Shown one piece after another: positions 1 to 64,000 of a DNA stretch of 64,000 nucleotides. The position numbers were made by a program, and so were the translations under genes. Location of the stretch: positions 372,001-436,000 of the forward strand of contig NZ_CADFEB010000007.1 in NCBI RefSeq assembly GCF_902833085.1. The letters run 5' to 3'. This DNA comes from Burkholderia ubonensis (GTDB lineage: Bacteria; Pseudomonadota; Gammaproteobacteria; Burkholderiales; Burkholderiaceae). The notes beneath the pieces were generated by a model, which saw only the letters and a list, made by a program, of their open reading frames with translations, was not told the DNA's origin and searched no databases. Position 1 is the first letter of the stretch. The number at the start of each line of letters is the position of its first letter.

Positions 1-64
1 TGCGATGGTGCGGCCCCTGGATCGCGTTCTTTCCTGCGGGAATATCAGCCAGAAGTTGCGGCAT
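1..64 (-). CDS. Possible N-terminus of a gene cut by the left edge
   Basis: An ATG on the minus strand at position 64 opens a frame that runs off the window after 21 codons (MPQLLADIPAGKNAIQGPHH and on). A GGAG lies five bases upstream of the ATG, a good ribosome binding site. The fragment is too short to identify. It would be transcribed divergently from the porin gene. It could be chance. Confidence 0.3.
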   Translation of the reverse strand, partial: MPQLLADIPAGKNAIQGPHHR

Positions 65-543
65 GTCGGCTCCAGCGTGAACGTGCGGTCTTGATTGATT
101 GGTATGAGCATCGACGCGCGGCTTAATGCCCGCTTTTATTCGATGCGTAATGGACGTATCGAGGACGTATCGACGAGCCAGCCAGTGTACTCGACACCGC
201 GTCCGCCGAAACCCGTCATTTCTTGCGGTAAACGTTATCGGCGGATGGCGATGATGATTTGTCCGCCAACCGTAAAACGATCGCGCCTATTCAATCGAAT
301 TCAATGTGAAATCGGTCGCGCCCGCGCGTCGCCGCCGACTATCTCGTTTTCCACAAGAAACTCTTTTCATTCTTCCGCTTTCAAATGGAATCGGTTCCAT
401 CTACCATGGCGAGCCGTTTCGGGCGCGCTCCGGCATGCCTGACGCGCGTCACGTTCGTAGAAGCCGGCGACCAAGCATCGTCGCGCACCCTGTCAACTCG
501 CACCTAGAACAACGGGTTTCACGCCCGGAGACAAGCCATAACC
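65..543. other. Gene-free region upstream of the porin gene
   Basis: Less GC-rich than the flanking genes, and it probably holds the porin promoter and leader. Open frames here have poor composition and no ribosome binding site. I see no clear operator or repeat. A GGAGAC lies about 12 bases before the porin ATG, a little far for an ideal site. Confidence 0.4.
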
Positions 544-1737
544 ATGCACAAGCAACTCGTCGCAGCGTCGCTGCTGCTTCCGCTCGCGGGCATCGCCACC
601 GCGCAGAGCGCCGTCACGCTGTACGGCATCGTCGATGCGGGCGTCACCTATCGCAGCGACGAACGGGTCGGCGCCGCGGGCAATTACACGGGCCACTCGA
701 ACGTCGGGCTCACGACCGGCAACCTGTCCGGCAGCCGCTGGGGCATCAAGGGAATGGAGGATCTCGGCGGCGGCCTGCGCGCGCTGTTCGTCCTCGAAAA
801 CGGCTTCGACATCACCAACGGCACGTCCGGGCAGGGCGGCCGCCAGTTCGGCCGCCAGGCGTTCGTCGGCGTCGGCAGCGACCGCTACGGCACGGTGTCG
901 CTCGGCCGCCAGTACACGTCGCTCGACGACTTCGTGAGCCCGGTCGGGCCGTCGGCCTACATCGGCGGGTTCGGCGCGCATCCGGGCGACATCGACGATC
1001 TCGACCAGACCGCGCGCGTCGACAGCTCGATCAAGTACACGAGCGCGAACTACGCGGGCTTCACGTTCGGCGCGCTGTACGGCTTCGGCGGCCAGCCGGG
1101 CAGCATGAAGCAGCGCAATACGTGGAGCGTCGGCGCCGCGTATGCGGCGGGCCCGCTGCGCGTCGGCGTCGGCTACGAGCGCGCCGACAACAGCAAGACC
1201 GGCGCGAACGACAAGACGGCCGGCAAGTGGCAGAGCACCGACGACGGCCTGTTCAATTCGTCGATCAACGAAGGCTACGCGAGCGCGCAGTCGCAGCAGG
1301 TCATCGCGACCGGCGCGACCTACGATTTCGGCCCGGCGCTTGTCGGCGTGAACTACAGCAACGTGCAGTATCGCGGCGGCGATCGCTCGCTGTTCTCCGG
1401 GCACGCGACCTTCAACGTCGCGGGCGTCTTCGCGCGCTGGAAGGTGCGGCCGCAGACGCAGCTGTTCGCCGGCTACAGCTACACGCGCGGCAGCGAGATC
1501 GAGGGCGCCGACGGCCGCGCGCAGTATCACAACGTGACGCTCGGCGCGGTCTACGACCTGTCGAAGCGGACCAGCGTGTACCTGCTCGGCGCATACCAGC
1601 ACGCGTCCGGCACGACGCTCGATGCGCAAGGGCGGCCGGTGGCGGCGACCGCGTCGGTGTCCGACAAGGCGAACAGCCACTCGTCCGATGCGCGTTCGCA
1701 GGCGATCGTCAGCATCGGCATGCGTCAGCGGTTCTGA
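544..1737 (+). CDS. Outer-membrane porin, Burkholderia OmpC-like (Porin_4)
   Basis: A 397-residue general diffusion porin expected to form a trimeric 16-stranded beta-barrel in the outer membrane. The first 21 residues are a signal peptide (Lys, hydrophobic core, ending ATAQ). The mature protein opens with the family signature VTLYGIVDAG, and SRWGIKGMEDLGGGLRA follows, as in betaproteobacterial porins. The last residue is Phe (MRQRF), the usual BAM recognition end. The length is typical for the family. The gene stands alone and a GFA-family gene follows after 39 bases. Substrate preference cannot be read from the sequence. Confidence 0.95.
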   Translation: MHKQLVAASLLLPLAGIATAQSAVTLYGIVDAGVTYRSDERVGAAGNYTGHSNVGLTTGNLSGSRWGIKGMEDLGGGLRALFVLENGFDITNGTSGQGGRQFGRQAFVGVGSDRYGTVSLGRQYTSLDDFVSPVGPSAYIGGFGAHPGDIDDLDQTARVDSSIKYTSANYAGFTFGALYGFGGQPGSMKQRNTWSVGAAYAAGPLRVGVGYERADNSKTGANDKTAGKWQSTDDGLFNSSINEGYASAQSQQVIATGATYDFGPALVGVNYSNVQYRGGDRSLFSGHATFNVAGVFARWKVRPQTQLFAGYSYTRGSEIEGADGRAQYHNVTLGAVYDLSKRTSVYLLGAYQHASGTTLDAQGRPVAATASVSDKANSHSSDARSQAIVSIGMRQRF

Positions 1738-1776
1738 CGGACGGCCTATACTCGGGCCTCTTCACAAGGAGGCGAA

Positions 1777-2208
1777 ATGACTCGAGAGCGTTCCGTGCGC
1801 TGCCTGTGCGGCGCGGTGACCGTCACGCTGCAGGGCGAACCCGCGGCAAGGGCGAATTGCCATTGCGGGACGTGCCGCGACTTCTACGGCACGTCCATGC
1901 TGTCGGCCACCGCGTGGGGCAGCGAGCAACTCGCCGTCACCGGTGCGAATGCGACGTTCGCGCATCCGACGAAAGCGATGTCGCGCACGTTCTGCGCGTC
2001 GTGCGGCGAAATCGTGTTCGGCACGAACCGGCTCGGGATGCGCGTCGTGCCCAACAGCCTGAACGCTCGCGCGCACGATGGCCAACTGCCCGGCGAACTG
2101 CAGCCGACGATGCACCTGTTCTATCGGCAGCGGGTGATCGACGTCGTCGATCCGCTGCCCAAGTATCTCGACGGCTGGGACGGCCCGACGCTGGAAGCCG
2201 CGAGCTGA
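1777..2208 (+). CDS. GFA/CENP-V family zinc-binding protein
   Basis: A 143-residue protein of the glutathione-dependent formaldehyde-activating (GFA)-like family. The zinc ligands are visible: CLCGAV near residue 10, CHCGTC near residue 30, and CASCG near residue 72. Members are small cytoplasmic zinc proteins and few have a proven reaction; the Gfa enzyme itself joins formaldehyde to glutathione. AAGGAGG lies just before the ATG and fixes the start. Nothing nearby suggests C1 metabolism, so a formaldehyde role should not be assumed. Confidence 0.85.
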   Translation: MTRERSVRCLCGAVTVTLQGEPAARANCHCGTCRDFYGTSMLSATAWGSEQLAVTGANATFAHPTKAMSRTFCASCGEIVFGTNRLGMRVVPNSLNARAHDGQLPGELQPTMHLFYRQRVIDVVDPLPKYLDGWDGPTLEAAS

Positions 2209-2622
2209 TCGTCCCCGGGGCGGGATGTCGTCGCGGCGCTCGCACGCGATTCCCGCCCCCTTCGCAGCCGGTCATCGGCCGCGGCAGAATGCAATTCCGC
2301 AAGAAACATAATTATTCGAACATTAATTTTTGCTTTCATTCGAATTTCGATTCGCAATGATTGAGTCAGGCTTCGTCGAAATCGGAAAAACGCGTGGCAG
2401 TGCGAAAAAATGACGCGCTGCTTTCGAGCGATCCGGGAGAAAGTGCCGAAAAATCGGCATTGAAATGCGAATGCCCGCGGCCGGACGAAAAAAACTGGCG
2501 TAGCCGGATGCGCGTGATGAACAATTCATTGCGCCACCGGCACGTGATGCGCGGCCAATCACCAATGTTTCATGTCCTGCGATTTACATTGTCGAGGGAC
2601 GATCGTCACGGGAGCATTATTC
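2209..2622. other. Intergenic region with an AT-rich core
   Basis: About 410 bases between the GFA gene and the beta-propeller gene. The stretch from about 2300 to 2360 is AT-rich and contains two ATTCGAA-type sequences some 30 bases apart. It probably carries the promoter of the downstream gene. I find no terminator hairpin with a T-run and no gene. Confidence 0.4.
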
Positions 2623-4539
2623 ATGTCCATGAAACAAATTCGCGCGGCATTGCTCGGCGCATTGCTCGCGGCGATCGCATCGGCCGTTCACGCGCAATAC
2701 TCGACCGACTGGATCGCGAACACGTTCGGCACGATCGCCGCGCACGTCGGCAACGGCGCGCGGTCGATGTGGGTCGCGCCGGAAGGCGTGATCTACACGT
2801 CGTCGCGCTGGGACGAAAACGCGGGCGGCGTCGCGATGTACCAGAACGGCCAGGGCATCGGCACGATCGGGCTGCACGACGAGTTCCAGGGAGGGGCCAT
2901 CACCGGCAACGCGTCGTCGCTGTTCGTCGCGCTCGGCTACAACCGGACGTTCGGCAGCGGGTCGGTGGGGCGCTACAACCGGTCGACGAACACCCGCGAC
3001 CTGCGCATTCCGGTCAGCGTGTGGACGGGCGTGCAGTACGCGGACGTGATCACCGGGCTCGCGACGGCCGGCACGCTGCTGTACGTGAGCGATTTCTACG
3101 GCAATCGCGTGCGCGTCTATACGACCGATGGAGTCTGGCAGCGCGACATCAACGTGACAGGCCCCGGCGCGCTCGCGCTCGACGCCGCGGGCAACCTGTG
3201 GGTCGCGCGCAAGAGCGCGGGCGTGGTCGTGCAGTACAGCCCGGCGGGCACGCTGATGAACACGATCCAGATGGGCGCCGCATCGCGGCCGTCGGCGCTG
3301 TATTTCGACGCGTCGACGGGGCTGCTGATGGTCGGCGACGAAGGCCCCGACATGAACATCAAGAGCTACGGCCTGGTCGGCATCCCCGCGCAGGTCGGCA
3401 CGTTCGGCGTGCAGGGCGGCTATCTCGACACCACGTCGGGCATCAAGGGGCAGGTGGGCGACAAGCGCTTCACGCGGGTCGCGGGCATCGGCAAGGATGC
3501 GGCCGGCAACCTGTACGTGCTGAACAACGCGTGGGGCGGCGGCTGGGATCTCGGGCGCAACGGCAGCACCGACCTGCATTCGTACAGCCCGGCGGGCGCG
3601 CTGCAATGGAAGCTGCAGGCGCTGAACTTCGAGGCGATCGCCGCGCCGGACCCGGCAACGGACGGCGCGTTCTTCTACAGCGGCGCCAACATCTATACGG
3701 GCACCGCCGGCGGCACGTTCGTCGCGAACACGATCGATCCGTTCACCTATCCGCGCGATCCGCGCCTCGACATGAAGGACTATCAGCGCGGCCAGCATTT
3801 CGGCCAGCTCGTGACGGTCGGCGGCAACCGGATTCTCGTCGCGTCCGGCCAGAACCCCGGCAACTTCAACTTCTACTACTTCAACGCGGCGAGCGGCTAC
3901 ATCGCGATTCCGGCCGGCTCGCTGCCGGGCAAGCCGTTCAACACGACGCTGCAGGTCACCGCGGGCTTCGCGATCGACGGCAACGGCGACGTGTGGGCCG
4001 GCCTCAACGGCACGAACGCGATCACCCACTATCTGATGACGGGCTTCGACGCGACCGGCAAGCCGTCATGGGGCAAGCCGACGACGATTCCGGTGCCGGC
4101 CACCGTCGCGCCGGTCACGCGCATCGTCTACCAGTCGGACAGCGACACGATGATCCTCGCGCAGGGGCTCGCGGGGAACTGGGACTGGACGGCGATGAAC
4201 GGCTACATCGAGGTCTATCACGGCTGGAAGGCCGGCAATACGAGCGCGCCGAACCCGGTGATCACGCTCACGAGCCCCAACCCGAAATCGATCGCGGCGG
4301 CCGGCCATTACCTGTTCGTCGGCTACGTGCACACGGTGCCGAACATCGACGTGTTCGATCTCGATACCGGCAGCCTCGTCACCACGCTGACGAATTCGAA
4401 CCCGGCGGCGATGGACGTCGGCAACGACGTCGACTCGATGTACGGGATTCGCGCGTATCTCCGCTCGACCGGCGAGTACGTGATCACGAAGGACAACTAC
4501 AACGGCTCCAGCATCGTCGTGTATCGCTGGCGTCCGTGA
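2623..4539 (+). CDS. Secreted NHL/YncE-like beta-propeller protein
   Basis: A 638-residue protein with a clear Sec signal peptide (MSMKQIRAALLGALLAAIAS, cleaved after a VHA motif). The rest is rich in propeller-blade motifs such as LALDAAGNLWVA, GIGKDAAGNLYVLNNA and FAIDGNGDVWAG, spaced as in NHL/SMP-30-like propellers. It has no catalytic signature I recognise. GGGAGC lies eight bases before the ATG and supports this start over an upstream in-frame ATG. It is probably periplasmic or exported. A role in ligand binding or cell-surface interaction is possible but not shown, and no neighbour suggests a partner. Confidence 0.75.
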   Translation: MSMKQIRAALLGALLAAIASAVHAQYSTDWIANTFGTIAAHVGNGARSMWVAPEGVIYTSSRWDENAGGVAMYQNGQGIGTIGLHDEFQGGAITGNASSLFVALGYNRTFGSGSVGRYNRSTNTRDLRIPVSVWTGVQYADVITGLATAGTLLYVSDFYGNRVRVYTTDGVWQRDINVTGPGALALDAAGNLWVARKSAGVVVQYSPAGTLMNTIQMGAASRPSALYFDASTGLLMVGDEGPDMNIKSYGLVGIPAQVGTFGVQGGYLDTTSGIKGQVGDKRFTRVAGIGKDAAGNLYVLNNAWGGGWDLGRNGSTDLHSYSPAGALQWKLQALNFEAIAAPDPATDGAFFYSGANIYTGTAGGTFVANTIDPFTYPRDPRLDMKDYQRGQHFGQLVTVGGNRILVASGQNPGNFNFYYFNAASGYIAIPAGSLPGKPFNTTLQVTAGFAIDGNGDVWAGLNGTNAITHYLMTGFDATGKPSWGKPTTIPVPATVAPVTRIVYQSDSDTMILAQGLAGNWDWTAMNGYIEVYHGWKAGNTSAPNPVITLTSPNPKSIAAAGHYLFVGYVHTVPNIDVFDLDTGSLVTTLTNSNPAAMDVGNDVDSMYGIRAYLRSTGEYVITKDNYNGSSIVVYRWRP

Positions 4540-4566
4540 TCACGTCCGCGCGGCCATGCGGCCGCG

Positions 4567-5526
4567 TCAGCGCGGGCCGGGTGCGCCGAGCACGCGGCCG
4601 TTCACGGTCCGGCCGTACATCGAGTCGGGGTTGTCGTGAAAGCGCGCACGCGTGGCCTCGACCGACCCCGTGAAGCGCGGGTCCTGCGGCCGTTCGTGGC
4701 TGTCCATGAAGGTCGCGACGTCCCACGCCTGCTGGTCGGTCAGCGTGCCGCCGAGCCCGAGCGGCATGTTGGCCTTGATGAAGCCGGCCGCATTCCGGAT
4801 GTCGCCCATGCCCGCGCCCCAGTTGAACGAGCGCGCGCCCCACAGCGGCGGGAACACCGTCTTGCCGCCGCTCGACTGCCCCTGTCCGTCCGCGCCGTGG
4901 CACAGCGCGCAATGCTGCGCGTAGACGGCGGCGCCGCGCGCATAGTCGGGTTTCTGCGCGGGCGGCGGCAGTTTCGGAAAGCCCTGGCCGGGCAGCTTCC
5001 CGCCGATCGGCGCGCCCTGCGCGAGCCAGTACGCGTAGGTTTCGAGCGCGACCAGGATCGGGTCGCCGTTCGGCGGCGCCTTGCCGTTCATGCTGTAGCG
5101 AAAGCACCCCTGCAGGCGTTCGGCGAACGTGTTCACGTGGCCGTTCTTGATGCGGTAGGCCGGATACAGCGGATACGCGCCCCACATCGGGCTCGAATCC
5201 GCGCGGCGGCCGGCGTCGAGATGGCAGCTCGCGCAGGTCAGCGGGTTGCCGACGTATTTGCCCGCGAACTCGGGCGTGTGCATGAAGATCCGTTCGCCGA
5301 GCTTCACGGTCTTGCCGAATTCGTCGTCGGGCAGCGCCGATTCGGCGGGCGGGGTAAACGGCTGGGCGGGCGCTGGCGTTGCGGTTGCGGCCGCGGTGTT
5401 TGCGGCGGGCGCGGGTGCGGCCGACGGATCGGCCGCCGCGAACGCCGCGCCGCAGGCGGCCGCGCCCAGCAGCGCGGCCAGCGCGCGACGATAAGGATGG
5501 TGAGCCGGGCGGAATCGATCGGTCAT
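4567..5526 (-). CDS. Dihaem cytochrome c, TsdA-like (thiosulfate dehydrogenase family)
   Basis: A 319-residue periplasmic cytochrome. A signal peptide covers about residues 1-31, followed by an Ala/Pro/Thr-rich linker to about residue 60. Haem motifs are CASCH (98-102) and CALCH (206-210). The region between, with CFRYSMNG and LPGQGFPKLP, resembles the TsdA family, which joins two thiosulfates into tetrathionate and passes electrons to other cytochromes. The start overlaps the stop of the upstream dihaem cytochrome by four bases (ATGA), so the pair is translationally coupled. This is the last gene of a four-gene operon with a Tat-signal protein and a binding protein. Family membership is fairly secure; the substrate is inferred. 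Confidence 0.8.
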   Translation of the reverse strand: MTDRFRPAHHPYRRALAALLGAAACGAAFAAADPSAAPAPAANTAAATATPAPAQPFTPPAESALPDDEFGKTVKLGERIFMHTPEFAGKYVGNPLTCASCHLDAGRRADSSPMWGAYPLYPAYRIKNGHVNTFAERLQGCFRYSMNGKAPPNGDPILVALETYAYWLAQGAPIGGKLPGQGFPKLPPPAQKPDYARGAAVYAQHCALCHGADGQGQSSGGKTVFPPLWGARSFNWGAGMGDIRNAAGFIKANMPLGLGGTLTDQQAWDVATFMDSHERPQDPRFTGSVEATRARFHDNPDSMYGRTVNGRVLGAPGPR

Positions 5527-6233
5527 GGCTGGCCTCCTTGTGATGCCGAACCGGCCGACGGCGCGGCGGCGCGGGTGTAGTAGGCGGTCACCGCGTCGAT
5601 GTCGGCGTCGGACAGCTTGCTCGCGACGAGCGGCATCAGCGCCATCGGCCCGGGCGGGCGCGCGCCGTGTTTCCAGCCGTGCAGCTGGTTCGCGAGATAG
5701 GCGGCCGGCTGGCCGGCCAGCGGCGGAAACGCGCTGCCCACGCCGATGCCGCCGGGCCCGTGGCATTGCGCGCAGGCGGGCAGCCCCTGCGTCCAGCGTC
5801 CGCGCGTCGCGAGCCATGCGCCGGTGTCCGACGGCGCGGCGGGCGCGTCGTCCTTGGCCGCGATGCCGGGCGGCGCGGGCAGCGACGCGAAGTACGCCGA
5901 CACCGCGTCGCGCTCATGGGCGGACAGCGCTTTCGCGATCGGCTGCATGATGGGGTTCGGGCGGCTGCCGTCCGCGAACGCCGCCAGTTGCGCGGACAGA
6001 TACGCGGCCGGCACGCCTGCCAGGCGCGGGAACGCGGCCGCCGCGTTGCCCTCGCCGTTCGCGCCGTGGCAACTGATGCACGCGGCGGCACCGGTTGCCG
6101 TGCCCTGGGCCGCGATGGTCTTGCCGAGCGCCGCGTCGTCGGCGTGGGCGCCGGGCGTGGCCGACAGCAGGCCCGCCGCGGTCAGCCACACGGCGGCGAA
6201 GCGGCGGCGCGGCTTCACGATCGAATCGTTCAA
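5523..6233 (-). CDS. Dihaem cytochrome c (c4/c553-like)
   Basis: A 236-residue periplasmic electron carrier with two similar domains. Haem motifs are CISCHGANGEG (52-56) and CAQCHGPGGIG (154-158); each is followed by a FPRLAG or FPPLAG segment and a later Met that could be the distal ligand, as in cytochrome c4. The signal peptide ends near residue 31 (GAHA). No ATG fits: an ATG upstream runs into TGA after four codons. The start is therefore the TTG at 6233, seven bases from GGAGGAG. It overlaps the TsdA-like gene by four bases and is its likely electron acceptor. Confidence 0.85.
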   Translation of the reverse strand: MNDSIVKPRRRFAAVWLTAAGLLSATPGAHADDAALGKTIAAQGTATGAAACISCHGANGEGNAAAAFPRLAGVPAAYLSAQLAAFADGSRPNPIMQPIAKALSAHERDAVSAYFASLPAPPGIAAKDDAPAAPSDTGAWLATRGRWTQGLPACAQCHGPGGIGVGSAFPPLAGQPAAYLANQLHGWKHGARPPGPMALMPLVASKLSDADIDAVTAYYTRAAAPSAGSASQGGQP

Positions 6234-6294
6234 GTCTCCTCCATTGCGGGGTTCGCGTTGTGTTGCTTGTTGTGCGTTGTCGTGCGGCGGGCGC

Positions 6295-7377
6295 TCAGCC
6301 CGGGTCGGCTTGATCGTGCGGCCGTGTTCGCGTGCCGGTGTCCGTAGCCGTATCCGTGCTCGAAGCCGGGCCGGTGCGCGTGGCCGATGCCGCATCGTAC
6401 CGGCCGAAGCCGTACCGCTGGAAGATCCGGAACGCGTCGGGCGACCGGATGAACGCGAGCCATTCGCGGGCCGCTTCCGGATGCGGCGCGCCGTTGACCA
6501 GCGCGGCCGCATAGATCTCGGTGGTGTTCTGGCCGGCGGGGATGTCCACGTGTGCCAGCGGATGCCCGGCCTGTTCGTGGAAGATCGCTTCGGATTTCCA
6601 CAGCACGCCCGCATCGGCGCGCCCCTGCATCAGGAACAGCGCGGTCTCGCGATGGTGGACGCGGGTCAGCTCGGCCGTGCCCGCCTGCACCTTGTCCTCG
6701 TAGACGGCGCGCGCGAGCGCGTCGCCGCCCGCTTTCACGAGCGACGCCTTGATCTGCCGCGCGACGCCTTCGAACGCGGGGTTCGGCATCGCGAGCCGCA
6801 GCGCCGGCCTTGCGAGATCGTTCAGCGACGCGATGCGCTCCGGGTTGCCCGCGCGCACCATGATCGTCAGCTGGTTCGTCACGTACGGCACGGCTGGGCC
6901 CGTCAGCGTGCCGTCGGCGATCAGCGCGTCGACCTGCGCGAGGCCCGCGAAATACGCGTCGGGCTTGACCGTCCACGTCATGTTGCCGACGGTGATCGTG
7001 CCGCCGGCCTTGATCTGCGTGACGAGCAGGCCGGGCGGAATCGTTTCCCAGAAGATCTTGCCGCGATAGTCGGGGTGATCCTCCTCGAACTTCGCGACGA
7101 GCGGCGCCATCGCGAAGAAATAGTTGCCGCCGACGAACAGCACGAGCTTCGGCGCGCTCAGGTCGCCGTGGAAATCGGCGAGCACGTCGACTTGCGGCAC
7201 CGTGAATTCGAGGCCGCGATGCAACGCGTCGTTGTTTCGGCCGTGCTGCCATGGCGGGAAGATGTCGGCCGGTGCGGGGAGTGCGACGGGGGCGGCGGCG
7301 CACAGCCAGCCCGCCAGCATCGCATGCAGGATGCGGCGGGTCCGGCGCGGCCGTGCAGGCGTATGGGAAGAAGCCAT
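6295..7377 (-). CDS. Periplasmic solute-binding protein, ModA-like (type 2)
   Basis: A 360-residue protein with a signal peptide (ILHAMLAGWLCAAAPVALPA). The body has type 2 binding-protein features: LVLFVGGNYFFAMAPLVAKFEEDHPDY near residue 80, VTNQLTIMVRAGNPE near residue 160, AGVLWKSEA near residue 260. This resembles molybdate/tungstate and related oxyanion-binding proteins. No ABC permease or ATPase lies nearby, so it may sense, store or deliver a ligand to the neighbouring redox proteins. The last 25 or so residues are a low-complexity Thr/Asp/Arg tail unlike the fold and probably disordered. It lies eight bases after the Tat-signal gene. The ligand is unknown. Confidence 0.75.
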   Translation of the reverse strand: MASSHTPARPRRTRRILHAMLAGWLCAAAPVALPAPADIFPPWQHGRNNDALHRGLEFTVPQVDVLADFHGDLSAPKLVLFVGGNYFFAMAPLVAKFEEDHPDYRGKIFWETIPPGLLVTQIKAGGTITVGNMTWTVKPDAYFAGLAQVDALIADGTLTGPAVPYVTNQLTIMVRAGNPERIASLNDLARPALRLAMPNPAFEGVARQIKASLVKAGGDALARAVYEDKVQAGTAELTRVHHRETALFLMQGRADAGVLWKSEAIFHEQAGHPLAHVDIPAGQNTTEIYAAALVNGAPHPEAAREWLAFIRSPDAFRIFQRYGFGRYDAASATRTGPASSTDTATDTGTRTRPHDQADPG

Positions 7378-7385
7378 GTCGATCC

Positions 7386-8177
7386 TCACTTTGCGTACGA
7401 GAAGCCGACCCGCTGCAGCTCGGGCAGCGTGCCGACCGCGCCGGGCGTGATGATCGCGCTCGGGATCACGTGGTTGGTCAGGTCGGCGGCGAGCGCGTCG
7501 AGCGGCAGCTTGTCCGGGTTCGCGTTCACGCCGTCGAGCCGTTCCGCGAGTTCCCAGATCGCGTTGTGGCACGCCAGGAACACGACGCCCCGCTGCAGCA
7601 GCGCCGCGACGCTGTTGTCGTGCGCGGAAAACGCGCCGCCGGCGTTTTCGTGATCCTGTGGGGCTTGGGACTGCGCGGGCTTCGCGTCGAGCAGCGTGTT
7701 GGCCGGGAACGCGTTGCCGGCCAGCTTCGCGAGCCCGTATTTGTCCCACGCGGCCTGATCGTACAGCGCGAGCTGCGCGCTGCCGTGCGTTGCCGACACG
7801 ACCAGGAAATCCGGGTGGCGGAACGACCAGACCTGCGCGTTCAGCGCATTGCGCATCAGGTTCAGCCACGGGCCGCCGAGCTCGGTGTTGTCCCAGACCT
7901 GCTTCGGGCCGCCGCGATAGCCGATCACTTCGGACAACGCCGCGTGGTCCCATTGGTCGGGGTGCTCGAGGATCATCGGCACCGTCTTGAAGTCGCGCCG
8001 TCTCGGTATGGCGGCGAGCCGCCGCGTGAGGTCGGCGAGGCGGGCGCCGCCGCCGGGCAGCAGCGATCCGGTGTCGGACTGCGCCGCCTGCGTTCGGTTC
8101 GCCGCCGCCAGGACGGCCGTGCCGGCCGCGAGGCCGAAGGTCTTCAGCGCGCTGCGGCGCGCATGCCGCTCGGACAT
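7386..8177 (-). CDS. Tat-exported protein of unknown function, DsrE-like features
   Basis: A 263-residue protein whose N-terminus (HARRSALKTFGLAAGTAVLA) is a twin-arginine-type signal, implying folding or cofactor loading before export. The C-terminal part contains GVVFLACHNAIWELAERL, similar to the Cys-containing helix of DsrE/DsrF-like sulfur-handling proteins. That assignment is tentative. It is the first gene of the operon leading to the binding protein and two cytochromes, and GGGAGAG lies upstream of the ATG. Position and Cys motif suggest a role with a reduced sulfur compound. Confidence 0.65.
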   Translation of the reverse strand: MSERHARRSALKTFGLAAGTAVLAAANRTQAAQSDTGSLLPGGGARLADLTRRLAAIPRRRDFKTVPMILEHPDQWDHAALSEVIGYRGGPKQVWDNTELGGPWLNLMRNALNAQVWSFRHPDFLVVSATHGSAQLALYDQAAWDKYGLAKLAGNAFPANTLLDAKPAQSQAPQDHENAGGAFSAHDNSVAALLQRGVVFLACHNAIWELAERLDGVNANPDKLPLDALAADLTNHVIPSAIITPGAVGTLPELQRVGFSYAK

Positions 8178-8360
8178 GGCATCTCTCCCGATATCGTTCT
8201 TCGTGGATGCATGTCGCGGCGACGAAGCGTCGCGACTGCGTAGCCAGTCTAGAGGGGCGCGATCGATACCGGAAATCGCGATATCGGATGGGAGATATTC
8301 GAGGGTCCGATGATTGATCGGGCGAAGGGCGCGCGGCGCGCGCCCGCCGTTTGCGCGTCG

Positions 8361-10526
8361 TCAGAACGACACGGTCGTCGTCAGCGTGACGAGACGCGGC
8401 TCGCCGACCGCGATGATCAGGTTGCTGTTGCTCGACGGGTAGTAGGTCTTGTCGAGCAGGTTCTTCACGTTGAGCTGGATGCGCGTCGGGAACTTGCCGA
8501 TCGTCGTCTCGTAGGCCGCGAACGCGTCGACGGTCACGTAGCCGGGCAGCGTGAAGCGGTTTGCCGTATCCCCGGGCCGCGCGCCGACGAAGCGTGCGCC
8601 GCCGCCGAAGCGCCAGCGGCCCGGCAGGTTCGCGATGGCCGTGTCGTACACCGCGAACAGGCTGCCGGTGTGATGCGCGACGTTGATCAGCGGCTGGTTG
8701 GCGTCGCGGTCGTTCGCGTTCGTATACGCATAGCTGCCGATCACGCTCCAGTGGCGCGTGAGCTGCCCCGCGACGTCGAGTTCGATCCCGCGCGAGCGTG
8801 CGGTGCCGATCGTAGACGTCACGTTGTCGACGGTTACCGCGACGTTGCGCTTGTCGATCTGGTAGACCGCGAGCGTGCCGGTGATCGCGGGCTTCAGGCT
8901 GAACTTGAGCCCGGCTTCGACCACGCGGCCGAATTCCGGCGCGAGCGGCGCGGCGGCGTTCGACGATACGTTCGGCTTGAACGAGCGGCTCACGTTCGCG
9001 TACGCGGTCAGCGCCGGCGTGAGCGCATAGGCGAGCCCGAACTGCGGCAGCCACACGTTTCCGTGCGAGCGGTCCGCGAACACGAACGGCCGCCCCATCC
9101 CGGATTCCTGCTGCCAGTCCTCCCAGCGCAGCCCGGCCACCGCGGTGAGCCGGTCGGTCAGGTTCACCGAGTCCTGCAGCACGATCGAATACGCATGCAC
9201 CTTCGACAGGTTGTCGCTTTGCGTCTTGCTCGGCGTGCCGCCGGGCGCGAGCAGGCCGTAGACGGGATCGAACAGGTTGAAGCCCGGCGTCGCCTTGCCG
9301 CGGATCGTGTCGCCGCGGAAGCTGCGCTGCCGCTCGTATTCGCCGCCGACGTAGAGCGCGTGCTTCATTCCCGCGAGCGTCACGTTGCCGAGCAGGCCGA
9401 GCGTCGCGATCTGGTCCGAATCGTTGCGCCCGAGGTTCGCGTCGGACGAGCGCATCATCGCGCCCGTCGCGCCGTTCAGGCCGGTGGCGCGCGTGATGAA
9501 TTGCGCGTAGCGGTCGCGGCCCCAGCCGTAGGTCGCGCGCAGCCGCCACGCGTCGGACAGGCGATGCTCGATGCGTGCGCGGAACGTCTCCTGGATGCCG
9601 CTGCTCTGCGACCACGCTTCCTCGTAGCGGCGATCGCGCAGCGCATCGTCGAGGCGGCCGTTGACGAGCGCCGTGCCGCGATCGAACGGCGTCGTGTAGT
9701 CGACGTACTGGTAGCTGACGTCGATCGACGTATTCGCGTCGCGCCACGACAGCGCGGGCGCGATCAGCGCGTCGCGGGTGCGGCCGAAGGTGCGCCAGTA
9801 GCGGCTCGTGTCGTATTCGCCGGTGAGGCGGAACGCGAGCGTGCCGCCCGCGACCTGGCCAGGCTTGCCGAGCGGGCCGGTGAGATCGAACGTCGCGCCC
9901 GCGCCGCCGTGGCTCGTGCGCGTCGCGGAGATCGAGCCGCCGAACGTGTCTTCCGGCTTGCGCGTGACGAGGTTGATCACGCCGCCCGGGTCCTGCATGC
10001 CGTAGAGCAGCGACGCGGGGCCCTTCAGCACTTCGACGCGGTCGATCGTCGCGAGATAGCTGTGCAGCACCGGCGTGCGCATGCCGTCGACGAGCACGGA
10101 GCCGTCGTTGTTCGAGCCGAAGCCGCGCTTGATGAACGCGTCGCGCGTGCCGCCGAGCGTGTTGGTCTGCGTGACGCCGCTGATGTTGCCGAGCACGTCG
10201 TCGAGCGAGCGGGCCTGCTGGTCCTGCATCACGCTGCCGCTGACGACGGCGACGGATTGCGGGATCTTCTCGAGCGGCGTGTCCTGCGCGCCCGCGACCG
10301 ACGTGGTGCGCGGCTGGTAGCCGATGGTCGGGTCGGCGACGGCCGACGCGTTGACGCTGATCGTCGGCAGAGCGGGGGCGGCCGGGGAAGTCGAAGTGGC
10401 CGGCGCGGCGGATTCGCCGGCGGCGGCATGCGCGCCGCTCGCGACGCACAACGTGATCAGGGCGGGCAGGCTCGTGCGCAACGGACGGAAGGCGCCGGTG
10501 CGCCGGGACGGTCGGCGGACATGCAT
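8361..10526 (-). CDS. TonB-dependent siderophore receptor
   Basis: A 721-residue outer-membrane receptor. After the signal peptide comes a plug domain with PLEKIPQSVAVVSGSVMQDQ, FIKRGFGSNNDGSVLVDGM, RVEVLKGPASLLYGMQDPGG and INLVTRKP, the standard TonB-receptor plug motifs. The C-terminal barrel includes LTAVAGLRWEDW and NVKNLLDKTYYPSSN and ends in Phe. The family imports ferric siderophores with TonB-ExbBD energy. A Fur box lies about 80 bases before the start, so it should be iron-repressed. No siderophore biosynthesis gene is close, so it may use a xenosiderophore. The specific siderophore cannot be told. Confidence 0.93.
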   Translation of the reverse strand: MHVRRPSRRTGAFRPLRTSLPALITLCVASGAHAAAGESAAPATSTSPAAPALPTISVNASAVADPTIGYQPRTTSVAGAQDTPLEKIPQSVAVVSGSVMQDQQARSLDDVLGNISGVTQTNTLGGTRDAFIKRGFGSNNDGSVLVDGMRTPVLHSYLATIDRVEVLKGPASLLYGMQDPGGVINLVTRKPEDTFGGSISATRTSHGGAGATFDLTGPLGKPGQVAGGTLAFRLTGEYDTSRYWRTFGRTRDALIAPALSWRDANTSIDVSYQYVDYTTPFDRGTALVNGRLDDALRDRRYEEAWSQSSGIQETFRARIEHRLSDAWRLRATYGWGRDRYAQFITRATGLNGATGAMMRSSDANLGRNDSDQIATLGLLGNVTLAGMKHALYVGGEYERQRSFRGDTIRGKATPGFNLFDPVYGLLAPGGTPSKTQSDNLSKVHAYSIVLQDSVNLTDRLTAVAGLRWEDWQQESGMGRPFVFADRSHGNVWLPQFGLAYALTPALTAYANVSRSFKPNVSSNAAAPLAPEFGRVVEAGLKFSLKPAITGTLAVYQIDKRNVAVTVDNVTSTIGTARSRGIELDVAGQLTRHWSVIGSYAYTNANDRDANQPLINVAHHTGSLFAVYDTAIANLPGRWRFGGGARFVGARPGDTANRFTLPGYVTVDAFAAYETTIGKFPTRIQLNVKNLLDKTYYPSSNSNLIIAVGEPRLVTLTTTVSF

Positions 10527-10604
10527 GGATCGGTGACGAGTGGAGTACTAAGGATCGGATACAGGAGTGCCGGTGCTTGGGGCGACCGGAGGCGGCATCA
10601 TATT

Positions 10605-10623
10605 GCTAATGAGAATCATTTGC
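10605..10623. promoter_or_regulatory. Fur box of the TonB receptor gene
   Basis: GCTAATGAGAATCATTTGC matches 15 of 19 positions of the classical Fur box (GATAATGATAATCATTATC) and is nearly symmetric. It lies 79 bases before the receptor ATG in otherwise GC-rich DNA. Iron-dependent repression of the receptor by Fur is the natural reading. Confidence 0.85.
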
Positions 10624-10709
10624 AATAAAAGATTACACGATCGAAGCTAGTGTGTCGGTTAGTGCGACCCGTTCGCGGCACGATGGGATGCGCCGGCGAC
10701 GGGGCGCGC

Positions 10710-11459
10710 TCACGCGCGCTTGCCGTTCCCCTCCAGCCTCCGCACCGCCTCCGTTACCTCGTTCCTGAACCGCACGAGCGCCGCCTGATCGGGCGCCGGC
10801 GGTTGTACGGCCGCCCACAGCATGTCGATCAACTGCGCGGCCGTCGTTTCCGTATCGAGCTTCCGGTGCCCGAGAATCGCGTCCCACAGCACGTGCTCCA
10901 TCGGCCCGAACACCATCGAGCGCAGCAGGCTCAGCGGCATGTCGGTGCGCACCTGGCCGGCCGCCTGCCCGCGCGCGAGCACGTCCATCAGCGGCGCCGT
11001 GTAGCGCCGCTGCAGCGCGGTGAGCTCGTCGCTCAGCGCATGCTGCTTCGCGCGCCCTTCCGACAGCACGAGCGCGCACAGCCCGGTGCCGTTCACCAGC
11101 ATCAGCCGCAGGTGGGTGCGCACGATGAACGCGAACTGCTGCTGCACCGGCGCATCCTGCGGCATCCCCAGCTCGAACGCCGCGATGATTTCGTCATACC
11201 AGTCGGCGATCACCCGTGCGCACAGCTCGCGCTTGCCGCGGAAATAGCTGAACACGGTCGCCTCGGACACGCCCACCCGCTGCGCGATCTCGGCGGCGGT
11301 CGCGTGCTCGTAGCCCTTCTCGGCGAACACGTCACGTCCGGCGCGCAGGATGTCCTGCACGCGCTGCTGCGATTTACGGCCGGCGGGCGCGCGGGGCGCG
11401 TCGGCGCGTTCAGCCTTGACGGTGTCGGTCATGATGTCGGTCGGATGCACGGCTGTCAT
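10710..11459 (-). CDS. TetR-family regulator next to the liu operon (LiuQ candidate)
   Basis: A 249-residue TetR repressor. The helix-turn-helix is at about residues 30-75: RVQDILRAGRDVFAEKGYEH, then TAAEIAQRVGVSEATVFSYF. A large all-helical ligand domain follows. It is divergent from liuA with 170 bases between. In betaproteobacteria a TetR regulator called LiuQ has been described for leucine/isovalerate degradation, and this is the obvious candidate; the ligand would be an acyl-CoA or related intermediate. The start is uncertain: ATG at 11459 is used, ATG at 11432 is possible, and neither has a strong ribosome binding site. Confidence 0.8.
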   Translation of the reverse strand: MTAVHPTDIMTDTVKAERADAPRAPAGRKSQQRVQDILRAGRDVFAEKGYEHATAAEIAQRVGVSEATVFSYFRGKRELCARVIADWYDEIIAAFELGMPQDAPVQQQFAFIVRTHLRLMLVNGTGLCALVLSEGRAKQHALSDELTALQRRYTAPLMDVLARGQAAGQVRTDMPLSLLRSMVFGPMEHVLWDAILGHRKLDTETTAAQLIDMLWAAVQPPAPDQAALVRFRNEVTEAVRRLEGNGKRA

Positions 11460-11473
11460 CCGGCCATGATATC

Positions 11474-11587
11474 TGAGTATCACTCAAAAAACTATTGACG
11501 ACGTCCCGTCCGAAGCGCGAAACTACGCAAAATTTCCGCAGTATTGGCTAACGAATCGGCGCAACAACCGGTTTTGAGCAAAACTCA
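11474..11587. promoter_or_regulatory. liuA/TetR intergenic operator candidates
   Basis: Two related inverted repeats lie in the divergent region. The first is TGAGTATCACTCA at 11474-11486 (arms TGAGT/ACTCA). The second is TGAGCAAAACTCA at 11575-11587 (arms TGAG/CTCA), within a wider GTTTTGAGCAAAAC palindrome. One is near the regulator start and the other near liuA, as expected for a repressor controlling both directions. A possible -35 (TTGACG) for liuA starts near 11495. Assignment to the TetR regulator is inference. Confidence 0.5.
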
Positions 11588-11629
11588 GAAATCGGTGCGC
11601 GCAACGCACTTTCTGGAGACGGAGGAGAC

Positions 11630-12811
11630 ATGATCAACTTGCCCGGCGTGCAATTCATGCTCGGTGAAGACATCGAGATGCTGCGCGACGCCGTCGCGAA
11701 CTTCGCGGCGAAGGAAATCGCGCCGCGCGCGGCGGAAGTCGATCGCACCGACCAGTTCCCGATGGATCTGTGGAAGAAGTTCGGCGACCTGGGCGTGCTC
11801 GGGATGACCGTCTCGGAAGAATACGGCGGCGCGAACATGGGCTACACCGCGCACATGGTCGCGATGGAGGAGATCTCGCGCGCGTCCGCGTCGATCGGCC
11901 TGTCGTACGGCGCGCACTCGAACCTGTGCGTGAACCAGATCCACCGCAACGGCACCGAAGCGCAGAAACAGAAATACCTGCCGAAGCTCGTCTCGGGCGA
12001 GCACATCGGCGCGCTCGCGATGAGCGAGCCGAACGCCGGCTCCGACGTCGTCAGCATGAAGCTGCGTGCGGACAAGCGTGGCGACCGCTACGTGCTGAAC
12101 GGCACGAAGATGTGGATCACCAACGGCCCCGACTGCGACACGCTCGTCGTCTACGCGAAGACCGACATCGAAGCCGGCCCGCGCGGCATCACCGCGTTCA
12201 TCGTCGAGAAGGGGATGAAGGGCTTCTCGGTCGCGCAGAAGCTCGACAAGCTCGGGATGCGCGGCTCGCACACGGGCGAGCTCGTGTTCGAGGACGTCGA
12301 GGTGCCGGAAGAGAACATCCTCGGCCAGCTCAACGGCGGCGTGAAGGTGCTGATGAGCGGCCTCGACTACGAGCGCGCGGTGCTGTCGGGGGGCCCGACC
12401 GGCATCATGGCCGCGTGTCTCGACGCGGTCGTGCCGTACATCCACGACCGCAAGCAGTTCGGCCAGGCGATCGGCGAGTTCCAGCTCATTCAAGGCAAGG
12501 TCGCCGACATGTACACGACGTTCCAGGCATGCCGCGCGTACCTGTACGCGGTCGGCCGCCATCTCGACACGGCCGGCAGCGACCACATTCGCCAGGTGCG
12601 CAAGGACTGCGCGGGCGTGATCCTCTACACGGCCGAGAAGGCGACGTGGATGGCGGGCGAGGCGATCCAGATCCTCGGCGGCAACGGCTACATCAACGAA
12701 TACCCGGTCGGCCGCCTGTGGCGCGACGCGAAGCTCTACGAAATCGGCGCCGGCACGAGCGAGATCCGCCGGATGCTGATCGGCCGCGAGCTGTTCGCGG
12801 AAACGCTGTAA
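11630..12811 (+). CDS. liuA: Isovaleryl-CoA dehydrogenase
   Basis: A 393-residue FAD acyl-CoA dehydrogenase that oxidises isovaleryl-CoA to 3-methylcrotonyl-CoA in leucine degradation, with electrons going to ETF. Visible features are the family motifs [50 protein letters not shown] and the C-terminal [16 protein letters not shown]. The catalytic Glu of this subfamily should lie in the [12 protein letters not shown] segment. It begins the operon with liuB, liuC and liuD, whose order and products fix the substrate as isovaleryl-CoA rather than another acyl-CoA. GGAGACGGAGGAG precedes the ATG. Confidence 0.95.
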
Positions 12812-12852
12812 CGCCCACGTCACGCCCACGCCACGCGAACGGAGCCCCGTCG

Positions 12853-14460
12853 ATGCCGATCATCGAATCCAAGCTGAACCCGCGCTCGGAAGAATTCCGC
12901 GCGAACACCGCGGCGCTCGAGGCGGTCGTCGCCGACCTGCGCGCGAAGATCGAACAGCTCGCGCAGGGCGGTGGCCCGGCCGCGCGCGACAAGCACCTGT
13001 CGCGCGGCAAGCTGCTGCCGCGCGACCGCATCGCGCAGCTGCTCGATCCGGGCACGCCGTTCCTCGAGTTGTCGCAGCTCGCGGCGAACGGCATGTACAA
13101 CGACGACGCGCCGGGCGCGGGGATCATCACCGGGATCGGCCGGATCGCGGGCCGCGAGTGCGTGATCGTCTGCAACGACGCGACGGTCAAGGGCGGCACC
13201 TATTACCCGGTCACGGTGAAGAAGCACGTGCGCGCGCAGGAGATCGCCGCGGAAAACCGCCTGCCGTGCGTGTACCTCGTCGATTCGGGCGGCGCGAACC
13301 TGCCGAACCAGGACGACGTGTTTCCCGACCGCGACCACTTCGGCCGCATCTTCTACAACCAGGCGACGATGTCGGCGGCGGGCATCGCGCAGATCGCGGT
13401 CGTGATGGGCTCGTGCACCGCGGGCGGCGCCTACGTGCCGGCGATGAGCGACGAGTCGATCATCGTGAAGAACCAGGGGACGATTTTCCTCGGCGGCCCG
13501 CCGCTCGTGAAGGCGGCGACCGGCGAGGAAGTGAGCGCCGAGGATCTCGGCGGCGGCGACGTGCACACGCGCCTGTCGGGCGTGGCCGACCATCTCGCGC
13601 AGAACGACGCGCATGCGCTGTCGATCGCGCGCAACATCGTCGACCACCTCGCGCCGAAGCTCGCGTCGCCGGTGACGCTGCGCGCGCCGAGGCCGCCGCG
13701 CTACGACGCGCAGAGCCTGTACGGCGTGATCCCCGTCGACACGCGCAAGCCGTTCGACGTGCGCGAGGTGATCGCGCGCATCGTCGACGATTCCGAATTC
13801 GACGAGTTCAAGGCGCGCTACGGCACGACGCTCGTCACGGGCTTCGCACACATCTGGGGCCATCCGGTCGGGATCGTCGCGAACAACGGCATCCTGTTTT
13901 CCGAATCGGCGGTGAAGGGCGCGCACTTCATCGAGCTGTGCTGCCAGCGCAAGATTCCGCTCGTGTTCCTGCAGAACATCACGGGCTTCATGGTCGGCCG
14001 CAAATACGAGAACGAGGGCATCGCACGGCATGGCGCGAAGATGGTGACGGCCGTGTCGAACGCGAAGGTGCCGAAGTTCACGGTGATCATCGGCGGCTCG
14101 TTCGGCGCGGGCAACTACGGGATGTGCGGGCGTGCATTCGGCCCGCGTTTCCTGTGGATGTGGCCGAACGCGCGGATCTCGGTGATGGGCGGCGAGCAGG
14201 CCGCGTCGGTGCTCGCGACGGTGCGCCGCGACGGCATCGAGGCGAAGGGCGGCGCGTGGTCGAGCGATGACGAAGAGGCGTTCAAGCAGCCGATTCGCGA
14301 CCAGTACGAGCGCCAGGGGCACCCGTACTACGCGAGCGCGCGGCTGTGGGACGACGGCGTGATCGATCCCGCGCAGACGCGCGACGTGCTCGGCCTCGGG
14401 CTCGCCGCGTCGATGAACGCGCCGATCGACGACACGCGCTTCGGCGTGTTCCGGATGTAA
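12853..14460 (+). CDS. liuB: Methylcrotonyl-CoA carboxylase beta subunit (carboxyltransferase)
   Basis: A 535-residue carboxyltransferase subunit. It moves the carboxyl group from carboxybiotin on LiuD to 3-methylcrotonyl-CoA, giving 3-methylglutaconyl-CoA. Typical segments are [94 protein letters not shown] and [16 protein letters not shown], matching the MCC beta family more closely than propionyl-CoA carboxylase. The start is 41 bases after liuA. Confidence 0.95.
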
Positions 14461-14477
14461 CGAGCAAGGAGCCGACG

Positions 14478-15263
14478 ATGCGATACGAAACCATCAAGGT
14501 CAACGAAGCAAACCGCGTCGCGACCGTCACGCTCGCGCGCTCCGACGTGCGCAACGCGTTCAACGAGACGATGATCGCCGAGCTGACGACCGCGTTCGAA
14601 TGGCTCGACGCGCACGCCGGCGTGCGCGCGGTGGTGCTCGCGGCGGAAGGCCCCGCGTTCTGCGCGGGCGCGGACCTGAACTGGATGAAGAAGATGGCCG
14701 GCTACTCGGACGACGAGAACCGCGCCGACGCGCGCAAGCTCGCGCGGATGCTCGAGGCGATCCACCGCTGCGGCAAGCCGGTGATCGCGCGCGTGCATGG
14801 CGATGCGTATGCGGGCGGCGTCGGCCTCGTTGCCGCCGCCGACATCGCGATCGCGGCGGACGGCGTGAAGTTCTGCCTGTCCGAAGCGCGGCTCGGGCTG
14901 ATCCCGGCGACGATCGCGCCGTATGTGGTGCGCGCGATGGGCGAGCGCGCGGCGCGGCGCTATTTCACGACGGCGGAAGTGTTCGACGGCGCGCGCGCGG
15001 CGGCGCTCGGCTTCGTGCACGAAACGGTGCCGGCCGATGCGCTCGACGAGACGGTCGAAAAGCTCGCGGCGACGCTGGTCGCGAACGGGCCCGATGCGGT
15101 GCGCGCGTGCAAGCGGCTCGTGGCCGACGTCGCGGGCCGTCCGCTCGACGCGGCGCTGATCGAGCAGACCGCCGAATGGATCGCGCGGACCCGCGCGGGC
15201 GCGGAAGCGCGCGAGGGCATCGCCGCGTTCCTGGAGAAGCGCACGCCGTCATGGCGGGCGTGA
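14478..15263 (+). CDS. liuC: Methylglutaconyl-CoA hydratase (enoyl-CoA hydratase family)
   Basis: A 261-residue crotonase-fold enzyme between the two carboxylase subunit genes. By context it hydrates 3-methylglutaconyl-CoA to HMG-CoA. The oxyanion-hole segments are AAEGPAFCAGADLNWMKKM (near residue 60) and HGDAYAGGVGLVAAADIAIA (near residue 110), and FCLSEARLGLIPATIAPYV carries a conserved family Glu. The start is 17 bases after liuB with AAGGAG upstream. The final lyase step to acetyl-CoA and acetoacetate is not encoded in this window. Confidence 0.92.
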   Translation: MRYETIKVNEANRVATVTLARSDVRNAFNETMIAELTTAFEWLDAHAGVRAVVLAAEGPAFCAGADLNWMKKMAGYSDDENRADARKLARMLEAIHRCGKPVIARVHGDAYAGGVGLVAAADIAIAADGVKFCLSEARLGLIPATIAPYVVRAMGERAARRYFTTAEVFDGARAAALGFVHETVPADALDETVEKLAATLVANGPDAVRACKRLVADVAGRPLDAALIEQTAEWIARTRAGAEAREGIAAFLEKRTPSWRA

Positions 15264-15312
15264 CCGCAGCGCGAAGCGTGAACCCCATCCCTTACCGGAC
15301 GACATCGAAGCC

Positions 15313-17310
<1,998 letters not shown>

Positions 17311-17469
17311 GCAGCACGTCGGGGCCGGTCGCCGGTCGGCGCGGGCCCTGACCATCCCTGACAGTCCGGCGGCCGGAAGTCCGCTAGACTGGCGGTTAGC
17401 GCGCAGCGCCCGAATGGGGCGCGGCCGCGCGCGACACTGCGACCCTCCAACTTCCCATCCTCGCCGACG

Positions 17470-18612
17470 ATGACGTCTCCTGTCCTGAACGGCCTGCGCA
17501 TCGGCATCACGATCGGCCTGCGCGCCCCCGACGAAAGCCTGTGGATCAACGGCATCAAGCAGAACGCGCTGTTTCTCGCGAAGCTGCTGATGGCGTCGCC
17601 GCACGGCTACCGCGTGACGCTCGTCAACACCACCGACGTGCCGCTGACCGATGCGCTGCCGTGGGATCGCGCGGTGTACGACACGCGCGCGTTCGCGGAC
17701 GCGAAGGACTCGCTCGACGTGCTGATCGAGCTCGGCGGGCAGATCGACGCCGCGCAGACCACGTACCTGAAGGCGCGTGGCGCGAAGCTCGTCAGCTATT
17801 GCTGCGGCGTCGAGTACATCAACGCGATGGAGTCGATGCTGTTCGGCCGCCGGCTGTGGGATTCGCTCTTCATCAACCGCGGCTTCGACGAGGTGTGGGC
17901 GATCCCGCAGATCGCGCCGTCGTCGCTGCCGTTCCTGCAGTCGCTGCGCCGCTGCCCGGGGCGCGTCGTGCCGTTCGTCTGGGATCCGATGTTCCTGGCC
18001 GAGCGCGCCGGCACGCTGCCCGGGCACGGCGAATACCGGCCGAGCGGCGCGAGCGCGAAGCGGCTCACGGTGATGGAGCCGAACCACAACGTCGTGAAGT
18101 TCTGCGTGTATCCGCTGCTGATCATCGACGAGGCGTATCGCCGCGAGCCGGACGCGATCGCGTTCACGCACGTGACGAACGCGGACCGTCTCGCGCGCGA
18201 GAGCCAGGAGTTCGTGATGCTGATGAACTACCTGGAGGTCGTGCGCGCCGGCAAGGCGAGTTTCGTCGGCCGCTTCGATACGCCGGTGTTCCTGTCCGAG
18301 CTGACCGACGTCGTCGTGTCGCACCAGTGGGAAAACCCGCTCAACTACTTCTACTTCGACGTGTGCTGGCAGGGCTATCCGCTCGTGCACAACGCGAGCC
18401 TCGCGCCCGATCTCGGCTACTACTACCCGGACAACGACGTGCAGCAGGGCGCTGACGCGCTGCTGCGCGCGCTGCACACGCACGACGACGACTGGGAAGG
18501 GTATGCGTTGCGCCAGCGCGAGATCCTGCGGCGCTATACGTCCGCGAACCCGGCGCTCGTCGCCGAGTACGACGCGCTGCTTGCACAATTGATTGGCGCG
18601 ACGGCGGCGTAG
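17470..18612 (+). CDS. DUF2827 family protein (putative glycosyltransferase-like), plus-strand copy
   Basis: A 380-residue paralogue of the three minus-strand genes at 20363-23843. Shared motifs are DESLWINGIKQNALFLAKLL near residue 20, LDVLIELGGQ near residue 80, a VVPFVWDPMF segment, VMEPNHNVVKF, and VVSHQWENPLNYFYFDVCWQ followed by GYPLVHNASLAPDLGYYYPD. The layout, with an acidic EPN motif and late HN/D clusters, suggests a GT-B-type glycosyltransferase. DUF2827 has no proven reaction that I know. It lies 159 bases after liuD and probably has its own promoter. Its role may be linked to the adhesin locus downstream. Confidence 0.8.
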   Translation: MTSPVLNGLRIGITIGLRAPDESLWINGIKQNALFLAKLLMASPHGYRVTLVNTTDVPLTDALPWDRAVYDTRAFADAKDSLDVLIELGGQIDAAQTTYLKARGAKLVSYCCGVEYINAMESMLFGRRLWDSLFINRGFDEVWAIPQIAPSSLPFLQSLRRCPGRVVPFVWDPMFLAERAGTLPGHGEYRPSGASAKRLTVMEPNHNVVKFCVYPLLIIDEAYRREPDAIAFTHVTNADRLARESQEFVMLMNYLEVVRAGKASFVGRFDTPVFLSELTDVVVSHQWENPLNYFYFDVCWQGYPLVHNASLAPDLGYYYPDNDVQQGADALLRALHTHDDDWEGYALRQREILRRYTSANPALVAEYDALLAQLIGATAA

Positions 18613-18636
18613 CAGCGTCGCGGGAGCAAAAAAAAA

Positions 18637-18660
18637 CCGCCGAAGTGGGGACTTCGGCGG
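18637..18660 (-). terminator. Hairpin with T-run in the minus-strand direction
   Basis: A perfect nine-pair stem (CCGCCGAAG / CTTCGGCGG) with a six-base loop. On the plus strand it is preceded by nine A residues and is not followed by T residues. The intrinsic-terminator form therefore exists only for minus-strand transcription, although the nearest gene (ending at 18612) is on the plus strand. The stem alone may still protect the 3' end of the plus-strand DUF2827 mRNA. Confidence 0.6.
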
Positions 18661-19082
18661 CTTGCAAGGCACAAAGATGACGGATCCGGGGTGGTCCGTC
18701 GGAATTGATTTTAATGTTAACTATCTTGTAAGACTGTTAAAGACAGTCAGTTTTAATTGCCGGTGTGTGATGAATTGATAATCCGGAAAATCAACCTTCA
18801 TTGAAAATCATAATGAACGAATGGTTGATTCTCCGGGCCTGGTCGAGCCGCACGGCGTGCGTGATTTCAATTCATATGTTCATATGAATAAAGCGCGATC
18901 CGGAGAGCCGAATAATAAGATATCTCGGCTTTCATTTATGTAATTTCAATATCGTTAACAGTATTCGAATTTGCTTGTATCTAGAATGGCTTCCGGGTGC
19001 GGGAGGGTTCTTTTTCATTCTCCCGCGTTTATTGTGACGAATGGGCCGGTTCGCGCGGCTCGACGTTTTCCGGAGCGCCGGA
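18661..19082. other. AT-rich regulatory region before the EAL gene
   Basis: About 420 bases of much lower GC than its surroundings, with no credible gene. It holds a long imperfect inverted repeat: CCGGAAAATCAACC from 18783, whose mate GGTTGATTCTCCGG ends near 18837, with CATT/AATG pairs inside. A perfect palindrome lies at 18870-18889. This is probably the promoter region of the EAL gene. Confidence 0.5.
18870..18889. promoter_or_regulatory. Perfect 20-bp palindrome upstream of the EAL gene
   Basis: ATTCATATGTTCATATGAAT has nine-base arms around a TT centre with no mismatch. It is about 190 bases before the EAL gene start. Its size fits a dimeric helix-turn-helix regulator. The regulator is unknown. 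Confidence 0.5.
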
Positions 19083-19883
19083 ATGAATGTGGTCGACGCT
19101 CGCCTCGAGGCGCAGATGCAAGAGAATCATGACGACGCCGGCCAGCTGTTCGAGCCGACCGCCGCTCATCCCGACCCCGTCGCGGTATGCCGCTTCATCG
19201 AGCGCCGGCTCGCGTTTGCGCGCGAGCCCGTCTGCAGGACCGACCTGTCGGGCGGCGTGCTCTACCGCGAATGCCTCGCGCGCCTCGCACGCGGGCAGCG
19301 CGACGTGTTGCGGCCCGTTGCGTTCCTGCCGGGTCTCGTATCGATGGGGCTGATGCGCTGGTTCGACCAGCTCGTGGTCAGCCGGACGATCGACAGCCTG
19401 CGCGCCGATGCGCAAGCCGTCTACGGCTGCAACGTATCGGCATCGAGCGCGACGGAAGACGCGCAGTGGCAGACGATCTTCGAGCGGCTCCGCGTCGAGC
19501 CGGCGGTCGCGCAGCGGCTGGTGCTCGAGATCACGGAAACCGCGCCGCTGGACCCGCTATCCGGTCGTGCGTTCGTCCATCAGGTGCGGCAGACCGGCTG
19601 CCGGATTGCGATCGACGATTTCGGCGCGGGCCACAGCGCGCACAACCATTTCGTGGTCGGCCGTCCGGACATCGTGAAGCTGGACCGGTCGATGCTGGCG
19701 ATGATCCGGGACAACGCGGTCGGCCGGTATCAGGTGCGCCGGCTGGTGGCGCTGACGCACGAGAACGCGGGGCACGTCGTCGTCGAAGGCGTGGAGACCG
19801 AGCTCGATCGGCAGATGTCGATCGACGCCGGCGTCCGGTGGGCGCAGGGCGATCACTTTTCCCGGCGTTCGGATGGCGCGTGA
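19083..19883 (+). CDS. EAL-domain protein (putative c-di-GMP phosphodiesterase), divergent motif
   Basis: A 266-residue stand-alone EAL domain that would hydrolyse c-di-GMP. The signature Glu is in YRECLARL (E63), so the motif reads ECL instead of EAL. The other metal and catalytic positions look intact: Asn of NVSASS, Glu of LEITET, the two Asp of IDDFGAGHS, Lys of DIVKLDRSM, Glu of VVEGVET, Gln of WAQGD. Activity is therefore plausible. There is no GGDEF, sensor or membrane segment. The ATG at 19083 is preferred because GGAG lies seven bases upstream; an in-frame ATG at 19041 has no such site. The stop overlaps the next gene (TGATG). Confidence 0.8.
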   Translation: MNVVDARLEAQMQENHDDAGQLFEPTAAHPDPVAVCRFIERRLAFAREPVCRTDLSGGVLYRECLARLARGQRDVLRPVAFLPGLVSMGLMRWFDQLVVSRTIDSLRADAQAVYGCNVSASSATEDAQWQTIFERLRVEPAVAQRLVLEITETAPLDPLSGRAFVHQVRQTGCRIAIDDFGAGHSAHNHFVVGRPDIVKLDRSMLAMIRDNAVGRYQVRRLVALTHENAGHVVVEGVETELDRQMSIDAGVRWAQGDHFSRRSDGA

Positions 19884-20335
19884 TGAGATCCGCTCGACGC
19901 GATGAAGCCGGGCGGGCTGACGTAGTCTTGAGAGGTGGGGCGGCCGTGGACGCACACAGCAGGATGGCGATGAAGCGCGAGCCGGCGGCGATCCGGGAGG
20001 TGGCGGCCATTCTCGTCCGCCTGAGCACGGGGTCGGCCGGCCGGCAGGTCGACATGATCCGCTACTTCGACGGCCTGGAGGCGGTCGCGCGCCGCATCGC
20101 GGCGGCGCGCCTGCCGGATTCGGCCAGCCGCGAACTGGCGGCCCGCTATTACTGCGCGGGGATTCTGACGAGCGTGTACGGGCGCGAATCGGCGATTGCG
20201 CACGGCATCGCCGGCAGCCTCGAGCAACAGGTGAACGGCCGCGCATCGCGGCGCATCTTCGCGTTGCTGATGCGCGCCGGGCGCAAGCAGGGGCAGGCGT
20301 TCATGGACGCGTGCGGGCATCTCGTTCGCGGGTAG
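19883..20335 (+). CDS. Hypothetical protein coupled to the EAL gene
   Basis: A 150-residue protein I do not recognise. Its ATG overlaps the EAL gene stop (TGATG), so it is translationally coupled and probably acts with the EAL protein. It is basic at both ends. The middle looks helical (REVAAILVRLSTGS, YFDGLEAVARRIAAARL, HGIAGSLEQQVNG) and there is no signal peptide or membrane segment. A partner or regulator of the EAL domain is possible. Confidence 0.6.
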   Translation: MRSARRDEAGRADVVLRGGAAVDAHSRMAMKREPAAIREVAAILVRLSTGSAGRQVDMIRYFDGLEAVARRIAAARLPDSASRELAARYYCAGILTSVYGRESAIAHGIAGSLEQQVNGRASRRIFALLMRAGRKQGQAFMDACGHLVRG

Positions 20336-20362
20336 CGCTTCCCGAGTTCCCGCATTCCCGCG

Positions 20363-21499
20363 TCAGCCGATCGCGCGGTCGCCGAACAGCTGCAGGATCT
20401 GCTCCGAATGCGCGCGGACGTTGTGCTCCGCCAGCGCATCGACGCCGGCCAGGTATTGCCGGGCCGCCCGCGCGTAGTCGTCGAGCCGCGCATCGTGGGT
20501 CTGCGCGGCGGTGGCGATCGCCCGCGCCGCGTCGAAGATGTCGAAGTCCGCGTAGTAGTAGCCGACGTCGCGCAGGAACGGCGAGTTGTGCACCAGCGGG
20601 TAGTTGCCGTACAGCGCGTCGTAGAGCAGGTAGTTCAGGCCGTTTTCCCAATGGTGCGACACGACGATGTCGGTGTGGTGCGCGGCCCATGCGACGAACG
20701 GCGCGCGCACGTCGGCGGTCGCCTTGCCGTCGCGGACCATTTCCAGCCCGAGCGCGAGATGCTTGAAGGCGGCGTTTTCCTTCTTGTCGAACGTATTGGT
20801 CATGTAGACGTGCTCGACCAGCTCCGGATGGGCGACGTAGCACGCGTTCGCCGCGAGCATCGGCACGACCGCGCTCTTGACGACGTTGAGGTTCGGCTCG
20901 AAGAACGCGATGCGCTTTGCAGGCCCGTGGTTCCGGTAGCCGAAACGCGCCTTCAGCTCGGGATCGGCGTCGAGGCTGCGCTCGATGAAGTACGGCGACC
21001 AGATGTGCGGCAGCACGAACACGGGCGCGCGGTAGACCGCCTGGAAATAGGCCGCGCAGGTGTGCGCATGCTGCGGGTTGGTCCAGATCTCGTCGAACTG
21101 CACGCGATGCGGGTTGGGCCGCCAGTCGTTCTTCCCGAAGGTGATCGTTTCGACCGCGATCACGTAGTCGTTGCCGAAACGGTACGACACGCACTTGCCG
21201 CCGCGCTGACGGACCGCGTCCGCATGGCTCGGATGAATGAACGCGTTCATCTCGATCAGCAGGTCGGTCTGGTGGACGATCGCCGACAGCGGCCGCAGCG
21301 CGTCGCGGAATTCGCTCATCATCAGCGCTTCCGGATAGTCGGCGATGCCGTCGTCGTGCGCGAGCCAGACGTCGCCGACGAGCGGCGACTGCTTCAGCAG
21401 CATGTATAGGTACACGCAGTGCTGGTTCGCGCCGTTGTACCAGATCGACTGCGCCGCGTCGCGCTGCACGTTGATCGTTATCGCGACATTGATCTTCAT
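20363..21499 (-). CDS. DUF2827 family protein (putative glycosyltransferase-like), copy C
   Basis: A 378-residue member of the DUF2827 family and the last gene of the minus-strand cluster. Family motifs: AQSIWYNGANQHCVYLYMLL near residue 18, LLIEMNAFIHP, GKCVSYRFGNDYVI, LPHIWSPYFIER, FFEPNLNVVKS, and VVSHHWENGLNYLLYDALYG followed by YPLVHNSPFLRDVGYYYADFD. It has no signal peptide or membrane segment and should act in the cytoplasm. It follows copy B by 23 bases. Sequence differences among the copies suggest different sugar or acceptor preferences rather than recent duplication. Catalysis is inferred. Confidence 0.8.
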   Translation of the reverse strand: MKINVAITINVQRDAAQSIWYNGANQHCVYLYMLLKQSPLVGDVWLAHDDGIADYPEALMMSEFRDALRPLSAIVHQTDLLIEMNAFIHPSHADAVRQRGGKCVSYRFGNDYVIAVETITFGKNDWRPNPHRVQFDEIWTNPQHAHTCAAYFQAVYRAPVFVLPHIWSPYFIERSLDADPELKARFGYRNHGPAKRIAFFEPNLNVVKSAVVPMLAANACYVAHPELVEHVYMTNTFDKKENAAFKHLALGLEMVRDGKATADVRAPFVAWAAHHTDIVVSHHWENGLNYLLYDALYGNYPLVHNSPFLRDVGYYYADFDIFDAARAIATAAQTHDARLDDYARAARQYLAGVDALAEHNVRAHSEQILQLFGDRAIG

Positions 21500-21522
21500 G
21501 TCGGTTCTCCGTCGGCGGCGCG

Positions 21523-22677
21523 TCAGGCGTCGCGATAGAGCGACGCGATCGCGTCGGTATACGCGGCGACGTTGTCCGGGTTGTAGATGCTGACCGAATC
21601 GAGCACGCGCTTCGAGCGCTCGCGGTACGCGTCGAGGTTCGCGTCGTGCTCCGCGAACGCCTGCAGCAGCGCGCGGCCGCCGGCCTGGCAGTCGAAGTCC
21701 GGATAGAAATACCCGGCATCGCCGAGGAACGGCGAGTTGTGGATCAACGGATAGTCGCCGTACAGCAGTTCGTAATACAGATAGTTCTGCGCGTTTTCCC
21801 ACGTGTGCGACACCACCGCGTCGCCGAACGCCGCCATGAACTCGTATACCGCGTAGCGGCTCTCGAACGTCGTGAGGCCGTGATCGACGATGTCGAGGCG
21901 CTTCGCGAAGTGGACGAAGGTCGTGTGGTCCTTCAGGTGCAGCGTGTTGCACACGCGCACGATCTCCAGAAAGTCCGGCTGCGCGCGATACGCTTCCTCG
22001 GCCACAAGCATCGGGATGATGCTCGTCTTCACCATGCAGATGTTCGGCTCGAACATCGTCACGCGCCAGCGCGGTTTGCCGGGCTGGTAGCCGAACGACA
22101 AACCGGCGCCGAGCGTCGCGCGCGCCTTGTCGAACAGCATCGGATGCCAGATGTGCGGGACGATCGTCACCGGCGCGCGCAGGCCCGTCTGGTAATAGTG
22201 CAGGCACGAGCGCTCGAATTCGGGAATCGTCCACACCGCGTCGTACGGCGCGCCGGAGAACAGGAAGCCCGACGGCTTGTTGAACATCGCGCGCTCGATG
22301 TCGATCACGTAGTCGTTGCCGACCCGCATCGTCACCACCTTGCCGCCGCGCTCGCGGAACGCGCGCAGGTAATCGGCGTTGAACTGCGCGCTCATCTCGA
22401 TCAGCACGTCGCAGCGCTGCATCGCCTCTTCCATCGACAGGAGCGGCACGTTCCATTCGCCGAGCATCATCTGCGGATCGGCGACCTGTTCGCCGCCGTT
22501 CACCATCACCGCTTCCGCGACGAGCGGCGATTGCCGCAGCAGCAGGATCAGCAGCAGGCAGTTCTGGAAGATGCCGTTTTCCCACAGCGACTGGCCGGCG
22601 CCGCGCACGAACAGCGAGACCCCGACGACGAGACGCTTGCCCTCACCGGGCGCTTGACGGGCTTTGGAGTCCGACAT
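21523..22677 (-). CDS. DUF2827 family protein (putative glycosyltransferase-like), copy B
   Basis: A 384-residue DUF2827 protein. Motifs: AGQSLWENGIFQNCLLLILL, VLIEMSAQFN, VVTMRVGNDYVIDIERAMF, VPHIWHPMLFDK, MFEPNICMVKTSIIPML, and VVSHTWENAQNYLYYELLYG followed by YPLIHNSPFLGDAGYFYPDFD. It lies 14 bases after copy A and 23 bases before copy C, so the three form one transcription unit downstream of the OmpA-like lipoprotein and the adhesin. Expected in the cytoplasm. Confidence 0.8.
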   Translation of the reverse strand: MSDSKARQAPGEGKRLVVGVSLFVRGAGQSLWENGIFQNCLLLILLLRQSPLVAEAVMVNGGEQVADPQMMLGEWNVPLLSMEEAMQRCDVLIEMSAQFNADYLRAFRERGGKVVTMRVGNDYVIDIERAMFNKPSGFLFSGAPYDAVWTIPEFERSCLHYYQTGLRAPVTIVPHIWHPMLFDKARATLGAGLSFGYQPGKPRWRVTMFEPNICMVKTSIIPMLVAEEAYRAQPDFLEIVRVCNTLHLKDHTTFVHFAKRLDIVDHGLTTFESRYAVYEFMAAFGDAVVSHTWENAQNYLYYELLYGDYPLIHNSPFLGDAGYFYPDFDCQAGGRALLQAFAEHDANLDAYRERSKRVLDSVSIYNPDNVAAYTDAIASLYRDA

Positions 22678-22691
22678 GCGTTTGCTCCGGT

Positions 22692-23843
22692 TCAGGCGAC
22701 CAGACGCGCGACGAACGCGTCGAGGTTCGCGGGGTTGTCGATCGAGACCGACTTCAGCAGCCGGTCGGCCTTCGCGCGGTAGTCGTCGAGCCGCGCGTCG
22801 TGATGCTGCCATGCGTCGAGCAGCGCGCGGCCGCCCGCCGCCGCATCGAAATCCGGGTAGTAGTAGCCGGCGTCGCCGAGCAGCGTCGAGTTGTGGATCA
22901 GCGGATAGCCGCCGTACAGCACGTCGTAGTACAGATAGTTCTGCGGGTTTTCCCAGTGATGGGAGACGACCGCGTCCGCGTGGCGCGCCATGAAGCCGGG
23001 CAGGTCGATGCGCGGCTCGAAGGTCGCCTTGTGCTCGCGCACGAGGTCGAGGCTGTTCGCGAAGTGCAGGAAGGTCGGGTGCTCCTTCAGGTGCATCGAA
23101 TTGACGACGAACAGGTGCTCGACCGCTTCCGGCCGCGCACGATAGAGCTCCTCGCACGCGAGCATCGGGATATGGCAGGTCTTCACGACCGAGATGTTCG
23201 GCTCGAGCGTCGCGAGACGCCACGCGGCGCGGCCGGGCTGGTAGCCGAACGTCGCGCCTTCGCTCGCGAGCGCGGCGATGCGCCGGTCGAGGAAGTACGG
23301 CGACCAGATATGCGGGATCGTGTAGACCGGCGCGCGCGTGAGCGTGCGCAGCAGCGGCACGTCGATCGTTTTCGACTTTTCCAGCACCCACACTTCGTCG
23401 AACGGCGCGCCGTTGAAGATGTGCCCGGACGGCTTCTCGAAGATCGGCGTTTCGGCGAGGCCGCTGTAGGTATGGCCGACGAAGCACGCGATGCGCTTCT
23501 TGCCGAGCGCCTGCATGTGCTTGAGCCATTCGACCGGCAGCTGCGCGCCCATCTCGATCACGACGTCGAGTGCGTGCGTGACGTCGTTCGGCTGCACGAG
23601 CGGTATGTCGAGGCCGTCGAGGTCGAGCCCGGCGGGCAGCGCGCGCGCGTCGCCGCCGTTCAGGAAGTAGACGGGGCCGACGCGGTCGGAGCGCTTCAGC
23701 ATCATCGCGAGGTACGCGATGTTCTGGTGGATGCCGTTTTCCCAGATCGCCTGGCCGTCTCGCGCGAACAGCGAGATGCCGACGGCCGGGCGTTCGTTGC
23801 GGGCGCCGCGCGAGGCGGCTTGATTGATGTCCGTCACCAGCAA
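22692..23843 (-). CDS. DUF2827 family protein (putative glycosyltransferase-like), copy A
   Basis: A 383-residue DUF2827 protein, first of the three tandem copies. Motifs: GQAIWENGIHQNIAYLAMML, VVIEMGAQLPVEWLKHMQAL, IPHIWSPYFLDRR, TLEPNISVVKTCHIPML, VVSHHWENPQNYLYYDVLYG and YPLIHNSTLLGDAGYYYPDFD. The Trp-Glu-Asn and Tyr-Pro-Leu-His-Asn blocks are almost invariant across all four copies in the window, marking the likely active or nucleotide-sugar site. The 430 bases before it may hold a separate promoter. Confidence 0.8.
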   Translation of the reverse strand: MLVTDINQAASRGARNERPAVGISLFARDGQAIWENGIHQNIAYLAMMLKRSDRVGPVYFLNGGDARALPAGLDLDGLDIPLVQPNDVTHALDVVIEMGAQLPVEWLKHMQALGKKRIACFVGHTYSGLAETPIFEKPSGHIFNGAPFDEVWVLEKSKTIDVPLLRTLTRAPVYTIPHIWSPYFLDRRIAALASEGATFGYQPGRAAWRLATLEPNISVVKTCHIPMLACEELYRARPEAVEHLFVVNSMHLKEHPTFLHFANSLDLVREHKATFEPRIDLPGFMARHADAVVSHHWENPQNYLYYDVLYGGYPLIHNSTLLGDAGYYYPDFDAAAGGRALLDAWQHHDARLDDYRAKADRLLKSVSIDNPANLDAFVARLVA

Positions 23844-24191
23844 AATTCCTGTGCGGCGCCGCGGGTCCGGCGGCGTCGAACGCCGACGCGCGGACCCGGC
23901 GGGCCGGTGGTTGTCACGTGTGCGCCTGCGGCGGCGCGGCCCGCGGAAACGGGCCGGACGGCGCGGATGGCGACATGGGCGGCCAACGCCGGTTCGACGC
24001 GTTGTCGCGTTCTGCCGGGCCGGCCGCCAGCGGCGATTGTGGCACGGAAATCGCCGGTTTGTGGAGTCGGGGCGGCCCTGACGAAGGCCGACGCGTTACC
24101 GATTGCTGCCAATCGGTATGACAGCCGGCATGACGGCCGGGGAAGATCCGCGCGGCAGCCCGCGAGCGGCCCGGGTTCCGTCGTGCGTATT

Positions 24192-24246
24192 CCGAAACAT
24201 CGCCGAAACATCGCCGAAAAATCGCCGAAACTTCACCGAAACATCG
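24192..24246. repeat. Five tandem copies of an 11-bp unit
   Basis: The unit CCGAAACATCG occurs five times in a row, copies 1, 2 and 5 exact, copy 3 with one change (ccgaaaaatcg) and copy 4 with two (ccgaaacttca). The period of 11 is close to one DNA helical turn. It lies just after the OmpA-like lipoprotein stop and about 350 bases before DUF2827 copy A. The rest of the 23844-24273 gap shows no gene. Confidence 0.75.
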
Positions 24247-24273
24247 GCACGGGTGGCGCGCGACGCAGCGGGT

Positions 24274-24948
24274 TCAGCGTTCCAGCGAGATCTCGACGCG
24301 CCGGTTGCTCGCGCGTCCTTCCGCCGTGGCGTTGGAGGCGACCGGATCGGCGCTGCCGCGCCCCGTCACGGCCAAGGTGCCGGCGTTCAGGCCATGCGAC
24401 TTCAGATAGCCGGCGACGGCTTGCGCGCGCCGCTGCGACAGCGCGAGATTGGACGCGTCGCCGCCGACCGAATCCGTGTAGCCCGTGACCGACACACGCG
24501 TAAACGCCGTATTGCCCTGCCTGGCCAGCAGTGCGTCGAGCGACGCGCGGGCGGTCGGCGTGAGCGTCGCCAGCCCGGTGGCGAACAGCGCGTCGCCCGC
24601 GAGATTCACATGTTCGACGGGGGCGGGCGCCGCTGCCGCGGGCGACGACGCCGGCGCCGGCGCAGCGGCTTCCGGCGCGCCGCACTGGAACACCAGCGTA
24701 GCCGGGTCGGCATGGTCGCGCAGCGCTTTCGCGGCATCGACCGTGCGCACCGGCTGGTCGCCGCAGAGGTGTTGTGCGGCCTTCATGCAGGTGTTCGGGC
24801 CGGAGAAGATTCCGTGGCAGTCGACCTGGTAAGTGCGCACGCCGTCGCGCGGCTGCAGCTCGGATGCGCTGAACGTCGGGCCGGATGCGCTGGAGCATGC
24901 GGCGAGGGCTATCGCGGAAAGCGCGAGCACGAAAGAGAGTTTGTTCAC
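24274..24948 (-). CDS. OmpA-family lipoprotein in the adhesin locus
   Basis: A 224-residue lipoprotein. The start is a GTG (VNKLSFVLALSAIALAACSS) with AGGA upstream; the in-frame ATG at 25059 would overlap the adhesin stop and bury the signal. The lipobox is LAAC, Cys at about residue 18. An N-terminal module with two extra Cys pairs (YQVDCHGIFSGPNTCMKAAQHLCGD) is followed by an Ala/Pro linker and a C-terminal OmpA-like peptidoglycan-binding domain (VTGYTDSVGGDASNLALSQRRAQAV, GRGSADPVASN, NRRVEISLER). It follows the adhesin by 101 bases. A role in placing the adhesin in the envelope is inferred. Confidence 0.85.
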   Translation of the reverse strand: MNKLSFVLALSAIALAACSSASGPTFSASELQPRDGVRTYQVDCHGIFSGPNTCMKAAQHLCGDQPVRTVDAAKALRDHADPATLVFQCGAPEAAAPAPASSPAAAAPAPVEHVNLAGDALFATGLATLTPTARASLDALLARQGNTAFTRVSVTGYTDSVGGDASNLALSQRRAQAVAGYLKSHGLNAGTLAVTGRGSADPVASNATAEGRASNRRVEISLER

Positions 24949-25049
24949 GGTGATGTCCTGAATGCGGTCGTTGACGGAAGCGCGCTGCGTCGATCGGGCG
25001 GCGCGGCGGGCCGGGCGCTGACGATTGCGCCCGGCCCGCGCGGCGCGGG

Positions 25050-28000
25050 TTATTTCCACTGATACAGCATGCCTGCGCCGATCACCTTCTGACCGCCGCT
25101 GAAGCCGCCGTTGATCGACGCCTTCAGGTTCTCGGTGATCCGCGCCTGCATGTTGACCGCCATCGCCTTCTGGCCGAGGAACGTCGACGTGCCGACACCC
25201 ATCCCGAAGTTGGCGTCGCGGTCGAGCTGCGGGATCGACGCCATCGCGCCGACGGCCGCGATACCCTGCTTCGCCATCTGGTCGGTCTGCTGCAGTTGCG
25301 AACCGAGGCTGTTGATCTGCGCCTGCTGGCCCGACAGCGCCGTCGACATCGTCGACTGCACCGCGTTGAGCTGGTTGACGTTGACCGCATCGGTGCCTTG
25401 CGTGCCCGGCGCGACGTTGACGATCTGGCGCTGCTGCGTGTCGTTGCCGACCGAGACGACGTTCGAGCGGCCGCCGTCGGTCGAATTCGCGCCGATCGCC
25501 ACCGAGTTCGAGCCGGCGGTGACGGTCGGACGATCCGTGCCGGTGCCGTTCATGTCGGCCGAGATGCCGTTCGTGTTCACCGTGCGCGTCGTGTTGTTGT
25601 TCAGCGTCGTCGACAGCTCGTTCAGCGTGTTGTTGATGTTCGTCACGCCGGTCGACAGCGACGCCACGGTGCTGTTCGTCGTGCTGAGGCCCGTCGACAG
25701 CGAGCCGATGCCGGTCGAGGTCGACGTCGACAGCGACGTGAGGTTGCTGTTGGTCGACGACAGGCCGGTCGACAGCGAGCTGATGCTGGTCGACGTCGAC
25801 GTGGACAGCGAAGCGACCGTGCTGTTGGTCGAGCTCAGGCCGGTGGACAGCGAACTGATCCCGGTCGACAGCGAACCGATGCTCGTCGACGTTGCCGTCG
25901 ACAGGCTGTTGACGGCCTGGTTCGTCGCGTTGAGCTGGCTGCCGTTGATCGCGTCCGTGCTGGTGGCCGAGACGCGGCCTGCAGCAACGTTGGTGATCTG
26001 TCGTTCCGCGCCCGGCGCGCCGACGCTCACGACGCTCGTCGGCGAGCTGCCCGCGAAGAAGTACGTGACGCCGCCGATCGTCGTGCTCGACGTCGGGTTC
26101 GCGGCGGACGTGACGGAGCCCGTGCCGAGCGCGACGTCGTTGAGGTTGTTCGCGACCGCGTTCGAGCCGAACGCGAGCGACCCGGCGCCGGCCGCGGTCG
26201 CCGTGTTGCCGAGGGCGAGCGAGCCGTTGCCCGTCGCCGTGTTGGCGTTGCCGATCGCCAGCGCGCCGTCGCCGGTGGCCGTATTGTTCGCGCCGAGCGC
26301 GACCGCGCCGGTGCCGGTGGCCACGTTCGGATCGCCGATCGCGACCGCGCCGTCGCCGCTCGCCGTGTTCGCGACGCCGATCGATACCGCCTTGCCGCCC
26401 GTCGCCGACGCGTTCTGGCCGATGGCGACCGCGCCGTTCGACGACGCGTTCGCGCCGTCGCCGACCGCGACGCTGCTCGCGCCCGATGCGGAGGCGTTCG
26501 TGCCGGCCGCGATGGCGTTGACGCCCGTTGCGCCGTCGTTGTTGTAGTTGGCCTGCTGCGTGCCGTTGTCGTTGACGCTGTAGTAGTGCGTCTTCGCGGC
26601 CTGGATCGCGGTCGAGGTCGAGGTGGACAGCGACGTGAGGTTGCTGTTGGTCGTGCTCAAGCCGGTCGACAGCGAGCCGATGCCGCTCGACGTGGAGGTC
26701 GACAGCGATGCGACGGTGCTGTCGGTCGTGCTCAGGCCGGTGGACAAGGAGTTGATGCCGGTCGAGGTCGACGTGGACAGCGATGCGACGGTGCTGTTGG
26801 TCGTGCTGAGGCCGGTGGACAGGGAGCCGATGCCGGTCGAGGTCGACGTGGACAGCGATGCGACGGTGCTGTTGGTCGTGCTGAGGCCGGTGGACAGGGA
26901 GCCGATGCCGGTCGAGGTCGAGGTGGACAGCGATGCGACGGTGCTGTTGGTCGTGCTCAGGCCGGTGGACAGCGAGCCGATGCCGGTCGAAGTCGACGTG
27001 GACAGCGATGCGATCGAGCTGGTTGCCGACGAGATACCCGTCGACGTGGAGGTCGACAGCGACGCGACGGAACTGTCGGTCGAGCTCAGGCCGGTCGACA
27101 GCGAGTTGATGCCCGTCGAGGTCGACGTGGACAGCGACGCGATCGAGCTGGTTGCCGTCGAAATTCCGGTCGACGTCGAGGTCGACAGGGACGCGACGGA
27201 GCTATCGGTCGAGCTCAGGCCCGTCGACAGTGAGTTGATGCCCGTCGAGGTTGACGTCGAGAGCGAAGCAATCGAGCTGGTCGCCGTCGAGATGCCGGTC
27301 GATGTGGAGGTCGACAGGGACGCGACGGAGCTATCGGTCGAACTCAGGCCCGTCGACAGCGAGCTGATGCCCGTCGAGGTCGACGTCGAGAGCGACGCAA
27401 TCGAGCTGGTTGCCGACGAAATGCCGGTCGACGTCGAGGTCGACAGCGAGGCGACGGAGCTGTCCGTGGAGCTCAGGCCAGTCGACAGTGAGCTGATGCC
27501 GGTCGAGGTGGACGTGGACAGCGAGGCAACGGAGCTGTTGGTCGTGCTCAGGCCGGTCGACAGTGAGTTGATGCCCGTCGAGGTGGACGTCGAGAGCGAC
27601 GCGATCGAGCTGGTTGCCGTCGAGATGCCCGTCGACGTGGACGTCGACAGGGAAGCGACCGAGCTATCGGTCGAGCTCAGACCGGTGGACAGCGAACTGA
27701 TACCGGTCGAAGTCGACGTGGACAGCGACGCGATCGAGCTGGTCGCCGTCGAGATGCCGGTCGATGTGGAGGTCGACAGGGACGCGACGGAGCTATCGGT
27801 CGAGCTCAGACCCGTCGACAGCGAGCTGATGCCGGTCGAAGTCGACGTGGACAGCGACGCGATCGAGCTGGTCGCCGACGAAATGCCCGTCGATGTGGAA
27901 GTCGACAGGGACGCGACGGAGCTATCGGTCGAACTCAGGCCCGTCGACAGCGAGCTGATGCCCGTCGAGGTCGAGGTGGAGAGCGATGCGATCGAGCTGG

Positions 28001-31000
28001 TCGCCGTCGAAATGCCGGTCGACGTGGAGGTCGACAGGGACGCGACGGAGCTATCGGTCGAGCTCAGGCCCGTCGACAGTGAGTTGATGCCGGTCGAAGT
28101 CGACGTGGACAGCGACGCGATCGAGCTGGTCGCCGACGAAATGCCCGTCGATGTGGAAGTCGACAGGGAAGCGACGGAGCTATCGGTCGAGCTCAGACCC
28201 GTCGACAGCGAGCTGATGCCCGTCGAGGTCGACGTGGAGAGCGATGCGATCGAGCTAGTCGCCGTCGAAATGCCAGTCGACGTGGAGGTCGACAGCGACG
28301 CGACGGAGCTATCGGTCGAACTCAGACCCGTCGACAGCGAGCTGATGCCCGTCGAGGTCGACGTGGACAGCGACGCGATCGAGCTGGTGGCCGTCGAAAT
28401 GCCGGTCGACGTGGAGGTCGACAGCGAAGCGACGGAGCTATCGGTCGAACTCAGACCGGTGGACAGTGAACTGATACCGGTCGAAGTCGACGTGGACAGC
28501 GACGCAACGGAGCTGTTGGTCGAACTCAGTCCGGTGGACAGCGAATTGACGCCACTTTGCGCGGTGCTGATGCCGGTCGACGTGGAGGTTGACAGGGAAG
28601 CGACGGAGCTGTCGGTCGAGCTCAGACCGGTGGACAGCGAGCTGATACCGGTCGAGGTCGACGTGGACAGCGACGCAATCGAGCTGGTGGCCGTCGAAAT
28701 GCCCGTCGATGTGGAGGTCGACAGGGAAGCGACGGAGCTGTCGGTCGAGCTCAGGCCCGTCGACAGTGAGCTGATGCCGGTCGAAGTCGACGTGGACAGC
28801 GACGCAACGGAGCTGTTGGTCGAACTCAGACCGGTGGACAGCGAATTGACGCCGCTTTGCGCGGTGCTGATGCCGGTCGATGTGGAAGTCGACAGGGACG
28901 CGACGGAGCTATCGGTCGAGCTCAGGCCCGTCGACAGCGAGCTGATGCCCGTCGAGGTCGACGTCGAGAGCGACGCAATCGAGCTGGTTGCCGACGAAAT
29001 GCCGGTCGACGTGGAAGTCGACAGCGAGGTCACGCTGCTATCCGTCGTCGAGAGTCCGGTCGACAGCGACGCAATCGCGCTGTCGGACGACGACAGTGTC
29101 GAGGACAGCGATGCGACGGTACTGTTCGTGCTCGACAGGCCGGTGGACAGCGAGCCGATGCCGGTCGAAGTCGACGTGGACAGCGACGTGATGCTCGAAT
29201 CGGTCGTGCTCGCGACGGCGTAGAGCTGGCTGCCGTTGATTGCGTCCGTGCTGGACGACGTGATCCGGCCGGCTGCCACGTTGGTGATCTGACGTTCAGC
29301 CCCTGCGCTGCCGACGCTCACGACGCTCGATGGCGTGGCGCCGGCGAAGTTGCCGTACGTCGTCGAGCCGATAGTGGCGCTGCTGGTCGGGTTCGCGGCT
29401 GCCGTCACGGAGCCGGACCCGAGTGCGACATCGCCGGCATTGTTCGCGACGGCGTTCGGTCCGATCGCGACGGAGTTGGTGCCCAGAGCCTGGCTGTCCG
29501 GCGCGGTGGAATTCGCGTGGAAGTACTTGATGCCCTGGCTGTTGATGTTGTCGATTGCCGCGCCGACGCTGTTGGCCGTGGACGTCGTGCCGTTGGCGTT
29601 GTACGTGGTGTACGACGGCGCGGAGATCGTGCCGGTTGCCGGGTTGTAGGTGGCGCCGCCGCCGAGTGCCGCGGCAGTACTGTTGCCGAGATTGTTGGTG
29701 GTGGTCGTTACCGTGCTCAGGCCGGTGGACAGCGAGCTGATGCCCGTCGAGGTCGATGTGGACAGCGAAGCGACGGAGCTGTTGGTCGAGCTGAGGCCCG
29801 TCGACAGGGAATTGACGCCGCTCTGCGCGGTGCTGATGCCCGTCGAAGTCGACGTGGAGAGCGAAGCGACCGAGCTGTTGGTCGAGCTGAGTCCCGTGGA
29901 CAGCGAGTTGACGCCGCTTTGCGCCGTGCTGATGCCGGTCGACGTGGAGGTCGACAGCGAAGCGACGGAGCTGTTGGTCGAGCTGAGGCCGGTCGACAGC
30001 GAATTGACACCGCTCTGTGCGGTGCTGATGCCCGTCGAAGTCGACGTGGACAGCGACACGACGGAGCTATTGGTCGAGCTGAGGCCGGTCGACAGCGAGT
30101 TGACGCCGCTTTGTGCGGTGCTGATACCGGTGGAGGTCGAGGTCGACAGCGAAGTGACAGAGCTATTGGTCGAGCTGAGGCCGGTCGACAGGGAATTGAC
30201 GCCGCTCTGCGCGGTGCTGATACCGGTGGAGGTCGAGGTCGACAGCGAAGTGACAGAGCTATTGGTCGAGCTGAGACCGGTCGACAGCGAATTGACACCG
30301 CTCTGCGCGGTGCTGATGCCCGTCGAAGTCGACGTGGACAGCGACACGACGGAGCTATCGGTCGAACTGAGTCCGGTCGACAGCGAGTTGACGCCGCTTT
30401 GTGCGGTGCTGATACCGGTGGAGGTCGAGGTCGACAGCGAAGTGACGGAGCTATTGGTCGAGCTGAGTCCGGTCGACAGGGAATTGACGCCGCTCTGCGC
30501 GGTGCTGATTCCGGTCGAGCTCGACGTCGAGAGCGAGGCGATCGAGCTGTTGGCCGACGAGATGCCGGTCGAAGCCGAAGTGGACAGCGAAGCGACAGAG
30601 CTGTTAGTCGAGCTGAGGCCGGTCGACAGGGAATTGACGCCGCTTTGCGCGGTGCTGATGCCCGTCGAACTCGACGTGGAGAGCGAGGCAACGGAGCTGT
30701 TGGTCGTGCTCAGTCCGGTGGACAGCGAACCGATGCCGGTCGAGGTCGAGGTGGAGAGCGATGCGATCGAGCTGTTGGCCGTCGAAATGCCGGTCGACGT
30801 GGAAGTCGACAGCGAAGCGACGGAGCTATCGGTCGAACTGAGTCCGGTCGACAGCGAATTGACGCCGCTCTGTGCGGTGCTGATGCCCGTCGAGGTCGAC
30901 GTGGACAGTGAAGCGACGGAGCTGTTGGTCGAGCTGAGGCCGGTCGACAGCGAATTGACACCGCTCTGCGCCGTGCTGATAGCTGTCGAAGCCGAAGTCG

Positions 31001-33977
31001 ACAGCGAGCTGATTCCAGTCGAACTCGACGTGGAGAGCGAGGCAATCGAGCTGTTGGCCGACGAGATGCCGGTCGAAGCCGAAGTGGACAGCGAAGCGAC
31101 GGAGCTATTGGTCGAGCTGAGGCCCGTCGACAGCGAATTGACGCCGCTTTGCGCAGTGCTGATTCCAGTCGAGCTCGACGTGGAGAGCGATGTGATCGAG
31201 CTGTTGGCCGACGAGATGCCCGTCGAAGTCGAGGTCGACAGCGAAGCGACGGAGCTGTTGGTCGAGCTGAGGCCCGTCGACAGCGAACTGACGCCCGTCG
31301 ACAGTGAAGAAATCGCGGACGAACTCGAGCTCAGGCCGGTCGACAGCGAGCCGACGGCGGTCGAGGTCGACGTCGACAGCGTGTTGATCGCGGTATTGGT
31401 TGCGTAGAGCTGCGAACCGTTGATCGCGTCCGTGCTGGTGGCGGAAATTCGTCCGGCCGCGACGTTCGTGACCTGGCGCTCGGCGCCGGCTGCGCCGACG
31501 CTGACGACGCTGCTCGGCGTTGTGCCGGCGAACGAATAGGTCGTGCCGCCGACCGTGCCGGTGGCAGTCGGATTCGCGGCCGCGGTGACGGAGCCGCTGC
31601 CGAGCGCGACGTCGCCGGCATTGTTCGCAACCGCGTTCGGGCCGATCGCGACGGAGTTGGTGCCGAGGGCCTGGCTGTCCGGCGCGGTGGAATTCGCGTG
31701 GAAGTACTTGATGCCCTGGCTGTTGATGTTGTTGATCGCCGAGCCGACGTTGTTCGCGGTGGTCGTCGTGCCGTTCGCGTTGTACGTGGTATACGACGGG
31801 GCCGAGATCGTGCCGGTTGCCGGGTTGTACGTTGCGCCGCCGCCGAGCGCAGCGGCAGTGCTGTTGCCGAGGTTGTTGGTGTTGGTCGTCACCGAGCTCA
31901 GGCCGGTGGACAGCGAGCTGATGCCGGTCGAGGTCGACGTGGAGAGCGAGGCGATTGCGCTGTTGGCCGACGAGATGCCGGTCGATGCAGACGTCGACAA
32001 CGAAGTGACCGTGCTATTGGTGGTCGACAGGCCGGTGGACAGCGAGTTGACGCCACTCTGTGCGGTGCTGATGCCGGTCGATGCAGACGTCGACAGCGAA
32101 GTGACCGTGCTATTGGTGGTCGACAGGCCGGTGGACAGCGAGTTGACGCCACTCTGTGCGGTGCTGATGCCGGTCGATGCAGACGTCGACAGCGAAGTGA
32201 CCGTGCTGTTGGTGGTCGACAGGCCAGTGGACAGCGAATTGACGCCGCTTTGCGCGGTGCTGATACCGGTCGACGCGGAGGTCGACAGCGACGTCACCGT
32301 GCTGTTCGTCGTGCTCAGCCCGGTCGACAGTGAGCCGATCCCGGTCGAGGTCGACGTGGAAAGTGATGCAATCGAGCTGTTGGCCGACGAAATGCCGGTC
32401 GACGTGGACGTGGACAAACTGGCGATGCTCGACGTCGTCGTGCTGGCGACCGCGTAAAGCTGGCTGCCGTTGATCGCATCCGTGCTGGCCGCACCGACGA
32501 GGCCGGCGGCGACGTTCTGGATGCGGCGTTCCGAGCCGGGCACGCCGACACTGACCACACCGTTCGCCGCGCTCGCGCCGGCGTAGGTGCCGAACGTCTG
32601 AGTGCCGATCGTGGTGCTGCTGACCGTCCCGGTGCCGCCGGTTGCCGTCGTCGCGGTGGCGCTCGTCACCGAGCCGTTGCCGAGTGCAACCGAGTTCGCG
32701 ACGTTTGCCGTCGAGTTGACACCGAGCGCCAGTGCATTGGTGGCTGTTGCGCTGGACCCTTGCGCAATCGCGACGGATCCGGTGCCGGACGCGTTGGCGT
32801 TTGCGCCCAATGCGGTCGCGTACGAATTCGAAGCCACGCTGCTCGAGCCCAGCGCTACGGAGCCTGCCGTCCCGCTCGCGGTCGAGCCGTTGCCGAGCGC
32901 CACGGCATCCGAGCCGGAGGCGAGGGCCTTGGCGCCGAAGCTCCCGCTGTTGCCGATCGCGATCGATCCAGTGCCGTTCGACGTCACCGAGTTGCCGATT
33001 GCAACCGAGCCGTTCGTGCCCGTGGCGACTGCGGTGCTGCCGATCGCGACAGAGCTGCCGTTCGACGTGGTGGCGTTGCCGATCGCCACGGCGCCCGTGC
33101 CGGTCGCCGAGTTCGCATTGCCGAGCGCGACGGCGCCCTGGCCATTCGACGTGTTGTTCGCGCCGATCGCCAGCGCGCCCGTGCCGATTGCGCTGTTCGG
33201 ATCGCCGATCGCGACCGCGCCGTCACCCGTTGCCGTCTGGCCGCGGCCGATCGCAACCGCGCCGCCGGCTGCCGTGCTGCTGTTGGCCGTCGTGCCGCTC
33301 GAGCCGATCGCAACGTTCTGGCCGGTCGCGCCGGACACGATGCCGTCACCCTGGGCGATGCCGAACGCACCGTTGACCGTCGCGCCGCGACCCACCGCAA
33401 TGCCGGAAGTTGCGGTCGACGCGACCGACGCCTGCAGGCCCGCGGCGACCGAGTTCACGCCCGCTGCGGTGGAGGAACTGCCGAGCGCGGTCGCTCCCGT
33501 TGCCGATGCCGTTGCATTGAAGCCGTACGCACTGCTGGATGTCCCTGAAGCGGTGGCAAAGCTGCCGACGGCGGTCGCGCCCTGCGCTGCCAGCGTACCC
33601 AGGCCGATCCCGACGGCGCCGTCACCCGACGCCGTTGCGAACGTACCGAACAATGTCACGCCGTTGAAGCCGACGCCGTAACCGCCCCCGTTGGCATTGC
33701 AACCTGCGACGTTCGACCAGGTGCCGCTGCCGTCGGCCGGGCCGGACGTCTCGACCGGAAGCGAATGACCGAGCACCGTTCCGGCGCCGCTATTGCAAGT
33801 GAGTGATCCAGTGTAGGTCGACGCATACCCGGCAGGTGCCAACGTTGCGAGCAGCAGGCTGACCAGAAGCTTGACCGAGGCCGAGCGTTTGCCCTTGCCG
33901 TGAGCCGAGTCGAGCTCCGATGCGGCAACCCAGGTGCCAAGCGATTCATTCCAGATCGAGCGGTATGCGCGGTTCAT
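25050..33977 (-). CDS. Giant trimeric autotransporter adhesin (YadA/Hep_Hag family)
   Basis: A 2975-residue trimeric surface adhesin (type Vc secretion). Residues 1-50 are an extended signal peptide (MNRAYRSIWNESLGTWVAAS) and hydrophobic core. About 50-460 is a head of YadA-like repeats (TAVGSFATASG, SVAIGNS). Three Ser/Thr/Leu-rich stalks lie at about 500-695, 860-1425 and 1585-2460, separated by two near-identical inserts with GIKYFHANSTAPDSQALGTN and necks. A second head lies at about 2465-2675. The last 95 residues (AVGAMASIPQLDRDANFGMG to the end) are the beta-barrel anchor. The ATG at 33977 has GGAGGT eight bases upstream; a TTG two codons earlier is less likely. Stalk Ser/Thr content is extreme. 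An OmpA-like lipoprotein and three DUF2827 genes follow on the same strand. Confidence 0.95.
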   Translation of the reverse strand: MNRAYRSIWNESLGTWVAASELDSAHGKGKRSASVKLLVSLLLATLAPAGYASTYTGSLTCNSGAGTVLGHSLPVETSGPADGSGTWSNVAGCNANGGGYGVGFNGVTLFGTFATASGDGAVGIGLGTLAAQGATAVGSFATASGTSSSAYGFNATASATGATALGSSSTAAGVNSVAAGLQASVASTATSGIAVGRGATVNGAFGIAQGDGIVSGATGQNVAIGSSGTTANSSTAAGGAVAIGRGQTATGDGAVAIGDPNSAIGTGALAIGANNTSNGQGAVALGNANSATGTGAVAIGNATTSNGSSVAIGSTAVATGTNGSVAIGNSVTSNGTGSIAIGNSGSFGAKALASGSDAVALGNGSTASGTAGSVALGSSSVASNSYATALGANANASGTGSVAIAQGSSATATNALALGVNSTANVANSVALGNGSVTSATATTATGGTGTVSSTTIGTQTFGTYAGASAANGVVSVGVPGSERRIQNVAAGLVGAASTDAINGSQLYAVASTTTSSIASLSTSTSTGISSANSSIASLSTSTSTGIGSLSTGLSTTNSTVTSLSTSASTGISTAQSGVNSLSTGLSTTNSTVTSLSTSASTGISTAQSGVNSLSTGLSTTNSTVTSLSTSASTGISTAQSGVNSLSTGLSTTNSTVTSLSTSASTGISSANSAIASLSTSTSTGISSLSTGLSSVTTNTNNLGNSTAAALGGGATYNPATGTISAPSYTTYNANGTTTTANNVGSAINNINSQGIKYFHANSTAPDSQALGTNSVAIGPNAVANNAGDVALGSGSVTAAANPTATGTVGGTTYSFAGTTPSSVVSVGAAGAERQVTNVAAGRISATSTDAINGSQLYATNTAINTLSTSTSTAVGSLSTGLSSSSSAISSLSTGVSSLSTGLSSTNSSVASLSTSTSTGISSANSSITSLSTSSSTGISTAQSGVNSLSTGLSSTNSSVASLSTSASTGISSANSSIASLSTSSSTGISSLSTSASTAISTAQSGVNSLSTGLSSTNSSVASLSTSTSTGISTAQSGVNSLSTGLSSTDSSVASLSTSTSTGISTANSSIASLSTSTSTGIGSLSTGLSTTNSSVASLSTSSSTGISTAQSGVNSLSTGLSSTNSSVASLSTSASTGISSANSSIASLSTSSSTGISTAQSGVNSLSTGLSSTNSSVTSLSTSTSTGISTAQSGVNSLSTGLSSTDSSVVSLSTSTSTGISTAQSGVNSLSTGLSSTNSSVTSLSTSTSTGISTAQSGVNSLSTGLSSTNSSVTSLSTSTSTGISTAQSGVNSLSTGLSSTNSSVVSLSTSTSTGISTAQSGVNSLSTGLSSTNSSVASLSTSTSTGISTAQSGVNSLSTGLSSTNSSVASLSTSTSTGISTAQSGVNSLSTGLSSTNSSVASLSTSTSTGISSLSTGLSTVTTTTNNLGNSTAAALGGGATYNPATGTISAPSYTTYNANGTTSTANSVGAAIDNINSQGIKYFHANSTAPDSQALGTNSVAIGPNAVANNAGDVALGSGSVTAAANPTSSATIGSTTYGNFAGATPSSVVSVGSAGAERQITNVAAGRITSSSTDAINGSQLYAVASTTDSSITSLSTSTSTGIGSLSTGLSSTNSTVASLSSTLSSSDSAIASLSTGLSTTDSSVTSLSTSTSTGISSATSSIASLSTSTSTGISSLSTGLSSTDSSVASLSTSTSTGISTAQSGVNSLSTGLSSTNSSVASLSTSTSTGISSLSTGLSSTDSSVASLSTSTSTGISTATSSIASLSTSTSTGISSLSTGLSSTDSSVASLSTSTSTGISTAQSGVNSLSTGLSSTNSSVASLSTSTSTGISSLSTGLSSTDSSVASLSTSTSTGISTATSSIASLSTSTSTGISSLSTGLSSTDSSVASLSTSTSTGISTATSSIASLSTSTSTGISSLSTGLSSTDSSVASLSTSTSTGISSATSSIASLSTSTSTGINSLSTGLSSTDSSVASLSTSTSTGISTATSSIASLSTSTSTGISSLSTGLSSTDSSVASLSTSTSTGISSATSSIASLSTSTSTGISSLSTGLSSTDSSVASLSTSTSTGISTATSSIASLSTSTSTGISSLSTGLSSTDSSVASLSTSTSTGISTATSSIASLSTSTSTGINSLSTGLSTTNSSVASLSTSTSTGISSLSTGLSSTDSSVASLSTSTSTGISSATSSIASLSTSTSTGISSLSTGLSSTDSSVASLSTSTSTGISTATSSIASLSTSTSTGINSLSTGLSSTDSSVASLSTSTSTGISTATSSIASLSTSTSTGINSLSTGLSSTDSSVASLSTSTSTGISSATSSIASLSTSTSTGIGSLSTGLSTTNSTVASLSTSTSTGIGSLSTGLSTTNSTVASLSTSTSTGIGSLSTGLSTTNSTVASLSTSTSTGINSLSTGLSTTDSTVASLSTSTSSGIGSLSTGLSTTNSNLTSLSTSTSTAIQAAKTHYYSVNDNGTQQANYNNDGATGVNAIAAGTNASASGASSVAVGDGANASSNGAVAIGQNASATGGKAVSIGVANTASGDGAVAIGDPNVATGTGAVALGANNTATGDGALAIGNANTATGNGSLALGNTATAAGAGSLAFGSNAVANNLNDVALGTGSVTSAANPTSSTTIGGVTYFFAGSSPTSVVSVGAPGAERQITNVAAGRVSATSTDAINGSQLNATNQAVNSLSTATSTSIGSLSTGISSLSTGLSSTNSTVASLSTSTSTSISSLSTGLSSTNSNLTSLSTSTSTGIGSLSTGLSTTNSTVASLSTGVTNINNTLNELSTTLNNNTTRTVNTNGISADMNGTGTDRPTVTAGSNSVAIGANSTDGGRSNVVSVGNDTQQRQIVNVAPGTQGTDAVNVNQLNAVQSTMSTALSGQQAQINSLGSQLQQTDQMAKQGIAAVGAMASIPQLDRDANFGMGVGTSTFLGQKAMAVNMQARITENLKASINGGFSGGQKVIGAGMLYQWK
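26600..29200 (-). repeat. Tandem repeats of the main adhesin stalk (129-bp period)
   Basis: The stalk DNA is a tandem array. For example, the segment beginning gctatcggtcga recurs at 27201 and 27330, exactly 129 bases (43 codons) apart. At protein level the unit is SSLSTGLSSTD + SSVASLSTSTSTGISTAT + SSIASLSTSTSTGI. Core positions are spaced 3,4,4 and 3,4, a mix of hendecads and heptads as in trimeric autotransporter coiled coils. A variant unit with TAQSGVNSLSTGLS dominates the stalk at about 29720-31290. Copies differ mainly at synonymous sites. The array is open to slippage and recombination. Confidence 0.85.
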
Positions 33978-35004
33978 ATCCAACTACCTCCAAATAATCA
34001 CGCAACACACCTGGCTTTTTCGTTAGATGAATGCGCCGTGCGTTCGTGAAATCCCAAAAATATGGGCGGAGTTTATTTGAGATAGATTTTGTGAATTGCT
34101 AAAGAGTGAAAAATTAGGGTGAGGTAAAGTTGAAATTTTGTTAATAAGTAGGGAAGGAAGCAATTCCGTCGTCGGGTAGCGAAAAGAAAGATGAAGGCAA
34201 TGTGGAAGCTTGGTGGTGCTACGCCTTGGCTGCGAGATATCCTTGTCTATCAATGGTTTGGCGGTGGTTCTGTCGATGGATTGGCAAGCGACGAGGCGAA
34301 AAAGTAAGACAAATGAAATGGCAAACGTTTGCGTGCCGCTCGTCGCGTTGTGTGTTTGTAATGTTAAAAATGAGGCCGAGATAATTTGATGTGTGTTGAT
34401 GTTAAAGTATTAAATATATGTTTTTTGATGGTTTTGGTTTTTATTTTGTGTGTAAATTAAAAGTGAGAAATTCGTGAAGGGCGGTAATCCGGCTATGCCG
34501 ATCTGCGCATCGCGCATCGCCGGGATGCGCCCGTCTGGCGGGCCGGTACAGGGAGGAGGCTGATTGTCGGCAGGCAAAAACATGAGGCCGGACGCGAGTC
34601 GTGCCGGCTGCATGTCTATTTCGAATTTGTTTGAGTGAATATTGCGATTCCACAACAATCGACTCAATTGTGGAAGGAAGTCGCAACGCACGATTCGGCG
34701 CTGATATTCGCTGCGGCCGCCGAGCAGCGGCAGCGGGGCAGCGGGGCGGCGTTGGCCTTGCGGCGCGTCCGGATCAATCGGATCGGGCCGCGACGCGGCA
34801 GGACGCTGCCGGACGGTTTCGTGTCGAGGGGCGGGAAATGAAGCGTGCGGGAAGGGCGCCATGTGCGGCGGGACGTCGCGCCAGGAGGACTGATCGCTCG
34901 GCTAACCTTCGGGCAGGCGGCGGAGGCAATACGAGGTGGACGCTAGCCCCGGCCGCCAAGCGGAATCGATCTTCGCGGCGAGAACCCGCGATCCACATCC
35001 GACG
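33978..35004. other. AT-rich gene-free region upstream of the adhesin
   Basis: About 1 kb without a convincing gene. The part from about 34020 to 34470 is markedly AT-rich, as are bases 34610-34680, in strong contrast to the flanking genes. It should contain the adhesin promoter and perhaps binding sites for an H-NS-type silencer. An inverted repeat TTCCACAA (34648-34655) / TTGTGGAA (34668-34675) with a 12-base spacer is a possible operator. Short open frames here have odd composition and no ribosome binding sites. Confidence 0.5.
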
Positions 35005-35904
35005 CTACTTCTTGATGAACCGCAGCGCAAACCGCGCCATCCGCGGCACGAACATCGGCCGCAGCAGCCGCTTGTCGTAGCCGGCCATCCGCCGGTCGTT
35101 CTCGGCGAGGCACAGTTCGATCAGCTCGCGCGGATCGAGCGCGTCGCCGACGGCCGCGGTGCCGGTCGCCGGGAAGTTCGCGTCGTGCGCGACGCCTTCG
35201 GCGTCGATCCCGCGCGCGATGCCGATCCGTTCCCAGATCAGGAATGCCCACACGGCAGCGACTTTCACGAAGAACGCGGGCCGGCGCCACCACGCCATGT
35301 TGCGCCAGTACCAGGCGTACCAGTTGACGAAGAACAGGATGTGCCGGCCTTCTTCCTGGATCACCGGCTCGAAGGTCTCGACGAGCGCTTCCGGGAAATA
35401 GCCGGAACGCTGCGCGGAGCGGAACAGGCCGAACGCGAAGAAGCTGTCGATGCATTCGCTGAAGCCCGTCACCATCCACGCCCATTCGGCGTCCTTCGGT
35501 GCGGGGTAGGCCGGCTCGGGGGCAAGCTTGATGCCATACGCGTCGACCAGCTTCGACAGTACGACCTTGTGGCGCGCTTCCTCGCCGCCGTCCATGTCGA
35601 GCGCCTGCTTCAGCAGCGGGTCGCGGATGGTCGACGCGAACGTCGCGACGCGAATCGACGCGCGGCCTTCCGTCTGCACGGCGATGTCCCAGATCGGCAA
35701 CGACGTGAGCCGCTCGAGCTCCTTGGGCTTGAGCGGCGGCCAGTCGATCACGGCCGGCTTGTATGGGTTGTGTGTGTCGAGCAGCATGCGGCAATACATC
35801 TGCTTGTGCGCATCGGAACCGATCTTTACCGGACCTTGCCTCTCGAAAGTCCAGTTGCGCATTGCGTGATCAGCTGCCTGCTCTTGCTGCAGCGTGTCAG
35901 TCAT
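35005..35904 (-). CDS. Ferritin-like diiron protein
   Basis: A 299-residue protein with two pairs of diiron ligand motifs in helices: Glu of AVQTEGRAS (near residue 79), EEARH (near residue 107), Glu of GFSECIDSFF (near residue 150) and EEGRH (near residue 186). This E, ExxH, E, ExxH pattern is the ferritin-like carboxylate-bridged diiron site. The region after it (WYAWYWRNMAWWRRPAFF) is rich in Trp and aromatic residues and may touch the membrane. Family members act in oxygenase, desaturase or metal-storage roles; the reaction is unknown. Transcribed alone, with no metabolic neighbours to help. Confidence 0.75.
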   Translation of the reverse strand: MTDTLQQEQAADHAMRNWTFERQGPVKIGSDAHKQMYCRMLLDTHNPYKPAVIDWPPLKPKELERLTSLPIWDIAVQTEGRASIRVATFASTIRDPLLKQALDMDGGEEARHKVVLSKLVDAYGIKLAPEPAYPAPKDAEWAWMVTGFSECIDSFFAFGLFRSAQRSGYFPEALVETFEPVIQEEGRHILFFVNWYAWYWRNMAWWRRPAFFVKVAAVWAFLIWERIGIARGIDAEGVAHDANFPATGTAAVGDALDPRELIELCLAENDRRMAGYDKRLLRPMFVPRMARFALRFIKK

Positions 35905-36009
35905 GGCTTTTGTTATTGCGATTACGGAGTGAAAGATTCTCCCACTGCTTCCGTTTTCGCGTATTTTCGTGCGGCCATGCGCACGGCTGCGTGACTCAGG
36001 TCAAGCCGG

Positions 36010-36225
36010 TCAAGCGTGCGCATCCACCCACAGGCGGCCCCAGCGGGACGCGTAGGCGAGCGCGTGTTCTTCCTCGAAGAAGAAATCGATTGCGTCGAAC
36101 GTGACCGCGCGCGACGGGCCGCCGCTCGCTTTTTCGATCGTCAGGTTGGCGGCGAACAGGCCGTTCGGCAGCCGCGCGGCGGCGGGCGCGACTTCGTAGC
36201 CCTTGTAGCGGATCGTGCGGATCAT
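36010..36225 (-). CDS. Small hypothetical protein
   Basis: A 71-residue protein beginning MIRTIRYKGYEVAPAAARLP, with a mixed strand/helix pattern (NLTIEKASGGPSRAVTFDAI, FFFEEEHALAYASRWGRLWV). It has normal coding composition and no signal peptide. An in-frame ATG at 36297 would add 24 residues of less protein-like sequence, so the shorter form is preferred. No strong ribosome binding site is visible for either start. Function unknown. Confidence 0.6.
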   Translation of the reverse strand: MIRTIRYKGYEVAPAAARLPNGLFAANLTIEKASGGPSRAVTFDAIDFFFEEEHALAYASRWGRLWVDAHA

Positions 36226-36439
36226 GGCGCGCTCGAAGAGGTTCGGGCTTTCAGCGTACGAAAACCCGCGACCGGCGTGAACCAATCTTTCGGCCAATGC
36301 AAATCACGCGGCGGGCCGAAACCTTATCGACGGTGGACGGCCGGGCGTACTGCGGCCGGCGGCGCCGGATGCGCGCCGCCCGCGCGCGGGCGAGGCGCCG
36401 GGCGCGGGCGGCGGAACGGGGAAAGCGGAAACGGGCGGG

Positions 36440-37090
36440 TTACTGGTTGGCGATCTTCAGCACCGGCGCGAGTGCGTCGACCGATGCCGCATGCGACGCC
36501 GCGCGATGCGACGCGAACGCGAGCGCAAATTCGGCGGCCTGCGTGCCGACCGTCTCGAGCTGCGCGACGACTTTCGGATCCGAGCAGCTGTCGGCGCTCT
36601 CGAAGCGCGTTTCGAGCGTGTTCACGGTTGCGCCGAACGGCGTCGGCCAGCCGCGCAGCGCATGGACGATCGAGCGCAGCGACGTCAGCACGGTGCCGGC
36701 GGCCTGCCAGCCATACGCGGTGACGATCAGGCCGACCGCGCGGCCGTCAAGATAGGGCCGCTGGTCGGCGCGCAGCTCCTCGAGCGTGTCGAGCGCGTTC
36801 TTGACGAGGCCGGACACGCCGCCGTGATAGCCGGGCGTCGCGATGATGATCGCGTCGGCTTCGCGCACCGTGTCGATCAGCTCGCGCTGCGTGTCGGTCA
36901 GCGCGTCGTGTTCGGGCGCGTAGTGCGGCAGCGTATGCAGGAACGGACCGTCGAACAGACGCGTGCGGGCGCCGGCCGCCTGCGCGCCGCGCAGCGCGAA
37001 CGCCAGTGCGCGTTCGGTGGACGAGGCGGCGCGGGTGGTGCCGCCGATGCCGACGACGAACGGCCGGCGGTGTTGATCGAATGCAGTCAA
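36440..37090 (-). CDS. NAD(P)H-dependent FMN reductase
   Basis: A 216-residue flavodoxin-fold reductase. The FMN phosphate loop is VVGIGGTTRAASSTERAL near the N-terminus. IIIATPGYHGGVSGLVKNALDTLEEL is the classical FMN_red segment, and VGLIVTAYGWQAAGTVLTSL follows. The enzyme reduces FMN, quinones or azo/nitro compounds with NAD(P)H. The start is taken as TTG at 37090, preceded at six bases by GAGGAG. An ATG at 37159 gives a 23-residue extension without a ribosome binding site. The long C-terminal helix region is not distinctive. Confidence 0.82.
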   Translation of the reverse strand: MTAFDQHRRPFVVGIGGTTRAASSTERALAFALRGAQAAGARTRLFDGPFLHTLPHYAPEHDALTDTQRELIDTVREADAIIIATPGYHGGVSGLVKNALDTLEELRADQRPYLDGRAVGLIVTAYGWQAAGTVLTSLRSIVHALRGWPTPFGATVNTLETRFESADSCSDPKVVAQLETVGTQAAEFALAFASHRAASHAASVDALAPVLKIANQ

Positions 37091-37268
37091 GGGGCGCTCC
37101 TCGGGGATCGGTTGCCCGGCGGCTTGGCACAGCCTTAAACACGGGCTTAAAAGCTGCATGGTAACGACCCTGCCGCCAGTCTGAAAACGACTTTTCGTTC
37201 TATCGATATGCGGCGCGGGCCGGTGAATCGTGTGCGCGGCGGCGCAGATCGATAGCAGAAATGCTTGG

Positions 37269-37297
37269 TTGGGCGCGCGGCGGACCGTCGATATGAT
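37269..37297 (+). promoter_or_regulatory. Sigma-70-type promoter of the candidate small RNA
   Basis: TTGGGC (37269-37274) and TATGAT (37292-37297) are separated by exactly 17 bases. The -10 element matches five of six consensus bases and the -35 four of six. Transcription should start near 37304. No protein gene on this strand follows before the terminator at 37337-37372. Confidence 0.65.
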
Positions 37298-37303
37298 GGC
37301 TCC

Positions 37304-37372
37304 GTCTCCTCCATGATGTCTCTACTGACATGGGTTGGCCCCGCCGGCACGGATGCAGGCGGGGCCTTTTTT
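37304..37372 (+). ncRNA. Candidate small regulatory RNA (about 70 nt)
   Basis: A short transcript is bounded by the 37269-37297 promoter and an intrinsic terminator. Its 5' part contains CTCCTCC (37305-37312 region), complementary to the Shine-Dalgarno consensus. A small hairpin follows (ATGTC, six-base loop, GACAT), then the terminator. The exposed C/U-rich seed next to a rho-independent, Hfq-friendly terminator is the layout of trans-acting sRNAs that block ribosome binding sites. A short frame from the ATG inside lacks a ribosome binding site, so a peptide is unlikely. I cannot assign an Rfam family. Confidence 0.6.
37337..37372 (+). terminator. Intrinsic terminator of the candidate small RNA
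   Basis: GGCCCCGCC (37337-37345) pairs with GGCGGGGCC (37358-37366) through nine GC-rich pairs, followed by six T residues. The T-run lies on the plus-strand side only, so it terminates rightward transcription. Confidence 0.85.
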
Positions 37373-37463
37373 CGTGGTGGATTTCGACGAAGAAGCATCC
37401 CTCGTCGCGGCATGCATGAGCCCGCCGCTTGATGGAGGCGACACGTCGCCAGCTACCCGCCGT

Positions 37464-38438
37464 CTACCGATAGATGTCGACGTACCGCTTGCCGTCCGCC
37501 TGAATGACGCCGCGATACATGCCTTCGGTGTTGAACGGCATCGAAACGCGCCCTTGGGCATCGACGGCGATGAGTCCTCCGCTGCCGCCCCGGCTCGGAA
37601 TCACCTCGTTGACGACCGTGCGCGCGGCCTCGTCGACCATCGCATGACCGTACTTCATCCGTGCGGCGACGTCATGGGCCGCGACCGCGCGGATGAATGC
37701 TTCTCCCGTTCCCGTCGCGGACACGGCCACGCGTGTATCGGCAAAGGTGCCGCATCCGATGAGCGGCGAATCGCCGATGCGTCCGTGGCGCTTGTTCGTC
37801 AAGCCGCCCGTGGAGGTCGCGGCGGCGAGATGACCGTTTGCATCGCGCGCGACGGCGCCGACCGTGCCGAACTTGTGCTCGCCGTTGATGAGCCGGCTCG
37901 AATCGGCAGGCGCCTGCTGGCGAAGCAGCGCCGCTCCGTCGTGATCGAGCAATGCGCGTCCGGTGTCGCGCACGGCAACCAGCTGCTGCCAGCGGAAATC
38001 GGTGTAGAAGTACTCGGGGGACTCCAGCGCAAGGCCTTCGTCGATCGCGAATTGCTCGGCCCCTGCACCCGACAGCAGCACGTGCGTGGATCGATCCATC
38101 ACGCGCTGCGCCGCTTCGACGGGATTCCTGATGCGAGACACGCCGGCCACCGCGCCTGCGCGCCCGGTGTGCCCTTCCATGACGGCCGCATCCATTTCGT
38201 GGGTGCCCGCATGCGTGAACACCGAGCCGCGCCCCGCGTTGAACAGCGGGCAATTCTCCAATGCGACGACGGCGGCGACGACGGCGTCGACGCTCGACCC
38301 GCCGGCTTTCAGGACCAGATGGCCCGCCACGAGCGCTGCTTCGAGCGCGGCGCGATGAGCGGCTTCCTGTTCCGGCGTCATGACGCCGCGCTTCAGTGTC
38401 CCGGCGCCGCCGTGGATTGCGAGGATGGTCCTTTCCAT
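37464..38438 (-). CDS. iaaA: Isoaspartyl peptidase/L-asparaginase (N-terminal nucleophile hydrolase)
   Basis: A 324-residue precursor that cleaves itself into alpha and beta chains and hydrolyses beta-aspartyl (isoaspartyl) dipeptides, with weaker L-asparaginase activity. The N-terminus ILAIHGGAGTLKRG, the ENCPLFNAGRGSVFTHAGTH segment with EMDAAVMEG, and the nucleophile in HKFGTVGAVARDANGHLAAA (Thr192) are family hallmarks, as is ATSTGGLTNKRHGRIGDSPL. It lies 31 bases after a POT-family peptide permease gene, so uptake and cleavage of isoaspartyl peptides are linked. Confidence 0.92.
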   Translation of the reverse strand: MERTILAIHGGAGTLKRGVMTPEQEAAHRAALEAALVAGHLVLKAGGSSVDAVVAAVVALENCPLFNAGRGSVFTHAGTHEMDAAVMEGHTGRAGAVAGVSRIRNPVEAAQRVMDRSTHVLLSGAGAEQFAIDEGLALESPEYFYTDFRWQQLVAVRDTGRALLDHDGAALLRQQAPADSSRLINGEHKFGTVGAVARDANGHLAAATSTGGLTNKRHGRIGDSPLIGCGTFADTRVAVSATGTGEAFIRAVAAHDVAARMKYGHAMVDEAARTVVNEVIPSRGGSGGLIAVDAQGRVSMPFNTEGMYRGVIQADGKRYVDIYR

Positions 38439-38469
38439 TTCATGTTTCCTGCGGTATTCGGTTCGAACG

Positions 38470-40029
38470 TCAATGCGTGTGCGTCGCGGCCTTCGCCGAT
38501 TCGTCCCCGACGAGCTTCCTCATCATGGGCATCATCAGGAACAGCAGGGCCGCGACGGCGAAGAGTCCTGCGGCGATGCCGCCGTAGAGCATCGTCAGCC
38601 GCGCCGGGTCGGGCACGTAGAAGCCCGCGAAGTAGCCGGCGAGCTTGTAGCCGAACGAACTGCCGAAGAACCACAGGCCCATCATCAAGCCGACGAGCTT
38701 GACGGGCGCGAGCTTCGTGACGAGGTTCAGGCCGATCGGGCTCAGGCACAGCTCGCCGAACACTTCGAACAGGAACAGGCCGGCGAGCCACAGCGGATTG
38801 ATCTTCACGCCGACATGAAGCGTCGAGCACAGGATCGCGAACGCGGCATAGCCGAAGCCGATCAGCACCGGCGCGATCGCGAGCTTCGCGAGGCTCGACG
38901 GTTGACGACGGCCGAGCCGCACCCAGAGCGCCGCGAACACCGGTGCGAGCAGGATCACGTACAGCGCGGTCAGCGACTGGAACCACGCCGCGGGCACGAC
39001 GAAGCCGCCGATGTTGCGCTCCACCATTTCCTTGGCGAACAGGCTCAGGCTCGAGCCTTTCTGTTCATAAGCGGACCAGAATGCGATCGTCACGACGAAG
39101 TAAATGCCCATCACGGCGAGGCGCTTCCACTCGGCGCCGGTCAGTTGCTCCCGGATGCCCATCATGATGACGAGCACGAGCGCATCGAACGCCAGCAGGA
39201 ACGGAAGCACGTTCTGCCAGTTGCTTCCCGCGAGCCCCGTGCCGATGACGGTGAGCACGCCGAGCGCGACGTAGACCGCCGTCTGCCGCGCCCCGCCTTG
39301 CCGTTTCCGCGTCGACGCCGCGGGTTTCGCCGCGAGCCGGTCGCCGACGTGCTCGAGACGGCCGCGCTGGAACCAGAAGACGACGAGGCCGAGCAACATG
39401 CCGACGCCTGCCGCTGCAAAACCGAAGTGCCAGCTGTTGACCGGATCGATGCCGAACGAGCGCAGCACGTTCTTGAAGGGCTCGGCTTCCGCGAGAAAGC
39501 CGCAGACGAGCGGCGCGAGGAATGCGCCGACGTTGATGCCCATGTAGAAGAGCGAGAACCCGCTGTCGCGGCGGTCGTCGTCTTGCGCGTAGAGGCCGCC
39601 CACGAGCGCGCTCACGTTCGGCTTGAGCAGGCCCGTGCCGCATGCGACGAGCACGAGCCCCGCGAAGAACGTCGGGACCGCGGGAATGGCCATCGTGAAG
39701 TGGCCGGCCGCGATGATGATGCCGCCGATCAATACCGAGCGACGCGTGCCGAGCCACTGGTCGGCGATGATGCCGCCCGGCAGCGACAGCAGGAATGCGG
39801 CCATCGAATACGTGCCGTAGATTGCGGTCGCATGGGGGGTGTCGTAGCCGAGCCCGCCGAGACCCGGAGCGGCGACCATGTACAGGACGAGAATGGCTCT
39901 CATCCCGTAGAAGCTGAACCGCTCCCACATCTCGGTGAAGAACAGCGTGGTGAGACCGCGCGGATGCCCCGCGAGCCCCGCCGTATCCCTGAGCGGCTGA
40001 ACTGTGACGCTATCGGAAGTCGTGGTCAT
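38470..40029 (-). CDS. Proton-dependent oligopeptide transporter (POT/PTR family)
   Basis: A 519-residue inner-membrane di/tripeptide:proton symporter with about 12-14 helices. The family signature is FTEMWERFSFYGMRAILVLY near residue 30 (ExxERF proton-coupling motif). GGIIADQWLGTRRSVLIGGI and FSLFYMGINVGAFLAPLVCG are the second and third POT signatures. A C-terminal LCLSPIGLNLVTKLAPVK segment is also typical. It lies between a RpiR-type regulator and isoaspartyl peptidase on the same strand, suggesting its physiological substrate is isoaspartyl or other Asp-containing peptides. Confidence 0.92.
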   Translation of the reverse strand: MTTTSDSVTVQPLRDTAGLAGHPRGLTTLFFTEMWERFSFYGMRAILVLYMVAAPGLGGLGYDTPHATAIYGTYSMAAFLLSLPGGIIADQWLGTRRSVLIGGIIIAAGHFTMAIPAVPTFFAGLVLVACGTGLLKPNVSALVGGLYAQDDDRRDSGFSLFYMGINVGAFLAPLVCGFLAEAEPFKNVLRSFGIDPVNSWHFGFAAAGVGMLLGLVVFWFQRGRLEHVGDRLAAKPAASTRKRQGGARQTAVYVALGVLTVIGTGLAGSNWQNVLPFLLAFDALVLVIMMGIREQLTGAEWKRLAVMGIYFVVTIAFWSAYEQKGSSLSLFAKEMVERNIGGFVVPAAWFQSLTALYVILLAPVFAALWVRLGRRQPSSLAKLAIAPVLIGFGYAAFAILCSTLHVGVKINPLWLAGLFLFEVFGELCLSPIGLNLVTKLAPVKLVGLMMGLWFFGSSFGYKLAGYFAGFYVPDPARLTMLYGGIAAGLFAVAALLFLMMPMMRKLVGDESAKAATHTH

Positions 40030-40086
40030 GTTGGGTCTCCTCGAATACCCGAACTGCTGAATGGAATGATGGCGACGCTCGCAAGG

Positions 40087-41061
40087 TCACGAAGGGTTGC
40101 GTGTCTTGCGAGGTGCGCCGGGAGCGGCTGCGCCACGCGGGCGGCCAACGTCCCTGGTCGTGTTGTCGTGCGTCCCGTCGGCTTCCGCTTGCGCCGGCGT
40201 CGAAGCCGTGGTGTCGAACACGAGATACGGCAGAACGGTTTGCGACAACGCGGCCGCGACGGCTTGCGTCTGCGGTGTCGCTTTCAGCACTTCCGATGCC
40301 AGCGTTTCGACGAGCGCCACCATGGCCACCGAACTCGACGACAGCACGCGATGCTCGGCCGGCGCCAGCAGGACGGCGTCGGCCGCGGCGGCGAGCGGCG
40401 CGGTCGGGTTGTCGGTCAGCGCGACGACGAAAGCGCCGCGTTCGCGCGCAAAGCGCGCAAGCTCGACCGTGTCACGCGAATAGCGGGGCAGCGAGATCGC
40501 GATCAGCGTGTCGCCGGCGCCGACGCGCGTCATGTGCCGGGCGGCTTGCTCGCTGCCGCCTCCGGCGGCGGCCCACACGACCCGCCGGTGATACGGCATC
40601 AGCGTGTCTGCAAGCAAGCCGGTCAGATAGGTGCTCAGGCCGAGCCCGAGGCAATACACGGCGTTGCTCGCGACGATGCGCGTCACCACCTGGGCCAGCC
40701 GCTCCGTTTGAAGCGACGAATCCATCGCGGCAAGATTGCGCTGGTGATCCGCGAGCCACGCGCCGATCCCTTCTTGCGTTGCCTGCGCCGCCAGTTTCTC
40801 GACCGGTTGCAGCGCTTGCCGCACGACCGCGGCAAGGTCCGCCTTCAGCTCCGAAAACCCGCGATATCCGGCGTGCTTCGCGAACCGGTTGACGCTGGCG
40901 ACGGAGCCGCCGCACGCTTGCGCGACTTCCTCGATCGTGAGCGTTGCAGCGTCGAGCGAATGGGACGCCAGCCATCGCGCGACGGGCTTCAGCGCGTCGG
41001 ATGCGGTCGCGGATGCGTGGTGAATGCGCTCGATCGCGCCGGGCGGCTCGTTGTGGCTCAC
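40087..41061 (-). CDS. RpiR/MurR-family transcriptional regulator
   Basis: A 324-residue regulator with an N-terminal RpiR helix-turn-helix (LTIEEVAQACGGSVASVNRF, then AKHAGYRGFSELKADL, about residues 40-80) and a C-terminal SIS domain (AVYCLGLGLSTYLTGLLADT, GDTLIAISLPRYSRDTVELA, VVALTDNPTAPLAAAADAVL). SIS domains usually sense phosphosugars, but here the regulated genes are a peptide permease and peptidase, so the ligand is unclear. The last 45 residues are a polar, disordered tail. It is the first gene of the three-gene unit. Confidence 0.85.
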   Translation of the reverse strand: MSHNEPPGAIERIHHASATASDALKPVARWLASHSLDAATLTIEEVAQACGGSVASVNRFAKHAGYRGFSELKADLAAVVRQALQPVEKLAAQATQEGIGAWLADHQRNLAAMDSSLQTERLAQVVTRIVASNAVYCLGLGLSTYLTGLLADTLMPYHRRVVWAAAGGGSEQAARHMTRVGAGDTLIAISLPRYSRDTVELARFARERGAFVVALTDNPTAPLAAAADAVLLAPAEHRVLSSSSVAMVALVETLASEVLKATPQTQAVAAALSQTVLPYLVFDTTASTPAQAEADGTHDNTTRDVGRPRGAAAPGAPRKTRNPS

Positions 41062-41128
41062 GGGGAGGGATGGCTAGCCTGGGTAGCGGGATAACGGGAC
41101 GTGTGAAGTATGGTCGAGTGAATATCAA

Positions 41129-41146
41129 TTTTCAAGTTAGTGAAAA
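41129..41146. promoter_or_regulatory. Possible operator upstream of the RpiR-family gene
   Basis: TTTTCAAGTTAGTGAAAA has perfect six-base arms (TTTTCA/TGAAAA). A second GTGAAAA copy follows directly, making a direct repeat. It lies 70 bases before the RpiR-type gene in a locally AT-rich region. A role in autoregulation or in control of the divergent GNAT gene is a guess. Confidence 0.35.
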
Positions 41147-41284
41147 CGTGAAAATGGATGTTCAATCGTCTGGATAATTCAACAAGTGACGACCACGCGC
41201 GGCGCAACTTTTACGACATTTTTTCTTGCGACGGAAAAGCCGCCGCTCATAGACTTCGGGCACCCGAAGCGAAGGAGCCAAGCC

Positions 41285-42073
41285 ATGTCGACACCCTCGG
41301 ACGAAGTCATCGAGCGCTTGCACGTCACGCTGCCGGCGCCACGCGCCGAGCGCGTCGTCGTGCGGCGTTTCGATCCTGTGTTCGACGGCTATGCGCGGCT
41401 CACCGACATGCTGCACCGTGCATTCGCGCGACTCGGCGCAATGGGATTGAACTGCACCTGCGTCGACCAGAACGAAGACGTCACGCGGCGGCGCGCGGAA
41501 GCAGGCGAGTGTTTCGTCGCGGTCAGCGGCGGCTGCGTGATCGGCACGATGACGCTGTATGCGACCGATCCGGCGTCGGCCTGCTCGCTGTACCGCCGCG
41601 ACACTGTCGCGAGCGTGCGGCAGGTCGCGGTCGATCCCGGCTGGCAGGGCTGCGGCGTCGGCGCGATGCTGCTGTCGTTCGCCGAGCAATGGGCCGCGAC
41701 GCGCGGCTATGCGCTGCTTGCGCTCGACACGCCGCAGCCGGCATCGCACCTGCTCGCGTTCTATCGCTCGCAGGGGTTCGAGATCGTCGACGCCGTACGG
41801 TTCGCCGGCAAGCGCTACGACAGCGCGATTCTGTGCAAGCGGCCGGTCGCGATGCCGGCGCGGCGGGTGTCGCCCGCGTCGCGGATGGCGGTGCGCATGG
41901 CGGCCGTGCGGCGCATCGCCCGCATACTGCCGTCGCGCGTCGCCGCGATGGCCCGGGACGGCATGCGGGCCCGCCCGTGCGCACGGATGGCGGCGCGCCG
42001 CGCCGCGGGTGCGGCCAGTTGGCGTTCGTCGCCGTGGCGTGCGCGGCTGCATGGGCGCATCGCGTTGAAGTAA
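41285..42073 (+). CDS. GNAT-family N-acetyltransferase with an Arg/Ala-rich C-terminal tail
   Basis: A 262-residue protein. Residues 20-187 are a GNAT fold with acetyl-CoA motif A visible as [20 protein letters not shown] (residues 111-130) and the C-terminal [18 protein letters not shown]. Residues 188-262 are an unusual, strongly basic tail rich in Arg, Ala and Met ([20 protein letters not shown] and similar). The tail is not part of any GNAT domain and may bind nucleic acid or result from loss of the original stop. AAGGAG precedes the ATG at 41285. Substrate unknown. Confidence 0.78.
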
Positions 42074-42100
42074 GCGCCGGCGCGTCTGCCCGCGTCCGCA

Positions 42101-42148
42101 TTTACGCGATCTTTACGTTTCGGCTGACGCCTTTACCGCGATTTTCAC
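42101..42148 (+). promoter_or_regulatory. KdpE-box-like direct repeats upstream of kdpB
   Basis: TTTACG at 42101 and 42112 lie 11 bases apart, and TTTACC at 42132 and TTTCAC at 42143 are again 11 bases apart. Paired T-rich half-sites one helical turn apart resemble the site used by KdpE at kdp promoters (TTTATA/TTTACA type). They lie about 70-120 bases before the kdpB start, where the kdpF/kdpA promoter would normally be. Confidence 0.45.
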
Positions 42149-42218
42149 GCGGGCCTGTCTAGGATGGTTGATGTGGAATCGGATGCCGCGCGCGTTGTCG
42201 CGGCACGAGGAGATCGCC

Positions 42219-44345
42219 ATGTCCCTTGCTCCAACGACCGGTCATCGTCCCGACAATCTCGGTCAGGCTCGCACTGCCGCGCGCTCGATGTTCGATCCCG
42301 CGATCGTGCGGCCGGCGCTTGCCGATGCGTTCCGCAAGCTCACGCCGCGCACGCAGTTCCGCAACCCGGTGATGTTCTGCGTGTACGTCGGCAGCATCCT
42401 GACGACGCTCCTCTGGATCGCAGCGCTCGTCGGCCAGGCCGAGGCGCCGGCCGGCTTCATCGTTGCGATCGCGCTGTGGCTGTGGTTCACGGTGCTGTTC
42501 GCGAACTTCGCGGAGGCGCTCGCCGAAGGCCGCTCGAAGGCGCAGGCCGCATCGCTGCGCAGCGCGAAGCACAACGTCGTCGCGAAGAAGCTCGCGGCGC
42601 CGCGCGCACAGGCCGCCGTCGAGGTGATGGGTTCCACCGACCTGCGTCGCGGCGATTTCGTGCTCGTCGAGACCGGCGACGTGATCCCGGCCGACGGCGA
42701 GGTGATCGAAGGCGTCGCGTCGGTCGACGAATCGGCGATCACCGGCGAATCCGCGCCGGTGATCCGCGAGTCGGGCGGCGACTTTTCGTCGGTGACGGGC
42801 GGTACGCGCGTGTTGTCCGACTGGATCGTCGTCGAGGTCACCGCGAACCCGGGCGAGGCATTCCTCGACCGGATGATCGCGATGGTCGAGGGCGCGAAGC
42901 GCCAGAAGACGCCGAACGAGATCGCGCTGACGATCCTGCTGGTCGCGCTGACGATCGTGATGCTGCTCGCGACCGCGACGCTGCTGCCGTTCTCGATGTT
43001 CTCGGTGGAAGCAATGAAGGCGGGGCACGTGGTGACGATCACCGCGCTGGTCGCGCTGCTCGTGTGCCTGATCCCGACGACGATCGGCGGCCTGCTGTCC
43101 GCGATCGGCGTGGCCGGCATGAGCCGGATGATGCAGGCGAACGTGATCGCGACCTCGGGCCGCGCGGTGGAAGCGGCCGGCGACGTCGACGTGCTGCTGC
43201 TCGACAAGACCGGCACGATCACGCTCGGCAACCGCCAGGCGTCGGCGTTCATGCCCGGGCCGGGCGTGACGGAAGAGGCGCTTGCGGATGCCGCGCAGCT
43301 GTCGTCGCTCGCCGACGAGACGCCGGAGGGCCGCAGCATCGTCGTGCTGGCCAAGCAGCGCTTCAACCTGCGCGAGCGCGACATGCAGGCGCTCCATGCG
43401 GTGTTCCTGTCGTTCAGCGCGCAGACGCGGATGAGCGGCGTCGATTTGCCGGGCCGCGAGATTCGCAAGGGCGCGGCCGATGCGGTCAGGCATTACGTGG
43501 AGGCCCACGGCGGGCGCGTCGCGCATGAAGTGGACGCGCTCGTGACCGACGTCGCGCGGCGCGGCAGCACGCCGCTCGTGGTCGCGGAGCTGCGCGGCGG
43601 CGCGGCGCGCGTGCTCGGCGTGATCGAGCTGAAGGACATCGTGAAGGGCGGCATCAAGGAGCGCTTCGCGGAGCTGCGCAAGATGGGCATCAAGACCGTG
43701 ATGGTGACGGGCGACAACCGGCTGACCGCGGCGGCGATCGCGGCGGAGGCCGGCGTCGACGATTTTCTTGCGGAAGCGACGCCGGAAGCCAAGCTGACGA
43801 CGATCCGCGAGCACCAGGCGGCGGGGCGGCTGGTCGCGATGACGGGCGACGGCACCAACGATGCGCCGGCGCTCGCGCAGGCGGACGTCGCAGTCGCGAT
43901 GAACAGCGGCACGCAGGCGGCGAAGGAAGCCGGGAACATGGTCGACCTCGACTCGAACCCGACCAAGCTGATCGAGATCGTCGAGATCGGCAAGCAGATG
44001 CTGATGACGCGCGGCTCGCTGACGACGTTCTCGATCGCGAACGACATCGCGAAGTATTTCGCGATCATCCCGGCCGCGTTCGCGACCACCTATCCGCAAC
44101 TGCGCGTGCTCGACGTGATGCATCTGGCGTCGCCGTCGTCCGCGATCCTGTCGGCGGTGATCTTCAACGCGCTGATCATCGTCGCGCTGATTCCGCTCGC
44201 GCTGAAGGGCGTGCGCTACAGGCCGCTCGGCGCCGCGCCGCTGCTGCGCCGCAACCTGCTGATCTACGGCCTCGGCGGCGTGCTGCTGCCGTTCCCGTTC
44301 ATCAAGCTGATCGACATGGTGCTGGTGGCGTGCGGGTGGGCATGA
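42219..44345 (+). CDS. kdpB: Potassium-transporting P-type ATPase subunit B, orphan copy
   Basis: A 708-residue catalytic subunit of the high-affinity K+ pump. The phosphorylation motif DKTGTITLG is near residue 330. TGES (residues 182-185, in ITGESAP), [20 protein letters not shown] (near 550) and the final membrane helices ending [13 protein letters not shown] are all present. The coding sequence looks full-length. However, kdpA is missing upstream and kdpC and kdpD downstream, without which KdpB cannot form KdpFABC. GAGGAG lies seven bases before the chosen ATG; ATG at 42168 is less likely. The stop overlaps a kdpE remnant (ATGA). The product may be non-functional here. Confidence 0.9.
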
Positions 44346-44465
44346 GCGAGCCGGCCGTCGTGGACGACGACCGGTTCATCCGGCGTTTTCGAACGCGCTC
44401 CGCGCCGGCCCGAGCATATCGTGACGGAGGCGGGCATCGGCTATCGGCTGGTCGGCAGCGCGTAG
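44342..44465 (+). pseudogene. kdpE: Remnant of kdpE (response regulator), both ends fused
   Basis: Starting at the ATGA overlap with kdpB, the frame reads [20 protein letters not shown], like a KdpE N-terminus (MSEP, acidic pocket, IRRF). In another frame the end reads FERAPRRPEHIVTEAGIGYR followed by LVGSA and stop, matching the conserved KdpE C-terminus (winged-helix wing). About 200 codons between are missing and the two parts are out of frame. No intact response regulator can be made. It shows that kdpE once followed here and was removed by an internal deletion. Confidence 0.65.
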
Positions 44466-44511
44466 CACGAAACGGCGACGAAACCGCGCGGGCGTCGTGA
44501 CGTCCGGACAG

Positions 44512-45162
44512 TCACGGATTGTCGGCCGTGCGCGGCTCGCCTGCGGTCCGGCGCAACTGCGCATCGAACTGCTGCACGCGCAGCACGACGCGCTGCGCGT
44601 AGCGTTTCGTGCCGCCGTTGTAGCGCACGAGCGCGGCTTCGACGTCGCCGTCCTCGTCGTCGAGATAGCCGCGGAAGATCGCCGCGCCGATCCGCACGTT
44701 GGTCGCGGGATCGGACAGGTCCTTCACGTGCGCGACGAGATCGCGATGCGACCCGGGCAGCACCTGCATGAGCCCGCGCGCGCCCGCGCCGCTGACCGCA
44801 TGGCGGTCGAAGCTCGATTCGACCGCGATGATCGCGAGCAGCAGCGCCGGCGCAAGTCCGTAACGTTCCGATTCGGCCTGCACCGCATGCGCGATGGTGC
44901 GCGCCTCGGCGTACGCAACGTGGAAGCGGTCGCGCAGCGTCGCGGCGATCGCGTCGAGCGCGGGGACGAACGGCGCGTCAGGCGCGCTGCCGGCAATGGG
45001 GCCGGCGGCAGCGACGGACGAGACCTGCGCCGCATTGTCGGCGCTGGCGGGCAATGCGACGGCCGACAGCGAAAGGGCGGCCGCGACGACAAGGGCATTC
45101 AGTGACGAAACCGCGCGTTTGCGCGTGACCGGTCGCTTGCCCGACGAGGGTGTTTCCTGCAT
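44512..45162 (-). CDS. Lytic transglycosylase, SLT domain
   Basis: A 216-residue periplasmic murein-cleaving enzyme. The signal peptide covers about residues 1-40 (hydrophobic LNALVVAAALSLSAVALPAS). The SLT domain begins near residue 85, with the catalytic Glu in LLLAIIAVESSFDRHAVSGA and the substrate motif GARGLMQVLPGSH following. ALVRYNGGTKRYAQRV closes the domain. It would cut glycan strands, leaving 1,6-anhydro-MurNAc ends. It is convergent with the kdpB/kdpE remnant and divergent from proV. Confidence 0.88.
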   Translation of the reverse strand: MQETPSSGKRPVTRKRAVSSLNALVVAAALSLSAVALPASADNAAQVSSVAAAGPIAGSAPDAPFVPALDAIAATLRDRFHVAYAEARTIAHAVQAESERYGLAPALLLAIIAVESSFDRHAVSGAGARGLMQVLPGSHRDLVAHVKDLSDPATNVRIGAAIFRGYLDDEDGDVEAALVRYNGGTKRYAQRVVLRVQQFDAQLRRTAGEPRTADNP

Positions 45163-45758
45163 GTCTGCGCAGTGTTGTCCCGATGGCATCGACTGTACGC
45201 AGTCGCGCATTGCGGGCGTCGAAAGAATTGCGTGCGCCGGATAAAGACGTCGTAAAGAAGCGTGTGTCGACCGGAAGGAACCCGAAGCATGTTGCGGGTG
45301 AACGTCGGTAGTCGGCGCAATCGGACTCGGCTGGCGCGCCGGTTTCCGCACGGGCATTCGCTTTTCGGACGATCTCGTTGTGACGCCTGCCGGCTCGCCG
45401 TCGCGCACCAGCCCGGTGCGGCACGAACCAATCCAGCCCGATCGGACGCGGATTTGTCCGAAAGCGACGCGCGGCTGAGGCAATTTCGCGCCCGCCCGCC
45501 GCCGAATCCGCGGCACGTTGCTCCGCACAAGTTTTACTCGCGATGTCCGCCAGTCATGGCGATACGGGTTTTGCGCCGCCGCAAACCGGCCGCGCCGGCC
45601 GCACGGCCTCACCCGGCGCGGCCGGACGCCGATTTTCCCTCGTGTCGTATTTGCGCAAGCGTTTGTCGTAATTCGTCGGCAGGTCGGGGTTTTTTCTGGC
45701 AACTATGTAGGCACGCTGTGACACGCGTGAGTCCCCGCTACACGAGGAGAAGGTTTCG
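45163..45758. other. Gene-free region before the ABC transporter operon
   Basis: About 600 bases between the lytic transglycosylase start and proV. Composition is uneven, but I see no gene, terminator hairpin or strong operator. The last 100 bases, which contain a T-run near 45690, are the likely proV promoter and leader. CGAGGAGAAGG precedes the proV ATG. Confidence 0.4.
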
Positions 45759-46928
45759 ATGGATGCCCCCAAGGTCGTGGTCGAAGGTCTGTGCAAGGTA
45801 TTTGGAAGCAACCCGCAGCAGGCGCTCGACATGCTCGCCGCCGGAGCGACGAAGGACGAAGTACTCAAGCGCACGGGCCAGGTCGTCGGCGTGCACAACG
45901 TATCGTTCGACGTGCAGGAAGGCGAAATTTTTGTGCTGATGGGCCTGTCCGGCTCCGGCAAATCCACGCTGATCCGCCTCGTGAACCGGCTGGTCGATCC
46001 GAGCGCGGGCAAGGTGATGATCGACGGCCTCGACGTCGCGTCGGCGCGCCGCTCGGCACTCACCGCGCTGCGCCGCAAGGACATGAGCATGGTGTTCCAG
46101 TCGTTCGCGCTGATGCCGCATCGCACCGTGGTGTCGAACGCCGCGTTCGGCCTCGAGGTCGCGGGCGTCGGCAAGAAGGAGCGCGAACGGCGCGCGATGG
46201 AAGTGCTCGAGCAGGTTGGCCTCGCACCGTTTTCGCACAAGCTGCCGTCCGAGCTGTCGGGCGGCATGCAGCAGCGCGTCGGCCTCGCACGCGCGCTCGC
46301 CGTGAACCCGTCGCTGATGATCATGGACGAGGCGTTCTCCGCGCTCGATCCGCTCAAGCGCAGGGAAATGCAGGATGTGCTGCTGCAGCTGCAGAAAGAG
46401 CAGCGCCGCACGATCATGTTCGTGTCGCACGATCTGGAGGAAGCGCTGCGCATCGGCAACCGGATCGCGATCATGGAGGGCGGGCGCCTCGTGCAGGTCG
46501 GCACGCCGCAGGACATCATCGCGAACCCGGCCGACGACTACGTGCGCGCGTTCTTCGACGGCATCGACACCAGCCGCTACCTCACCGCCGGCGACCTGAT
46601 GCAGACGGGCGCCGTGCCGATCGTGTCGAAGTGCGATGCCGCGAACGTCGCGGCGACGCTGAACGGCAGTGCCGAATACGCGTTCGTGCTCGACGCCGAA
46701 CGCAAGATCCGCGGCTTCGTCACGCGTGATGCGATCGGTCAGGCCACGCCGTCGGTGCGGCCGATCGAGAGCATCCGGCGCGATGCGTCGCTTGAACATG
46801 TCGTCGCGCGCGTGGTCGCGAACCCGAATGCATTGCCCGTCGTCGACGACGACGGCTGCTATTGCGGCTCGGTCGATCGTGCGCTCATCCTGAAGGCCAT
46901 CACGCGTTCGCGAGGCTCCCATGTCTGA
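45759..46928 (+). CDS. proV: Choline/glycine betaine ABC transporter ATP-binding protein
   Basis: A 389-residue ATPase of the quaternary-amine importer family. Walker A is GLSGSGKST (near residue 68), the Q-loop MVFQSFALMPH, the ABC signature LSGGMQQRVGLARAL, Walker B LMIMDEAF and the switch His in FVSHDLEEAL. The C-terminal 120 residues form CBS domains, often ionic-strength sensors in this family. It overlaps the permease gene by eight bases. In many soil bacteria such systems import choline for catabolism as well as osmoprotection. Confidence 0.92.
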   Translation: MDAPKVVVEGLCKVFGSNPQQALDMLAAGATKDEVLKRTGQVVGVHNVSFDVQEGEIFVLMGLSGSGKSTLIRLVNRLVDPSAGKVMIDGLDVASARRSALTALRRKDMSMVFQSFALMPHRTVVSNAAFGLEVAGVGKKERERRAMEVLEQVGLAPFSHKLPSELSGGMQQRVGLARALAVNPSLMIMDEAFSALDPLKRREMQDVLLQLQKEQRRTIMFVSHDLEEALRIGNRIAIMEGGRLVQVGTPQDIIANPADDYVRAFFDGIDTSRYLTAGDLMQTGAVPIVSKCDAANVAATLNGSAEYAFVLDAERKIRGFVTRDAIGQATPSVRPIESIRRDASLEHVVARVVANPNALPVVDDDGCYCGSVDRALILKAITRSRGSHV

Positions 46929-47817
46929 AATGATTCCGCTCGGTACCTGGGTCGACCAGTCCGTTCACTACCTGCTCGATCACGACGCGCAGACGTTCGA
47001 TGCGATCGGTCGAGCGATCGAGGGCCTCGCGGCATTCGTCGAGCACAGTCTGCAGGCGATCCCGATGTGGATGATGATGGCGATCTTCATCGGCGTCGGG
47101 TTGTGGCGCGTCGGCTGGCGCTTCGCGCTGTTCACCACCGCGTCGCTGCTCCTGATCTTCGCGACGGGCTTCTGGGATCAGACCGTCATCACGCTCGGCC
47201 TCACGCTGTCGTCGACGATCATCAGCCTCGTGCTCGGCATCCCGCTCGGCATCTGGGCCGCGAAGAGCAAGTGGGTCGCCGCGACCGTGCGTCCGATCCT
47301 CGACCTGATGCAGACGATGCCGGCCTTCGTCTACCTGATTCCGGCCGCGATGCTGTTCGGTCTCGGCCGCGTGCCGGGGATCCTGTCGACGGTGATCTTC
47401 GCGATGCCGCCGGCCGTGCGCCTCACGAGCCTCGGCATCCGCCACGTGAACCGCGAGATCGTCGAAGCGGGCCAGGCGTTCGGCTGCACGCCGTGGCAGC
47501 TGCTCTACAAGGTGCAGTTCCCGAATGCGCTGCCGTCGATCATGCAGGGCGTGAACCAGACGATCATGATGGCGCTGTCGATGGTGATCATCGCGTCGAT
47601 GGTCGGCGCGGGCGGCCTCGGCAACGACGTGCTCGCCAGCATCCAGCGTCTCGACATCGGCCTGGGCTTCGAAAGCGGCCTGTCGGTCGTGCTGCTCGCG
47701 ATCATCCTCGACCGCATCACCGAGAGCTTCGGCCGCGCGCCCGGCACCGTGAAGGCGCCGCTGTTCGCGGGCCTCAAGCAGCTGTTCCGCGTCAAGGCCG
47801 CCCCCGCGCAGGCCTGA
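46921..47817 (+). CDS. proW: Choline/glycine betaine ABC transporter permease
   Basis: A 298-residue inner-membrane permease with about six to seven helices. The binding-protein-dependent transport signature is DLMQTMPAFVYLIPAAMLFG, with the EAA loop around REIVEAGQAFGCTPWQLLYK and the segment VQFPNALPSIMQGVNQTIMM. It pairs with the overlapping ATPase gene. The genes share one strand with the GlxA-type regulator and binding protein, giving the order ATPase, permease, regulator, binding protein. Confidence 0.92.
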   Translation: MSEMIPLGTWVDQSVHYLLDHDAQTFDAIGRAIEGLAAFVEHSLQAIPMWMMMAIFIGVGLWRVGWRFALFTTASLLLIFATGFWDQTVITLGLTLSSTIISLVLGIPLGIWAAKSKWVAATVRPILDLMQTMPAFVYLIPAAMLFGLGRVPGILSTVIFAMPPAVRLTSLGIRHVNREIVEAGQAFGCTPWQLLYKVQFPNALPSIMQGVNQTIMMALSMVIIASMVGAGGLGNDVLASIQRLDIGLGFESGLSVVLLAIILDRITESFGRAPGTVKAPLFAGLKQLFRVKAAPAQA

Positions 47818-47823
47818 TCGACC

Positions 47824-47860
47824 GGCGGCCGGCGCCTTGTCGTCGACAATCCCGGCCGCC
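47824..47860 (+). terminator. Possible attenuating hairpin between permease and regulator
   Basis: GGCGGCCGG (47824-47832) pairs with CCGGCCGCC (47852-47860) across a 19-base loop, followed by TTCTCC rather than a T-run. It is a weak terminator or an mRNA-stabilising stem in the 120-base gap after the permease gene. Confidence 0.4.
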
Positions 47861-47937
47861 TTCTCCGTGTTTCGCATCGGCTGCCGTGGCGACGCCACGG
47901 CGCCGGCTGCCTGCAACCTGCCCGTTAGGAGAGCGAT

Positions 47938-48945
47938 GTGACGTCTGCCGCCGCCGCTGCCGCCCTGGCGCCCGCCGCCTGCGTTTCACCGGTTTCGTCC
48001 CTCGCGCATTTCGGCTTTCTGACGCTGCCGAATTTTTCGATGATCGCGTTCTCGAGCGCGGTCGAAGTCCTGCGCATGGCGAATTACGTCGGGCGCGCCG
48101 ATCACTACCAGTGGTCGATCTATTCGCTCGACGGCGCGCCGGTGCACGCGAGCAACGGCATCGCGGTGCGGCCGACGCAGGCGCTCGACCCGGAACGCTT
48201 GCCCGACGTGATGATCGTCTGCGGCGGCATCCGCATCCGCGACGTGGTCGACGAGGACGCGCGCGCGACGCTCGGCTGGCTCGCCGAGCGCGGCCTGCCG
48301 CTCGGCGGCATCTGCACCGGCGCGTACGCGCTGATGTCGAGCGGGCTGCTCGACGGCTACCGCTGCACCGTCCATTGGGAAAACCTGTCGTCGCTGCATG
48401 CGGAGTTCCCGCAGGTGCGTTTCGCCGACGAGCTGTTCGTCGTCGATCGCGACCGCCTGACCTGCACCGGCGGCACCGCGCCGCTCGACCTGATGCTGAA
48501 CCTCGTCGGCGCGCGCTTCGGGCAGCAGCTCGCCGCGCAGGTGTCCGAACAGTTCATCCTCGAGCGCATCCGCAGCGCGACCGATCCGCAGCCGATTCCG
48601 GTGGACGCGCGCGTCGGCTTCTCGCGCGCGGAGCTGATCGAGGTCGTGCGGCTGATGGAGGCGAACATCGAGGAGCCGCTGTCGCTCGACGAGCTCGCGC
48701 GGCTCGTGCGGCTTTCGCAGCGGCATCTGCAGCGGATGTTCAAGGTCTACCTGAACGTGTCGCCGACCCACTATTACCTGACGCTGCGCCTGAAGCGCGC
48801 GCGCGACCTGCTGCGCACGACCGACGCGACGATCGCGCGCGTGACGACGGTCTGCGGATTCCATTCGCCGTGCCATTTCAGCAAGGCGTACCGCGCGCAG
48901 TTCGGTCATGCGCCGAGCGTCGAGCGCCGGCTGCCGGGGCGCTGA
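47938..48945 (+). CDS. GlxA-type AraC-family transcriptional regulator (GbdR/CdhR-like)
   Basis: A 335-residue activator. The N-terminal DJ-1/PfpI-like domain has FLTLPNFSMIAFSSAVEVLR and the nucleophile-elbow-like LPLGGICTGAYALMSSGLLD, with TCTGGTAPLDLMLNLVG later. The C-terminal AraC domain has LSLDELARLVRLSQRHLQRM and VCGFHSPCHFSKAYRAQFGH. Such fusions regulate choline, betaine and carnitine catabolism (GbdR, CdhR). It starts with GTG at 47938, just after GTTAGGAGAG, and sits inside the choline/betaine transporter operon, so it probably responds to the imported compound or a product. Confidence 0.85.
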   Translation: MTSAAAAAALAPAACVSPVSSLAHFGFLTLPNFSMIAFSSAVEVLRMANYVGRADHYQWSIYSLDGAPVHASNGIAVRPTQALDPERLPDVMIVCGGIRIRDVVDEDARATLGWLAERGLPLGGICTGAYALMSSGLLDGYRCTVHWENLSSLHAEFPQVRFADELFVVDRDRLTCTGGTAPLDLMLNLVGARFGQQLAAQVSEQFILERIRSATDPQPIPVDARVGFSRAELIEVVRLMEANIEEPLSLDELARLVRLSQRHLQRMFKVYLNVSPTHYYLTLRLKRARDLLRTTDATIARVTTVCGFHSPCHFSKAYRAQFGHAPSVERRLPGR

Positions 48946-49050
48946 ACGGCGCCGCCCCATACGGCCCGTGCGCCGCCGGGATCGCGGCGCACGGCTTCCA
49001 TTCACGATCCCGGATTTCACGCGAACGACAACACTTTGAGGAGAAGAAAG

Positions 49051-50001
49051 ATGAAGCGACTACTGATCGCAGCGGCATGTGGTGTCGGGATCGCCGCCGC
49101 GCCGGCAACGGCCGTGTATGCGGCCGATCCGCCGGTATGCAAGAACGTGCGCTTCGCGGACGTCGGCTGGTCCGACATCGCCGCGACGACCGGCCTTGCA
49201 TCGACGATGCTGCAGGGCCTCGGCTACACGCCGACCAAGACGATCGCATCGGTGCCGATCACGTTCGCGGGGATCAAGAGCAAGCAGATCGACGTGTTCC
49301 TCGGCTACTGGTCGCCGACGATGGACCCGATCATCCAGCCGTTCACGAAGGCCGGCACGATCAAGGTGCTTGCGACGCCGAACCTGACTGGCGCGAAATA
49401 CACGCTCGCGGTGCCCGACTACGTGTACCAGGGCGGGCTGAAATCGTTCGCGGACATCCAGAAGTTCGCGGACAAGCTGAACGGCAAGATCTACGGGATC
49501 GAGCCCGGCAACGACGGCAATGCGCTGATCAAGAAGATGATCGACGGCAACCAGTTCGGGCTCGGCAAGTTCAAGCTGGTCGAGTCGAGCGAGGCCGGGA
49601 TGCTGGTCGAGGTGAACCGCGCGATCCGCGACAAGCAGTGGATCGTGTTCCTCGGCTGGGAGCCGCATCCGATGAACGTGCAGATGAAGATCGACTACCT
49701 GACCGGCGGCGACGACGTGTTCGGCCCGAACTACGGCGAGGCGAAAGTGCTGACGGCGACGCCGCCCGACTACGCCCAGCGCTGCCCGAACGTCGCGAAG
49801 TTCGTGTCGAACCTGCAGTTCACGACGTCGATCGAGAACCACGTGATGGTGCCGATCATGAACAAGGAGGAGCCGAACAAGGCTGCGGCCGCATGGTTGA
49901 AGGCGAACCCGCAGGCGCTCGACAAGTGGCTCGCGGGCGTGACGACGATCGACGGCAAGCCGGGGCTGCCGGCGGTTAAGGCGTATCTCGGGGTGCATTG
50001 A
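49051..50001 (+). CDS. Periplasmic choline/betaine-binding protein (ChoX/ProX-like)
   Basis: A 316-residue binding protein with a signal peptide cleaved after VYA. The aromatic box that holds the trimethylammonium group is suggested by Trp in FADVGWSDIA, Tyr-Trp in FLGYWSPTMDP, Tyr in GAKYTLAVPDY and Trp in VFLGWEPHPMN, the arrangement seen in the choline-binding ChoX. KIYGIEPGNDGNALIKKMID is also family-typical. The ATG at 49051 follows GAGGAGAAGAAAG; a TTG five codons earlier is unlikely. It lies 105 bases after the regulator. Confidence 0.9.
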   Translation: MKRLLIAAACGVGIAAAPATAVYAADPPVCKNVRFADVGWSDIAATTGLASTMLQGLGYTPTKTIASVPITFAGIKSKQIDVFLGYWSPTMDPIIQPFTKAGTIKVLATPNLTGAKYTLAVPDYVYQGGLKSFADIQKFADKLNGKIYGIEPGNDGNALIKKMIDGNQFGLGKFKLVESSEAGMLVEVNRAIRDKQWIVFLGWEPHPMNVQMKIDYLTGGDDVFGPNYGEAKVLTATPPDYAQRCPNVAKFVSNLQFTTSIENHVMVPIMNKEEPNKAAAAWLKANPQALDKWLAGVTTIDGKPGLPAVKAYLGVH

Positions 50002-50043
50002 CGCATGGTGTGCGGTGCGCGCGGTTGACGCGCGCACGGACGG

Positions 50044-50083
50044 CGGCCTTCTCGCTTGAAGCGGGAAGGCCGTTTTGCTTTTT
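50044..50083 (+). terminator. Intrinsic terminator of the choline/betaine transport operon
   Basis: CGGCCTTCTCGC (from 50044) pairs with GCGGGAAGGCCG (to 50072) around a TTGAA loop, with one mismatch. TTTTGCTTTTTT follows. It sits 42 bases after the binding-protein stop. The remaining bases to 50312 are the AT-richer leader of the PAAR cargo genes and hold no other gene I can support. Confidence 0.85.
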
Positions 50084-50312
50084 TGGGGATCTTGGCGTGA
50101 TTTCCATTCGCAAATTGCGCATGCTGGTTCGGTAGTCGGAATCTTGCATCGTCCCGAACGTCACGCGTAAGACCAGGATCAGCATGCCGGCTGAAACGGT
50201 CAATAAAAATTAGTGTTGCGAATTTCGTATTCGTCAGATTGATTCTTCTTTCTCGTTCACGCAAATTTTGTGCGGAGCAATCCTCACCAATTCGTCGAGA
50301 AAGGAAATCCGG

Positions 50313-50990
50313 ATGAAGAACGAACAGACGGCGCCGACTTATCTTTTCGCTACCATCGGCGCACTCACAGAACGCGGCGGTCGAGTGACCGAGGCAACCG
50401 GTAGCTTGACTATCGCCGGGCTTGCCGTTGCCCGCGTCGGCGATGTCGTGACCTACGAGGATGGCAGCGAGGCCGTTATTACGGACGGTGCGGGCAATTA
50501 CGCGGTTTCCGGCAACAAGCCGTTTGCGCTAGTCGGCAGCCGATTGAGCAACGGCGACCGTATCGTCGAAACGCTTCAGCGGTTATGGGGAATTCCGGTT
50601 CAGGCAGAGGAAACAGTCGAGGGACTGTTCGAAGCGACTTATGTGCCGCCACCTTCGCCGCCGCGCTATCGGCTGGCGGTACGAGGGGCAACGACCGCGC
50701 GCGGTGGCGTACTACGCGAGGCTACCGGCAAGTGGGATACAGGTACTCGGCTCGGCAAGGCTGGTGTCGTGGGTAATCAAGTTCACTATGCAGACGGCTC
50801 GACCGCACGAATCGTAAGCGGCCTTGGGCTGGCGGATAACGGAGACTTCGAGCCACTGGCTTTCGTCGGTAGCGAACTGGACAACGGCGATACCGTTACC
50901 GACAGCCCGGAGCGTGAGGGTCTTGTATCCGCCTGCACCTTTACGGTGGTGAAGCGTTCGACTGTTGTGCGCCAAGGGAAGGGCTCATGA
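50313..50990 (+). CDS. Tandem PAAR-domain protein (type VI secretion spike tip)
   Basis: A 225-residue protein made of two PAAR-like repeats. Repeat 1: FATIGALTERGGRVTEATGS, LAVARVGDVVTYEDGSEAVI, FALVGSRLSNGDRIVETLQ. Repeat 2: LAVRGATTARGGVLREATGK, AGVVGNQVHYADGSTARIVS, LAFVGSELDNGDTVTDSPE. PAAR proteins cap the VgrG spike and carry effectors. No VgrG or other secretion gene is in the window. AAGGAAA precedes the ATG. The stop overlaps the next gene by four bases (ATGA), so spike and cargo genes are coupled. Confidence 0.8.
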   Translation: MKNEQTAPTYLFATIGALTERGGRVTEATGSLTIAGLAVARVGDVVTYEDGSEAVITDGAGNYAVSGNKPFALVGSRLSNGDRIVETLQRLWGIPVQAEETVEGLFEATYVPPPSPPRYRLAVRGATTARGGVLREATGKWDTGTRLGKAGVVGNQVHYADGSTARIVSGLGLADNGDFEPLAFVGSELDNGDTVTDSPEREGLVSACTFTVVKRSTVVRQGKGS

Positions 50991-51544
50991 TCCGCTATTT
51001 CCTTGCCAAGGGCGATCGTGGCGGCAGCGCGACGATCACGGAAGGATTGGAACACGTCACTTGTTCTAATCCGCCGCCGCGCGTGCATATTGCGACGCTC
51101 TACATGAAAACCTACTGCACAGCCTGCAAACAGGCAGGGTTCATCGCGCCCAAGGGGCCGCGCCTGCCCGGTACAGGCCCAAATGGCAAGCCGTGGGCGC
51201 TGAGCGGCGACATCAACGTGTGTGGTTGCAATCCGCCGCCGATCTTTCACGCAGAGCGCAACATGCGCATGGTCTTCACAGGCGAGGAGACGGCGACGTT
51301 GACGGGACAAAGTCGAAGCGCCACGCGCTCGTCCGTCGTCGACCACGGCACGCATGACGAGCAATATGTGTTGAGTGACGTAGACACGGGCGAACCGTTG
51401 GCCCGTGTGCGTTATCGCATTCGTACCGCATCCGGCCAGGTATTCGATGGCGTCACGGATGCCACGGGCTACACGCAACGCATTAGGACAACTGACGCCG
51501 AGTCGCTTCACCTTGAAATTGTGAGAGACGAAAATGCCTCGTGA
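50987..51544 (+). CDS. Second PAAR-type protein with a C-terminal extension
   Basis: A 185-residue protein. Residues 1-100 resemble the PAAR family used with cargo proteins: MIRYFLAKGDRGGSATITEG, an HVTCSNPPPRVHIATLYMK segment, the Cys pair in YCTACKQAGFIAPKGPRLPG and WALSGDINVCGCNPPPIFHA. Residues 110-180 form a beta-rich segment (YVLSDVDTGEPLARVRYRIR, GVTDATGYTQRI) seen as adaptor or carrier in secreted toxins. The start overlaps the upstream PAAR gene by four bases and the end overlaps the metallopeptidase gene by 11 bases. It probably links the effector to the spike. Confidence 0.7.
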   Translation: MIRYFLAKGDRGGSATITEGLEHVTCSNPPPRVHIATLYMKTYCTACKQAGFIAPKGPRLPGTGPNGKPWALSGDINVCGCNPPPIFHAERNMRMVFTGEETATLTGQSRSATRSSVVDHGTHDEQYVLSDVDTGEPLARVRYRIRTASGQVFDGVTDATGYTQRIRTTDAESLHLEIVRDENAS

Positions 51545-52190
51545 CGACGATTACGAACTGGTTCACAATTCGGCCACAACGAACACGACGCCGGGTTCAA
51601 AGGTTCCGGTTGCCGTAAACATGGCGCCAATATGTTCGAATATGACCAATAAAGAATTTCGCGAGTCGATAGTAAAATCGCGAGATGACGCGGTGTTATT
51701 GATTCGGAAGCGCATCGACGCCGTAGCAAAATGGGATAAAAATGAGCAGGCGCGCGCGAAGAGATGGTTTGGTCGATCAGGTGATTCGACTCGCGCCGCA
51801 ATGCATCAGGGGTTGCCGAAGCTCTTGCGGGCTATGCAGGAACTAAAGCCGGAAAATATCATTCGATGGGATGAGCAGAAGCAACGAAACATTACTTGTG
51901 AAGTTGTTCCCGATAATGGGAGTACTGATGCTGCTGTGTGTAAGCCAGATTCGCATCGACGAATTATCGCAATCTACTCGCATTTTTGCACGTCGCCGCG
52001 AGATCATTTTTGGCGAGGATGTCAGGTTCTGACTCTCATTCACGAATGCACCCACTATACCGATGTTTTTGATTCAACCGATGACATGTACGGCGTTTCT
52101 GTTGGTCTCTCGTTTTGGGCGCAATCTAATCCAGATCAGGCAATTCGGAATGCCGACAGTATTGCATGTTATATCGGATTCAATGATTAA
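51534..52190 (+). CDS. M35-like (aspzincin) metallopeptidase, putative T6SS effector
   Basis: A 218-residue protein without a signal peptide. Zinc site: H170-E171-x-x-H174 in QVLTLIHECTHYTDVFD. The third ligand is expected from Asp183/184 in STDDMYG, close to the aspzincin GTxDxxYG motif (one residue shorter), and NADSIACYI matches the NADxYA motif of deuterolysin/lysine-specific M35 enzymes. The N-terminal half is probably a delivery or helical region. GC is lower than in neighbouring operons, suggesting transfer. Overlap with the PAAR-type gene and the exported protein downstream fit effector plus immunity. Proteolysis is inferred. Confidence 0.72.
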   Translation: MPRDDDYELVHNSATTNTTPGSKVPVAVNMAPICSNMTNKEFRESIVKSRDDAVLLIRKRIDAVAKWDKNEQARAKRWFGRSGDSTRAAMHQGLPKLLRAMQELKPENIIRWDEQKQRNITCEVVPDNGSTDAAVCKPDSHRRIIAIYSHFCTSPRDHFWRGCQVLTLIHECTHYTDVFDSTDDMYGVSVGLSFWAQSNPDQAIRNADSIACYIGFND

Positions 52191-52198
52191 GTGCATCC

Positions 52199-52678
52199 AT
52201 GAAAAATAGAAATTCGGTGTTGCTGAAACTCGCTCTATCGTTGTGGGTATTTTTTGTTTCGTGTCATGCTGGCGCCTGCACGATTTCCGAGGATATGGAA
52301 AGTAGCTTGCCAATTAATTCGGTATCGATTTCTAATGAGGATCGGTTGAAAATCGTCGACATGGTTTTGAGTGCGAGGAAATGGCCTGACGTCGAAATCA
52401 GAGGGATTGTGTATGCGGGTGGCTATGTGTTGGAGCATAATCCCAATGCTTTGGCGGTTGAGCGTGCAAAATTGCTGAAAGACTATCTCGTTCAGCTCGG
52501 TATCAAAGAAGGCAATATTTGGGTGGATACGAGAATCATCAAGAAGCCAGATGTTTCGATGAATGGGAAGAAGGAGTTAAATCAGATCAGCGTAACACTC
52601 GTTCCTATCTGTGCTGGAAGTTGCGAGCGGCTTTGTAACGATCCACGTGTCACACCGACAACAAAGGCGATTAGATAA
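52199..52678 (+). CDS. Exported OmpA-like small protein, candidate immunity protein
   Basis: A 159-residue protein with a signal peptide (LLKLALSLWVFFVSCHAGAC). The Cys after it could make a lipoprotein, but the surrounding AGAC lipobox is weak. The mature part resembles a trimmed OmpA-like fold: VEIRGIVYAGGYVLEHNPNA, then RAKLLKDYLVQLGIKEGNIW. It lies eight bases after the putative metallopeptidase effector gene and is equally AT-rich. A periplasmic immunity protein against a toxin delivered to the periplasm is the best guess. A terminator follows within 40 bases. Confidence 0.6.
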   Translation: MKNRNSVLLKLALSLWVFFVSCHAGACTISEDMESSLPINSVSISNEDRLKIVDMVLSARKWPDVEIRGIVYAGGYVLEHNPNALAVERAKLLKDYLVQLGIKEGNIWVDTRIIKKPDVSMNGKKELNQISVTLVPICAGSCERLCNDPRVTPTTKAIR

Positions 52679-52693
52679 TTCGCCATGACTGCG

Positions 52694-52717
52694 GCCCCGC
52701 TTTGGCGGGGCTTTTCT
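52694..52717 (+). terminator. Terminator at the end of the effector island
   Basis: GCCCCGC (52694-52700), loop TTTG, GCGGGGC (52705-52711), then TTTTCT. It marks the right end of the low-GC island; GC rises again in the next gene. Confidence 0.8.
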
Positions 52718-52759
52718 CCGTATAGTTGAACGTGAAGCTGTCTCGTCGTTGCTTGCAGT

Positions 52760-53185
52760 TCACACCTCCTTCGTCGCCGCCGGCACGTCGAACACCCGAT
52801 CGAACGCCCACTGGAACACGAACGCATAACAGAAGAAGAACGCGAACAACCCAAGGTCGACGAGGAACGCGTCGAACCACGAGATCTTCAACCACCACGC
52901 GACGACCGGCACCAGGATGAAGATCAGCCCGCCTTCGAATCCGCATGCATGGATGACGCGGCGCCCGAGCGTCCGGGCGCGCTGTACGCGCGTTGCTTCC
53001 CACCGCTCGAACAGCGAGTTGTAGACCATGTTCCACAGCAGCGCGATTGCGGACATCGTTGCCGACAGCGTGCCCGAGTAAACGAGACCTTCCCCGAAGA
53101 GCGCGGCAATCGCGGGCGAGATGCAGGCGATCGCGATCGCCTCGTAGAGGATTGCCTGCGTGATCTTGCGGGGTAGGCCTTGCAC
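52760..53185 (-). CDS. PACE-family multidrug/biguanide efflux pump
   Basis: A 141-residue inner-membrane protein with four predicted helices arranged as two bacterial transmembrane pairs, as in AceI-type proteobacterial antimicrobial compound efflux proteins. Typical segments are ITQAILYEAIAIACISPAIA (conserved Glu in helix 1), MSAIALLWNMVYNSLFERWE, RVIHACGFEGGLIFILVPVV and FFFCYAFVFQWAFDRVF. It is divergent from a LysR regulator 148 bases away, the usual PACE arrangement. It probably exports chlorhexidine, polyamine or related compounds; specificity is unknown. Confidence 0.88.
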   Translation of the reverse strand: MQGLPRKITQAILYEAIAIACISPAIAALFGEGLVYSGTLSATMSAIALLWNMVYNSLFERWEATRVQRARTLGRRVIHACGFEGGLIFILVPVVAWWLKISWFDAFLVDLGLFAFFFCYAFVFQWAFDRVFDVPAATKEV

Positions 53186-53265
53186 GGCGCGTCTCCGTTC
53201 CGACGAAAAAGTGGCGCGGCGCGATGCCGCGACGCCTCGCCAGACTAGGCGCGTTGCGCGCCGGG

Positions 53266-53295
53266 TTCAATTCACCTAATCTCAACCGGATTGAA
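53266..53295. promoter_or_regulatory. Inverted repeat in the PACE/LysR divergent region
   Basis: TTCAAT (53266-53271) and ATTGAA (53290-53295) are separated by 18 bases between the two divergent starts. LysR proteins bind interrupted dyads in this position, so this may be the shared site. The match is short and could be chance. Confidence 0.35.
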
Positions 53296-53333
53296 TCGAA
53301 CTCAACCCGGATCGCGTCCGGCTTGCCCAGCCC

Positions 53334-54272
53334 GTGTTCTCGAAAATCCCCCTGACCGCGTTGCGTGTATTCGAATCGTCGGCGCGCCTCGGCACGTTCA
53401 AGGCCGCCGCGCAGGAACTGTCGGTGACGCCCGCCGCGGTCTCACACCAGATCAAGTCGCTGGAAAGCCGGCTCGGCGTGCTGCTGTTCGAGCGCGACCC
53501 GGGCGGCGTGCGGCTGACCGGCGACGGCGAGCGCCTGTTCCGCGCGTGCCACGACGCGCTGCTCGCGCTGAGCCGCGGGCTCGACGCGGTGCGGCCCGAG
53601 CCGGCCGAACGCACGCTCGTGCTGACCACGACACCGGCGTTTGCGTCGATGTGGCTGATTCCGCGTCTCGGCCGCTTCCAGCAGGCCGATCCGTCGCTGC
53701 ACATCAAGGTCGAGACCGGCAACGCGCTCGTCGATCTCGAACGCGACGCGCGCGTGGACCTCGCGATCCGCGCGAGCGCGCGCGACTTCCCGGCGTTGTT
53801 CCAGCACGAACTGATCGACGAGTATTTCGGCGCGTATGCGGCGCCCGGCTTCGACGCGAACCGCCCGGATGGGCGGCTGGACCTGATCGAGATCGCCTGG
53901 GAGAGCGCCGTGCCGCTGCCGGTCGACTGGCCGTCGTGGTGCCGGGCGGCCGGCAGGGCCGAGTGGCTGCAGCGCGCGGTGTTCCGGCATTACGACGACG
54001 AACACTACGCGTTGCAGGCTGTGCTGCACGGGCAGGGTGTCGTGCTCGCCAGTTCGGTGCTGGTGGCCGAGCACGTCGAGCGGGGCGCGTTGACGCCGAT
54101 CGAGCCGTCGGTGCGGCTCGCGGGCACGCGCTATGTCGCGCTGTGCCGGCCGGGACGCGAGCGGCAGCCGCAAGTCAGGCGGTTTCTCGACTGGCTGGAC
54201 GACGAACTCGCGCAGACGCGCGCGGCGATCGCGCGGATGACGCGACGCGGTTCGCCGGCGCATGGCGTGTGA
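53334..54272 (+). CDS. LysR-family regulator divergent from the PACE pump
   Basis: A 312-residue LysR regulator. Helix-turn-helix at residues 6-65: LTALRVFESSARLGTFKAAA, QELSVTPAAVSHQIKSLESR, LGVLLFERDPGGVRLTGDGE. The effector domain follows (TLVLTTTPAFASMWLIPRLG, VDLAIRASARDF). The start is GTG at 53334, as the frame has no suitable ATG. Divergence from the PACE gene suggests it controls the pump in response to its substrate. The GcvA-like DNA-binding half does not settle the target. Confidence 0.88.
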   Translation: MFSKIPLTALRVFESSARLGTFKAAAQELSVTPAAVSHQIKSLESRLGVLLFERDPGGVRLTGDGERLFRACHDALLALSRGLDAVRPEPAERTLVLTTTPAFASMWLIPRLGRFQQADPSLHIKVETGNALVDLERDARVDLAIRASARDFPALFQHELIDEYFGAYAAPGFDANRPDGRLDLIEIAWESAVPLPVDWPSWCRAAGRAEWLQRAVFRHYDDEHYALQAVLHGQGVVLASSVLVAEHVERGALTPIEPSVRLAGTRYVALCRPGRERQPQVRRFLDWLDDELAQTRAAIARMTRRGSPAHGV

Positions 54273-54300
54273 AGCATCGATTTGTTACGCCGAGGCCCGG

Positions 54301-54699
54301 CTACGCGTATTTGTCGCCGACCGTACTGCGCACCGGATGCGTGTCGTAGACGATGACCATGCGCTCGATGAGTCCGCTGTCGTCGAATTCGAATACGTCG
54401 ACGCATTCGAATCGAACCGCGGCACCGTCCTTCAGTCCCCAGTCGTAGACAAAGTAACCGGTTGCCCGACGCGCGCCGGTCGCGCTGACGCAGATGTCGA
54501 TCGGCGTGATCCTGCTCTGCCCCGACGCCGACTCGACCTTTTCAAAGAAGGGCCCAGGTTCCATCCAACCGAGAAACGGCGAAAAAATCTGCGCGTCCGG
54601 TGTGAACAGCGCGCAGATCGCAGCGGTATCGCCGCGCTCCAGCGCCTTCAGGTAAGTATCCACCTGCCGCGTGTATAGTGCCTCCGACGACGAATCCAT
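54301..54699 (-). CDS. NTF2-like/SnoaL-type small protein
   Basis: A 132-residue protein with the nuclear transport factor 2-like cone fold: MDSSSEALYTRQVDTYLKAL, ERGDTAAICALFTPDAQIFS, and the strand region FECVDVFEFDDSGLIERMVI. Members are ketosteroid-isomerase-like enzymes, hydratases or binding proteins; no reaction can be named. The third of three adjacent ATGs (54699) sits seven bases from GGAG and is the best start. It is divergent from a LysR gene 79 bases away, probably its regulator. Confidence 0.75.
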   Translation of the reverse strand: MDSSSEALYTRQVDTYLKALERGDTAAICALFTPDAQIFSPFLGWMEPGPFFEKVESASGQSRITPIDICVSATGARRATGYFVYDWGLKDGAAVRFECVDVFEFDDSGLIERMVIVYDTHPVRSTVGDKYA

Positions 54700-54778
54700 C
54701 ATCATTCTCCGCTGATTGTTTAAAAGCCGGCCGCAAGCGCCAACACGACGCCGCCGCAACCACGATAGCGATGCACCG

Positions 54779-55735
54779 ATGACCGAACCATCGAAAAATC
54801 CGCAATCCGGGCATGCGCCGCATGCATACCCACTGGCCGATCTCACACGTTCGCTGCCTCCGTTGACGGCGTACCAGGCGTTCGTCGCGGCCGCGCAACT
54901 CGGCAGCATCAGCAAGGCCGCCGACCATTTGTGCCGGACCCAGGGTGCGGTGAGCCGTCAGGTGCAGCAACTGGAAGCGCATTACCGGTGTGCGCTGTTC
55001 GTGCGTCACGCGTCGGGGCTGACGCTGACCGCGGAAGGCGACGCATTGCTGACGGTGGCCGTCAACGTCCTCACGCAACTGGCCCGTCATGCGGACGTTC
55101 ATGCCCGATCCGCGCCGATTCTCACGCTGCGGTTGCCGTCCACCTTCGCGATCCGCTGGCTGCTGCCACGGCTCCCGGCGATCAATCAGGCGCTTGCGCG
55201 CACCGAGCTGCGTATCCATACGTCGGCGGACGACACGCCGGATTTCACCGAGGCCGACGTCGATGCGATCGTCGTGCGCGGCGCCGGGAACTGGGCAGGG
55301 ATGGTGTCGATTCCGTTGTTCGAGGAGTCTCTTACGCCGATGTGCACAAGCGGATTGGCCGCGTCGCTCAGGTCGGTCGCCGACCTCGCGCACGCGCATC
55401 TGCTTCATCCCGGACGCGGCCGGGACGAATGGCGATGCTGGCTCGGTGCGCTCGGCGCGACGCAGATCGACCCGGCTGCCGGGCTCGTATTCGATACCCT
55501 CGAACTGACGCTCACGGCGGCGGAGCAGGGGCATGGCGTGGCCATCGGCGATCCGCGGATGGCGAGGGACCGGCTCGAAGCCGGAACGCTGGTGGCGCCG
55601 TTCGGCGAGGTCGTGCCGAACGGTCTGGGTTACTTTCTCGTCTATCCGTCGCCGCGCGCGACGCAACCGAAGATTCGCGCGCTCGAGGCGATCCTGACGC
55701 GCCTCGCGCACGAAGATCGATCGAAGCCGGCGTAA
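54779..55735 (+). CDS. LysR-family regulator divergent from the NTF2-like gene
   Basis: A 318-residue LysR regulator. The helix-turn-helix spans LTAYQAFVAAAQLGSISKAA and RTQGAVSRQVQQLEAHYRCA. The effector domain shows LRLPSTFAIRWLLPRLPAIN and LTAAEQGHGVAIGDPRMARD. About 25 extra residues precede the usual LysR N-terminus (MTEPSKNPQSGHAPHA and on); the true start may be downstream. It likely regulates the divergent small gene. Confidence 0.85.
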   Translation: MTEPSKNPQSGHAPHAYPLADLTRSLPPLTAYQAFVAAAQLGSISKAADHLCRTQGAVSRQVQQLEAHYRCALFVRHASGLTLTAEGDALLTVAVNVLTQLARHADVHARSAPILTLRLPSTFAIRWLLPRLPAINQALARTELRIHTSADDTPDFTEADVDAIVVRGAGNWAGMVSIPLFEESLTPMCTSGLAASLRSVADLAHAHLLHPGRGRDEWRCWLGALGATQIDPAAGLVFDTLELTLTAAEQGHGVAIGDPRMARDRLEAGTLVAPFGEVVPNGLGYFLVYPSPRATQPKIRALEAILTRLAHEDRSKPA

Positions 55736-55769
55736 CGAAGGCTTCGTTGTCCGATGCGTGTCAGCGCCG

Positions 55770-56456
55770 CTAGACCGGAATCGACCCGCCCCGTATCCGT
55801 ATCCCGAGCCGCACGACACCGATCACCGCATTCGACAGCCACGTCAGCGCGCGCGGCATCCCGCGCCGGCGGATGTCGAGCAGCAGCACGATCCGCACTT
55901 CGCCGCTGTCGTTCCACACCTCGTGCTCGAACGTGTCGTCCCACAGCAGGAAGCGGCCTTCTTCGAGCCGGTATTCGCGGCCATCGATCTTCAGCACCGC
56001 GGCGGGCGAGCCGTCCGCGCGCCTGGGCATCGACAGCACGAGATAGCCGCGCAGGATGCCGCGAAACGGGCCGCGATGCGGCGGGACGTGCTTGCCCGGC
56101 GCGAGGAACGACAGCGACGCGGACAGCACGTCCGGCGACGCGGCGACCAGCGACGCGACGGTCGGGCAGCGCGACAGGTTGCGCGGAAACGGCTGCCCGT
56201 ATGCCTGCATGATGAACATCCGCCAGTCGCGCGCATCGTTCGCGGAGATGTCGCGCTGCTCGCGCATGATCTCGTGAAAGCGCGGGATGCGCGGCAGGTC
56301 GCGCGCGACCGCGAGCGCTTCCGCGCGGATGGCCGGCCACGCGCGGACGAAGCGCTCGGCGTCCGGAAAGGCGGCGGCGTCGAGCACCGCGCCACTGTCG
56401 ATGTGGCGGTCGTAGAGCGTACGGAGCAGGCCGGCAGCATACTCGTAGGCGGACAT
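55770..56456 (-). CDS. Aspartyl/asparaginyl beta-hydroxylase domain protein
   Basis: A 228-residue Fe(II)/2-oxoglutarate hydroxylase of the Asp_Arg_Hydrox family. FLAPGKHVPPHRGPFRGILR (near residue 120) and LLWDDTFEHEVWND (near residue 175) carry the metal His residues and the 2-oxoglutarate Arg. This family includes LpxO, which hydroxylates lipid A acyl chains, and proteins acting on other substrates. The hydrophobic C-terminal stretch ALTWLSNAVIGVVRLGIRIR may associate with the membrane, as LpxO does. It is convergent with the LysR gene. Substrate not proven. Confidence 0.82.
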   Translation of the reverse strand: MSAYEYAAGLLRTLYDRHIDSGAVLDAAAFPDAERFVRAWPAIRAEALAVARDLPRIPRFHEIMREQRDISANDARDWRMFIMQAYGQPFPRNLSRCPTVASLVAASPDVLSASLSFLAPGKHVPPHRGPFRGILRGYLVLSMPRRADGSPAAVLKIDGREYRLEEGRFLLWDDTFEHEVWNDSGEVRIVLLLDIRRRGMPRALTWLSNAVIGVVRLGIRIRGGSIPV

Positions 56457-56605
56457 GGTCGGTCGGGCGGCAGACGGGGCAATGGACTGCGGACAGTCTG
56501 CCTGAACGCCCGTCAGGGTTGGGTTACGTCAGGTTACACCCGCTGACGAAAAGGTGACGGAAGCAATTTAGCGCCTTCGTCCCGTCCCGCCGCCGTCGAC
56601 GCCGG

Positions 56606-58684
56606 TCAATACCGCGCATCCTTGGGCTTGCCGCCCTTCGGCCAGTCGTGGATCTTGTCCGGGAAATCCGGGCGCGGCTGCGTCGTGAACCACGCGGCAA
56701 CGTCGACCGCATCCTGATCGCTCAACCCGCCTTGCCCGAGCGGGAAGCGATTGTGCGAGCCGATCGACATGTTGTGCTTCACGAACGCCGCGGCGGTGTA
56801 AAGGCGCGCCATGCCGGCCCCGATGTTGAACGACTGGTCGCCCCACAGCGGCGGATAGATCGGCGTGCCGTCGGCGCGTCGCGTGCCGGCGCCGTCCGCG
56901 CCGTGGCACGACGCGCATTGCGCGGCGTACACCGCCTTGCCGTGCGTCAGGTCAGGCTGCAGCGCGGTGTCGATCTTGCCGACCCCGCGCCCCGGAAGCT
57001 TGTCCTTCGGGTGCGCGCCGTTCTGCATCCAGTCGAAGTACGCGACCATCGCCTTCATGTCGTCCGAATCGACCGGCAGCGGCGTGCCGTTCATCGAGCG
57101 CCGGAAGCAGCCGTTGATGCGCTCCGCCAGCGACAGCACCTTGCCGGCACGCGGCGCATAGCTCGGGAACTGGGCGGACAGGCCGAGGTACGGCGACGCG
57201 AGCGCGACGGTGCCGCTGTTCAGGTGGCAGCTCGCGCAGTTGAGCGACGCGCCGACGTGGTTCGGCAGCAGCGCTTTCGTGTCGAGATTCAGGCGCATGC
57301 CCCTGATCAGTTGCGCGGCGTTCGGCTGGTCGAGCAGCGTCGCGAAGCGCGGGGTGGGGAACGACGACGCATCGCCGTTGCCGATCGCCAGCGTCCGGCG
57401 CATCCGGGCGACGTCCGACGCCAGGATCGGATCCTCGCGGTCGCCCCACGCAGAACGGACGAACGTCAGGATCTCGGCCAGCTCCTGGTTGGAGAGCAGG
57501 TTGAACGCCGGCATCGTGTAGACGCGCGGATGGGCGCCGGTGCGCGGCGACGTCCATCCGGTCAGCACGACGTGAATCAGCGAGGCCGGGTCCTTCGACA
57601 GCACGGCGGGATTGCGGGACAACGGCGGAAACACCGGCGAGAACCCGCCGCCGTCGGCCTGATGGCAGCCGATGCAGAACTGCGCGTAGCCGAGACCGCC
57701 CTTCGACGCATACAACGCGTCGGGCGCGCTGCCCGCCGGTTCGCCGCGCATCGGCGCTTCGGCGCTTCGCCGGTCGGCCGTCAGGTTCGGCAGCGATTGC
57801 AGATAGACGCCCATCGAGGTGAGGTCCGCGTCGCTGATGTACTGCGTACTGTGGTGAACGACATCCGTCATGCCGCCGCTGGCGATCGCATAGCGATTCC
57901 TGCCGGTCTTGAGGAACGTGACGAAATCCTCGACGGGCCACAGCGCGCGCAGATTGACGGCCCGCCACGACTCGACCGTCGCGCCGGAGAGATAGAGCGG
58001 CCCGTTGCCGCCCGCCTCGGACATGGCCTTTTCCTGGAACGCGAGGCCGCGCGGCGTATGACACGCGCCGCAATGCCCCGGGCCCTGGGTCAGGTAGGCG
58101 CCGCGGTTCCAGGTCGCGTCCCTGGCGGGGTTGGGCCGGTAGGGCGTGTCGTCGACGAACAGCGCATTCCACAGCGCGAGCCCCCAGCGCTGGTTGAACG
58201 GCCATTTGATGCCGAGCGGCTTGTTCTCCTGCCTGACCGGCGCGACACCCTGTTTCAGGTACGCGAAGAGGGCGCGCATGTCGTCGTCGCTGAACTTCGC
58301 GAACGACGGGTAGGGCATCGCCGGATACAGGTGATGGCCGTCGGCCGCGATGCCCTTGCGCATCGCCCGGTCGAATTGCTCGAACGTATAGCGGCCGATG
58401 CCGGTCGCGTCGTCGGGCGTGATGTTGGTCGAATGGACGGCGCCGAACGGCGTGCTCATCGACAGGCCGCCCGCGAGGGGCCGGCCGTTCGGCGCGGTAT
58501 GGCACGCGACGCAGTCGGCGATGCGCGCGACGTACGCGCCTTTGTTCAGCAGCTCGGCGTCGCCGGACTGCGGGGCGGCCGACGCCGTGGCCGGGATGAA
58601 GAACAACAGCATGTGCAACAGCGCGGCGATCGATGCGGCCGCTTTGACGAAGGTCCGAATCCGACTGCTTGTCGATGATTTCAT
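56606..58684 (-). CDS. Pentahaem cytochrome c: trihaem module fused to a TsdA-like dihaem module
   Basis: A 692-residue exported cytochrome with signal peptide to about residue 37. Five haem motifs: CVACH (58-62), CGACH (205-209), CIGCH (337-341), CASCH (483-487), CASCH (590-594). The first 430 residues match the trihaem cytochrome subunit of membrane alcohol/gluconate dehydrogenases (TNITPDDATGIGRYTFEQFD, PAMPYPSFAKFSDDDMRALF). From about residue 440 to the end the sequence resembles the TsdA-like protein at 4567-5526 (INGCFRRSMNG, CASCHGADGAGTRRADGTPI, YPPLWGDQSFNIGAGM). An alcohol-dehydrogenase-type cytochrome has thus acquired a thiosulfate-dehydrogenase-type domain. No dehydrogenase catalytic subunit lies beside it. 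Confidence 0.88.
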   Translation of the reverse strand: MKSSTSSRIRTFVKAAASIAALLHMLLFFIPATASAAPQSGDAELLNKGAYVARIADCVACHTAPNGRPLAGGLSMSTPFGAVHSTNITPDDATGIGRYTFEQFDRAMRKGIAADGHHLYPAMPYPSFAKFSDDDMRALFAYLKQGVAPVRQENKPLGIKWPFNQRWGLALWNALFVDDTPYRPNPARDATWNRGAYLTQGPGHCGACHTPRGLAFQEKAMSEAGGNGPLYLSGATVESWRAVNLRALWPVEDFVTFLKTGRNRYAIASGGMTDVVHHSTQYISDADLTSMGVYLQSLPNLTADRRSAEAPMRGEPAGSAPDALYASKGGLGYAQFCIGCHQADGGGFSPVFPPLSRNPAVLSKDPASLIHVVLTGWTSPRTGAHPRVYTMPAFNLLSNQELAEILTFVRSAWGDREDPILASDVARMRRTLAIGNGDASSFPTPRFATLLDQPNAAQLIRGMRLNLDTKALLPNHVGASLNCASCHLNSGTVALASPYLGLSAQFPSYAPRAGKVLSLAERINGCFRRSMNGTPLPVDSDDMKAMVAYFDWMQNGAHPKDKLPGRGVGKIDTALQPDLTHGKAVYAAQCASCHGADGAGTRRADGTPIYPPLWGDQSFNIGAGMARLYTAAAFVKHNMSIGSHNRFPLGQGGLSDQDAVDVAAWFTTQPRPDFPDKIHDWPKGGKPKDARY

Positions 58685-58894
58685 TACGTGTGGGAAGTTA
58701 TTGTTTTGCGCGACGATTCATCGTATCGCCGTCGGCCATGGCATTTACCTGACGGGAATCAACAAGCAGCCGATCGGTTGTGGAATGCCTGTTCAATCGG
58801 CTTCGCGTCGGCAGCGGTGCGAAAGAATGTCGCAGCGCCGGCCGTCGAGCGCGCACTAGAGTCGATGTCGTACCCGCAGAGGCGACGTCGAATC

Positions 58895-59095
58895 ATGGCC
58901 AAGAAATTTCCGCTGCATCCCGTTCACCCGGAAAGAATTTGCTGGGGCTGCGACAACTACTGCCCGACCCGGTCGATGCGTTGCGGCAACGGCTCCAGCC
59001 GTACCCAGCATCCCGCCGAGCTGCTCGGCGACGACTGGTATCAGTACGGCGACTGGGGCATCGAATGTCCGGATGCACCTGCCGAGACAGGTTGA
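58895..59095 (+). CDS. DUF3079 family small Cys-rich protein
   Basis: A 66-residue protein: MAKKFPLHPVHPERICWGCD, then NYCPTRSMRCGNGSSRTQHP, then DDWYQYGDWGIECPD. CWGCD, YCP and RCGNG resemble a small zinc-binding module; function unknown. Residue composition and the match to the DUF3079 pattern support a real gene although it is short. It lies just before the hcp promoter but has no visible link with it. Confidence 0.75.
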   Translation: MAKKFPLHPVHPERICWGCDNYCPTRSMRCGNGSSRTQHPAELLGDDWYQYGDWGIECPDAPAETG

Positions 59096-59158
59096 CGCAG
59101 CACCTCGTTTCTTGATCGGCGTCAGGGTATCGAAACGGCGGACGGAACATCATAAAAA

Positions 59159-59181
59159 AAGATGCACGAAAAGAGCATCTT
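59159..59181. promoter_or_regulatory. NsrR-type operator of hcp-hcr
   Basis: A 23-bp imperfect palindrome: AAGATGC, nine bases ACGAAAAGA, then GCATCTT. Both arms and the spacing equal the NsrR consensus (AAGATGC-N9-GCATCTT). It lies about 90 bases before the hcp GTG. NsrR is a nitric-oxide-sensing iron-sulfur repressor that controls hcp-hcr in many beta- and gammaproteobacteria. In the minus direction the same sequence looks like a terminator stem with a T-run. Confidence 0.75.
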
Positions 59182-59269
59182 GAAGCGGGCGAGCTGCGTG
59201 GCCGAGCGGAACGCGTGTTCCGCCGCCGCCTGCGCCGACCCGTGCCCCACGATCAAAAAGGAGAAACCC

Positions 59270-60937
59270 GTGTTTTGCTACCAATGCGAACAGACTGACC
59301 GGACCGGTGCGCGGCCCGGCTGTGCGTCGGCGAAGGGGAATTGCGGCAAGGACGCGACGACGGCCGACCTGCAGGACCTGCTGGTTCATGCGGTGAAGGG
59401 CATCGCGCAGTACGGCGCGCTCGCGCGCGGCATGGGCGAGCCCGACCGCGAGGCCGACCGGTTCGTGCTGTACGCGATGTTCACGACGCTGACCAACGTG
59501 AACTTTCATGCGGCGCGCTTCGTGGCGCTGCTGCGCGAGGCCGCGCAGATCCGCGATCGGGTGAAGGGCGTGTGCGAGGCGGTCGCGCGGGACACGGGCA
59601 CGACCTTGCCGACGCTGTCGGGGCCGGCAACGTGGCAGCCGGCGGCGGAGCTGGCCGGCATGCTGGAGCAGGCCGCGAACGTCGGCATCGACGCAGGCGC
59701 CGACAAGGTCGGCGCGGACATCATCGGCCTGCGTGCGCTGGTGGTCTACGGCCTGAAAGGCGTGTGCGCGTATGCGCATCATGCGCAGGTGCTCGGCTAC
59801 GAGAGCGACGAGGTGTATGCGGGCATCGAGGCGGCGCTTGATTTTCTCGCGCACGATCCGGCCGACGTCGACGCGCTGCTGGCGAAGGCGCTCGAACTGG
59901 GCCGGCTGAACCTGAAGGTGATGGAGTTGCTCGACAGCGCGAACACCGGCCGCTTCGGCGCGCAGCAGCCCACGTCGGTGCGCGTGACGCCGGTGGCGGG
60001 CAAGGCGATCCTCGTGTCCGGCCATGATCTCGGCGACCTGCATGCGCTGCTCGAACAGACCGCGGGAACCGGCATCCAGGTCTACACGCACGGCGAAATG
60101 CTGCCGGCCCATGCGTACCCGACGCTCAAGGCGTTCCCGCATCTCGCCGGCAACTACGGCGGCGCGTGGCAGGACCAGCAGAGCGACTTCGCGCATTTCC
60201 CCGGCCCGATCCTGATGACGTCCAACTGCATCATCGAGCCGTTGCCGCAGTACCGGCAGCGCATCTTCACGACGGGGCCGGTGGGCTGGCCGGGCGTGCG
60301 CCATCTCGAGCACCACGATTTCTCGACGCTGATCCAGGCGGCGCGGGCGTTGCCCGGCTTCCCGGCGACGGCGCCGGAAGAGACCATCACGGTCGGCTTC
60401 GGCCGGCACGCGGTGCTCGGCGTCGCGGACAAGGTGATCGACGCGGTCAAGGCCGGCCAGATTCGCCACTTCTTCCTGATCGGCGGCTGCGACGGCGCCG
60501 CGCCGGGCCGCAACTACTACACGGAATTCGCGGAGCAGGCGCCCGGCGATACGGTCGTGATGACGCTCGGCTGCAACAAGTACCGCTTCAACCGGCATGC
60601 ATTCGGCGACATCGGCGGCATCCCGCGCCTGCTCGACATCGGGCAGTGCAACGACAGCTACTCGGCGATCCGCATTGCGACCGCGCTTGCCGATGCGTTC
60701 GAGTGCGGCGTGAACGACCTGCCGTTGTCGCTGGTGATCTCGTGGTTCGAGCAGAAGGCGGCGGCGGTGCTGCTGACGCTGCTCGCGCTCGGCCTGCGCA
60801 ACATCCGGCTCGGGCCGACGCTGCCGGCGTTCCTCACGCCGGGCGTGCTCGACGTGCTGGTCGAGCAGTTCGGCATCCAGCCGATCGGGGAGGCCGGCGC
60901 CGATCTCGCCGCGTCGCTGTCGCGCCAGGCCGCTTGA
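59270..60937 (+). CDS. hcp: Hybrid cluster protein (hydroxylamine reductase/NO reductase)
   Basis: A 555-residue iron-sulfur enzyme that reduces hydroxylamine to ammonia and, in bacteria, detoxifies nitric oxide and controls S-nitrosylation. The N-terminus [20 protein letters not shown] with [10 protein letters not shown] provides the four Cys of the [4Fe-4S] cluster. Hybrid-cluster ligands are visible in [25 protein letters not shown] and [11 protein letters not shown]. The start is GTG at 59270, eight bases from AAGGAGAAACCC; an upstream in-frame ATG (59162) lies inside the operator. It is the first gene of hcp-hcr. Confidence 0.94.
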
Positions 60938-60962
60938 CGCGCGTCGTGAAGGAATCCTTCGG

Positions 60963-61985
60963 ATGACCTATCAGATCGAGATCACGACGCGCGACGGGCA
61001 GCCGTTCGGCTTCGCGTGCGAGGACGGGCAGGATCTGCTCACGGCGGCCGCCGAGGCCGGCATCACGCTGCCGTCGCAATGCCGGCGCGGCAGTTGCGGC
61101 GCGTGTCACGCCACGGTTGCCGACGGCGACTACGACTTGCAGGCGCACGGCATCGACGCGCTGCCGGCCGGCCAGCCGGGCGCGATCCTGATGTGCCGGA
61201 CGACGCCGCGCAGCGACTTGCGCGTCGTCGCGCCGTACGACCACACGAAGGTGCTGCTGCAGCCGGTGCCGGTACGCATCGCGCGGATCGCGGCGCTCGA
61301 TATGGTCGCGGACCAGACGATGCGCGTCGAGCTGCAGGTCGAGCTCGACGACGCGAACGGTTCGGCCGTGGAGTTCGAGGCCGGCCAGTTCGCGGAGCTG
61401 GAGGTGCCGGGCAGCGGCGTGCGCCGGCCGTTTTCGCTTGCCAACACGAGCAACTGGGAGGGGCGCCTCGAATTCCTGATCCGCCTGCGGCCGGACGGAT
61501 GGTTCTCGAAATACCTGCGGGAGCGCGCGCAGCTGGGCGATCCGCTGACCGTGCGCGCGCCGATGGGCGGCTTCGGCCTGTTCGCGGAAAGCCTGCGGCC
61601 GCGCTGGTTCGTCGCGGGCGGCACGGGGCTCGCACCGATCCTGTCGATGCTGCGGCGGATGGCCGAGTATCAGGAGATGATCGACGCAAGGCTGTTCTTC
61701 GGCGTGAACCGGCAAAGCGAACTGTTCATGCTCGACGCATTGCAGCAGTTGCAGGCCGACATGCCGCAGTTGAAGGTGGATCTCTGCGTGTGGCATCCGC
61801 GCGATGACTGGTCGGGGTTTCGTGGCACGCCGGTGGATGCGTTGAGCGCGGCGCTGGCGGGCACGGGCGTGCGGCCGGATATCTACGTGTGCGGGCCGCC
61901 GGCGCTCGTGCGGGGCGTGCAGGCTGCTGCTGTTGCGGCCGGCGTGCCTGACGCGCAGTTCGCGAGCGAGCGCTTCACGGCGTGA
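60963..61985 (+). CDS. hcr: NADH oxidoreductase for hybrid cluster protein
   Basis: A 340-residue electron-transfer partner of Hcp. A [2Fe-2S] ferredoxin domain at residues 1-90 has the Cys pattern in QCRRGSCGACHATV and a later Cys in ILMCRTTP. An FAD domain follows (RPFSLANTSNWEGRLEFLIR, FRLRP-type segments) and an NAD(H) domain (FVAGGTGLAPILSMLRRMAE, DIYVCGPPALVRG). The domain order ferredoxin-FAD-NAD is like phenol hydroxylase reductases, whereas E. coli Hcr has the ferredoxin at the other end. It starts 25 bases after hcp, so it is cotranscribed and NO-induced with it. Confidence 0.88.
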   Translation: MTYQIEITTRDGQPFGFACEDGQDLLTAAAEAGITLPSQCRRGSCGACHATVADGDYDLQAHGIDALPAGQPGAILMCRTTPRSDLRVVAPYDHTKVLLQPVPVRIARIAALDMVADQTMRVELQVELDDANGSAVEFEAGQFAELEVPGSGVRRPFSLANTSNWEGRLEFLIRLRPDGWFSKYLRERAQLGDPLTVRAPMGGFGLFAESLRPRWFVAGGTGLAPILSMLRRMAEYQEMIDARLFFGVNRQSELFMLDALQQLQADMPQLKVDLCVWHPRDDWSGFRGTPVDALSAALAGTGVRPDIYVCGPPALVRGVQAAAVAAGVPDAQFASERFTA

Positions 61986-62189
61986 AGCTCGTGTGTGGTA
62001 ACGGGCGTGTGCGCGGTGCGTGCGCCCGTTTGACGCATTGGCGGTGCGACAGGAAACCACAGGTGTGCTGCTGTTCACAGATTTACGATGTATGCATGTT
62101 CAAGCGGGACGCAATGTTTGGCCAGGTTGCGGGTTCCGCGTGAAGCCGATGTGTGTTGAGAGTCGTTATTAAGTTAGTGAGGAATCCAA

Positions 62190-62300
62190 ATGCTTAACGT
62201 CACCTCCGTTCTGATCAGTCTGGCTCCGATGTGGGCGATTTTGCTGGTCGCATCCTCGGCGGCCGCATATCTTGTGTTTTGGCGCAAGGTCATCAAATAA
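62190..62300 (+). CDS. Small single-helix membrane protein (36 residues)
   Basis: MLNVTSVLISLAPMWAILLV, then ASSAAAYLVFWRKVIK and stop. A GAGGAATCC lies just before the ATG. One membrane helix occupies residues 7-29, followed by a positive C-terminus (WRKVIK), a classic inner-membrane small protein. It is below usual annotation limits. A bidirectional terminator follows at 62334. Function unknown; such peptides often modulate membrane transporters or sensors. Confidence 0.6.
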   Translation: MLNVTSVLISLAPMWAILLVASSAAAYLVFWRKVIK

Positions 62301-62333
62301 AGGCCGCCGGATATGCTGTCGATGACCCGATGA

Positions 62334-62368
62334 AAAACCCTCGCGACCGTTCGGCATGCGAGGGTTTT
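62334..62368. terminator. Bidirectional intrinsic terminator
   Basis: AAAACCCTCGC (62334-62344) pairs with GCGAGGGTTTT (62358-62368), 11 pairs with a 13-base loop. A/T-runs lie on both sides, so it works in both directions. It separates the plus-strand small membrane gene from the minus-strand frameshifted gene. Confidence 0.85.
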
Positions 62369-62390
62369 GCGTGCAAGTGCAAGTGCTGAA

Positions 62391-62548
62391 TCAGTGCCGC
62401 TTGTCTTCGAGATAATTGCGGATCACGTCGGCAAACGACGCATTCACCTTCAACCCGAGCGCTTCCGCTCGCGACGTATCAGCTTCACGACATCGTCCCC
62501 CGCGACGCGGGCGTCGACCGCGCTGCGTTCGTTACCGCTTTGGGACAT
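62391..62548 (-). pseudogene. Frameshifted small gene of unknown function
   Basis: On the minus strand an ATG at 62548 opens MSQSGNERSAVDARVAGDDV, then VKLIRRERKRSG and stop. In a different frame over the same region the sequence continues as a good protein: RAEALGLKVNASFADVIRNY, then LEDKRH and stop at 62391. Joining the frames gives about 52 residues ending just before the bidirectional terminator, as a real gene would. A single insertion or deletion near KLIRRE best explains this. The family is not recognised. Confidence 0.5.
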
Positions 62549-62661
62549 GCTCGTGCGCGGACGCCGTCAGGTGCGGCAAATCTGCGTGAATAAATCGCGT
62601 CGCAGAATTCCGCGGACGTCGCTTGCCGACCCGAAGCGGACGGGGAGGTCCCCTAAAGCGG

Positions 62662-63408
62662 TCACTTATCGACACGTTGCAGTTGGACCCCATTCAATGC
62701 TTCGAGATACGATCCGGGCACCGGTTGAATTTCGCCATCAGAGTCCTTCACACGAATGGTCGAACCCGCGACGACGACTTGCATGCCGGATGGCAAGGCT
62801 AAGAATTGGACCAGGTCTGGCCTGTTAACGCCCAATTGATAAAGTGAAATTTTGACGTACCGCGATGGGTCCTGTGAGCCAGCTTCGTCATTCAGATCGG
62901 TGAGCGTCCAACCGGAGTCGGTTTCTCGAGCCGGGTAGCGAGTCAGCAGCACGCTACTGGCGCTCTTGTAATCGACATGTACCACTGCGCTTTGCCGAAG
63001 TGACGGAAAGTCAGGCTCCTGGGTGAGCGCAACGCTCGCGACGATATCTTTCTGATTGCGCAGGTGCTTAAGCGTACTGTCGACGGAGTCGATAAACTCG
63101 ATTGGAATCGCCTTCATATCGGGCTCCATGATGCGCAAAATATCATCCTTTCCAACCTCGAGCATCGTGAGCATCCAGCCGATTTGTAAAGTCTCGCCGG
63201 CGCGGAATCGTTCGCCTCCCGCAACACTTTGCTCGAGGAATCGCAGCAGCCAGCCGATGTCCACTGCGGGAATCGTTCGATCGGAAACCTGAATCTGAAA
63301 CTCTGGATGGTCGAATCTTTTGCAATTGACGGTTCTATGCACCGGATCGTTTAGCTGTTCCGTTGCTTGCTTTGAGCTGGACGATCGAAAAAATGAGCGA
63401 AAGATCAT
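62662..63408 (-). CDS. Putative immunity-type protein
   Basis: A 248-residue protein starting at the ATG at 63408 (MIFRSFFRSSSSKQATEQLN). The first part, IPAVDIGWLLRFLEQSVAGG followed by ERFRAGETLQIGWMLTMLEV, then FIDSVDSTLKHLRNQKDIVA, resembles polymorphic-toxin immunity proteins of the Imm33/DUF2185-like type; I am not certain of the family. The C-terminal half is beta-rich (SSVLLTRYPARETDSGWTLT, LQFLALPSGMQVVVAG-like strands). No signal peptide, so it would act in the cytoplasm. It may protect against a toxin encoded just beyond the right edge. Confidence 0.6.
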   Translation of the reverse strand: MIFRSFFRSSSSKQATEQLNDPVHRTVNCKRFDHPEFQIQVSDRTIPAVDIGWLLRFLEQSVAGGERFRAGETLQIGWMLTMLEVGKDDILRIMEPDMKAIPIEFIDSVDSTLKHLRNQKDIVASVALTQEPDFPSLRQSAVVHVDYKSASSVLLTRYPARETDSGWTLTDLNDEAGSQDPSRYVKISLYQLGVNRPDLVQFLALPSGMQVVVAGSTIRVKDSDGEIQPVPGSYLEALNGVQLQRVDK

Positions 63409-63748
63409 AGTTCGAATTTTTTGAATGAGAGGCGATCGGCGACGGTCCATCCGGCAATGCCGAACCCCCGCTCCTGGCCGATTACCGACGGATGCGGCCG
63501 GCTGTTGCCGACCCGAAGCGGTCCCCCGCAACATGGGTGACCGAATGGCAGCTATCGAGTGGCGAGCGGTCATCCGTTGCCCCGGTGCCTGTCGTTCACA
63601 CGGTACGCACCCCGTTGTGAGCAATCCATTGCTGCGGAGGCGGTCTTTCTCATCAGTACGGCATGAGCCCCGTACAGTACGAAGCAGCAACAAAACCACA
63701 TTGAAACGGTGTCTCCACGAAATCCAGGGAACTCCAATCCTTCCCTGT
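63409..63748. other. Gap between two minus-strand genes near the right edge
   Basis: About 340 bases with no credible gene. It contains a CGACCCGAAGCGG sequence (near 63510) that also occurs near 62630, after the frameshifted gene. Both sit in non-coding DNA, so this may be a small dispersed intergenic repeat. No terminator or operator stands out. Confidence 0.35.
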
Positions 63749-64000
63749 TTACGCGCTCCCAGTGGAACTCTTGGCTGCATTGACCATGTCTGCGATCTCC
63801 CCTTCAAGGGAACGAATCACTCGACTCAAGTCGTCCCTAGAAACGCTTCCAGATTTTATCTGGCGTTCGGGATCATCAATTCTGATACGGGCAGCGTCCG
63901 ATATCGAATTATGCAAACATCGCTGAAAGTCCAACTCATCATCAAATATCGCCTCGACTGCCTCACCGATATCGTCTATGAGAATGGCCCGCAAAGGGCA
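63749..64000 (-). CDS. Hypothetical protein, cut by the right edge
   Basis: At least 80 residues of an acidic, helical protein: AILIDDIGEAVEAIFDDELD, FQRCLHNSISDAARIRIDD and RVIRSLEGEIADMVNAAKSS. The frame is open to the window end; a TTG at 63994 could be a start but the true start is probably outside. The shape and position, just upstream of the immunity-like gene on the same strand, fit a C-terminal part of a toxin-associated or regulatory protein. Not recognised. Confidence 0.5.
   Translation of the reverse strand, partial: CPLRAILIDDIGEAVEAIFDDELDFQRCLHNSISDAARIRIDDPERQIKSGSVSRDDLSRVIRSLEGEIADMVNAAKSSTGSA

Follow-up and report, generated by a model that had tools for sequence, protein, structure and literature searches.

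The SLST adhesin locus

We analyzed a window of 64,000 nucleotides from Burkholderia ubonensis (contig NZ_CADFEB010000007.1, positions 372,001 to 436,000), in which the gene for a trimeric autotransporter adhesin (TAA) lies close to four genes of DUF2827 (PF10933), a Pfam family without an assigned function. On the minus strand, the order is adhesin, OmpA-like lipoprotein, and DUF2827 A, B, and C, with gaps of 101, 430, 14, and 23 bases; D lies on the opposite strand. ORF coordinates and Pfam matches bear out the positions, strands, order, and gaps that the original prediction gave for these six genes. In window coordinates, the features are as follows.

17470-18612, plus strand: DUF2827 D (PF10933, E 9e-145)
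18634-18663, minus strand: terminator-like hairpin just beyond the end of D, 13 pairs and a T run
19041-19883, plus strand: EAL-domain gene between C and D (EAL match, 3e-40)
20363-21499, minus strand: DUF2827 C (PF10933, E 5e-109)
21523-22677, minus strand: DUF2827 B (PF10933, E 9e-160)
22692-23837 (GTG start) or to 23843 (TTG start), minus strand: DUF2827 A (PF10933, E 1e-159), start uncertain
24274-24948, minus strand: OmpA-like lipoprotein gene, 224 aa, GTG start
25050-33977, minus strand: TAA gene, 2,975 aa
25056-25232 (contig 397056-397232), minus strand: YadA_anchor, the C-terminal outer-membrane anchor of the adhesin (E 3.5e-16)
26595-29219, minus strand: SLST stalk stretch, residues 1587-2461 (875 residues), 63% Ser+Thr
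29649-31403, minus strand: SLST stalk stretch, residues 859-1443 (585 residues), 57% Ser+Thr
31830-32453, minus strand: SLST stalk stretch, residues 509-716 (208 residues), 55% Ser+Thr

A, B, C, and D are the only PF10933 matches listed for the whole 7.77 Mb genome, and the best match of A in a scan of named genomes comes from B. stagnalis (96%). Between the end of the adhesin gene and C, a terminator scan found one site, within B. Six terminator-like sites were found in 17300-25300, compared with 5.2 in shuffled sequences, and the hairpin at 18634-18663 has the longest stem of the six. An Rfam search of window positions 15000-36500 gave no match. From the sequence, we infer that the adhesin, the lipoprotein, A, B, and C would be cotranscribed. 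The EAL-domain protein, of the c-di-GMP phosphodiesterase family, is possibly part of the module.

The adhesin carries the domains that define a TAA: ESPR (3e-13), YadA_head, and YadA_stalk, together with the C-terminal YadA anchor. Ser (818) and Thr (526) make up 45% of its 2,975 residues, and the SLST motif occurs 117 times; domains and composition together confirm its earlier description as a giant Ser/Thr-rich adhesin. Lys, Arg, Asp, and Glu amount to ~3% and Asn to ~6%, and there are 24 Pro in the ~2,975 residues. In the part of the stalk that was scanned, residues 1951-2360 have a coiled-coil-like hydrophobic period of 3.6. By sequence, the adhesin looks to be of the same kind as BCAM2418 of B. 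cenocepacia, a serine-rich TAA whose repeats carry an SLST signature. The authors who described BCAM2418 suggest that its Ser/Thr repeats may be O-glycosylated (PMC7142374); the main text of that report has no mention of BCAM2417, BCAM2416, BCAM2415, or an operon.

PglL, the general glycosylation system of the Burkholderia periplasm, might modify the adhesin while DUF2827 does something else. Burkholderia PglL is described as favoring Ser, often flanked by Ala, but also as acting mainly in Ala/Pro-rich disordered regions (PMC8423747), whereas this adhesin has few prolines and a coiled-coil-like stalk. The terms "autotransporter," "adhesin," and "BCAM2418" are moreover absent from the main texts of the two glycoproteome studies consulted. 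We consider this account very improbable, and PglL as the sole explanation was set aside. The HMW1C/NGT N-glucosyltransferases are cytoplasmic enzymes that modify surface adhesins through N-linkage at Asn-X-Ser/Thr; they target Asn, whereas the window adhesin is rich in Ser and Thr.

The lipoprotein has an LAAC lipobox at its N terminus (by eye), and a relative is found in 29 of 38 Burkholderia-labeled loci. In Acinetobacter, the TAA AtaA has the peptidoglycan-binding partner TpgA, and TAA–TpgA-like pairs have been reported in Burkholderia, with no DUF2827 component mentioned in the available part of that report (PMC13082670). The window likewise has an OmpA-type peptidoglycan-binding gene adjoining a TAA gene; in contrast to TpgA, its product is a lipoprotein, and the only families that it matches are of the OmpA type, namely, the PA1041-family anchor lipoprotein (1e-33) and others, those listed lying below curated cut-offs. 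Sequence thus makes it a possible TpgA-like partner of the adhesin.

Predicted fold and conserved blocks of the DUF2827 proteins

A and D were modeled with AlphaFold2 (pLDDT 94, pTM 0.91-0.92), and the models gave 188 and 179 Foldseek matches, respectively, in the PDB at E<=1e-3. The GT-B enzymes HepE, BshA, MshA, and WaaG stand at the top of the lists, and glycogen synthase is also among the matches. Protein O-GlcNAc transferases and pneumococcal GtfA (4pqg) appear in the 50 listed matches of both models, and SdgB in those of D; of these, GtfA modifies serine-rich repeat (SRR) adhesins, while SD repeats are the substrate of SdgB. TM-scores are about 0.3-0.65 and E values reach down to 6e-11, with an rmsd over both domains of 5-15 Å in most rows, values as high as those for two-domain proteins that differ in state or are distantly related. 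Both models consist of two Rossmann-like domains that match solved GT-B enzymes. The GT-B likeness that had been proposed for the family is therefore found in A and D, which are predicted GT-B glycosyltransferases; B and C are predicted to share the fold by homology to A and D.

At the level of sequence, DUF2827 proteins match no named glycosyltransferase family. A PDB sequence search with DUF2827 profiles (37 and 56 sequences) found no chain beyond chance, and comparison with PHROGs likewise gave no matches beyond chance. The donor motif of the GT4 subfamily is EX7E, which is literally absent from the alignment; on visual inspection, the block has the form N-X7-D (WEN..NY..YD) instead, and we name GT4 for DUF2827 as a fold likeness only. 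Twelve columns are invariant over 56 aligned sequences and include residues of the WEN..NY, YPLxHN, and EPN..K blocks, and residues of these three blocks remain invariant from bacteria through phages. The original prediction had all four window proteins keeping WEN..NY, YPLxHN, and EPN..VVK; the third block is to be corrected for B, which reads EPNICMVK. The proteins had also been described as lacking a signal peptide, and a simple hydropathy scan indeed found no signal-like N-terminal stretch.

In a midpoint-rooted tree, read without support values, A, B, and D each group with members from several genera, so that one copy of each has been kept at a number of loci. C stands apart on a separate branch, joined in this tree by a single further sequence of the genus. 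The pattern suits a pathway with different steps better than it suits redundant copies.

A GT-B fold might also serve without sugar transfer, with the DUF2827 proteins acting as chaperones or targeting factors for the adhesin, as is suspected for BimC. The BimC gene lies just upstream of the TAA gene BimA, and BimC of B. thailandensis, which belongs to the bacterial autotransporter heptosyltransferase (BAHT) family, is reported to lack the glycosyltransferase activity predicted for it (PMC6439308). Such a role fits less well with the invariance of residues of three blocks from bacteria to phages and with the enrichment of linked TAAs in possible acceptor residues (see below). It also sits poorly with the distinct paralogues kept together in several genera, which suit successive reactions better than one chaperone role. 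We judge a noncatalytic function improbable.

The BAHT enzymes TibC and AAH are dedicated to Gram-negative autotransporters and have a GT-B-like catalytic domain (PMC4358343). DUF2827 genes often adjoin an autotransporter gene, on whose product the DUF2827 enzymes may act. However, the four-cysteine iron finger of BAHT is not conserved in DUF2827 (no alignment column exceeds 49% Cys), the secondary structure of the A and D models contains no counterpart of the N-terminal beta-barrel of TibC/AAH, and neither model has TibC among its 50 listed matches. BAHT is also a single enzyme, whereas DUF2827 has several paralogues per locus. Membership of DUF2827 in BAHT was set aside.

SRR adhesin genes are adjoined by genes for GT-B transferases (GtfA/GtfB), in a system that also includes accessory Sec. 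Here too, an adhesin with Ser-rich repeats is adjacent to transferases that are GT-B by predicted fold, and GtfA (4pqg) is a structural match of the DUF2827 models. By sequence, however, DUF2827 does not match the GtfA/GtfB families, and the SRR substrate, whose Ser-rich repeats are modified inside the cell (PMC7948813), is a Gram-positive surface protein, whereas here it would be a trimeric autotransporter.

Linkage of DUF2827 genes to Ser/Thr-rich adhesins

Of 65 genomes in the genus of the window, 62 encode DUF2827 (one of them, G003, by a single weak match only), as do 86 of 299 genomes, in 11 of 25 genera, of a family sample and 6 of 398 genomes of a phylum sample, the window's own genome included. 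Within the genus, G041 and G052 have no DUF2827 and no YadA anchor listed, G003 has only fragments of both, and G016, without DUF2827, keeps TAAs of ordinary composition. For gene neighborhoods, we used the best 80 of 378 matched stretches in named genomes, some of which share one genome. A YadA anchor is present in 57 of these best 80 loci and an SLST-rich ORF without an anchor in 5 more, so that 62 have one or the other and 18 have neither in the stretch examined. The co-occurrence foreseen in the original prediction is thus found at most of these loci. With 87 anchors in 21 genomes of about 137 Mb, the chance expectation is ~0.013 anchors per 20 kb, or about 1%, and the linkage is ~50-fold over it. 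Anchors lie at DUF2827 loci of eight named genera, and the adhesin gene lies upstream of its DUF2827 neighbors in Burkholderia but downstream of them in Caballeronia. The idea that DUF2827 genes are chance or passenger neighbors with no functional tie to the adhesin can appeal to the 18 loci without a TAA, but the strength of the linkage, the occurrence of both relative orders, the spread over eight genera, and the presence of a TAA at four of four plasmid loci opened make it scarcely credible.

The 18 loci are of several kinds. In three from Burkholderia, the stretch begins no more than 2.2 kb from the first DUF2827 ORF; one (L174) is a 4.6 kb contig. The others are from Collimonas (6), Hydromonas-like genomes (3), Caballeronia-type pairs (2), Variovorax (2, of which L180 has an anchor-like remnant by eye), and a Spartobacterial MAG (1). 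The Collimonas and Hydromonas-like loci and the two Caballeronia-type pairs are real exceptions; some of the other loci are contig ends. The exceptions bear on the reading in which DUF2827 proteins are glycosyltransferases whose product, a glycan on the cell surface or secreted (LPS, capsule, or another glycoconjugate), acts together with the adhesin but is not bound to it. The Collimonas trios and Caballeronia-type pairs would suit it, as would the Hydromonas-like trios, which have no TAA and lie among other glycosyltransferase and methyltransferase genes. Against it, linked TAAs are specifically Ser/Thr-rich, a type not found in sampled DUF2827-negative relatives, phage relatives lie near fiber genes in two contigs opened (both below), and polysaccharide-assembly genes were not recognized among the annotated cluster proteins. 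We regard a separate glycan as unlikely.

Several of these neighborhoods have features of their own. The Collimonas trios at L165-L168, L170, and L171, and also L100, have no TAA; by eye, the neighbors at L165 and L100 resemble a penicillin-binding protein and pilMNOPQ, preceded at L100 by a small gene without a Pfam match. The Hydromonas-type trios at L172 (9983-19384) and L169 lie within a TAA-less cluster, and neighbors at L172 match GT34, GT7C, and methyltransferase families. The Spartobacterial MAG (L192, 9974-14152) has two DUF2827 genes, a GT2 gene, and, on the other strand from DUF2827, an ORF with Ser-rich repeats that no Pfam family matches. At L093 (14894-20000, genome G306), an SLST adhesin is apparently split by an insertion element, the ORFs between its two Ser/Thr-rich parts resembling an IS66-type transposase set by eye.

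The composition of TAAs differs with linkage. Using a TAA model built from Pfam-placed anchors and examining 61 of the 87 anchors, we found a median of 47% Ser+Thr in the passengers of linked TAAs (n = 14) versus 20% in unlinked ones from the same genomes (n = 46, reduced from 47 by leaving out L331, which has <200 residues; p = 4e-7). Within the genus, 11 linked TAAs (0.43-0.55) differ from 38 unlinked TAAs (median 0.21, three >0.35) with p = 2e-6, although the composition tests are not independent, since the genomes are related, and the p values overstate independence because most of the linked adhesins of the genus occupy a single common locus. There are exceptions in both directions: L330 is linked but Ser/Thr-poor (0.22), and L293 is unlinked but rich (0.53). 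In a second sample, limited to C-terminal pieces of <=500 residues and with several linked genes being fragments, linked TAAs were not different (6 versus 50, p = 0.26); it took 30 of 56 and 30 of 52 places, and passengers of <=100 residues (L363, L381, L394, and L407) were dropped. The 29 usable TAAs from DUF2827-negative relatives have Ser+Thr of 0.16-0.26. Among 16 hand-picked full ORFs (linked or of the same anchor type versus long ones), the 7 from DUF2827-positive genomes have 0.38-0.49 and the 9 from negative genomes 0.19-0.28. An anchor type ending in NASYRW, which is that of the linked Caballeronia adhesins, was present at 12 of 30 sampled places in DUF2827-positive genomes and at 0 of 30 in negative ones.

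DUF2827 matches were found in 18 plasmid records, some of which are second chromosomes by length. All four plasmid loci that were opened have a TAA and two or three DUF2827 genes. Three of these TAAs are annotated as YadA-like, and the fourth, a giant hypothetical protein, has a C terminus that reads like that of the window adhesin. An OmpA gene is present at three of the four loci and an EAL gene at one, on a B. glumae plasmid, where it follows the DUF2827 genes (L425, 10465-11301). Ser+Thr of the four TAAs is 0.29, 0.33, 0.27, and 0.47, the first at least being a partial ORF, so that only one (0.47) is as Ser/Thr-rich as the chromosomal TAAs. On a B. ambifaria plasmid typed as conjugative, the adhesin/OmpA/DUF2827 module adjoins a type VI secretion cluster (L426, 13555-19122).

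A scan of viral contigs (IMG/VR) yielded 69 loci (L204-L272), some on near-duplicate contigs, with DUF2827 relatives of 25-44% identity. Since a tblastn search with A gave no match in annotated phages, phage relatives are known from IMG/VR contigs only. In L219 (relative at 10004-11188) and L225 (9998-11173), collagen-like tail-fiber genes are next to the relative or a few genes off, and in L208, the relative lies near a tape-measure gene and a Mu gp36-like gene. An ORF of >=150 residues with >=25% Ser+Thr is listed in 28 of the 69 viral loci, a count from redundant contigs and a crude gene caller that excludes loci of >=60% GC. Among the twelve gene distances tabulated, the Ser/Thr-rich viral ORFs are only <=6 genes from the relative. 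As support for a link to fibers, the phage pattern is suggestive only. It allows a wider reading, to which we give rather less than even odds, that DUF2827 proteins are a new family of GT-B protein glycosyltransferases specialized on long, repetitive, homotrimeric fibers: bacterial paralogues (A, B, D, and, in some Burkholderia, C) would act in sequence to assemble a defined glycan on trimeric adhesins rich in Ser and Thr, and the single members of phages would modify Ser/Thr-rich collagen-like tail fibers.

A candidate O-glycosylation module

The predicted fold, the linkage, and the composition of linked TAAs suggest that the DUF2827 genes probably serve to coat Ser/Thr-rich adhesin stalks with sugar. 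We put at roughly two in three the probability that DUF2827 is a so far unrecognized GT-B glycosyltransferase family forming a dedicated cytoplasmic O-glycosylation module for the neighboring SLST adhesin. The adhesin would be made with a long ESPR signal, and before export, one DUF2827 enzyme would put the first sugar, from a nucleotide sugar, on Ser/Thr of the stalk repeats. The remaining members would extend or decorate the glycan, with about one enzyme per sugar. Export of the modified chain would run through Sec and the trimeric anchor, which would be tied to peptidoglycan by the OmpA-like lipoprotein. Catalysis by DUF2827, the donor sugar, the O-linkage, the cytoplasmic site, the order of action, and the role of the lipoprotein are steps that we infer. 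The need for a bulky glycan to get through the trimeric pore counts against this explanation.

The original prediction of an adhesin-glycosylation system is supported in part, by the GT-B likeness and the TAA linkage: of the three findings that it named as refuting, those on fold and on gene location were looked for, and it withstood both checks. Its claim to be the first Gram-negative counterpart of the SRR systems was too strong: TibC/AAH are already one (PMC4358343), and the suggested O-glycosylation of the BCAM2418 SLST repeats (PMC7142374) also came earlier. With the one known and the other suggested, DUF2827 would add a new family of enzymes to a type of system already known. A literature search of titles and abstract openings found no link between DUF2827 and adhesins; the TAA survey of Dorison et al. 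2026 (10.64898/2026.01.22.700529) lay outside its scope.

These results give a testable function to DUF2827, which nearly all sampled genomes of the genus carry (62 of 65), and provide candidate enzymes for a type of adhesin that had only been suggested to be O-glycosylated. If the proposal is true, Burkholderia-type bacteria would have a second route of protein O-glycosylation beside PglL, one that sits with its own substrate on some plasmids. The phage relatives near collagen-like fibers would point to glycosylated phage tail fibers, and glycosylation of the adhesin would account for the solubility of a nearly charge-free stalk.
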